A DNA stretch of 33,764 nucleotides. It comes from Treponema sp. Lineage in GTDB: Bacteria > Spirochaetota > Spirochaetia > Treponematales > Breznakiellaceae. The notes below the pieces were generated by a model. That model was not told the DNA's origin, made no database searches, and saw nothing but the letters and a program-made list of their open reading frames with translations. The position numbers and the translations under genes were made by a program. The stretch is taken from the NCBI GenBank assembly GCA_031258005.1, contig JAIRNP010000035.1, forward strand, positions 1 through 33,764, read 5' to 3'. Shown here in pieces: positions 1 through 33,764 of this stretch. Every line of letters begins with the position of its first letter. The stretch's first letter is position 1.

Positions 1-295
1 CCGGTATGGCAGTCCGCGGGTGAGGGAACCCCTGAGGCGGGACTACGGGAAACGGGTCTGCCGGAAGAAAGTAGCCGTGGCAGCTTCGCTGCCCTTGATG
101 CGGGAACACGGGTTAAACGTCCGGGGGAGGCGGAAGTTCATCCCCAGGACCACCTCAAACCACGGATTTCCGGTCGGTGAGAACCTGCTGAACCGCCGGT
201 TTCACGCGGAAGCGGGCGGACAGAAATGGGTGTCCGATATCACCTACCTGCGCACGAGCGGAGGCTGGGTATACCTGACGGTGGTGCCGGAGTGA
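1..295 (+). pseudogene. IS3-family transposase (OrfB) fragment
   Basis: A reading frame open from base 2 encodes a piece of an IS3-type transposase. It begins with RYGSPRV, followed by LMREHGLNVR, the NHGFPVGENLLNR stretch, and the start of the DDE integrase domain (KWVSDITYLRTSGGWVYLTVV), which holds the first catalytic Asp. In intact members the VV is followed by a further ~100 residues containing the second Asp and the Glu. Here the frame stops two codons later, and the DNA switches abruptly to a copy of an unrelated beta-helix gene. The 5' part lies outside the window. The element is therefore 3'-truncated and cannot be active. The family assignment is secure from the motif order; the exact IS name cannot be given. 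Confidence 0.8.
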
Positions 296-296
296 T

Positions 297-450
297 GTTA
301 CCGGAGATCGAAGCTTCGCTTAGCCAGAACAAACTGTCCTCGCCGTTCACATACACGCCGCCGCCGCCTGCAATGGAAGCGCCGCTAATAGTATTGTTTT
401 CAAAGTGAGTGCGTGTTGCGTCGCTGCCGCTGGCGGTATTGCGGAATGAC
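297..450 (-). pseudogene. Degraded partial copy of the beta-helix lipoprotein gene
   Basis: This segment matches 7361-7513 inside the large lipoprotein gene. Bases 297-368 match 7361-7432 with one mismatch by eye (position 321), and the remainder matches loosely with one extra base. Read on the minus strand it encodes the beta-helix stretch GGGGVYVNGEDSLFWLSEAS followed by ISGN, and the one-base indel breaks the frame upstream of that. It abuts the transposase fragment directly. It may be the last piece of a second, lost beta-helix gene or a copied cassette. From here to 590 nothing else is recognisable. Confidence 0.75.
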
Positions 451-590
451 GGATAAAAGCGGTTTGAGCAATTCCCCAGAGGAAATATGTCCCGGCCTAA
501 CCGGATGGAAGGTGTCCTGTCGTTACGCGGACTTTTCCGACAGCCTCGTTATGCGATGTTTTTTAGCCCGCCACTACACAATTACTATGC

Positions 591-604
591 GCCATGGACG
601 GCAC
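591..604. repeat. Left 14-bp direct repeat flanking the R-M island
   Basis: GCCATGGACGGCAC is repeated exactly at 3719-3732. The two copies sit at the points where base composition changes from GC-rich to AT-rich and back, so together they frame the restriction-modification genes. This copy is also an imperfect inverted repeat around ATGGAC. It could be a target-site duplication, a recombination site, or two members of a dispersed intergenic repeat. Confidence 0.7.
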
Positions 605-617
605 ATGACAGTACAAT

Positions 618-2567
618 TTACATCTTTATATTTTCAAATTCTTCTTGCGCCTTATTTCTTAATAAAAATACTGTCTGCATTTTTTCAATTATCATTTGCA
701 TTATATCACTCTGTGGTATTTCAATAATTATATTACCAATATCAGTATCAGAAACCACCGGGATAGCTGCACCAGTTCTATACATAAACATTTGTTTTAA
801 GAATTTATCCGTTCGCATATAATATAATAAATAATATGAGTCAATTTTTATATTTCGTATCACTCTGAAACCATTGGTACAAATACAACCATCAAAGGTT
901 TTTGAGACTAGTGCAGTTGCGTGTTTTTTTGTTCCAACAGAATTCCCAGCAACTGCGGTAATAATATCACCTTCATTTATTTCAAAACTCGCTCTACTTG
1001 GTAAATCATGAATGTTGTAGGTTGTCGAATTGACGATCTCATAGGAATAAGTATTTATATCTGAAAGTTCAATATACTCAACTAAACCAGTCAATTTTCT
1101 CAATTTTGGAGAGCGCTTTTTTAGTATTTCACAAATTTCACCAAGTTTTACCGTGTCATTTTTGATATTGGCAATGAGATTTCTTGTTTCTGGAGAATAG
1201 TAGTCAAAATCAAACCTGCTTGCAATTTGTGTTGATTGTATCACAAAAGATTTTGATGTTGTAAATTTCTGCCCAGAATTATATTTTTTATAGTTGTGTA
1301 TTAGTTCAGTAATATCTTCATCAAAAACTGGATTGCCTTTATTGTTTGAAATTATATGACCATAACTATTTTTCTTATACAGAGGAGTACCATTTTTATT
1401 CCCCTGATACCCTAGCTTGGTGATTTTTCCAAAAAAGATAGAATATTTCTCTGTATCTTCCATGTCTTTTTTTTCAAGAAATAATAACGATGTTTTTACC
1501 CCAGTGCCATAAGGAATAAAACTTTCCTGAGGCAAATTTATAACTGCTAATATTTTTGCTCTTTTCATAATATAATATCTAATATATTCTAATGAAGAAT
1601 TCTCAAAATTACCGTTAGGTAAAACAATAGCCATTCTACCGCCAATTTTAAGAAGGTCAAGGCACCGTTCAATAAATAACGACTCCACAGCTTGACCATT
1701 AAGAAGATTATCACTTCTTTCAAAGCCAGCATAAATTTTGTTCCATTTGTAACCTAATTGAAAAGTACTTAACAGTGATTTTTGGTTTATTTTTGCGCCA
1801 AACGGCGGATTTGTTAGAATAACGTCAAAACCGTTTTTGTTGTTTTTATAGAACAAAAATGATTTTATAATATCCAAAGCATCAAGACTGTTATGAGCTA
1901 TAATATGGCTATGCGTATTGTACTCAAGCAACAACTTCATTTTAGCGATACGAGCAATATTTTTATTTATATCAATTCCAAATAAATTATTGTTTATTAT
2001 AAACGCACTATCAATATCCGTGTTGTTATCCTGAATATATTTTAACGCTGAGACAAGAAAACCGCCACTGCCGCAGGCTGGATCAAGTATTGTTTCATCT
2101 CTTTGTGGTGCAATAATGTTTACACAAAAATTAACTATCGGTTCAGGAGTAAAAAATTGTCCTCTGTCGCTTTTCGCATGATGTCCTAAAAACTTCTGAA
2201 AAGCCAAACCCTTAACATCTTGAGATGAAGCATTGAGCGATATATTTTGAATTTTTTTTACAATAAATTCAAGAGAAAGTGCTGAAAGTTTAATTTTATC
2301 GTCCACTTCAAAAACGGCATTAAATTCTTGTTTAGTTAATTCAAATAACCCCAACACGCCTGATGCATCCGTATTATCATTATTTAAGCAAAATTTATGT
2401 CCTCCACATGATTCATCATATATCTTTATAAAAAGTATTTTAACAAATTCTTCCAGTGTTTCTTGTGGTGATAAACCGTCATGGGAATAAATAAAATCAT
2501 GAATTTCTTCAAATCGTTGCAGGAGATTATCTTCACGAGTCAATAGCATATCAAATAATGTGTCCAT
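618..2567 (-). CDS. Type I-like N6-adenine methylase fused to a half-size specificity domain (HsdM-HsdS)
   Basis: The protein (649 aa) is a SAM-dependent adenine DNA methyltransferase. Residues ~1-120 resemble the HsdM N-terminal helical domain. GQFFTPEPIV (137-146) and the SAM-binding motif DPACGSGGF (162-170) follow. The catalytic NPPF motif is at 253-256. From about residue 455 (SRFDFDYYSPETR) the protein becomes an HsdS-like target-recognition half: one TRD with GDIITAVAGNSVG and a C-terminal helix (QMIIEKMQTVFLLRNKAQEE). A single TRD suggests a dimer reading a bipartite palindromic site. The gene starts 9 nt after the stop of the nuclease-like gene, so the two are co-transcribed. Base composition is strikingly AT-rich, suggesting horizontal transfer. 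No HsdR translocase is present in the window. Confidence 0.88.
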   Translation of the reverse strand: MDTLFDMLLTREDNLLQRFEEIHDFIYSHDGLSPQETLEEFVKILFIKIYDESCGGHKFCLNNDNTDASGVLGLFELTKQEFNAVFEVDDKIKLSALSLEFIVKKIQNISLNASSQDVKGLAFQKFLGHHAKSDRGQFFTPEPIVNFCVNIIAPQRDETILDPACGSGGFLVSALKYIQDNNTDIDSAFIINNNLFGIDINKNIARIAKMKLLLEYNTHSHIIAHNSLDALDIIKSFLFYKNNKNGFDVILTNPPFGAKINQKSLLSTFQLGYKWNKIYAGFERSDNLLNGQAVESLFIERCLDLLKIGGRMAIVLPNGNFENSSLEYIRYYIMKRAKILAVINLPQESFIPYGTGVKTSLLFLEKKDMEDTEKYSIFFGKITKLGYQGNKNGTPLYKKNSYGHIISNNKGNPVFDEDITELIHNYKKYNSGQKFTTSKSFVIQSTQIASRFDFDYYSPETRNLIANIKNDTVKLGEICEILKKRSPKLRKLTGLVEYIELSDINTYSYEIVNSTTYNIHDLPSRASFEINEGDIITAVAGNSVGTKKHATALVSKTFDGCICTNGFRVIRNIKIDSYYLLYYMRTDKFLKQMFMYRTGAAIPVVSDTDIGNIIIEIPQSDIMQMIIEKMQTVFLLRNKAQEEFENIKM

Positions 2568-2576
2568 ATTTTTACC

Positions 2577-3551
2577 CTATTCATCCTCATCGGAGATAAA
2601 TACACGTATATCTTTTTGCATATCGGATTCATTTACTGCATCTTTCTTGTTTATTGTTTCATAAACTTTGTTAAAATCCTCATACCACTCCTCCGAGAAA
2701 TTGAATTGGGGTTTACCGTCTTTGCCGGTGAAAACAAAACCCATTATATAATTTTGCTGTAAATGATCTTCATTATCACCTGATGATTCAAGTAATTTTG
2801 GATTTGCAAAAACAAATTTATGTTCATGATAGCGTAAGATTATATCTATTGAGATAAGATTGAATTCATCTTTTCGTGGTGTAGCCTGCGTTCTCTCGCT
2901 ACTGCCGGAAGTACCGGAAACAAAGTGAGTTTCCAACACTTTTACTTTAGTCATGACATAATCAACTCTTTTTTGAATCATGTCATTTATTTCATCTCTG
3001 TTGTAACCACTTAACAAGGCAATTGCGCGAAATTTATCTGTCTCCCTGCTCGGCTTATTATTGATATACTTTTGTATTTCTTCATAATCATAAACATTAT
3101 TTTTGTATTCATCAAAGAATTTGGGTAAGGTTGTTTCAATCCACCCAATAATTTGCGATTCAAGTTCTTTAGAGGGATTAATCCATGCTATTTTATCCGA
3201 ATGGGTATATAAAAATCTTTTTAGATTATCATAATTATAGAGTTTGTGCCATTTTTCAGAGTTTGATTTTACTCCTTTTGATTCAATAACAAACCATGGG
3301 CTTTGTTGATTTCTTCTGAAATAGAAATCCCCATGATGCTTCGAATGTTTTCTCCCCTCCCATTTTTCACGAATTCTGTACACTTCGCACCCATATTTTA
3401 TTTCAAGTTCTTTTTTAAGCAAAAGTTCCGTTATTGATCCGTGAATATATCCTCGTGCGCTCTTATTGAGTTGCAGAGCCTCCAAAAATATTTCAAGTGT
3501 AGTCCTAAAAATATCTTTTACAAATTTTTCCACTCTCTCAAAAATACTCAT
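2577..3551 (-). CDS. Putative PD-(D/E)XK restriction endonuclease of the R-M pair
   Basis: I do not recognise a named family. The N-terminal third carries a plausible PD-(D/E)XK nuclease core: a helix with Glu43 (GSITELLLKKE), Asp76 in HGDFYF, and the ExK pair Glu91/Lys93 in WFVIESKG (numbering from the upstream ATG at 3554). The rest is a charged helical and beta region without recognisable motifs and without helicase motifs, so it is not an HsdR. Two ATGs are adjacent; GGAG lies 4 nt from the first (3554) and 7 nt from the second (3551), so I prefer 3551. The gene is AT-rich like the methylase gene, precedes it by 9 nt, and is most simply its cognate endonuclease. A role as an anti-phage nuclease of another type remains possible. 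Confidence 0.7.
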   Translation of the reverse strand: MSIFERVEKFVKDIFRTTLEIFLEALQLNKSARGYIHGSITELLLKKELEIKYGCEVYRIREKWEGRKHSKHHGDFYFRRNQQSPWFVIESKGVKSNSEKWHKLYNYDNLKRFLYTHSDKIAWINPSKELESQIIGWIETTLPKFFDEYKNNVYDYEEIQKYINNKPSRETDKFRAIALLSGYNRDEINDMIQKRVDYVMTKVKVLETHFVSGTSGSSERTQATPRKDEFNLISIDIILRYHEHKFVFANPKLLESSGDNEDHLQQNYIMGFVFTGKDGKPQFNFSEEWYEDFNKVYETINKKDAVNESDMQKDIRVFISDEDE

Positions 3552-3613
3552 CATTTAGCTCCATAATAAAGGCGAAAATCCCACTTGATTCCATAGTAGA
3601 ACCATTTTTTGAC

Positions 3614-3643
3614 AGTATACCATAAGAAGTGAAAAAGTTTCAA
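3614..3643 (-). promoter_or_regulatory. Sigma70-type promoter for the R-M operon
   Basis: On the minus strand TTGAAA (3638-3643) and TATACT (3614-3619) are separated by 18 bp, each one base from consensus. This is about 60 nt upstream of the nuclease start codon and inside the AT-rich island, so the island appears to carry its own promoter. Confidence 0.55.
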
Positions 3644-3715
3644 GGCCATAAATGCCTAAAAAGAGTACTGGTGTATAGTATTTTATACGTCATGTTAGAA
3701 TTGTAAATAATTTCA

Positions 3716-3733
3716 GGTGCCATGGACGGCACC
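3716..3733. repeat. Right direct repeat flanking the R-M island, also a perfect inverted repeat
   Basis: The exact 14-bp copy of the left repeat is at 3719-3732. Extended by flanking bases it becomes GGTGCC-ATGGAC-GGCACC, a perfect 6-bp inverted repeat with a 6-nt centre. The return to GC-rich sequence follows directly. The rest of the gene-free stretch 3555-3894 contains the R-M promoter; apart from that I see no gene in it. Confidence 0.7.
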
Positions 3734-3894
3734 TGCGACGATAAATTTGGGCTTAAAAAATGGCACATAACGTTCCGGCTGTTTATGACGTTTTGTCGTG
3801 GGAATGGGGTGGGGGCGCACGTCCCTTCGTTCCTACATCCTGTGGAGCGTCCTCATTGGCTCCTAAGCGGCAAAGACCCGAAGCATGGGCGAGA

Positions 3895-4602
3895 CTATGA
3901 GCGTTTATGCTTCTTGCGGTACCGTACCTGGCGGCGAATCCACAGGGGACGGAACCATAACCAGTGCGGAAAGGGCTGGATCAGGATGAGCAGGAGGATC
4001 ACCGCCAGCAGCACGACCGCTACTATCGCCAGTACGAGAATGGCCACGCAAAGGGGAGACGCTCCACAGCTTTGAACCAGGGGGACGGATCTTTCCGTGA
4101 ACTCATAGGGTACCGGAGGCGGAGCAGCAGCCGGAAGGGGTTCTGCCGGGGGAACAGTCGGTACCGGGGCCGAAGGGGGCTGCTGCTGGGCCGCAGCCCG
4201 GACTGGGGCCGGAGGCTGAGCGGAAACAGGGGGCTCAGCCGGGGCTTGAGCGGAAACAGGGGGTTCAGCCGGAGCGGAAGCTGCCCGGGGTTCAGGCAGC
4301 ACCTGTTCAAGGCGTACCTCGGTATACCCGGAAGCGGCCATCCCTATAGCGTCCCCTGCGTCCTTGTACACCTCGGCAACCCTGGGATCCGACACGGGAA
4401 TACGACCGTTAACCGTGGCTATGACCTGCTCGTTATTCTTGAGATTCGTTACCCGCACCCGGGCGCCAAAAGACAAACTGGCATGAGCAATATGGTAGCC
4501 GCTTTTTGCTGGGTTGTATGAAGCATTTCCCGTCTGGGTTTGACCGAAACATACAAGCGGAACGAAGATCCCGATGATTAAAACTGCGCTTAAAGATTTC
4601 AT
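3895..4602 (-). CDS. RlpA-like double-psi beta-barrel protein with Pro-rich linker and C-terminal membrane anchor
   Basis: The protein (235 aa) starts with a signal peptide ending near VCFGQ. A double-psi beta-barrel region like that of RlpA, a septal peptidoglycan transglycosylase, follows: GNASYNPAKSGYHIAHASL, then FGARVRVTNLKNNEQVIATVNGR split across the core. A Pro/Ala-rich segment with two copies of APAEPPVSAQ comes next, then a hydrophobic helix (LCVAILVLAIVAVVLLAVIL) and a basic tail. The usual catalytic NDRGP motif reads NGRIP here, so the Asp is missing and enzymatic activity is doubtful; the protein may only bind glycan. Of two in-frame ATGs (4608, 4602) the second has proper spacing (7 nt) from AGGAG. 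It is the last gene of the surface operon. Confidence 0.65.
   Translation of the reverse strand: MKSLSAVLIIGIFVPLVCFGQTQTGNASYNPAKSGYHIAHASLSFGARVRVTNLKNNEQVIATVNGRIPVSDPRVAEVYKDAGDAIGMAASGYTEVRLEQVLPEPRAASAPAEPPVSAQAPAEPPVSAQPPAPVRAAAQQQPPSAPVPTVPPAEPLPAAAPPPVPYEFTERSVPLVQSCGASPLCVAILVLAIVAVVLLAVILLLILIQPFPHWLWFRPLWIRRQVRYRKKHKRS
4218..4277 (-). repeat. Two 30-bp tandem units in the Pro-rich linker
   Basis: Near-identical 30-bp units at 4218-4247 and 4248-4277 encode the ten-residue repeat APAEPPVSAQ in the RlpA-like gene. The length is a multiple of three, so copy-number change would lengthen the periplasmic linker without breaking the frame. Confidence 0.75.
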
Positions 4603-4612
4603 AATCATGCTC

Positions 4613-5749
4613 CTATTTTTTTACCTTAATAAAACCAAGGGAATAGCCCAGGGTAAAGGACAACATGCCCCGGCGGTAGGTGGTTTCAACCGCATCATTA
4701 AGGGTAGTTTTGCTTAAATCCGCTGCATAGCGAATATCCGCAAGAATGGTTCCCGGGCCAAGTTTTATCGCCACCTCGAACCCCGCAGTCAAGCCTACCG
4801 GTATCGCGATGGACCGGGAAAAGGTATCTTCTGCTTCCCCCGGATTAACCCGGTAGGAGACTTCCTTCAGAGGAACAAAAGTGAAGGCGCCGCCGTAAGG
4901 GGAAAGCCTGAAATTACCGGGCCGTACGCTTAATCTGAAAAAAACCGGAACAAGCAGCGAAAAGGAGCGATACCGTTTGTTGACCAGCACGGGAGTGTAC
5001 GCACCGGCACCGGAACCATTGCTTATTCCCCGGTAGACCAGATCGTCCCAGATAAAATCCGCTTCGGCCTGAAGGGAAATCAGGGAATTGAGCCGGGCCA
5101 TGATAAAGAAACCCCCCTCATAGGTAAGGGAATAAGCGCCCGGAACGGTTTCTTCGGGGCTCGTGTACCAATGGCGGGAAACCCCCGACCGGATTCCCAG
5201 ATTGATTATGGTATCGTCCCATACTTTTTCTGTCTCCGGTTCGACGGCCGCGCTTTTTTCGACGATGTGCGAGAAAAGCCATTCCACCAGGCCCGGCAGA
5301 CTGTCCAGGCCCGTTTCCATATCCTGATACTCCAGGTCATCCGTGTAGATCATGGTGGAATCCACCACGTCCCAAAGCCACAACTGGAGGTAATACTCCC
5401 CTTCATAATTACCCGGATACACGCCGCCGGTAATGGCATACCGGATGCCGGAAACCAATTCCTTGATGGGCGGCATATCCGTAGGGATTCTGACTCCCGC
5501 GGCTTCTATGGTTTCGGCGCTTACGATCCGGCAGCGATACTTCTTGAGATCCTCCACTGCCCGCTCCACCGCACGATTAAATTCCCCTGCCGCTTCCTCC
5601 TCTCCAATGAAGGGGAAGAGCGCGGTTACCGCTTTGCCTTCAGCATCATAGCCCTCGCGGATCGAAACCTGTTGAGCCTCAAGGGCCAGCGGAAATAAGG
5701 CCAACCATAAACCGAAGCAAACCGTCATGCTTTTGTTCATTTTGAACAT
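4613..5749 (-). CDS. Outer-membrane beta-barrel protein with N-terminal periplasmic domain
   Basis: The protein has a signal peptide (cut near ALEAQQ). An alpha/beta domain occupies ~25-165 (TALFPFIGEEEAAGEF, then LPGLVEWLFSHI). A beta-strand-rich C-terminal region from ~180 alternates polar and aromatic residues in a barrel-like way. The C-terminal half is paralogous to the neighbouring 5759-6520 product: both share a LADIRYAADL / FADIRYAADL block, then ETTYRRGMLSF / ETYRRHALSL, and a closing strand with GF. The start at 5749 has AAGGA six bases upstream; an ATG at 5740 is possible. It begins 9 nt after the upstream stop. The barrel role is inferred from strand pattern and signal peptide; the ligand is unknown. 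Confidence 0.6.
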   Translation of the reverse strand: MFKMNKSMTVCFGLWLALFPLALEAQQVSIREGYDAEGKAVTALFPFIGEEEAAGEFNRAVERAVEDLKKYRCRIVSAETIEAAGVRIPTDMPPIKELVSGIRYAITGGVYPGNYEGEYYLQLWLWDVVDSTMIYTDDLEYQDMETGLDSLPGLVEWLFSHIVEKSAAVEPETEKVWDDTIINLGIRSGVSRHWYTSPEETVPGAYSLTYEGGFFIMARLNSLISLQAEADFIWDDLVYRGISNGSGAGAYTPVLVNKRYRSFSLLVPVFFRLSVRPGNFRLSPYGGAFTFVPLKEVSYRVNPGEAEDTFSRSIAIPVGLTAGFEVAIKLGPGTILADIRYAADLSKTTLNDAVETTYRRGMLSFTLGYSLGFIKVKK

Positions 5750-5758
5750 TCCTTTTCC

Positions 5759-6520
5759 TTATCTTGAGAAAAACCCGAATTCAACACCCAGGGACAGGGA
5801 CAGGGCGTGCCGTCGGTAGGTTTCCATTTCGCTGCCGCTCAAATCAGGAGCTCCCAGGTCCGCAGCATACCGGATATCGGCAAAAAGTATGCCGTATTTC
5901 AAGGGGTAGCCTATGCTTAGGCCCCCCAGCAAACCGGCGGGAGGGGAAAGGGTATATGAAAAGGATGCATCCTCATCCTGGAGGCTGCCGGTTTTCATCT
6001 CTCCCAAAGGCACGATGACATATCCCCCACAGAAAGGGGAAACCCGAAATTTTCCGGGATAAAAGTTCAGCTTTGCCGTGAGGGGAACCTGGAGGGAAAA
6101 GGACTGAAAGTGATAGGTATACCGGTACAGGGCGTTACCTGCGGCATTCAGGGTGTACCGCCAATTTGACGCATGGTCCCAGGTGAAAACCGCTTCCGCC
6201 TGGAGGCCGAACAGGGCAGTGAACCGGATATCGGCCTGAACGCCGGCATCCAGGGACGGTCCAAAGGTATCGCCCCCGGTAAAAGCTGTATCCCCGGTGG
6301 GGGTATAGATCCGCAGGGATGGACCCACCCGAGCGCCGATGAAAAGCCATCGATCCTTATGGGCATTAGCCGCCGGTACCGGCTTATCCGCAACCGGTTC
6401 TTCGGCGCCAAAGCGTCCTGTTTCTATTTCTATCTGCTCACCGGCGGTCTGGGCCGAAGCAAAGAAAGAAACCCCGGAGAAAAAGAACGCCATTACCAGC
6501 GACAAAACGGTTTTTCGCAT
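5759..6520 (-). CDS. Outer-membrane beta-barrel protein, paralogue of the next gene
   Basis: The protein (253 aa) has a clear signal peptide (MRKTVLSLVMAFFFSGVSFF, then ASAQ) and a short linker. The rest is made of amphipathic strands (FIGARVGPSLRIYTP, LQAEAVFTWDHASNW, FSLQVPLTAKLNFYPGKF). It lacks the periplasmic domain of its neighbour but shares its barrel. The start is ATG at 6520: GAGG lies six bases upstream, whereas the TTG at 6523 lies too close. Position in the operon directly after the beta-helix lipoprotein suggests the barrel and lipoproteins form one envelope assembly; this is inference. Confidence 0.6.
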   Translation of the reverse strand: MRKTVLSLVMAFFFSGVSFFASAQTAGEQIEIETGRFGAEEPVADKPVPAANAHKDRWLFIGARVGPSLRIYTPTGDTAFTGGDTFGPSLDAGVQADIRFTALFGLQAEAVFTWDHASNWRYTLNAAGNALYRYTYHFQSFSLQVPLTAKLNFYPGKFRVSPFCGGYVIVPLGEMKTGSLQDEDASFSYTLSPPAGLLGGLSIGYPLKYGILFADIRYAADLGAPDLSGSEMETYRRHALSLSLGVEFGFFSR

Positions 6521-6592
6521 CAAGCACCTCTTTTAAGTAAATCAAAACAGAACTCTCGTTCCGGGAAACAGCACGCTCGTTCCCGAACGATC

Positions 6593-9500
6593 CTATCTTT
6601 TAACCAGCTTTCCTGTAGCGTCCAGTTTATATGCGGATAAACTTATCGTATCAAGGCCGTAGATAAAATTACTGAGGGGGAAACGTTTCAGGATATTCGC
6701 GCTGATTGTATTACCGGCGTTCTTGATCAAATACTTCCCCTGCCAGTCACCGTCTATCGTAGCATCTCGAGCGAAACCGGTTGAGGTGAGGTGGCTTTCA
6801 AGGCCGATACTGGTTATGGGGTTTGATCCTGAAGTAAAGAGCCCGTCAGTGGACAGGAGATTGATATAGTTCCGGTTATCCTGGGGATCATCCGCAAAGG
6901 CTAGTTCCACATCGGTGACCCGGGCGCCTTGCGTAAGGGTAAACGCATCTCCGGATCCGTTGTTCCAGCTTCCCTTGGCGTAATTCCAAACATAAACCGT
7001 GTCCGACCGGGCCGTGCCGGTCATCGTGGTGATGCCTCTGTTGCAAATACCCTTGGAACTTCCGGTGCCTTTATTATTGGTTATCGAAGCATTGCCGTCC
7101 ATGTAGAAAAGAGCCCGGGACCAGGTAAACACACCGCCGCCCTGACGGGTGGACTGGTTGCCGGTAATATGGCCGTCGATCATTTGAAACACGCCCTTGG
7201 CCACATACACGCCGCCGCCGCCGTGGGGCATCACACCGCCGTAAGCAAAATTCTTCTCTATAGTTCCGGCGCTCATCAGAAAGTTATGGGGAACATCATC
7301 GGGAGAATCTGGAAGAGTGGAACCGTTCACCAGGACGCCGCCCCCTGAACCTTTAGTGGTGTTACCGGAGATCGAAGCTTCGCTCAGCCAGAACAAACTG
7401 TCCTCGCCGTTCACATACACGCCGCCGCCGCCCTGGATAGATGCGGCGCTGATGGTATTGTTTGCAAAGTTCGCCCATGTTGCGACACTGCCGCTGGCGG
7501 TGTTGTTCATGACACTCCCGGCAAGCAGATCAAACTCGCTGTCCTCCACATAGACCCCGCCGCCGGATACCGCCGTGTTGCCGGAGATAACGCCGCTCTT
7601 CCATATAACCGTACTGGCGCTGCCGCCTATATACATACCGCCGCCGTTAGTCCCGTCCCCGCCCTGGATAGTGATGTTGTCAAAGGTGATATGCGCGCCG
7701 CCGGTGATGGCAATCACCCGTTTGCCCGCCGTGCCCTGCAGGACGGCGTTGCTGCCTACGCCGGTGATGTAGATGCGGTAAGGCGCCGTGCCGTTCCTGC
7801 CGGTCCCCTTGAGGTTGAAGACGCTACTGCCTCCGGAAACAGGGGGCGCGCCGCTTAATTGAAACGTGCCATAGGACTCCACATTCGTAGTGGAGGTATC
7901 CTCATAAGCCCCGCCTTCGCTTGCGTCGTTCAGGGTTCCAATGACATAAATATGATCTATATTGTACCTGACCGCCTGATACACCGCATAAGCCAGGGTC
8001 TTAAAGGGAAGTGACTCGGATCCGCCGTTGTACTGATCCGGGTCTGTATCGCTGCCCGTAGCCTTGACGTAGTAATGATGCACATCCCGAGCAACGATCA
8101 CCACATAGTTCTGGGTAGTTCCGTGCTGGGCTTTTACTTGGTAAACCGCTTCTTGATAATCATTCTGATTGCCAAAGGGAATATATGCATTACTATTATA
8201 GTAAATCCCATTAGTGGTATTATCTTTAAGTGGTGTTAGGCTTACGCCGTTATAAACAACAAAAAGTTCGGCGTTTGTCCGATCTGACAGGGTTATCTGG
8301 GGAATCAGCTTTTGCAGATCAGTCATTTCTTTATTTGCGGTCAAAGGATCCGTCTTGTAAGGCACCGACACGACAATGGGGACTTTCCCGTCCGCCCGGG
8401 GCTTTGTTCCGATGACCACCTTTGCCCGGGGCACATTGGTGATGACAAAATCGAAGATGCCCGCGTCGGTGGCGGCGTCTTTCGTTTTAACCGTAACGGT
8501 GTATGTGTTCGTAACCGTCCCATCGTCCGATGTTACGGTATATACTACCGGCACATTGAAATTCTGTTCCACCCCTGAGGCGGGAGACAGATTACCCTTG
8601 TAGGTAATCAGGGGTTTAAGGCCGGTAAGGGATGTGCCGTAAGGCAGCTCCACCGCTATACTTCCGTTGGCACCGTCGGACGGCTGGGTAACGGTACCAG
8701 CACCGGGATACCCGTCCAAGACAAATTGGGTAATTTCCGCCTCATGACTTTTTGCTTCCGTGATAGTTACCATATATAGCTCGGATGCGCCGGTCTGGGC
8801 GTACACCCTGAACTGGCGGGACGGCGTAGCTCCAAACACAACTTTTCCTCCGGTCCATGGGATTTCACTACTACCATTACCATCAATGAGTTTTATTTCC
8901 TTTCCAACCCAGGAAATAACCGGCGTCAAATTATAATTCGGATAGGTGGTTCCGGTGCCGTAGGGAACTATCACATTAATAGTTCCGTTGTCCTGATCAA
9001 TGGTAGGCAACTGCGTCAATCCGGTTTCGTTAAAGGCGATATTCGTAATCAAACAATCCTCCGCCGCCGCTTCGGTTACCACCACCGTGTACTGCTGGGT
9101 AACGCCGTTTAGCCCGGTTGCGGTCCAGGAAGTGGGCTTGCTGTAGTCCCCGGAAGACCAGGAGGGATTTCCGTCGGGGCCGATGGAAGGGGCGGGGGAG
9201 GTGATCCGCGCGCCGGGGACGCATTCCACCCGGGGAGTAAGGCGGGTCGAATCCGTGCCGGAGGGAACCATTACCATGATGAGGCGGGTACCGTCGGGGC
9301 CGGGGCTGCCGATAATCGAAGCCGCGCCGGGGGTTTGACTAAATTTAAAAGAATCAATGAACCCGGAACCCGTATCGGTTCCGGTATTGGTTACGATGAG
9401 ATCCCCTGAACCGTAATGGAAGACCGCGGGCGTGGTGAGGTTTGAAAAGATATGGGCGATATCCATACGGCTCACCGGCGGATAGGGATTGTCCATAGCT

Positions 9501-10243
9501 ACCGTGGTGGTAAGCCGGTACTCCCCCGGGGGAAGGGACAGGGAGCCGGACTGCTTAACCAGCCCGGTTTCCCGTTGCACCAGGCTTATAGTCCCCTGGG
9601 CGGCTCCCGCAGTAACGCTTTCGTTCATCAGGGATATGGGTATGGGATTCCAGGTATCATCACCGGCGTACTGTTCCACCAGGAGTTCCGCCCGGGCCGG
9701 AATCTGCCCTACGCCGTCCCAGGAAAGGGAATAGAGCAAGGTCCCGTAAACCTCATCATACATATAGGAGCTGAGCTCCAGGGTTTCGCCTGCTGTATTC
9801 TCCGGTGATACGGTAACTTTCTTCCGTATATCCGATCTTGTGGCCAAATCCCAGGTCCTGGCCACCGGTTTGTCCCCGGTAAAGCCCGCAGCGGACATAT
9901 AATAGTCCCCCTGGTTCAGGCTTAACTGAAAAGAACCGGTCTTTGAGGTATAGACATCAGGAGCGGATCCGTCAGAAGTTTTGGAGACATACAGTTCGTA
10001 CCCGGTAAACCCCGGGTCTACTGCCAGCATGGTGCGGGCAGGGGCTAGATACGACCGATTCGCCGTACCTGAAAGAGCGTCCTGCGAACCGGCAAGGGTA
10101 ACCCGCACGTTTCCCCTTCTCTCAAAGGAGTCTGGACTTTCGAGAATCTGCTTGCACCCTCCTGCCGGCAATGCCAGGGCCGCAGCAAGGAAAAAACCGG
10201 CGAAAACCGCCCCGTTACCATACGCGCTGTTTCTGTTTTTCAT
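6593..10243 (-). CDS. Large lipoprotein with Ig-like repeats and a right-handed beta-helix (Pmp-like) domain
   Basis: The protein (~1216 aa) opens with a lipoprotein signal ending ALPAGGCKQ (lipobox AGGC). After a ~230-residue N-terminal region come about four Ig-like repeats of a type found in treponeme lipoproteins (DUF5018-like), recognisable by TIDQDNGTINVIVPYGT and YTVTSDDGTVTNTYTVTV. A marker HYYVKATGSDTDPDQYNGGS then opens a beta-helix with recurrent GGGVYV and ISGNT turns, as in chlamydial Pmp and other surface beta-helix proteins. ATG at 10243 is chosen because GGGGG lies just upstream and the signal peptide begins there, 13 nt after the upstream stop. Likely surface-exposed; a binding or adhesin role is plausible but unproven. 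Part of its beta-helix is duplicated at 297-450. Confidence 0.78.
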   Translation of the reverse strand: MKNRNSAYGNGAVFAGFFLAAALALPAGGCKQILESPDSFERRGNVRVTLAGSQDALSGTANRSYLAPARTMLAVDPGFTGYELYVSKTSDGSAPDVYTSKTGSFQLSLNQGDYYMSAAGFTGDKPVARTWDLATRSDIRKKVTVSPENTAGETLELSSYMYDEVYGTLLYSLSWDGVGQIPARAELLVEQYAGDDTWNPIPISLMNESVTAGAAQGTISLVQRETGLVKQSGSLSLPPGEYRLTTTVAMDNPYPPVSRMDIAHIFSNLTTPAVFHYGSGDLIVTNTGTDTGSGFIDSFKFSQTPGAASIIGSPGPDGTRLIMVMVPSGTDSTRLTPRVECVPGARITSPAPSIGPDGNPSWSSGDYSKPTSWTATGLNGVTQQYTVVVTEAAAEDCLITNIAFNETGLTQLPTIDQDNGTINVIVPYGTGTTYPNYNLTPVISWVGKEIKLIDGNGSSEIPWTGGKVVFGATPSRQFRVYAQTGASELYMVTITEAKSHEAEITQFVLDGYPGAGTVTQPSDGANGSIAVELPYGTSLTGLKPLITYKGNLSPASGVEQNFNVPVVYTVTSDDGTVTNTYTVTVKTKDAATDAGIFDFVITNVPRAKVVIGTKPRADGKVPIVVSVPYKTDPLTANKEMTDLQKLIPQITLSDRTNAELFVVYNGVSLTPLKDNTTNGIYYNSNAYIPFGNQNDYQEAVYQVKAQHGTTQNYVVIVARDVHHYYVKATGSDTDPDQYNGGSESLPFKTLAYAVYQAVRYNIDHIYVIGTLNDASEGGAYEDTSTTNVESYGTFQLSGAPPVSGGSSVFNLKGTGRNGTAPYRIYITGVGSNAVLQGTAGKRVIAITGGAHITFDNITIQGGDGTNGGGMYIGGSASTVIWKSGVISGNTAVSGGGVYVEDSEFDLLAGSVMNNTASGSVATWANFANNTISAASIQGGGGVYVNGEDSLFWLSEASISGNTTKGSGGGVLVNGSTLPDSPDDVPHNFLMSAGTIEKNFAYGGVMPHGGGGVYVAKGVFQMIDGHITGNQSTRQGGGVFTWSRALFYMDGNASITNNKGTGSSKGICNRGITTMTGTARSDTVYVWNYAKGSWNNGSGDAFTLTQGARVTDVELAFADDPQDNRNYINLLSTDGLFTSGSNPITSIGLESHLTSTGFARDATIDGDWQGKYLIKNAGNTISANILKRFPLSNFIYGLDTISLSAYKLDATGKLVKR

Positions 10244-10256
10244 ACCCCGCCCCCTT

Positions 10257-13200
10257 TTACCGTGATACGTCAAAATAAATCGTCTCCGTGTAATACATGC
10301 CGTTTATTCTCGCGGAAACCATTATCTCGTGCCTGCCGGGGGTGAGAGAACCATCTCCCGTATTCAGGTCGAAACTATTGCTCGTGCTGTTCATCTGTTT
10401 AATAATGCCGTCAAGGTACCACGTATAAGGCCCGTCGACTTTAATCTCAACGGTAATGATGCCCTGAGCAAAGGTACTTTTTTCGATAAGGGTTTTTTCC
10501 TTATCGGTCGTGGAGAGGCTTACCGTAACGGATTCCTGCCGTATCACCGTTACGGTATAGTCCTGTCCAAGGCCGCTATAATCTTTGACGGTGTATGTCT
10601 GGTTGCTGTTAAAATCCTTCGCCGTACCGGTAAAGGGATTCGATGTCCGGTCGCCGCTGCCAGGCCCTGAAATCGATCTCCCGATATAGGTAAGGGTCGG
10701 TACGAGGTTGGTCACCCTTGCGGTGGACGGAACCGTCGCGGTTATGGCACGGTTTCCCTGGTCGATTGAAGCCACCACCCGGACCGCTCCCCCTCCGGTA
10801 AGGGGCACTTCATTAAAGATAAAGCTGGTTATGAGCTTAGTGTCATTGTCCCGGGGCTGCACCGTAACCTTGTAGGTTTTAGTCGTGCCGTCCTCGGCGC
10901 TTACGGTGTAGGTTTGGGGAATATTGAAATTCTGGGGAGTCCCCGAAGCAGGGCTGATGGCGCTACCTTCCGTATAGCTGATTACCGGCGCCATAGTATC
11001 CAGGGGCATACCGGCGGGCACCCAGACGGCTATCGGGTATGTCCCATCGGAATCCGGAAGCCCGCCGATGATCGTCTCCGCGCCGGCGACCCCCGGGAAG
11101 GTAAAGCGGGTAATATCCTTGGCGCTTGAAGCCGTGGGGCTTACCAGCACCGTATAGAGCCGGGTCTTACCGGTTGTCCCGGTAACGGTATAAACCACCG
11201 GACGGCTGAAATCCTGTATCGCCCCGGAAGCGGGCTTTACCGATACCCCGTCAAAATACAGGGTCGGCGTGAGGGCCCGTATGTTCGCCCCTGAGGGAAC
11301 CGTAACGCTGACGGTATTCGTGTTTTGATTTACCATGCCTACGGCCAGGGGATTGATAAAGTAGAAGCCGGTGATTTGAGGCTTGTCGTCATTGCTGTCC
11401 ACATGAACGGTAACCGCATAGGTCTTTTTCGTGCCATCTTCGGCTGTTACGGTATATTCCTTTGGATTGGTGTCGGAGAAGTCAACCGCCGTTCCCTGTA
11501 TCGTACCGGGGCCCTTATCCTCCAAACCGTCTATACTCCCCCCATTAATAGTAATGACAGGGGTGAAAGAACCGATAGTTAGATCCCCATCACCCGGAAC
11601 CGTTACATCAATAGGATATTTCCCAGCCGCATTGGGCATGGCGCTGATGATGACGTTGGTACTCACCGGTGTTGTAGAATCACTAGGATCCGTTAAAGAA
11701 AAGGCCGTTATCTCCCCGGCGCTGTTTTTCGCCGCCCTTACCGTTACCGTGTAGGTTTTGGTAGTATTGTCCGCGGCCTTTACCTGGTACGTTACCGGGC
11801 TGGTGAAACTCCCGGTGTGCTTGAGGGGGTTGGTCCCGGGAATTCCGGCAATCTCCTTGCCGGTATAACAAATACCCGCGGTCAGGTTCCGCAAGTCCGT
11901 GCCGTAGGGAACGGTTACCGTGATAGTTCCGGTATTCTGATCGATCTCTCCAACCGCCGGGGGACCGGTAAAGTAGAAGCCGTCAATAGAAGCCGCACTG
12001 GAGGCCGGAGCCGGAGGATTGTCGGGCGGCGGGTTTATGACGGTTACATCTACATCTGAAGATATGGAGTAATTGGTATTATTGGTCGTATTGCTCTTGG
12101 TAATATAGTTGTTGATGGTTTCATTGGTAATATGGTTGTAAACCGTTTCCTTGTTTTCAAGCAGGATCAGTTGATTTAAGATCTTATTAAGGGTTTCGTT
12201 ATCCACCGTGCTGGCGGCGGGGTAGGTGATATTAAGTACAGGATTTTCGATGTACGTAGGATTCTCGATGTACGTGGAGTTATCGATATGTGTAGGAAAT
12301 TCAACAATCACGGTGTAATTTCCCGAATCCGTACCCATACCGGAATCCGTACCCGTACTGGAATCCGAATCAGCGTTAATACCTACATCCACCTTTGCGC
12401 CGCTTCCGGCGTCGGAAACGACAACTACCGGCGGGGCCGGGGCGGTAAACACGGAAACCACGTATGTTTGTGATTCCCCATCCTGAGAACGCACCGTGTA
12501 TGTTACCGGATCGGTAAAATCCATCGGCCGCCCGCTTATGGGGTTTACGGAAGCCCCCTTGTAGTAGATGTCCGGACTTAACGCGCTCAGGTCCGTACCC
12601 GCAGGCACCGTCAGGGCGATGGTATGGTTCACCTGGTCAATAACCCCCTGTACCAGGGGATCCTTAAAGTAAAAGCCCGTTATAATCTTGTCCTCCTGGG
12701 CAACGCTGTTTTTTAGGACGATATGTACCGTATATTCCCGGGTGCTGCCGTCTTCCGCGGTTACCGTGTAGGTTTTCGACCCGGAGAAATCAAGCTCGGT
12801 CAACGGCTCGGGGCTTATGGAGGCCCCCGCATATTCGATGTGAGGGGCCTTTTTAAGAAGATTTTCATTTGCGGTTGACGGAACGATCGCCACAATGGGG
12901 TACTTCCCATCCGGCTGGGGATCCTGGCCTATGATCTCGATCTCGCCGACGATGCCTAAACTGAATGACCGGATCTCCTTGTCATGGCTTTTTTCCTTGA
13001 CCACGGTAATGGTATAGACTTTGGCGGAACCGTCCCGGGCGATAACCGTCCATTGGGTATCTTTTGAAAAGTCTCCGGTAAAAGCAAAGGTTTCCTCCAG
13101 ATGAGAACTAATCGAAGAAACCTGGGTTACATTGCCGATATGGGTAACATGGGCCGCCAGGCCGTTCAGCGCCGTCCCTGCGGGGACCGTAACCGTGATA

Positions 13201-13688
13201 GTACCCTTATCCTGATCGATGAATCCTGCTACGGTTCCATCGGGACCGGCCAGGGGCGCATCCAGGATAAAATAGACGATATAGTTGGTGGAAGGCCCTT
13301 TTACATACACCGTAACGCGGTAATCCGCGGTCGAACCGTCGTCTGCAGTAACCCTGTAATCCACAGGAGAACTGAAATCTCGAGGAGCCCCTGAAGGCGG
13401 ATCTAAAGATATGCCGGTAAATTGAATGGCAGGAACCAGGGACCTCACATCGGTTCCCTCCGGCAGGATGATCACGATCGGTATTTTCCCGGAAATATCG
13501 TGTTCCCTGCCGATGGGGAGGTCTGTTTCCCCGTCAATACCGAAAGAAAAGGAGGTGATTTCTTTGGATCCGGGAGCCCCTCCTAAGACTTCGGTTCCGA
13601 TACTTATCGTGTCTATCCACTGTAATACCGGATTGGAACAGGCTGACAATACTGACGCAAGGATGAAAAGGCCCAACATTTTTTTCAT
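10257..13688 (-). CDS. Multi-domain lipoprotein with nine Ig-like repeats and a central Asn/Thr-rich segment
   Basis: The protein (1143 aa) has a lipoprotein signal ending VLSACSNP (lipobox LSAC). Nine Ig-like units of ~85-110 residues follow, each ending in a DFS..YTVTAEDG..YTVTV pattern. Two kinds can be told apart: A units contain a DGKYPI-like strand, B units contain an IDQ..TITVTVP strand. Order by eye is A-B-A-B, linker, B-A-B-A-B. The linker (~420-565) is rich in Asn, Thr and Ser with a TYIENP repeat and a possible coiled coil (ETLNKILNQLILLENKETV). The last ~95 residues form a separate beta domain with WYLDG. Two ATGs adjoin; a GGAGGTGA ribosome-binding site favours 13688. First gene of the surface operon. 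Probably an extended surface stalk; its partner is unknown. Confidence 0.75.
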   Translation of the reverse strand: MKKMLGLFILASVLSACSNPVLQWIDTISIGTEVLGGAPGSKEITSFSFGIDGETDLPIGREHDISGKIPIVIILPEGTDVRSLVPAIQFTGISLDPPSGAPRDFSSPVDYRVTADDGSTADYRVTVYVKGPSTNYIVYFILDAPLAGPDGTVAGFIDQDKGTITVTVPAGTALNGLAAHVTHIGNVTQVSSISSHLEETFAFTGDFSKDTQWTVIARDGSAKVYTITVVKEKSHDKEIRSFSLGIVGEIEIIGQDPQPDGKYPIVAIVPSTANENLLKKAPHIEYAGASISPEPLTELDFSGSKTYTVTAEDGSTREYTVHIVLKNSVAQEDKIITGFYFKDPLVQGVIDQVNHTIALTVPAGTDLSALSPDIYYKGASVNPISGRPMDFTDPVTYTVRSQDGESQTYVVSVFTAPAPPVVVVSDAGSGAKVDVGINADSDSSTGTDSGMGTDSGNYTVIVEFPTHIDNSTYIENPTYIENPVLNITYPAASTVDNETLNKILNQLILLENKETVYNHITNETINNYITKSNTTNNTNYSISSDVDVTVINPPPDNPPAPASSAASIDGFYFTGPPAVGEIDQNTGTITVTVPYGTDLRNLTAGICYTGKEIAGIPGTNPLKHTGSFTSPVTYQVKAADNTTKTYTVTVRAAKNSAGEITAFSLTDPSDSTTPVSTNVIISAMPNAAGKYPIDVTVPGDGDLTIGSFTPVITINGGSIDGLEDKGPGTIQGTAVDFSDTNPKEYTVTAEDGTKKTYAVTVHVDSNDDKPQITGFYFINPLAVGMVNQNTNTVSVTVPSGANIRALTPTLYFDGVSVKPASGAIQDFSRPVVYTVTGTTGKTRLYTVLVSPTASSAKDITRFTFPGVAGAETIIGGLPDSDGTYPIAVWVPAGMPLDTMAPVISYTEGSAISPASGTPQNFNIPQTYTVSAEDGTTKTYKVTVQPRDNDTKLITSFIFNEVPLTGGGAVRVVASIDQGNRAITATVPSTARVTNLVPTLTYIGRSISGPGSGDRTSNPFTGTAKDFNSNQTYTVKDYSGLGQDYTVTVIRQESVTVSLSTTDKEKTLIEKSTFAQGIITVEIKVDGPYTWYLDGIIKQMNSTSNSFDLNTGDGSLTPGRHEIMVSARINGMYYTETIYFDVSR
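12241..12294 (-). repeat. Three 18-bp tandem units in the lipoprotein linker
   Basis: Units at 12241-12258, 12259-12276 and 12277-12294 share TCGAT(G)TACGT(G) cores and encode hexapeptides of the form TYIENP/THIDNS. The frame is kept. The third unit has diverged. Confidence 0.6.
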
Positions 13689-13707
13689 CATTCACCTCCA
13701 GGGCAAT

Positions 13708-13725
13708 GAGGCGGATCCCCGCCTC
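13708..13725 (-). promoter_or_regulatory. Leader hairpin upstream of the surface operon
   Basis: GAGGCGG and CCGCCTC form a 7-bp stem with a 4-nt loop in the 5' leader, a short distance upstream of the GGAGGTGA ribosome-binding site. It could affect mRNA stability or translation; no known riboswitch fold is recognised. Confidence 0.4.
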
Positions 13726-13744
13726 CCCAGATTCTTTCAAATAC

Positions 13745-13773
13745 AGACTAATATTTTTGTATAGTAATGTCAA
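13745..13773 (-). promoter_or_regulatory. Candidate promoter of the surface operon
   Basis: A perfect TTGACA lies at 13768-13773 on the minus strand, with TAGTCT (13745-13750) 17 bp downstream. The -10 is weak (3 of 6), so the assignment rests on the -35 and on the position between divergent genes. Confidence 0.4.
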
Positions 13774-13862
13774 TACCGCGCATTGCCTCAAAAAGAATTT
13801 TTATTCGAAAATTCGGCCTTTTTTCCTATGCTTAATTTCTTCTGAATTGAACAAACAGCCTC

Positions 13863-13892
13863 TTAACATTCTTACGAAAGATCCTATATACT
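13863..13892 (+). promoter_or_regulatory. Candidate promoter of the DUF1538-PII operon, with almost no leader
   Basis: TTAACA (13863-13868) and TATACT (13887-13892) are spaced by 18 bp. A transcript starting about 7 nt after the -10 would begin only some five bases before the ATG at 13905, where no Shine-Dalgarno sequence is visible. Translation may therefore be leaderless or nearly so. Confidence 0.45.
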
Positions 13893-13904
13893 TATCATAA
13901 TGCA

Positions 13905-15455
13905 ATGAATAAAATATTAAAAGAAAAAATAACGGAAGCCTTCTCCGCGGTGCTTCCTATCACCGTGATTGTCCTCATAGCCAGTGTGGTCCTGGTACCC
14001 ATGCCCACGGGAACCATCCTCATGTTTATCGGAGGAGCGGCATTGCTCATCATGGGGATGGGCTTTTTCACCCTGGGCGCGGATATGGCGATGATGCCTA
14101 TGGGCGAGGGTATCGGGATTCAGCTCACCAAGGCCCCAAGCCTCGCCCTGATCCTGGGGATCAGTTTTGTCATGGGCCTCATCATCACCATCGCAGAACC
14201 GGACCTCCAGGTCTTGGCCCGGCAAGTCCCCTCGATTCAGCCGTCCATGGTGTTGATCCTCACCGTGGGGGTCGGGGTGGGATTCTTCCTTATGGTGGCC
14301 ATAATCCGGATCCTCTTCAAAATACGGCTTTCCGTGCTCTTACTTATTTTTTACCTGGTTACGTTTATCGTGGTTTTTTTAGCCCCCGGTAATTTCATCC
14401 CCGTGGCCTTTGATTCAGGCGGGGTTACCACCGGCCCCATTACGGTGCCTTTCATCCTTGCCCTGGGAGTGGGGGTCGCGTCTATTCGAAGCGACAAACA
14501 TTCCCAGGATGATAGTTTTGGCCTGGTATCCCTCTGTAGTATAGGCCCGATTGTCGCGGTCCTCTTACTGGGTATCTTTTACAATCCCGGCGGCGCGGAT
14601 GTGGAATCCCATACCGTACCGGTAGTGGCTACTTCCCGGGATGTGGTTGTCCGCTTTGCCCTGCAGTTTCCCCAGTACCTGGAGGATGTATTGAAGGCCT
14701 TGGCGGCGATTGTCATCTTTTTTCTCGTGTTCCAGTTTATCGCCCGGCGGTTCAAACGGCATCAACTCGTGCGGATCGTGGTGGGTTTCCTGTATACCCT
14801 CATAGGGCTCGTGCTCTTCTTAACCGGGGTCAATGTGGGCTTTATTCCGGTGGGGCATCTGTTGGGATCCGAGCTTGCCGCTTCCCCGGTGAAGTGGATC
14901 CTGGTACCCTTCAGTATGGTCATCGGCTACTTCATCGTGGATGCAGAACCCGCGGTCCATGTGCTCACCAAACAGGTGGAAGAAATTTCCTCCGGCGCGA
15001 TTACCCAAAAGGTGCTGAAGCAGGGCCTTTCCGTGGGCATGGCCCTGGCGCTGGCCATCACCATGCTGCGGATCCTCCTGGGTATTTCCATTATGTGGAT
15101 TTTGATTCCCGGATATGCCTTTGCCCTGCTGCTGACCTTCTTTGTGCCGAAGATTTTCACCGGTATCGCCTTTGATTCCGGCGGGGTGTGCAGCGGCCCC
15201 ATGACCTCCACCTTTCTCCTGCCCTTGGCTATGGGAACCTGTGAAGGTGTGGGGGGAAACCTCATGACCGACGCCTTTGGTATCGTGGCGATGGTGGCCC
15301 TGGCTCCCTTGATCGTCATCCAGGGGCTGGGACTCATATACGGCAGCAAGCTGAAGCGCTTCGCCAAGAAGACCGAAGAGGAAATCCAGAAGATACGAAC
15401 GGAAAAAGTGGAAGAAATCGTCCTGTTTGAAGAGGAGGCCTGGTATGAAGCATAA
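13905..15455 (+). CDS. DUF1538 family multi-pass membrane protein, putative transporter
   Basis: The protein (516 aa) is an inner-membrane protein made of two homologous halves, as is usual for DUF1538 proteins. Each half carries an acidic loop motif (AEPDLQVLA near residue 98; AEPAVHVL near 347) and a Gly-rich re-entrant-like motif (AFDSGGVTTGP; AFDSGGVCSGP). Many hydrophobic helices separate them. The paired motifs look like inverted or duplicated transport units. The C-terminal tail is a charged cytoplasmic helix (KKTEEEIQKIRTEKVEEIV). The substrate is unknown. The next gene overlaps it by 11 nt, so translation is coupled and the PII-like product probably controls this protein. Confidence 0.82.
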   Translation: MNKILKEKITEAFSAVLPITVIVLIASVVLVPMPTGTILMFIGGAALLIMGMGFFTLGADMAMMPMGEGIGIQLTKAPSLALILGISFVMGLIITIAEPDLQVLARQVPSIQPSMVLILTVGVGVGFFLMVAIIRILFKIRLSVLLLIFYLVTFIVVFLAPGNFIPVAFDSGGVTTGPITVPFILALGVGVASIRSDKHSQDDSFGLVSLCSIGPIVAVLLLGIFYNPGGADVESHTVPVVATSRDVVVRFALQFPQYLEDVLKALAAIVIFFLVFQFIARRFKRHQLVRIVVGFLYTLIGLVLFLTGVNVGFIPVGHLLGSELAASPVKWILVPFSMVIGYFIVDAEPAVHVLTKQVEEISSGAITQKVLKQGLSVGMALALAITMLRILLGISIMWILIPGYAFALLLTFFVPKIFTGIAFDSGGVCSGPMTSTFLLPLAMGTCEGVGGNLMTDAFGIVAMVALAPLIVIQGLGLIYGSKLKRFAKKTEEEIQKIRTEKVEEIVLFEEEAWYEA

Positions 15456-16170
15456 TACGGTACCGGTGCTCAAACTGCTGTTTGTGATTATTGACTGGAA
15501 TAAGCTTAGGGTAGTTTCTAAGGTTTTCGATCAGGAAAGGATCCGCTTCCATTTTGTCGGCAAAGGCAAAGGAACGGCTAGTTCGGAAATTCTTGATGTC
15601 CTTGGTATCGGATCCAGCGAAAAGGCGGTGATTCTCTGTTTGGAACAAGAGGAAATGGCGCCGTTTTTGATTCAAGAGGTACGGAAAAAACTAGGGGTCC
15701 ATAGCGTGGGCGCAGGCATTGCCTTTACGGTTCCCCTTTCGGGGATAAATAACCTCATATTTAAGCTATTTAAAGAACCGGATATCCTTAATATGCCTGA
15801 AATCTCGGAAAATCAGGAACAGAACCCCAGGGAGGAAGTAAACGTGAGCAGCACTCTCAAAAACGACGTCATCATATCCATCATCAACCAGGGCTATAGC
15901 GATGAATTTATGACCGTGGCCCGGGAAGCGGGGGCTACCGGCGGAACGGTGATCAATGCCCGGGGGCTGGACCATCAGAAAAGGGTCAAATTTTTCGGCG
16001 TATCCGTGCAGGACGAAAAGGAAATCATCCTTATCCTCGCCGGCCGGGAACAGAAGGTGCCCATCATGGAGGCGGTGAGCCAGGCCTACGGCATTACCAC
16101 CGAAGCGGAGGGCCTGATATTCTCCCTGCCGGTGGATAAGGTCATGGGCTTGAATGTGCATTTGGAATGA
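15445..16170 (+). CDS. Double-domain PII-like (P-II family) regulatory protein
   Basis: The 241-aa product contains two ferredoxin-like GlnB-type domains, roughly 5-105 and 130-241, joined by an acidic linker (EISENQEQNPREE). The second half carries the PII-family signature AREAGATGGTVINARG, which in PII proteins leads the nucleotide-binding loop; the first half is more divergent. The canonical uridylylated T-loop tyrosine is not evident. ATG at 15445 is chosen because GAGGAGG lies six bases upstream; an earlier ATG at 15427 has no ribosome-binding site. It overlaps the DUF1538 gene. By analogy with GlnK/AmtB and SbtB/SbtA it may gate the membrane partner in response to a nucleotide, which is inference. 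Confidence 0.78.
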   Translation: MKHNTVPVLKLLFVIIDWNKLRVVSKVFDQERIRFHFVGKGKGTASSEILDVLGIGSSEKAVILCLEQEEMAPFLIQEVRKKLGVHSVGAGIAFTVPLSGINNLIFKLFKEPDILNMPEISENQEQNPREEVNVSSTLKNDVIISIINQGYSDEFMTVAREAGATGGTVINARGLDHQKRVKFFGVSVQDEKEIILILAGREQKVPIMEAVSQAYGITTEAEGLIFSLPVDKVMGLNVHLE

Positions 16171-16277
16171 TTAGGGGTCTTGGGAAAAGCGCAAAAAAAC
16201 AAAATGTACTAAAGTCAAAAAATACCCTGCCGATATATAAGTATCAGGGGAGAATAAGCCCCCTCAGATTATATGAG

Positions 16278-16316
16278 ACGGTGCGCATACCGACGTCCAG
16301 GCGCACCGTTTTTTTA
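16278..16316 (+). terminator. Rho-independent terminator after the PII-like gene
   Basis: A perfect 9-bp stem (ACGGTGCGC / GCGCACCGT) with a 14-nt loop is followed by a run of seven to eight T. Its T-run overlaps the stop codon of the convergent aminotransferase gene. Confidence 0.9.
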
Positions 16317-17531
16317 TTCCTGCGTATAGTGTTCCAGAAAACGACCTATCCGGCCCAGGGCATCCTGTAAGGTTTCCTTATCCGGCAAAAAGACCACGCG
16401 GAAATGATCCGGATAGGGCCAGTTAAAACCCGTACCGTGTACTAACAATAAGTGCTGTTTCTTGAGGAGATCCATAATAAACCGCTCATCGTCGGTGATG
16501 CCGAAGCGGTTGATGTCGATCCGGGGAAAGCAATAGAGGGCTCCCCGGGGTATGACCACATCAAGACCGGGAATAGTCTGGATCATAGTAACCGTGGTAT
16601 CCCGCTGTTCCTTGAGGCGGCCCCCGGGAAGCACCAGATCCTTAATGCTCTGATAGCCCCCCAGGGCGGTTTGTATGCCGAATTGGGCCGGCACATTGGC
16701 ACAGAGCCGCATATTAGACAGTATTTCAAGGCCGTCAATATATTCCGCAGCGATCTTTTTATTCCCCGACAAGACCATCCAACCCGCCCGAAACCCTGCA
16801 GACCGGTAGGCTTTGGAAAGGCCGTTAAAGGTAATGGTCAGTACCTCCGGATCCACGCTGGATAGAGGAATGGACTGTACCCCGTCATACACGATACGGT
16901 CATAAATTTCATCGGCATACAGGATGAGTTCATGCTCCCGGGCGATCCGGGTAATGCTTTCCAGGACCTCCCGTTCATACACCGCGCCGGTAGGATTGTT
17001 GGGGTTTATCACGACCAATGCCTTGGTGCGGGCGCTTATCTTGGAACGGATATCCTCCAGGTCCGGCTGCCATGCGGCCCCTTCATCGCAGCGGTAATGC
17101 ACCGCCTTGCCCCCCGAAAGGGTAACCGCCGCAGTCCACAGGGGATAATCAGGCATAGGTAGGAGGACCTCATCCCCTGAATTCAACAGTCCCTGCATAG
17201 CCATCATAATAAGCTCGCTTACCCCGTTACCGATGAAGATATCCTCTATCTTCACATCCATCACTCCCTTGGACTGGAAATCATGCATGACCGCTTTCCG
17301 GGCGGCGAACAGTCCCTGGGAATCGCAGTAACCCTGGGCATCCTGGAGATTGACGATGATGTCATGGATGATTTCATCCGGGGCGTTGAACCCAAAGGCT
17401 GCAGGATTACCGATGTTGAGTTTCAATATCCGAAAGCCCAGGGCCTCAAGGCGTTTCGCTTCTTTGAGGACGGGCCCCCGGATATCATAACACACAGCAT
17501 CCAGTTTTGACGATTTAGGAAAAACCCGCAT
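16314..17531 (-). CDS. alaA: PLP-dependent aminotransferase, AlaA-like (glutamate-pyruvate type)
   Basis: The 405-aa length fits class I/II fold-type I aminotransferases of the AlaA/YfbQ group. Visible signatures are LNIGNPAAFGF near the N-terminus, GNGVSELI, the PDYPLW substrate loop, VVINPNNPTGAVY, YADEIYD, the Schiff-base lysine in FNGLSKAYR with the cofactor-phosphate Arg in GFRAGW, and the substrate-carboxylate Arg in HFRVVF. It likely interconverts alanine plus 2-oxoglutarate with pyruvate plus glutamate in the cytoplasm. AAGGAG stands 5 nt before the ATG. It follows the RCK gene by 21 nt, an unusual partnership with potassium transport, though glutamate is a common counter-ion for potassium. 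Exact substrate range is not certain. Confidence 0.85.
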   Translation of the reverse strand: MRVFPKSSKLDAVCYDIRGPVLKEAKRLEALGFRILKLNIGNPAAFGFNAPDEIIHDIIVNLQDAQGYCDSQGLFAARKAVMHDFQSKGVMDVKIEDIFIGNGVSELIMMAMQGLLNSGDEVLLPMPDYPLWTAAVTLSGGKAVHYRCDEGAAWQPDLEDIRSKISARTKALVVINPNNPTGAVYEREVLESITRIAREHELILYADEIYDRIVYDGVQSIPLSSVDPEVLTITFNGLSKAYRSAGFRAGWMVLSGNKKIAAEYIDGLEILSNMRLCANVPAQFGIQTALGGYQSIKDLVLPGGRLKEQRDTTVTMIQTIPGLDVVIPRGALYCFPRIDINRFGITDDERFIMDLLKKQHLLLVHGTGFNWPYPDHFRVVFLPDKETLQDALGRIGRFLEHYTQE

Positions 17532-17552
17532 AGATGCTCCTTGAATAGGTCC

Positions 17553-18269
17553 TCACTTCTTATGACCCCGAAACAGGTTAAGAAACCGTGCCGCGATGTT
17601 CTTATGGGCCCGTTCTTTGGGCGCATACCCAATAAAATGCTCCAGAGCCTCATCGGTACCGGAGAAAAGGCCAATATCTCCGGCTTTGAAGGTAATGTTC
17701 GGATCCACGAAGTCGAATTCTTCCTCAGGCCCCCGAATAGAGATGAGGTTAAGGTTGTACTGTCTGCGAATATCCACTTCCATCGTAGACTTCCCAATGA
17801 GATGGCTGGGAATCTCCAGTTCAACGATAACGAGCTTCCTGCTTACCGGGAAATAGTTGAGGAGCACTGAAGACAACAGCAACGGGGTAATCCGTTTGGC
17901 CGCTTCCTTGTTGGGGAATACCACCTTGCTCGCCCCGACGAGTTCCAGAATTTCTCCATGAGCTTCGGTTTCTGCCTTAACGATGATGGTCTTGATCTTT
18001 AATTTGGCGCAGTAACTGGTAGCCAAGATGGAGGCTTCAATACTGTTCCCCATATCGATAATCACTGCATCCGTGGATTCAGGCAGGACCTTCCGAAGAT
18101 TCTCTACATTGAGTACATCCAGCACCACTGCGGCAGCAGAAGCATCCTTATAGGTATCAATGACCTTCCGGTCCTTATCCACAATAATGACTTCCACATT
18201 GAGTTCCAAAAGCTCATCCAGTACGCTTTTTCCAAAATGGCTTAATCCCAAAATAGCTACTTGTTTCAT
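17553..18269 (-). CDS. ktrA: Potassium-channel regulatory RCK subunit (KtrA-like)
   Basis: The protein (238 aa) has an N-terminal Rossmann nucleotide-binding (TrkA-N) domain: MKQVAILGLSHFGKSV, then the acidic residue in VIIVDKD that binds the ribose, and DAVIIDMGNSIEAS. A C-terminal TrkA-C domain (~140-220; SHLIGKSTMEVDIRRQYNL) follows. One RCK unit, not two, points to KtrA rather than the double TrkA of E. coli. KtrA rings bind ATP/ADP, and c-di-AMP in some lineages, to gate the channel. It sits 52 nt downstream of the channel gene with AAGGAG before its ATG. Confidence 0.88.
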   Translation of the reverse strand: MKQVAILGLSHFGKSVLDELLELNVEVIIVDKDRKVIDTYKDASAAAVVLDVLNVENLRKVLPESTDAVIIDMGNSIEASILATSYCAKLKIKTIIVKAETEAHGEILELVGASKVVFPNKEAAKRITPLLLSSVLLNYFPVSRKLVIVELEIPSHLIGKSTMEVDIRRQYNLNLISIRGPEEEFDFVDPNITFKAGDIGLFSGTDEALEHFIGYAPKERAHKNIAARFLNLFRGHKK

Positions 18270-18321
18270 AATACTCCTTATGATCCTGTCCCGGGAAGCA
18301 AGCCCCCGCCTGGGCAGGAGA

Positions 18322-19647
18322 TCAACCCAACAGGATCGACCCTTCCGGATAGGTTATAGCATAATTCCTGCGGCCGATGGCAGGAAATGCCAGGGCCACC
18401 AAGCCGACCCGTCCGGCAAACATGGCGATAATGATGATAAGTTTTCCTCCCGCGGACAGAGAAGGGGTAAGGCTTAACGTTAAACCTACGGTACCGAATG
18501 CAGAGACCACTTCGAACACCAATGACCCCAGAGACTTTCCCTGGATCCCCTCAAAAATCGTCAATGCGGCGATACACACCAGGAGCAGAACCAGGGCCTT
18601 CAACATATACACCACCCCCTTGTTAAGGGTCTCCCCGGCGATCCGGTGATGGAAAAACTTAATATCCCCCTGTTCATCGGGCTTACGAACCAGGACCAGG
18701 AACACCACAAACACCGTGGTAATCTTGAGTCCCCCGGCAATGGAACCAGGGGCGCCGCCTATGAGCATCAAAAGACCGGTAAGGAGCTTGGAAGGCTGAC
18801 TCAGGCGACCCTGGGGCAACACCTCAAAACCACCGCTCCGGGTAGTAACCGATTGAAACAGGGCATTTACCCACGCACCGGGAAACATATCCATCCCGCT
18901 CAACAAGCGTGTCCGTTCCAGTATAAAGATCCCTGCCGTTCCTCCGAGGATCAAGAAGGCCGTTATCACCAGCACGATACGGCTATGGTAACTGAGGCGC
19001 GGCTTTTTACCGACCCATACTTCCAGGATATCCTGAAGTACGATGAAACCCAGCCCCCCTAAGACAATCAAGGCCATGATGACCAAAAGCAGCGGCGTAT
19101 TATCCGCAAAGCCCGTAATCCCCCCGGCCAGGGGAGAAATTCCGGCATTACAAAACGCAGAGACCGCATGAAACAGACCCATAAAAATCCAGTTTTCCAC
19201 TCCTGCCTGCCTGAAACACAGGGCCAGAAGCAAAGCCCCGGCTGCTTCGATGATACCCGTGAAGCCGATGATATTCCGTACGATCCGGTGCGGCTGGTAT
19301 TCCACCCCGTCTATATAAAAACCCTGGATGGTGTTTCGCTGCATGATGGCCAGCCGGTTTCCCGGAATCGTCAGGAGCACCGAGCTAAAGCTGATAATCC
19401 CCAGCCCACCTATCTGGATCAACAGCATGATGACGATCAACCCTTCGCGGCTGAAAGCGGTGATATCCACGACCCCCAGCCCTGCAACGCAGACCGCAGA
19501 GGCTGCGGTAAAGAACGCATCCAGCGCCTTCAAAGGGGCTGGGCCTTGCCAGGAACCGGGAAGCAGGAGTAAGGTGGTTCCCAAGGCAATGACGATGAGG
19601 AAGAAGGCTAACAAATAGAAGGCATCGGACTTTTGAAAACTATTCAT
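18322..19647 (-). CDS. ktrB: TrkH/KtrB-family potassium uptake channel
   Basis: The 441-aa membrane protein has the four membrane-pore-membrane repeats of the SKT family. The four filter loops are visible: TAASAVCVAGLGV, SAFCNAGISP, SVTTRSGGF and SAFGTVGLTLS. The conserved Arg of the last helix lies in MFAGRVGLVAL. The length is nearer KtrB (~445) than TrkH (~483). It imports potassium in complex with the following RCK protein. No clear Shine-Dalgarno sequence precedes the ATG at 19647. First gene of the ktrB-ktrA-aminotransferase unit. Confidence 0.9.
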   Translation of the reverse strand: MNSFQKSDAFYLLAFFLIVIALGTTLLLLPGSWQGPAPLKALDAFFTAASAVCVAGLGVVDITAFSREGLIVIMLLIQIGGLGIISFSSVLLTIPGNRLAIMQRNTIQGFYIDGVEYQPHRIVRNIIGFTGIIEAAGALLLALCFRQAGVENWIFMGLFHAVSAFCNAGISPLAGGITGFADNTPLLLVIMALIVLGGLGFIVLQDILEVWVGKKPRLSYHSRIVLVITAFLILGGTAGIFILERTRLLSGMDMFPGAWVNALFQSVTTRSGGFEVLPQGRLSQPSKLLTGLLMLIGGAPGSIAGGLKITTVFVVFLVLVRKPDEQGDIKFFHHRIAGETLNKGVVYMLKALVLLLVCIAALTIFEGIQGKSLGSLVFEVVSAFGTVGLTLSLTPSLSAGGKLIIIIAMFAGRVGLVALAFPAIGRRNYAITYPEGSILLG

Positions 19648-19730
19648 AATTATTTAGATTAAGCATATCCATTCCTGGTAATGTTTGGCAACTAAGGCCT
19701 GGGCATAATCGTTGGTGGAGGAAAGGGGGG

Positions 19731-19760
19731 CAAAAAACAGAAAACCTCGTCGAAACGACG
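19731..19760 (-). terminator. Possible terminator of the 5-oxoproline operon
   Basis: Downstream of the YcsI-type gene a short hairpin CGTCG-TTT-CGACG is followed on the minus strand by AGGTTTTCTGTTTTTTG. The stem is short, but the T-rich tail and position fit a terminator. It lies in the 156-bp gap before the potassium operon. Confidence 0.4.
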
Positions 19761-19803
19761 CGCCGCACGTTTCTTCCGCCGTACCGATTCTTCCACCGGT
19801 GCC

Positions 19804-20592
19804 CTAAAATTTAAGCAGGGTGTTTTTTACATCGGTGATCAGCATGTGACCCGGCGCATGGGTTATGGCGATGGAAGGTTTGGCGCTCATTACCACCGAC
19901 TGGGGCGTTACCCCGCAGGCCCAAAACACCGGCACTTCGCCGGGATGTATCGTAACGCGGTCGCCGAAATCCGGCTTGTGGATATCCTTGATGCCAATGA
20001 CTTCTGGGTCGCCGATGTGAACCGGGGCGCCGTGGACCCGGGGCATTGAGGCCGTAACAGCTACCGATTTTACCACCTGGTCCGGGGGTAGGGGCCGCAT
20101 GCTGACAACCATCTTGCCGTGGAAAATGCCTGCCGGTACACAGTCAATCGACGTGATGTACATGGGAACATTGCGGTCCTCCTCAATGTGGCGGACGGGA
20201 ACATCGGCGGCGAGCAATTCGGATTCAAAGGAAAAACTACAGCCGATAAGAAAACTGACAAAATCCTCCCGCCAATAGTGGGCCACGTCGGTGTACTCGC
20301 CCTCAAGGACGCCGTTTTTATAGATACGGTATTGGGGAATATCCGTGGCGATATCCGCCCCGGGGGCGATACTATTCAGATTCCGGCTCCCCTTGTCGCT
20401 CACCTCAAGAACCGGACAGGATTTTGGGTTCCGTTGGGTGAAAAGCAAAAAATCGTAGGCGTACTCCGCAGGAAGAACCGCAAGGTTAGCCTGAGCGTAA
20501 CCCGCGCACATCCCCGATGTCTGTTTGGTGTACTTACCTTCCCGTATCAAGGTGCGGGCTTCTTTGGGCGGCATGTTGACATAATCAATCAT
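19804..20592 (-). CDS. DUF1445 / YcsI-type putative hydro-lyase
   Basis: The 262-aa protein matches the YcsI/D-glutamate cyclase-like family: PKEARTLIREGKYTKQTSG near the start, GYAQANLAVLP, FLIGCSFSFE, an HIEEDRNVPMY strand, and VFWACGVTPQSV near the end. Family members hydrate or cyclise D-glutamate-type substrates; the activity of YcsI itself is not well established. In Bacillus subtilis ycsI sits in the same operon as pxpABC and an NRAMP-like gene, exactly as here. AAAAGGA lies 8 nt before the ATG, and the gene begins 20 nt after pxpC. Possibly it handles a D-glutamate or 5-oxo-D-proline intermediate. Confidence 0.85.
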   Translation of the reverse strand: MIDYVNMPPKEARTLIREGKYTKQTSGMCAGYAQANLAVLPAEYAYDFLLFTQRNPKSCPVLEVSDKGSRNLNSIAPGADIATDIPQYRIYKNGVLEGEYTDVAHYWREDFVSFLIGCSFSFESELLAADVPVRHIEEDRNVPMYITSIDCVPAGIFHGKMVVSMRPLPPDQVVKSVAVTASMPRVHGAPVHIGDPEVIGIKDIHKPDFGDRVTIHPGEVPVFWACGVTPQSVVMSAKPSIAITHAPGHMLITDVKNTLLKF

Positions 20593-20612
20593 ACTGTAAT
20601 TCCTTTTATTTT

Positions 20613-21566
20613 TTAGTCGTTTTTTACCGGGCAGTATTCCGCTAAACGGGTGAAAAACTCCCGGTATTCCCTGAGGGCATCAAGGCTTTCTTCGATGCTG
20701 GCCTCGTGGAAACGCAGTATTGTTTTTGGGCGCGCCTGGGCCAGCTTGGAACGGTCGGCACTTATGACGGTGGCGATTTTGCAGTAGCCCCCGGTGGTTT
20801 GCCGTTCCGCCAACATGATGATGGGCGCCCCATCGCCGGGAACCTGGACGGAACCGAAAGCTATACCGTCGGAAATAATATCCGCGGCTTTGACGTGTTC
20901 TATCTTTTCTCCGGCCAGGCGTATGCCCATCCGGTCGCTGTCAAAACTCACCTTGTAGGGCGAGGTGAGAAAGGTTTTTTTCCCCGCATCGGTAAAGGCA
21001 TCGTCCTGGGGCCCCATAATTACCCGGACAAGTATTTCAGGATCGTACCGGGGGATGTACTCTTTTTTCAGTTCCCGCTCCGGCCTGCCCGACGGAGAGC
21101 CGCCAATCGGCAAAACATCATCCTTTTGGAGGGCCCGTCCCTTAAAACCGCCGAATTTTCCCCGGAGGTTTGTCGAGCGGCTTCCCATAATTTCAGGCAC
21201 GCCTATGCCCCCGGATACGCTGAGGTAATTCCGCAGCCCCCCAGTACACAATCCGCCGACAAGAATATCCCCCGGCCCGGCGCGGTAACTTTGCCAGAGG
21301 GCCAGCGGTTTTCCGTTCAGCCTATACGCACAATCGCCGCCAGTTACCGCGAAAAGCGTCTCATCCAAAAACTCAAGGCCCAGGCCTTTGAGCGTTATTT
21401 CTATCACCGCCGCAGAGGCTTCATTCCCGGTCAGAAAGTTGGCAATCCGGGCGGCGTACTCGTCTACGACCCCCGAAACGGACACGCCGTACCGCTGATA
21501 GCCATACCGGCCAAGATCCTCCACCAGGGCCGTCATGCCGGGATCCATAATTCTGAGAGCGCCCAT
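20613..21566 (-). CDS. pxpC: 5-oxoprolinase subunit PxpC
   Basis: The 317-aa protein is the large KipA/PxpC subunit, often labelled biotin-dependent carboxyltransferase. Signatures are MDPGMTALVEDLGRYGYQRY, VSVSGVVDEYAARIAN, VTGGDCAYRLNGKPL, NYLSVSGGIGVPEIMGSRST, SDRMGIRLAGEKIEH and GAPIIMLAERQTTGGYCKIA. With PxpA and PxpB it cleaves 5-oxoproline to glutamate at the expense of ATP. One base separates the pxpB stop from this ATG (TAACATG), indicating translational coupling. Confidence 0.93.
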   Translation of the reverse strand: MGALRIMDPGMTALVEDLGRYGYQRYGVSVSGVVDEYAARIANFLTGNEASAAVIEITLKGLGLEFLDETLFAVTGGDCAYRLNGKPLALWQSYRAGPGDILVGGLCTGGLRNYLSVSGGIGVPEIMGSRSTNLRGKFGGFKGRALQKDDVLPIGGSPSGRPERELKKEYIPRYDPEILVRVIMGPQDDAFTDAGKKTFLTSPYKVSFDSDRMGIRLAGEKIEHVKAADIISDGIAFGSVQVPGDGAPIIMLAERQTTGGYCKIATVISADRSKLAQARPKTILRFHEASIEESLDALREYREFFTRLAEYCPVKND

Positions 21567-21567
21567 G

Positions 21568-22290
21568 TTATCCCTCCTTCCTGCGGTGGACGGACCGGTA
21601 TGTTCCTTCCGCTTCCGCCTTTTCTATGGCGGCGTATGCATCTTCGGTAACCGGTACGAACTTGAGGTAGCTTCCTGCGGCCAGCAAAAAGGGAGGGTCC
21701 CGGCGGTGGTCGAAAATTTTTACCGGTGTACGCCCCAGGAGCTGCCAGCCCCCGGGGCTTTCCACCGGATAGATACCCGTTTGCCCGGCGGCTATGCCCA
21801 CGGAACCGGCGGGAATCAGCGCCCGCGGTTTTTGCAGCCGCGGCGTGGCTATCTCTTTCGGCATGCCTCCCAAATACGGAAAGCCCGGGGTAAACCCTAT
21901 CATATAGATCAAATACTCCACCGAGGAATGGATGCGGATCACCTCCTCCGGGGGCAGTCCCGTATGGGCGGAGATAAAGTCCATGTCTGGTCCCTTCTCT
22001 CCGCCATAGAGGACGGGTATCTCGATCACTTCGCCCTCCGCCGTTCCCGGAGACGCTGAAAAATCGTTCATTGCCGCGGCGGCAATATCGACGATTTCCC
22101 CCGCGGAGATGCAGAAGGGATCGAAATTCACGAGAATGCTCCGGTAGGTTGGTATGATATCCAAAATTCCCGGCAGTTTTGCCTGGTCAAGTTTTCCGGT
22201 AACATAGGTTATCCGGCGGTTTATCCCTTCGGATATCTCATTGCCGAATTCAATTACCAGTCCCGAATCTCCCGCGTTGAAGAAGCGCAT
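21568..22290 (-). CDS. pxpB: 5-oxoprolinase subunit PxpB
   Basis: The 240-aa protein is the KipI/PxpB subunit (allophanate hydrolase subunit 1 fold). It shows GDSGLVIEFGNEIS at the start, IVDIAAAAMNDF, IPVLYGGEKGPDMDFIS, the strongly conserved YLIYMIGFTPGFPYLGGMP, TPRLQKPRALIPAGSVGIAA and GWQLLGRTPVKIF. In B. subtilis KipI also inhibits the sporulation kinase KinA, a role without relevance in a non-sporulating spirochaete. It starts 10 nt after the transporter stop. Confidence 0.93.
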   Translation of the reverse strand: MRFFNAGDSGLVIEFGNEISEGINRRITYVTGKLDQAKLPGILDIIPTYRSILVNFDPFCISAGEIVDIAAAAMNDFSASPGTAEGEVIEIPVLYGGEKGPDMDFISAHTGLPPEEVIRIHSSVEYLIYMIGFTPGFPYLGGMPKEIATPRLQKPRALIPAGSVGIAAGQTGIYPVESPGGWQLLGRTPVKIFDHRRDPPFLLAAGSYLKFVPVTEDAYAAIEKAEAEGTYRSVHRRKEG

Positions 22291-22300
22291 AAATGACCGC

Positions 22301-23521
22301 CTATCTGAACAGGTTCGCGATATTGCCCAGGGAGGTAATGCCCGTGTACGCCGTGGCGATCACTACGAGAAAACCAAGAATCGTTAATACCGGGGGATGT
22401 TTATAGTCGCCCACAATATCTTTCCTGAAAGCCCCGAAGAGGATAAACCCCAGGGACAGGGGCAGGATAAGACCGTTCAGGCTTCCCGCCAGGACCAGCA
22501 GTTTGGCCGCCCCCCCCAAAATCATCATAACGGCGGTAGACACCACGATAAAGCCGATGATAAAGAATTTTTCATAATCCTTCACAATGGAAAACAGGGT
22601 TTTTAAGAAACTGACCGACGTATAGGCCGCGCCGACTATGGATGTGGCGCCGGCGGCCCACATGACGATACCGAAAAACCGGTACCCGATTTCTCCGGCC
22701 CCCAGCCGGAACGCCGAAGGAGCGGGGTTTTTGGGATCCAGGACGCCGCCCTTGGCGATAACCCCCAGGATGGCGAGGAAAAGCAGAATGCGGACTATGG
22801 AACAGATAACAATGCCGGTAACCGCGCTTTTATTGATGTTTCCCAGGTTTTCCTTGCCGGTCATGCCCGCGTCGATGATGCGGTGGCCCCCGGAGAATAT
22901 GATATAGCCGCCTATGGTTCCGCCGATAAGGGTCAAAATCGGCATACCCAGGGCGCTGTAACTGTCGGGAACAAAGGTTTTTGCCACCACTTCGGCGTAG
23001 GGCGGGGCGGTCTGCACCATCACGATGCCGATAACCACAATAACGACCACGCCCAAAACCTTGACGAATTTATCCACCGTCCGGAGCATGTTTTTTGAAA
23101 GGAACAGGAGGGCGCCGATAAGGCCCGACACGCCGACGGTAAGAATCGACCAGCTTTCATCCAGGCCGAACAGTGCCTGCAAGCCCAGGGAAGAGCCGCC
23201 TACGTTGCCGATATTAAAGGCCAGGCCCCCCAGAGCCACCAGAAAGGCCAAAAAATAACCGGACCCCTTGAGTACCTTGTTGGCTATGTCCTGCCCGCGC
23301 ATGGCGGACACCCCCATGATGCGCCAGACGTTAAGCTGCCCGATAATATCCACAATGATAACCACCAGGATCGCAAAAGCAAAACTCGCCTTGTGCGTCT
23401 GGGTGAATACCGCCGTCTGGGTAAGGAAACCCGGACCTACCGCGGACAGGGCCATCAGGAACGCCGCCCCCAGGCCTACCGTACTGAACACGTTTTTTTT
23501 AATTGTGCCTTCGTCACTCAT
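22301..23521 (-). CDS. NRAMP-family transporter (YcsG-type)
   Basis: The 406-aa membrane protein has about eleven hydrophobic helices and belongs to the NRAMP superfamily branch found in pxp operons. The first helix has SAVGPGFLTQTAVF, where canonical NRAMP metal transporters have DPGN. The DPGN metal-binding motif is thus absent, so divalent-metal transport should not be assumed. The helix-6 region reads GAAYTSVSF. Operon context suggests uptake of 5-oxoproline or a related organic anion; this is inference. AAGGAG precedes the ATG, 36 nt after the pxpA stop. Confidence 0.82.
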   Translation of the reverse strand: MSDEGTIKKNVFSTVGLGAAFLMALSAVGPGFLTQTAVFTQTHKASFAFAILVVIIVDIIGQLNVWRIMGVSAMRGQDIANKVLKGSGYFLAFLVALGGLAFNIGNVGGSSLGLQALFGLDESWSILTVGVSGLIGALLFLSKNMLRTVDKFVKVLGVVVIVVIGIVMVQTAPPYAEVVAKTFVPDSYSALGMPILTLIGGTIGGYIIFSGGHRIIDAGMTGKENLGNINKSAVTGIVICSIVRILLFLAILGVIAKGGVLDPKNPAPSAFRLGAGEIGYRFFGIVMWAAGATSIVGAAYTSVSFLKTLFSIVKDYEKFFIIGFIVVSTAVMMILGGAAKLLVLAGSLNGLILPLSLGFILFGAFRKDIVGDYKHPPVLTILGFLVVIATAYTGITSLGNIANLFR

Positions 23522-23557
23522 GCTATGCTCCTTTTTCTTTCCGTTTCAACAACGGGA

Positions 23558-24316
23558 CTAAACAAACGCGGAAATGCTAACACCCTCCGCGGTAAGTTTT
23601 TCCTTGATCCGCCGGGTAAAAAGCAGGGCCTTTTCCCCGTCGCCGTGGACGCAGATCGTATCGGCTTTGATGGAAACAATATCCCCCTCCAGGGTTTTCA
23701 CGGTTCCGTCCCTGACCATCCCCAAAACCTGGGCTATGGCGGCCTCTTCGCCGGTGATTATGGCGCCGGGCTGCCGGCGGGGCGTTAAGGTTCCGTCCTT
23801 CTGATAGGTCCGGTCGGCGAATACTTCCTGGGCTGTTTTGAGGCCGATCCGTTCCGCTTTTTTTATCATCCAGCTTCCCGCCAGGCCGAAGAAGATCAGT
23901 TCGGGGTCAACGGTGTAAACCGCCTCCGCCGCGGCTTCGGCCAGCTTTTCATCCACCGCCGCCATATTGTACAAAGCCCCGTGGGGTTTTACGTGCTGCA
24001 TTCTGCCCCCCTGGGCCCGGACAAAGGCGGCCAGGGCGCCTATCTGGTACACCATCATGGTGTAAACCTCTTTCGGCGTTACGGCCATATTCCGCCGGCC
24101 AAACCCCGCCAAATCGGGGAGCCCCGGATGAGCGCCGATGGCCGTGTTGTTTTTCAGCGCCAGGCCTACGGTCTTCTCCATAACCTCAGGGTCTCCGGCG
24201 TGAAACCCGCAGGCGATATTACAGGAGCTGATGACCTCCAGAACCTGGTCGTCCATCCCCAGCGTATAGGCGCCGAAACTTTCACCCAGATCGCTATTGA
24301 GATCCACTTTGGCCAT
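23558..24316 (-). CDS. pxpA: 5-oxoprolinase subunit PxpA (LamB/YcsF family)
   Basis: The 252-aa protein is the LamB/YcsF subunit, with a polysaccharide-deacetylase-like barrel. The N-terminus [69 protein letters not shown] and VHGDGEKAL are all hallmark stretches with the likely metal or substrate His and Asp residues. The length matches the family. AAGGAG lies 5 nt before ATG; the biotin carrier gene ends 11 nt upstream. Confidence 0.94.
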
Positions 24317-24327
24317 ATACGCTCCTT

Positions 24328-24546
24328 TTAGTCATCCAAGATGATCATGGGGCTTCCCTCTTCCATTTCATCCCACTCGGCAACCAGGATTCCCCTGACT
24401 GTCCCGGCCTTTTCCGTCTGGCAGCTCATTTCTGTTTTCATGCAGTTTATCACCGCCAGTTCCTGACCTGCTTCAACCTGGTCTCCCACCTGCACCATCA
24501 CCCGGGCTACCAGGCCGGGTATGTGGGCTTTTAATGTGTATGCCAT
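24328..24546 (-). CDS. Biotin carboxyl carrier protein-like single biotinyl domain
   Basis: The ~72-aa product is a single biotinyl/lipoyl hammerhead domain: [20 protein letters not shown], the biotinylation motif INCMKTEM (Lys after Met as in the usual AMKM), and [17 protein letters not shown]. It lacks the long N-terminal region of E. coli AccB. ATG at 24546 is chosen because GGGGGAAGG lies just upstream and the domain begins there. It is 26 nt after the carboxylase gene, so the two form a carboxylase-carrier pair. Its carboxyl acceptor is unknown; in such clusters PxpC is sometimes named a carboxyltransferase. Confidence 0.85.
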
Positions 24547-24572
24547 ACCTTCCCCCTTCAGCAATCTTGCCG

Positions 24573-26528
24573 TTACACCAAATTAAATTTTCTACGGATC
24601 ATGGATACCAGCACCTCGGCGGTCTCTTCCACGCTGCCGAAGAGGCTGCTGTCAATGGAAATATTTTTGTTTTCAAGATTCTGGCTGTACGCTTCCGCGT
24701 AAAACCTATTATAGGACTGCCGGCTCTCGTCTTCGTCGGCCAGGGCCTTATCCGCGTCTTCCGGTTTCATGTGCAGATACTTGATACAGTTTTCCCTCCG
24801 CACGTCCCTGGGCGCATAGATGTATATGCTGAAAAGATTCGCATGGTTCCGCAAAATATAATCCGCGTGGCGTCCCACAAAAATTCCGGAATTTTTTTCC
24901 GCTAATTCGAGGATAATTGTTTTCTGGACCTCCAAGATCCGCTCCCTTTCCTCGTCGGCGCCGGTTCCCAGGGGGAAACGCAGTTTGGTATACTCCGCGT
25001 CTACTTCGTCGCTTTCCGCTTCGGGAACCGGAAGGTTCATCGATCCGGCTACCTGTTCAAGAATATTCCGGTCGTAATATTCAACCCCCAAAAGTTCCGC
25101 CATTTTCCGGGCAATGGGACGGCCCAGGCTCCCGAACTGACGGGAAATGGTCACCACATAATTCTCAAGTCCGATATTCACCCGTTCGCTATTGAGAAAA
25201 TTCGTGGAGAAGTTTCCCGCAGCGAAATTTTTATTTCGCATGATCGCGATATCCGTGGTGATATTGGTGGAGACTCCCTGAATCACCAATTTTCTCAGGG
25301 CCTCCCGCATATTGGCGATGCAGGTTTTTCTGTTCCCGCCCCACACGATAAGTTTACCCAGCATGGGATCATAAAAAGGTGAAACCCGGAAACCTTCCCA
25401 TATGGCGTGTTCAAGCCTGACCTGGCCGTTTTGTGCTTCCGGAAATTCCAGCCTGCTGATGATGCCGGGAGAGGGTTTAAAGGTTTTGGGGTCTTCCGCG
25501 TAAATCCGGCATTCGATGGCATGACCCCGTAAACAGATGTCCTGCTGGGTAAAGGCCAGCTTTTCACCGTCAGCAACGCGGATCTGCCATTCCACCAGGT
25601 CCAGCCCCGTTACCATCTCTGAAACCGGATGTTCCACCTGGAGCCGGGCGTTGATTTCCATAAAATAAAAAATCCCTTCGGAATTCCGCAGGTATTCAAC
25701 GGTTCCGGCCCCGGTGTACTGTATGGCCCGGACAATTTTTTCCGTGTAGGAATACAGCCTTTCCCGATCCGTCTCGGAAACCACCGGGGAGGGGGATTCC
25801 TCAATGATCTTTTGGTACCGCCGCTGAATGGAACATTCCCGCTCCCCCAGGCACACGATAGTACCCTGACTATCGGCGATAAACTGAACCTCAATATGCC
25901 GGGGGGCGATCACCTCTTTTTCGATATATATATCTCCACAGGCAAAGGCCATGACGCCGATCCGCTGCATGCTTTCGAATACCGCCTGGATCACCGCCCG
26001 GGACTCGAAATGGTCTATTTCCTCAATACCCTTTCCTCCGCCCCCCTTATCCAGTTTTAACAAGATGGGCAACCCCACCTTTTCGGCGGTTTCATAAATT
26101 TCGTCCACCCCATGGATAATCCCCACGGTACCGGGGGTAACCGGAACCCCCATGTTATCAGCCATAACCCGGCAATAACATTTGGACTCAATGTTCCGCA
26201 GGATGGAAGGATCCGGACCTATCCATTTTGCCCCCGCTTTTTGCACCTGTTCCGCGAAAGGAGCCGATTCGGATAAAAAACCATAGCCCGGATGCACCGC
26301 GTCGGCACCGGACTCCGCAAGCGCGCCGATAAGCGCCTCCGTATTGAGATAACTTTTGGCCGGTGCCGAAGGTCCAATATGATAACTTTCCCCGGCCCGG
26401 GCAATATAATCCGCATCCTTGTCCGCCTCAGAATAAACCACCACGGTACTGATACCCATGGCATCACAGCTTCGGATAATCCGGTTTACAATTTCTCCCC
26501 GGTTTGCTATCAGGACTTTCTTAATCAA
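24573..26528 (-). CDS. accC: Biotin carboxylase fused to a C-terminal cytidylate kinase-like domain
   Basis: The protein (651 aa) is ~200 residues longer than an AccC. Residues 1-~450 are a full biotin carboxylase: KKVLIANRGEIVNR, HPGYGFLSE, ATP-grasp loop DKGGGGKGI, RECSIQRRYQK, FMEINARLQVEHPVSEM with the catalytic Glu, Asn and Arg, CRIYAEDP, and FRVSPFYDPMLGKLIVWG. From ~453 the chain becomes a Cytidylate_kin2-type P-loop domain: VVTISRQFGSLGRPIARKM, GVEYYDRNIL, GIFVGRHADYIL, and SIYIYAPRDVRRENCIKYL. It is one continuous frame without a stop. The start is TTG (26528), where the family's N-terminus begins, with AAAGGGG upstream. First gene of the 5-oxoproline cluster. The acceptor substrate and the kinase domain's role are unknown. 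Confidence 0.88.
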   Translation of the reverse strand: MIKKVLIANRGEIVNRIIRSCDAMGISTVVVYSEADKDADYIARAGESYHIGPSAPAKSYLNTEALIGALAESGADAVHPGYGFLSESAPFAEQVQKAGAKWIGPDPSILRNIESKCYCRVMADNMGVPVTPGTVGIIHGVDEIYETAEKVGLPILLKLDKGGGGKGIEEIDHFESRAVIQAVFESMQRIGVMAFACGDIYIEKEVIAPRHIEVQFIADSQGTIVCLGERECSIQRRYQKIIEESPSPVVSETDRERLYSYTEKIVRAIQYTGAGTVEYLRNSEGIFYFMEINARLQVEHPVSEMVTGLDLVEWQIRVADGEKLAFTQQDICLRGHAIECRIYAEDPKTFKPSPGIISRLEFPEAQNGQVRLEHAIWEGFRVSPFYDPMLGKLIVWGGNRKTCIANMREALRKLVIQGVSTNITTDIAIMRNKNFAAGNFSTNFLNSERVNIGLENYVVTISRQFGSLGRPIARKMAELLGVEYYDRNILEQVAGSMNLPVPEAESDEVDAEYTKLRFPLGTGADEERERILEVQKTIILELAEKNSGIFVGRHADYILRNHANLFSIYIYAPRDVRRENCIKYLHMKPEDADKALADEDESRQSYNRFYAEAYSQNLENKNISIDSSLFGSVEETAEVLVSMIRRKFNLV

Positions 26529-27050
26529 ACCCCAACCCCTTTATCGCAGAAGATTATTATTTGTACAAAAAAAAGAAAATTTATGCAAGATGGTGTATGA
26601 AGAACAGGGTATTGGCAGGTACTTTTTTTCGTACGTGTCCTGGGATAAACCGTCCAAAATCCGGGCAAGTGTGACTACTTTGGGAAAACCTTTGATAAAT
26701 GAGCTTGTTCCAAAACTGCAGTTTTGGAACAGCTTCAAAGGGCAAAAAATTGGTTGTTCAGTGGAATGAGAAATCCAATTTTTGAGTAAACGCCGATGCC
26801 TTGGTATGAAGAATTGTATAAAAATACCAAGAGGCTGTTTCAAGCCGGATTAACGTAAGTTCGACAAAGACAAAAGTCCACGGATTAGGCTGATTTTTAC
26901 AGATTAAGGAGGACAGCGCCGTTGCTCTAGGGATGACGGCTGGCGCAGGAACAGGGCCCCCACAGGCCTTCAGGTTTCGATCCGGAGGGGTTTCACTCGC
27001 ACGCCTATAGAAAACAGCTCCTAAACGGACTTGATAGCATGGACGTATCT
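26529..27050. other. Gene-free stretch between the oxoproline operon and the tRNA genes
   Basis: No convincing gene is present in these 522 bases. A weak promoter-like pair for the carboxylase operon lies on the minus strand (TTGCAT at 26583-26588 and TACAAA at 26560-26565, spaced 17 bp). The palindrome at 26706-26731 and a GAGGCTGTTTCAA motif at 26831-26843 are the only other structures seen. The GC-rich part 26910-27000 holds several short complementary segments but fits no RNA family that I know. Confidence 0.5.
26706..26731. repeat. Perfect 26-bp palindrome TGTTCCAAAAC...
   Basis: TGTTCCAAAACTG followed by its exact reverse complement forms a loopless perfect palindrome centred on TGCA (CTGCAG). 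It may be an operator, a hairpin or a member of a dispersed intergenic repeat. There is no T-run after it, so it is not a standard terminator. Confidence 0.75.
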
Positions 27051-27124
27051 TGAGGCTGAGAGGATTCGAACCTCCGACCTTCAGATCCGCAATCTGAAGC
27101 TCTATCCAGCTGAGCTACAACCTC
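27051..27124 (-). tRNA. tRNA-Arg, anticodon GCG
   Basis: Read on the minus strand, the acceptor arms GAGGTTG and CAGCCTC pair (one G-T), the D stem is GCTC/GAGC, the anticodon stem TCAGA/TCTGA encloses TTGCGGA, and the T arm is GGAGG-TTCGAAT-CCTCT. The anticodon is GCG (Arg, CGC/CGT), with G at position 37. CCA is not encoded. It is last in a row of three tRNA genes. Confidence 0.9.
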
Positions 27125-27139
27125 ATAAAGGTACTTTGA

Positions 27140-27227
27140 CGGAGCAGGGGGGATTCGAACCCCCGGTACCCTTGCGGGGTACAACTCCTTAGCAGGGAGC
27201 CCGATTCGGCCGCTCTCGCACCGCTCC
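27140..27227 (-). tRNA. tRNA-Ser, anticodon GCT
   Basis: A class II tRNA of 88 nt with acceptor arms GGAGCGG/CTGCTCC, a long variable arm (TTGTACCCCGCAAGGGTACC region) and anticodon loop CTGCTAA, giving GCT (Ser, AGC/AGT). Discriminator G; CCA is not encoded. Confidence 0.93.
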
Positions 27228-27242
27228 AAGAGTTTATAGTCC

Positions 27243-27269
27243 CTTGTACCATCCCGAGAATGGTACAAG
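27243..27269 (-). promoter_or_regulatory. 10-bp hairpin between the two serine tRNA genes
   Basis: CTTGTACCAT and ATGGTACAAG form a perfect 10-bp stem around a 7-nt loop in the 103-bp spacer between tRNA-Ser(TGA) and tRNA-Ser(GCT). No T-run follows on the minus strand. It may be a processing site in a common transcript or an attenuating structure. Confidence 0.45.
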
Positions 27270-27330
27270 AAGGACTTTCTTACCTCGTATTACTCACTAC
27301 CTTAAAAACAACTACCCCGCTCTGCTGCTA

Positions 27331-27415
27331 CGGAGCAGGGGGGATTCGAACCCCCGGTGCCTTAGGGCACAACGGTTTTCAAGACCGCCTCCTTCAACCG
27401 CTCGGACACCGCTCC
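27331..27415 (-). tRNA. tRNA-Ser, anticodon TGA
   Basis: An 85-nt class II tRNA with acceptor arms GGAGCGG/CTGCTCC, variable arm (TTGTGCCCTAAGGCACC region) and anticodon loop CTTGAAA, giving TGA (Ser, TCA and neighbours). Its acceptor and T arms are nearly the same as those of the next serine tRNA. First in the tRNA row. Confidence 0.93.
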
Positions 27416-27431
27416 AGGGTAGATTTTAATA

Positions 27432-27460
27432 AAAATAACCGATTAAAAAGCTACTGTCAA
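27432..27460 (-). promoter_or_regulatory. Sigma70-type promoter of the tRNA cluster
   Basis: A perfect TTGACA (27455-27460 on the minus strand) is 17 bp from TATTTT (27432-27437). The predicted start point lies within about 10 nt of the 5' end of tRNA-Ser(TGA), as expected for a tRNA operon promoter. Confidence 0.6.
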
Positions 27461-27573
27461 GAGGATAAATCCCATAAATTTATTTAAAATCCTGCCCTAA
27501 AAAGGGCTTAGTATAGTATCATTATATATAGGTACCATTTTAGTATATGCCAAATCTAAACAAAGGAGTATAT

Positions 27574-27735
27574 ATGAAGAAGTATATATGCGAAGTATGT
27601 GGTTATACCTACGATCCTGCTCAGGGGGATAGTACGAACGGAATCAGGGCGGGGACCTCTTTTGAAGACCTTCCTGATGACTGGGTGTGTCCGACCTGTG
27701 GGGTAGGGAAAGAGTCCTTTTCCCCTGCTGAGTAG
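27574..27735 (+). CDS. Rubredoxin
   Basis: The 53-aa product is a typical rubredoxin: [39 protein letters not shown], with two CxxCG knuckles (ICEVCG, VCPTCG) supplying the four Cys ligands of one iron, and conserved DW before the second. It is a small cytoplasmic electron carrier, usual in anaerobes for oxygen or peroxide detoxification through rubrerythrin or flavoproteins. ATG at 27574 with AAAGGAG five to six bases upstream is chosen; the earlier ATG at 27547 has no ribosome-binding site. Confidence 0.96.
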
Positions 27736-27762
27736 GGTTCTTAGGAAACCCCAAGATACCGC

Positions 27763-27800
27763 CGTCTCTTGAAATGGAGAGCCTTTCAAGAGACGTTTAT
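27763..27800 (+). terminator. Likely terminator after rubredoxin
   Basis: A perfect 12-bp stem CGTCTCTTGAAA / TTTCAAGAGACG with a 9-nt loop is followed by TTTAT. The tail is short in T, but the stem and position right after the stop fit a terminator or a strong 3' stabiliser. Confidence 0.65.
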
Positions 27801-27830
27801 AAAAATACCACTATGAAAGGGTGTAGTTAT

Positions 27831-28121
27831 ATGCTATCAAGAGAAGATTTTGTATTTACCATCGGGTATGACGGTCCCACCGCGGTGGTAGATAGCCAGG
27901 CTAAACAACGGTATGGAACTTGTTCGACGAGGGAATTGGCGGAGCAGGGGTTTTTTCGGGCGGCTTATGCATCCGCCGTATACGCAAAAGACCAGGAAGC
28001 GGTACAACTCGTGGTGGATAGCTACAATACCATTGCCGGGACCTCCTATACCCTGGATTCCCCCCTGGATAGGCTTTTCGGGGTCTTCCCCGTAGAGGTC
28101 AATCGTTCGATAGTTCTGTAG
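27831..28121 (+). CDS. Small protein of unknown function (96 aa)
   Basis: I do not recognise this family. The product MLSREDFVFTIGYDGPTAVV continues with a KQRYG turn, then CSTRELAEQGFFRAAYASAV, which looks like an amphipathic helix, and ends DRLFGVFPVEVNRSIVL. There are no membrane segments, signal peptide or metal motifs. ATG at 27831 has GAAAGGGTG about 8-10 nt upstream; earlier ATGs would place the start inside the rubredoxin terminator or lack a site. The gene lies between rubredoxin and lon. Confidence 0.65.
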   Translation: MLSREDFVFTIGYDGPTAVVDSQAKQRYGTCSTRELAEQGFFRAAYASAVYAKDQEAVQLVVDSYNTIAGTSYTLDSPLDRLFGVFPVEVNRSIVL

Positions 28122-28229
28122 AAGGTAAGACCCTTTCCTTTTATACTAATATGTGCGATATTTGAAACATAGGTTTCCCTCATAGATACAAACATCGGTT
28201 ACGTAAAACCGGTATCGAATTATATAAAT

Positions 28230-28266
28230 GAGGCTTTTTCAAAATCTGCCCTTTTGAAAAAGCCTC
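28230..28266. repeat. 15-bp perfect inverted repeat upstream of lon
   Basis: GAGGCTTTTTCAAAA and its exact complement TTTTGAAAAAGCCTC flank a 7-nt loop, 47 bp before the lon start. No T-run follows on the plus strand. It could terminate the preceding gene, regulate lon, or be a small dispersed repeat; the half-site resembles GAGGCTGTTTCAA at 26831. Confidence 0.7.
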
Positions 28267-28313
28267 ACGTGTTAAGCAGTAGTACCAAATTACTTTATTA
28301 AAAGGACTAGTAT

Positions 28314-30821
28314 ATGTCAGAACAAAGTGTAGTGCCTATTGATCAAATTCTTCCTCATAAATTGCCCTTGGTGGCTCTCATGGGCCGTCCTATATTTCCT
28401 GGGATATTTACCCCGATCATGATCGGAAATCCCACGGATGTGAAGGTTATTGATGAGGCAGTAGCGCGAGACGGCCTTATTGGACTGGTAATGCTGGCCA
28501 GTGAAAGTGAAAGTCCCACGATTATGGATCTGTACAAGGTGGGTACCGTAGCTAAAATCGTTAAGAAAATCAACCTCCCCGATGGGGGCGTGAATATATT
28601 CATCTCTACCTTGAAACGGTTCAGGATAAAGAAGGCCCTGAATCCGGCAAATCCCATTGTCGGTGCAGTGGAGTATCTGGATGATGAAGAGGACGATACC
28701 AGTGAGGTCAAGGCCCTCACCCGGGCGCTGATCAGCGAAATGAAGCAGATATCCGAAAATAACCCCCTCTTTTCCGAAGAAATGCGCCTCAACATGATCA
28801 ACATCGATCATCCCGGGAAGATCGCGGACTTCATCGCCAGTATTCTCAACATCGACAAAGGGGAGCAGCAGAAGATCCTAGAGGTCCTCAATGTCCGTAA
28901 GCGTATGGAACAGGTCTTGGTCTTTATTAAAAAAGAACAGGAGCTCTTGCGGATTCAGAAACGGATTCAAAAAGAAATCAACGAAAAGATCGAGAAGTCC
29001 CAGCGGGATTATTTCCTTAAGGAGGAACTTAAGGCCATCAAAACCGAATTGGGGATGACCACTGATGCCAAAAGCTCTGAATATCAGCGTTTCAAGGATA
29101 AATTTGATGCGTTTAAGTTTGACGGGGAAATAAAGGAGGTGGTGGAGCAAGAGCTTGAAAAATTTAACCTCATGGACCCCAATTCAGGGGAATTCATCAT
29201 CACCCGGAATTATCTGGATACGATTGCCAACCTCCCCTGGAATGAACCCGTGCCGGAGCATTTTGATCTCACCATTGCCCGGGGGATATTGGAAAACGAC
29301 CATTATGGGCTCAAGGATGTGAAGAGCCGTATCGTGGAATATCTGGCGGTCCGGAAACTCAAGCGGGATTCCAAGGGTTCCATCGTATGCCTAGTGGGAC
29401 CTCCGGGCGTGGGTAAGACATCGGTGGGTAAGTCGGTAGCCCATGCCCTGGGCAAGGAATTTTTCCGTTTCTCCGTGGGAGGTATGCGGGACGAGGCGGA
29501 GATCAAGGGGCACCGTCGTACCTATATCGGGGCTATGCCCGGGAAAATCCTTCAGGGGCTTAAGATCGTCAAGACCAAGGACCCGGTTTTCATGATCGAC
29601 GAAATTGACAAGATGGGGGTGAGTTTTCAAGGGGATCCTGCCAGCGCCCTCTTAGAGGTCCTGGACCCGGAGCAGAACAACAGTTTCCGGGATCATTACC
29701 TGGATCTTCCCTTTGATATCTCCCATATCTTTTTCATTGTTACCGCCAATACCCTGGATACCATTCCGCATCCGCTCCTGGACCGCATGGAGATCATCCA
29801 GCTTCCCGGTTACATTGATACAGAGAAGCTCGAGATCGCCAAACGGTACCTGGTTCCGAAGAGTCTTACGAAAAACGGTCTCAAAAAAAATCAGGTCAAA
29901 TACACCCGGGAATCCCTGCTCTACATTGCCAATGGCTATGCCCGGGAAGCGGGGGTGCGGAATTTTGAGAAGAACCTGGATAAGATCCACCGGAAGCTGG
30001 CAAAACAGCTGGTAGAAGCGGAAGAAGCCGCAAGGGATGGCCATACCCACAAGCGGGACAAGGCTGGGAACATCAGCACCGAAAAAAAGGGGATACCTGA
30101 AAATACCCAGACCATAAGCCTGGTTGCAAGCGAAGGGGTTGCTCTTGAGAAGAGGTCGGAGGAAAAACCAGCAGCCGAGAACGGTATGGCAGAAAAATTT
30201 ATAATCGATAAAAAACTGATCGAAAAATACCTGGGTAAACCCTTGTTCCCTGAAGGGGAGATTAAAAAGGCGGATCGTCCTGGCATGTCTATGGGTTTGG
30301 CTTGGACCAGCATGGGAGGAGCTACCCTGATGATTGAGGCCACTGCGGTACCGGGTAAAGGAGGACTTACCTTGACGGGTAAGATGGGGGATACCATGAA
30401 GGAATCCGGCGCCATTGCCATGACCGTGGCTCGAAAACTGGGAATCGAACAGTACGGTATTGATGCTGCCTGGTTTGAGAAGAACCATATTCACCTGCAC
30501 ATCCCCGAAGGGGCTACCCCCAAGGACGGTCCTTCTGCAGGGATCACTATGGCCACGGCCCTTTTATCCATGCTCCGCAACAAAACCATCACGGCTAAAC
30601 TGGTGATGACCGGAGAACTGAGCCTTACCGGACAAGTACTTCCCATTGGGGGGCTCAAGGAAAAGACCATCGCTGCCCAGCGTAACAAGGCCCGGCATAT
30701 CATTATTCCAAAACAGAACCTGCGGGATCTGGACGATATCCCGGATATAGTAAAGAAAGGTATTGAATTTCATCCGGTGGAACGGTTTGAAGATGTTTTG
30801 GCCCTGGCTTTGCCGGATTAG
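28314..30821 (+). CDS. lon: ATP-dependent protease Lon (LonA)
   Basis: The 835-aa protein is a full LonA. The N-terminal substrate-binding domain (~1-210; PLVALMGRPIFPG) is followed by a coiled coil (KKEQELLRIQKRIQKEINEK), and the AAA+ module has Walker A GPPGVGKT (~362-369), Walker B VFMIDEID and GYAREAGVRNFEKNL. The protease domain has the Ser741-Lys784 dyad in KDGPSAGI and GGLKEKT. Between AAA+ and protease (~570-640) lies a charged insertion (RDKAGNISTEKKG, EEKPAAENG) not present in E. coli Lon. Lon degrades misfolded and selected regulatory proteins in the cytoplasm. The start has AAAAGGA upstream. Confidence 0.97.
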   Translation: MSEQSVVPIDQILPHKLPLVALMGRPIFPGIFTPIMIGNPTDVKVIDEAVARDGLIGLVMLASESESPTIMDLYKVGTVAKIVKKINLPDGGVNIFISTLKRFRIKKALNPANPIVGAVEYLDDEEDDTSEVKALTRALISEMKQISENNPLFSEEMRLNMINIDHPGKIADFIASILNIDKGEQQKILEVLNVRKRMEQVLVFIKKEQELLRIQKRIQKEINEKIEKSQRDYFLKEELKAIKTELGMTTDAKSSEYQRFKDKFDAFKFDGEIKEVVEQELEKFNLMDPNSGEFIITRNYLDTIANLPWNEPVPEHFDLTIARGILENDHYGLKDVKSRIVEYLAVRKLKRDSKGSIVCLVGPPGVGKTSVGKSVAHALGKEFFRFSVGGMRDEAEIKGHRRTYIGAMPGKILQGLKIVKTKDPVFMIDEIDKMGVSFQGDPASALLEVLDPEQNNSFRDHYLDLPFDISHIFFIVTANTLDTIPHPLLDRMEIIQLPGYIDTEKLEIAKRYLVPKSLTKNGLKKNQVKYTRESLLYIANGYAREAGVRNFEKNLDKIHRKLAKQLVEAEEAARDGHTHKRDKAGNISTEKKGIPENTQTISLVASEGVALEKRSEEKPAAENGMAEKFIIDKKLIEKYLGKPLFPEGEIKKADRPGMSMGLAWTSMGGATLMIEATAVPGKGGLTLTGKMGDTMKESGAIAMTVARKLGIEQYGIDAAWFEKNHIHLHIPEGATPKDGPSAGITMATALLSMLRNKTITAKLVMTGELSLTGQVLPIGGLKEKTIAAQRNKARHIIIPKQNLRDLDDIPDIVKKGIEFHPVERFEDVLALALPD

Positions 30822-31049
30822 TTTGTTTCTATACAGTAGTCCTAGGCCATCCGGGGACGATTCACGCTCGGTTCCCTATGAAACCAGGGGGGAGGCTTTG
30901 GAGGCCCGGGTTTCCCGGTACCTTATGGGTTGTGAGCCTCATCACCCTACGTTTCCGGTAATAAAAAACAGACCTTTAGCTTTGATACGCTACTCGTAAG
31001 CCGGCTTTCGTACTTAAGGATGAACTATCTGACATGGTGAAGCTGGCTC

Positions 31050-31092
31050 ACCGGGTACCTGTCCATCTCCATGAGCTTGACAGGTACCCGGT
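31050..31092 (+). promoter_or_regulatory. 14-bp stem-loop in the fabH leader region
   Basis: ACCGGGTACCTGTC and GACAGGTACCCGGT pair perfectly over 14 bp with a 15-nt loop. No T-run follows, so this is not a simple terminator. It may be an mRNA leader structure or a protein site. Confidence 0.55.
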
Positions 31093-31112
31093 TGGTGAAG
31101 ATAATAGCATAC

Positions 31113-31135
31113 TGACAAAAATCATTATTTTGTCA
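31113..31135. promoter_or_regulatory. 8-bp inverted repeat next to the fabH ribosome-binding site
   Basis: TGACAAAA-ATCATTA-TTTTGTCA, an AT-rich dyad typical of a repressor site, ends just a few bases before GAAGGAG. It is a candidate operator for fatty-acid gene control. Confidence 0.5.
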
Positions 31136-31151
31136 TTGAAGGAGACAGACT

Positions 31152-32177
31152 ATGGCAATCGAGATCAGAGCCACCGGAAGGGCCATTCCATCCACACGGC
31201 TTTCCAATGATGATCTGGCGAAAACCCTCGATACCAATGATGAGTGGATTAGATCCCATACAGGCATCAAAGCTCGGCATATCGCCGATGCATCCACTGC
31301 GTGCAGTGATTTAGCCCTGGAAGCGGCCCGGCAAGCCTTAGCTATGGCTATCACCCAGGAGGGGGCTCAAGAGAAAACCATAGCCGACGCGGCTCTCACC
31401 CTAGACATGATCATCCTTGGCACTGCTACGCCGGATTATCATGGATGCCCTTCCACGGCTTGTATCGTGCAAGATAAACTCGGGGCCCGTAATGCCTTTG
31501 CCATGGATATTACCGCCGGTTGTACGGGTTTTATTTATGGACTTGAAACGGCTGTTGCCCTCCTCGCCCATGTTCCTTCCCGGAAACGGGCCTTGGTTAT
31601 TGGTTCAGAGATCTTATCTCGTTTTATTGACTGGAATGATCGGAAAAGCTGTGTACTTTTTGGGGATGGAGCCGGGGCTGTGCTGCTTGAAAAGACGAGC
31701 AACGAACCGAAAAAGCGGGGGATCCTAGGAACCATCCTGGAGGCAGATGGTTCTGGGGCGGAATACCTCATCATGCGGCAGGGAGGTTCCCGCCATGCCT
31801 TTAAAGCAGGGGATGCCATCAAGGCGCCTCCCGTTATTGAGATGAACGGTCAGGGGGTTTATAATTTTGCGGTTAAATCAGTAACCGAAACCATAGAAAA
31901 GCTCCTGGCAGAAACAAACCTTACCATTGATGAGGTACACTGGATCATACCCCACCAGGCTAACCGCCGGATCCTGGCAGCCGCGGGGAAACGGATGGGC
32001 ATACCAGAAGAACGCTTCTTTCTTAACCTGGAAGAATACGCCAATACCTCTGCTGCGTCGATTCCTATTGCATTGGACGAACTCAATCGGGGGGGTAAGC
32101 TGCAAAAGGGGGATATCATCATGACGGTCGGCTTTGGCGCGGGTTTAACCTCTGGAGGAAATATCATTGTCTGGTAG
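31152..32177 (+). CDS. fabH: 3-oxoacyl-ACP synthase III (FabH)
   Basis: The 341-aa enzyme condenses acetyl-CoA (or another short acyl-CoA) with malonyl-ACP to start fatty-acid synthesis. The triad is visible: Cys124 in DITAGCTGFIYG, His268 in IIPHQANRR and Asn298 in EEYANTSAAS. Other landmarks are TNDEWIRSHTGIK, GTATPDYHGCPSTA and VLFGDGAGAVLLE. Length and C-terminus (VGFGAGLTSGG) are typical. GAAGGAGAC precedes the ATG. fabD overlaps its 3' end, so the two are translated together. Confidence 0.96.
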   Translation: MAIEIRATGRAIPSTRLSNDDLAKTLDTNDEWIRSHTGIKARHIADASTACSDLALEAARQALAMAITQEGAQEKTIADAALTLDMIILGTATPDYHGCPSTACIVQDKLGARNAFAMDITAGCTGFIYGLETAVALLAHVPSRKRALVIGSEILSRFIDWNDRKSCVLFGDGAGAVLLEKTSNEPKKRGILGTILEADGSGAEYLIMRQGGSRHAFKAGDAIKAPPVIEMNGQGVYNFAVKSVTETIEKLLAETNLTIDEVHWIIPHQANRRILAAAGKRMGIPEERFFLNLEEYANTSAASIPIALDELNRGGKLQKGDIIMTVGFGAGLTSGGNIIVW

Positions 32178-33153
32178 TACGCCGCTGTTCACTACGCCTT
32201 TCGTTTGGCTGTTTCCCGGACAAGGCGCCCAGTATCAAGGGATGGCCTTGGATTTCTGGGAGCAGGCCGAGGAAGTTCGGCAGCTCTTTGAGCTTGCTTC
32301 AGCTAGTACCGGCAGAGACCTGCATGCCCTGCTCTTGAATGGGGATGGGGAAACTTTGAAACGGACTGATGTGTCTCAGCCGCTTATTACCCTGGCTAAT
32401 CTCAGCGCTGCCACATACCTGGTAAAACAGGGGTTCCAGGCTGCAGGGGTTGCAGGGTTCAGTCTCGGAGAATACGCAGCCTTGGTTACCGCCGGGGTAC
32501 TCTCCCAAGAGGACTGTTTTCGCTTGGTTACGGCCCGGGGGAAGGCGATGCAGGAATCGGCGGATCGCCTGGGGAGTGGAACGACGGCTCCGGGTATGGC
32601 TGCGGTGATTGGGCTTGCCCCTGAACAGGTAGCGTCCCTGATCGCCGCATGGAGGGCCGAAGGTATATCCGGCCTGTATGCGGCTAATATCAATTCTCCA
32701 CGGCAAACCGTGGTGGCTGGGACCAGCGAAGCTCTGGCCATAGCAGTAAGCAGGTTTAAGGATGCAGGGGCTAAACGGGTCATCCGCCTTGCAGTGGCAG
32801 GTCCCTTTCATTCTCCCCTGATAGAGGATGCGGTGGAGCGGTTTCGGCCGATTCTCGAATCCGTAACTTTTATGGATCCCTTGATCCCCTGCTATTCCAA
32901 TGTGTCTGGCACGATGCTGAGTACCGGGACCGAGGCAAAACAACGCGCCCTGGAACAGCTCACGAAACCAGTGCGTTGGCTCGATGAAGAACGGGCCATT
33001 GCTGCCCAAACAGGCATTGAAGGAGTGCTGGAAACCGGTCCGGGCACGGTGCTTACCGGTTTATGGAAGGAGGCGGGAAGCCCCCTGCCGTGCGTGAACG
33101 CCGGTACGGTTGCCGCCATCGATCAGTTCTTAAGGACCCTGACCCGCGTTTAA
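32167..33153 (+). CDS. fabD: Malonyl-CoA:ACP transacylase (FabD)
   Basis: The 328-aa enzyme loads malonyl groups onto ACP. It has LFPGQGAQYQGM near the start, the nucleophile Ser99 in GFSLGEYAAL (the family usually has GHSLGE; Phe replaces His next to the serine), the malonate-binding Arg in TARGKAMQE, and His215 in AGPFHSPL. The start is TTG at 32167, which overlaps the fabH stop by 11 nt; GGAGGA lies 7-8 nt before it and no in-frame ATG lies near. It makes the substrate used by FabH. Other fab genes are not in the window. Confidence 0.94.
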   Translation: MSGSTPLFTTPFVWLFPGQGAQYQGMALDFWEQAEEVRQLFELASASTGRDLHALLLNGDGETLKRTDVSQPLITLANLSAATYLVKQGFQAAGVAGFSLGEYAALVTAGVLSQEDCFRLVTARGKAMQESADRLGSGTTAPGMAAVIGLAPEQVASLIAAWRAEGISGLYAANINSPRQTVVAGTSEALAIAVSRFKDAGAKRVIRLAVAGPFHSPLIEDAVERFRPILESVTFMDPLIPCYSNVSGTMLSTGTEAKQRALEQLTKPVRWLDEERAIAAQTGIEGVLETGPGTVLTGLWKEAGSPLPCVNAGTVAAIDQFLRTLTRV

Positions 33154-33275
33154 GAGGCTGTACCATTTTTACTGCTCATTCCCTGCATGACCAGGATTTA
33201 CGAAAGCTGCCTCTTCGGGACAACCCATCACCTCAAGGAGGGTATGAGGTACATAAAAAGAGCGGAGAAATCTGT

Positions 33276-33764
33276 TTAAGAAGCTGCATGGGCCAGGGGA
33301 ATCTGTCGGGGAATATACACAATGAAGGTCGTACCCTTCCCCACTTCGGTCTGTACCTTGATACTACCCCCTAAATCCCGTATCCGTTCCTGTACCAGAT
33401 TCAACCCTATTCCCCGCCCCCCATGCAGCCCTTCCTCCCCGGCTGTACTAAAGCCCGGCGTAAAAATCACTTGCAATAACCGGTTCCTATCCTCCACCGG
33501 CCCTTCCCCCGTGATAAGTCGTAACTCCTGCGCCCGTTCCTGGATCTTCTCAAAGTTAAGTCCCTGCCCATCATCACTCACGCGTATCTCCAACCTATCC
33601 CTTTCCCCCTGTATCGAAAACTCTATCACCCCTACCCGACCCTTACCCCGTTCCTCCCGCACTTCCGGTACCTCGATCCCGTGATACACCCCATTGCGTA
33701 CCAACTGTAACAATACCTCTTTCACCTGCCGCCGGGGACTCTCCTCCAACGCTTCCGCATCCAC
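33276..33764 (-). CDS. CheA-like histidine kinase ATPase domain, C-terminal part (gene continues past the window)
   Basis: The visible 162 codons are the ATP-binding end of a CheA-type sensor kinase. The N box reads LLQLVRNGVYHGIEVPEVRE, G1 is VSDDGQGL, the F-box segment is IFTPGFSTA, and G2 is GGRGIGLNLV, followed by VGKGTTFIVYIP. It ends about 12 residues after the domain, without the CheW-like domain of true CheA. It is therefore probably a hybrid or membrane kinase with a CheA-style catalytic core. Reading is open to the right edge, so the N-terminal part is missing. It converges with fabD across a 122-bp gap. Confidence 0.85.
   Translation of the reverse strand: MDAEALEESPRRQVKEVLLQLVRNGVYHGIEVPEVREERGKGRVGVIEFSIQGERDRLEIRVSDDGQGLNFEKIQERAQELRLITGEGPVEDRNRLLQVIFTPGFSTAGEEGLHGGRGIGLNLVQERIRDLGGSIKVQTEVGKGTTFIVYIPRQIPLAHAAS

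Follow-up and report, generated by a model that had tools for sequence, protein, structure and literature searches.

Why should a biotin carboxylase (BC) encoded beside 5-oxoproline (pxp) genes in a Treponema carry a kinase-like domain, and does that domain take part in carboxylation? The question is raised by a gene located at 24573..26528 on the minus strand (read 26528 to 24573) of the stretch of DNA that was analysed, 33,764 nucleotides in length and hereafter called the window. The gene encodes 651 aa from a TTG start; the plus-strand frame over the same positions is interrupted by stops, and the open frame is that of the minus strand. The BC part (residues 1-446; 25191..26528, minus strand) matched three Pfam domains above their curated cut-offs, namely Biotin_carb_N at residues 1-109 (2e-40), CPSase_L_D2 at residues 120-325 (1e-56), and Biotin_carb_C at residues 339-446 (1e-33). 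It is followed by a Cytidylate_kin2 (PF13189) kinase domain (residues 458-628; 24645..25157, minus strand; 5e-37, 128 bits against a cut-off of 28), which was also supported by an AlphaFold (AF2) model and a PDB match. No paper joining the terms "cytidylate kinase-like" and "biotin carboxylase" was found in our literature search.

An earlier, sequence-only reading had proposed that the two domains share one chain, and had named a sequencing or assembly join of two genes as what would overturn the proposal. The genome of the window is indeed fragmented (187 contigs), but the same junction was found in five separate assemblies, in copies 64-92% identical to that of the window, which refutes an artefactual join and leaves it with practically no probability. 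The four other assemblies are Treponema sp. Cc175_bin43 (L075), Spirochaetales Kf353_bin16 (L076), Spirochaetia MS495-87 (L077), and G034 (L037), whose copy is 64% identical to that of the window. The isolate names suggest insect guts as the putative source. The fusion was found in 4 of 200 genomes of the window's family, where the hits in G849 and G829 have the same coordinates as those in the L075 and L077 genomes, while no further fusion was found among 393 genomes of the phylum and none among 391 genomes of Clostridia.

The BC part belongs to the biotin carboxylases by its three domains and its active site, since it retains K116, K159, H209, K238, E276, E288, N290, R292, and R338 (E. coli numbering), to which we assign the catalytic roles. 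The claim that the signature motifs of both domains are intact thus held for the carboxylase, but only partly for the kinase, the P-loop of which (RQFGSLGR) is atypical, with an Arg in place of the Walker A Lys, as is the case across its subfamily. The housekeeping enzymes were rejected as identities for both halves. The BC part scored below the cut-off of every AccC-type model (503.5 versus 626.5 bits for TIGR00514), and a second BC gene is present elsewhere in the genome; the kinase part is not a (d)CMP kinase, given the Arg for Lys replacement and a score of 21.4 versus 102.1 bits for cyt_kin_arch, and a separate CMP-kinase-like gene occurs in the same genome. Both halves evolve under purifying selection, with dN/dS values, where computable, of 0.07-0.19 for the kinase part and 0.06-0.18 for the BC part. 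The AlphaFold model of the full-length protein, built with a shallow BC alignment, had a pLDDT of 51 and gives no usable domain arrangement.

Six genes follow the fusion on the minus strand. These encode a biotin carrier of 78 aa (24328..24564; Biotin_lipoyl, with the motif NCMKTEM and a MAYTLK start at 24546), PxpA (LamB/YcsF; 23558..24316), an NRAMP-type transporter related to PxpT, YcsG, and MntG (22301..23521), PxpB (21568..22290), PxpC (20613..21566), and YcsI of the D-glutamate cyclase family (PF07286; 19804..20592). The transporter was assigned by Pfam, and its role by its relatives in published work; PxpA, PxpB, PxpC, and YcsI were assigned by profile matches. The intergenic gaps are short, so that the run from the BC-kinase gene to ycsI is likely to be one transcription unit. 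The leading position of the fusion in such an operon was borne out in four of the five fused genomes, that of the window included. A tRNA-Arg and two tRNA-Ser genes lie upstream of the fusion on the same strand. Downstream of ycsI, the window has TrkH-like and TrkA genes at the position where relatives have a biotin ligase. Elsewhere in the window, a DUF1538 membrane protein adjoins a P-II-domain protein (13905-16170), two very large proteins (1226 aa, and 1144 aa for the one that carries DUF5018 repeats) are probably surface proteins (6593-13691), and a gene resembling N-6 DNA methylases lies next to a possible nuclease gene, a combination that by eye looks like a restriction-modification pair (618-3554).

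The sequence-only reading saw no dedicated carboxyltransferase in the cluster, which proved wrong: PxpB carries the CT_C_D and PxpC the CT_A_B carboxyltransferase subdomains, and each matches a portion of the urea carboxylase model. Taken with these matches, the operon contains a BC, a carrier, and a carboxyltransferase-type pair, as does urea carboxylase. However, urea carboxylase is a single chain of about 1200 aa, whereas the genes of the window are separate and fall far below its cut-off (472, 187, and 54 versus 1304 bits for TIGR02712, on three separate genes). PxpA and PxpB passed their models (NF003814, 371 versus 226 bits; TIGR00370, 216 versus 146 bits), and PxpC passed the broader TIGR00724 (302 versus 230 bits) but not the equivalog NF045499 (250 versus 500 bits).

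Operons that group pxpA, an NRAMP-type transporter, pxpB, and pxpC are known from B. subtilis (ycsFG-kipI-kipA), C. glutamicum (pxpTABC), and C. difficile (pxpAGBC); the pxp gene order of the window is that of C. difficile, and ycsI is often near in such operons. In contrast to the window operon, these described systems work without a BC, a carrier, or a kinase. Biotin-linked pxp sets do exist elsewhere: on the L. plantarum plasmid pLPBLS41_3, pxpB, pxpC, carrier, BC, ycsI, pxpA, and NRAMP transporter genes lie in a row, and similar sets were found in L. fermentum, Rhizobium, Ensifer, and some Clostridia (L236, L242, L254, and L259). Like the window, they combine a BC with pxpA, pxpB, and pxpC, several with a biotin carrier and some with ycsI and an NRAMP gene, but their BCs, of about 440-464 aa, are kinase-free and belong to other BC lineages. 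The other spirochaete pxp clusters that we examined had no BC, except for a BC fragment at the end of a contig, next to pxpA, in a further member of the phylum (L313:6282-6698, in G081), which is 52% identical to the N-terminus of the window BC. In order-level relatives (L305-L308, L314, and L315), pxpB and pxpC form one frame of 555-602 aa.

Among the fused genomes, the carrier and pxpA genes lie directly downstream of the fusion in L075, L076, and L077, and pxpC is present in each of these genomes. A biotin-protein ligase gene directly follows ycsI in contigs of the L075 and L077 genomes (L301:7759-8550 and L302:7422-8219, respectively), and also in G925 (L320, about 7181-7897), a relative described below; this arrangement ties the operon to biotin.

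From this gene content, we infer the following substrate and order of reactions. Biotin on the 78-aa carrier would be carboxylated by the BC half at the expense of ATP, with bicarbonate as the source of the carboxyl group, and PxpB/PxpC, as relatives of the urea carboxylase carboxyltransferase domain, would transfer this group to 5-oxoproline, a lactam. The lactam thus activated would then be hydrolysed by PxpA, with glutamate as the end product. The NRAMP-type protein would import 5-oxoproline or Mn2+; it is related both to PxpT, which is needed for growth of C. glutamicum on 5-oxoproline (PMC13274462), and to YcsG of B. subtilis, reported as a Mn2+ importer (PMC10448178). YcsI may make 5-oxo-D-proline from D-glutamate.

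Two observations count against a 5-oxoproline pathway, namely the score of pxpC below the NCBIfam PxpC equivalog cut-off and the mum operon of A. baumannii. The latter shares the NRAMP transporter, a BC-family protein, and an allophanate-hydrolase-like gene with the window, but was reported to use urea through a urea carboxylase and to import Mn, and, unlike the window operon, has no reported kinase (PMC5050338). In addition, a BC is not a general requirement of 5-oxoproline opening: Pxp of the E. coli type functions without biotin, and the BC of the window therefore need not act on 5-oxoproline.

The kinase domain was assigned to Cytidylate_kin2 by its score, motifs, and fold. Its AF2 model (pLDDT 84) best matched 3HDT in the PDB (Z 22.0, rmsd 1.6, 165 aligned), followed by 3FDI (Z 20.5, rmsd 1.8, 158 aligned) and then by CMP kinases (Z about 14-16). 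The stand-alone kinases of this family, to which both 3HDT and 3FDI belong, have the same fold and motifs but, unlike the window kinase, are unfused and often lie beside amino-acid ABC transporters. In our kinase tree, the fused kinases form one clade, which nests among stand-alone Bacillota kinases (SH-aLRT 96-99) that are mostly 38-48% identical. All three components of a GlnHPQ-type ABC transporter were found at most five genes upstream of these relatives in 24 of 61 loci, and downstream in three of 61, an association with amino-acid transport rather than a function. Some of the loci also carry proline racemase-type genes, or a nitrilase gene with ycsI. Two kinases of the subfamily lie in one putative amino-acid catabolic cluster (L095:5271-5900 and 8917-9648). 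Conversely, no stand-alone kinase of the subfamily was detected inside the fetched Clostridia and spirochaete pxp clusters, the only match being a distant one (24%) about 2 kb from the L250 cluster.

The history of the fusion was examined with a BC tree, in which the fused BCs form one branch (100/100) on a long stem. Common descent with the other pxp-linked BCs was not supported, as these are scattered and the fused clade stands apart. The exception within this branch is G925, which belongs to the same family as the window and the same genus as G034. Its operon contains BC, carrier, pxpA, transporter, pxpB, pxpC, ycsI, and biotin ligase genes, without any kinase domain: the BC, 74% identical, aligns to residues 1-449 only, and its frame runs straight into the carrier gene. 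The G925 genome could hold a stand-alone kinase of the same subfamily elsewhere. Because the G925 BC is sister to the fused BC of G034 (99/96), within the fused clade, and the fused kinases form a single clade, the simplest and probable history is a single fusion event with subsequent loss of the kinase in G925.

The G034 genome presents the reverse situation. The fusion is kept, but the catalytic glutamate of its BC is replaced (MEIN to LGIN), neither pxpA nor pxpC was found in this fragmented assembly, and frames that by eye are transposase-like adjoin the fusion. The link between the fusion and the pxp operon thus held for four of the five fused genomes and failed in G034. Of the positions at which the remaining four copies agree, G034 differs at 20% in the BC and 25% in the kinase, compared with 2.8% and 9.5% for L076 and 5.4% and 18.1% for L077; this far higher BC-to-kinase ratio indicates that the G034 BC lost constraint more than its kinase did, although as evidence from one degenerate copy it carries limited weight. 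Taken together, G925 and G034 show by their gene content that the kinase can be separated from the carboxylase in both directions. The idea that phosphorylation is an integral part of the carboxylation reaction is consequently unsupported, as G925 keeps the operon without a fused kinase and the L. plantarum, rhizobial, and clostridial sets are kinase-free.

The clean loss in G925, with the operon retained, might also indicate that the domain is a passive remnant left by the fusion event and contributes nothing to the pathway. We consider this improbable, since the kinase is under purifying selection about equal to that of the BC, is kept in five genomes, and in G034 has accelerated much less than the BC. 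Constraint on the kinase is also consistent with a catalytic role on a pathway intermediate, in which 5-oxoproline, its carboxylated form, or glutamate would be phosphorylated and lactam opening driven by both phosphorylation and carboxylation. Phosphorylated lactam intermediates have been proposed for ATP-dependent lactamases (PMC8453981), and the stand-alone relatives sit in amino-acid uptake operons. However, neither G925 nor any other biotin-linked pxp operon examined has a fused kinase, and the variety of transporters and catabolic genes found next to the relatives is not what one common substrate would give; this role is thus unlikely, if slightly less so than that of a remnant.

We favour, with a probability of roughly 0.6, a biotin-linked Pxp operon whose BC gained a Bacillota-type C-terminal kinase once, within a small set of probably gut-dwelling spirochaetes, the kinase being an accessory and not a carboxyl-transfer step. 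Its accessory role would most likely lie in regulation or in a side reaction of amino-acid use, the domain acting as an ATP-using enzyme or a nucleotide-dependent regulator tied to amino-acid uptake and use, and tethering to the BC would allow it to be made and placed together with the pathway. The kinase therefore appears to extend a known enzyme type rather than to introduce new carboxylation chemistry. In the regulatory form of this explanation, the domain would sense nucleotides or act as a switch, adjusting BC activity, or the ATP/ADP balance around it, to the nucleotide state. Its direct tethering to an ATP-consuming BC, its atypical P-loop with Arg for Lys, and its dispensability in G925 are in line with such a switch, but the invariant arginines and P-loop glycines of the subfamily suggest catalysis over mere binding and the stand-alone relatives have no BC nearby, so that we regard this form as possible but tentative. 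More speculatively, and with rather low expectation, orphan P-loop kinases that often accompany amino-acid importers may regulate amino-acid acquisition, and the spirochaete fusion would gate 5-oxoproline use by a nucleotide or phosphorylation signal.

A direct route to testing what the widespread Cytidylate_kin2 kinases do is offered by the fusion together with its transporter-linked relatives and the kinase-free sister operon of G925. The gene set also suggests that PxpB/PxpC can be a true biotin carboxyltransferase, and has implications for the bacterial opening of 5-oxoproline and for the choice between urea and 5-oxoproline as the substrate of BC-containing operons such as mum.
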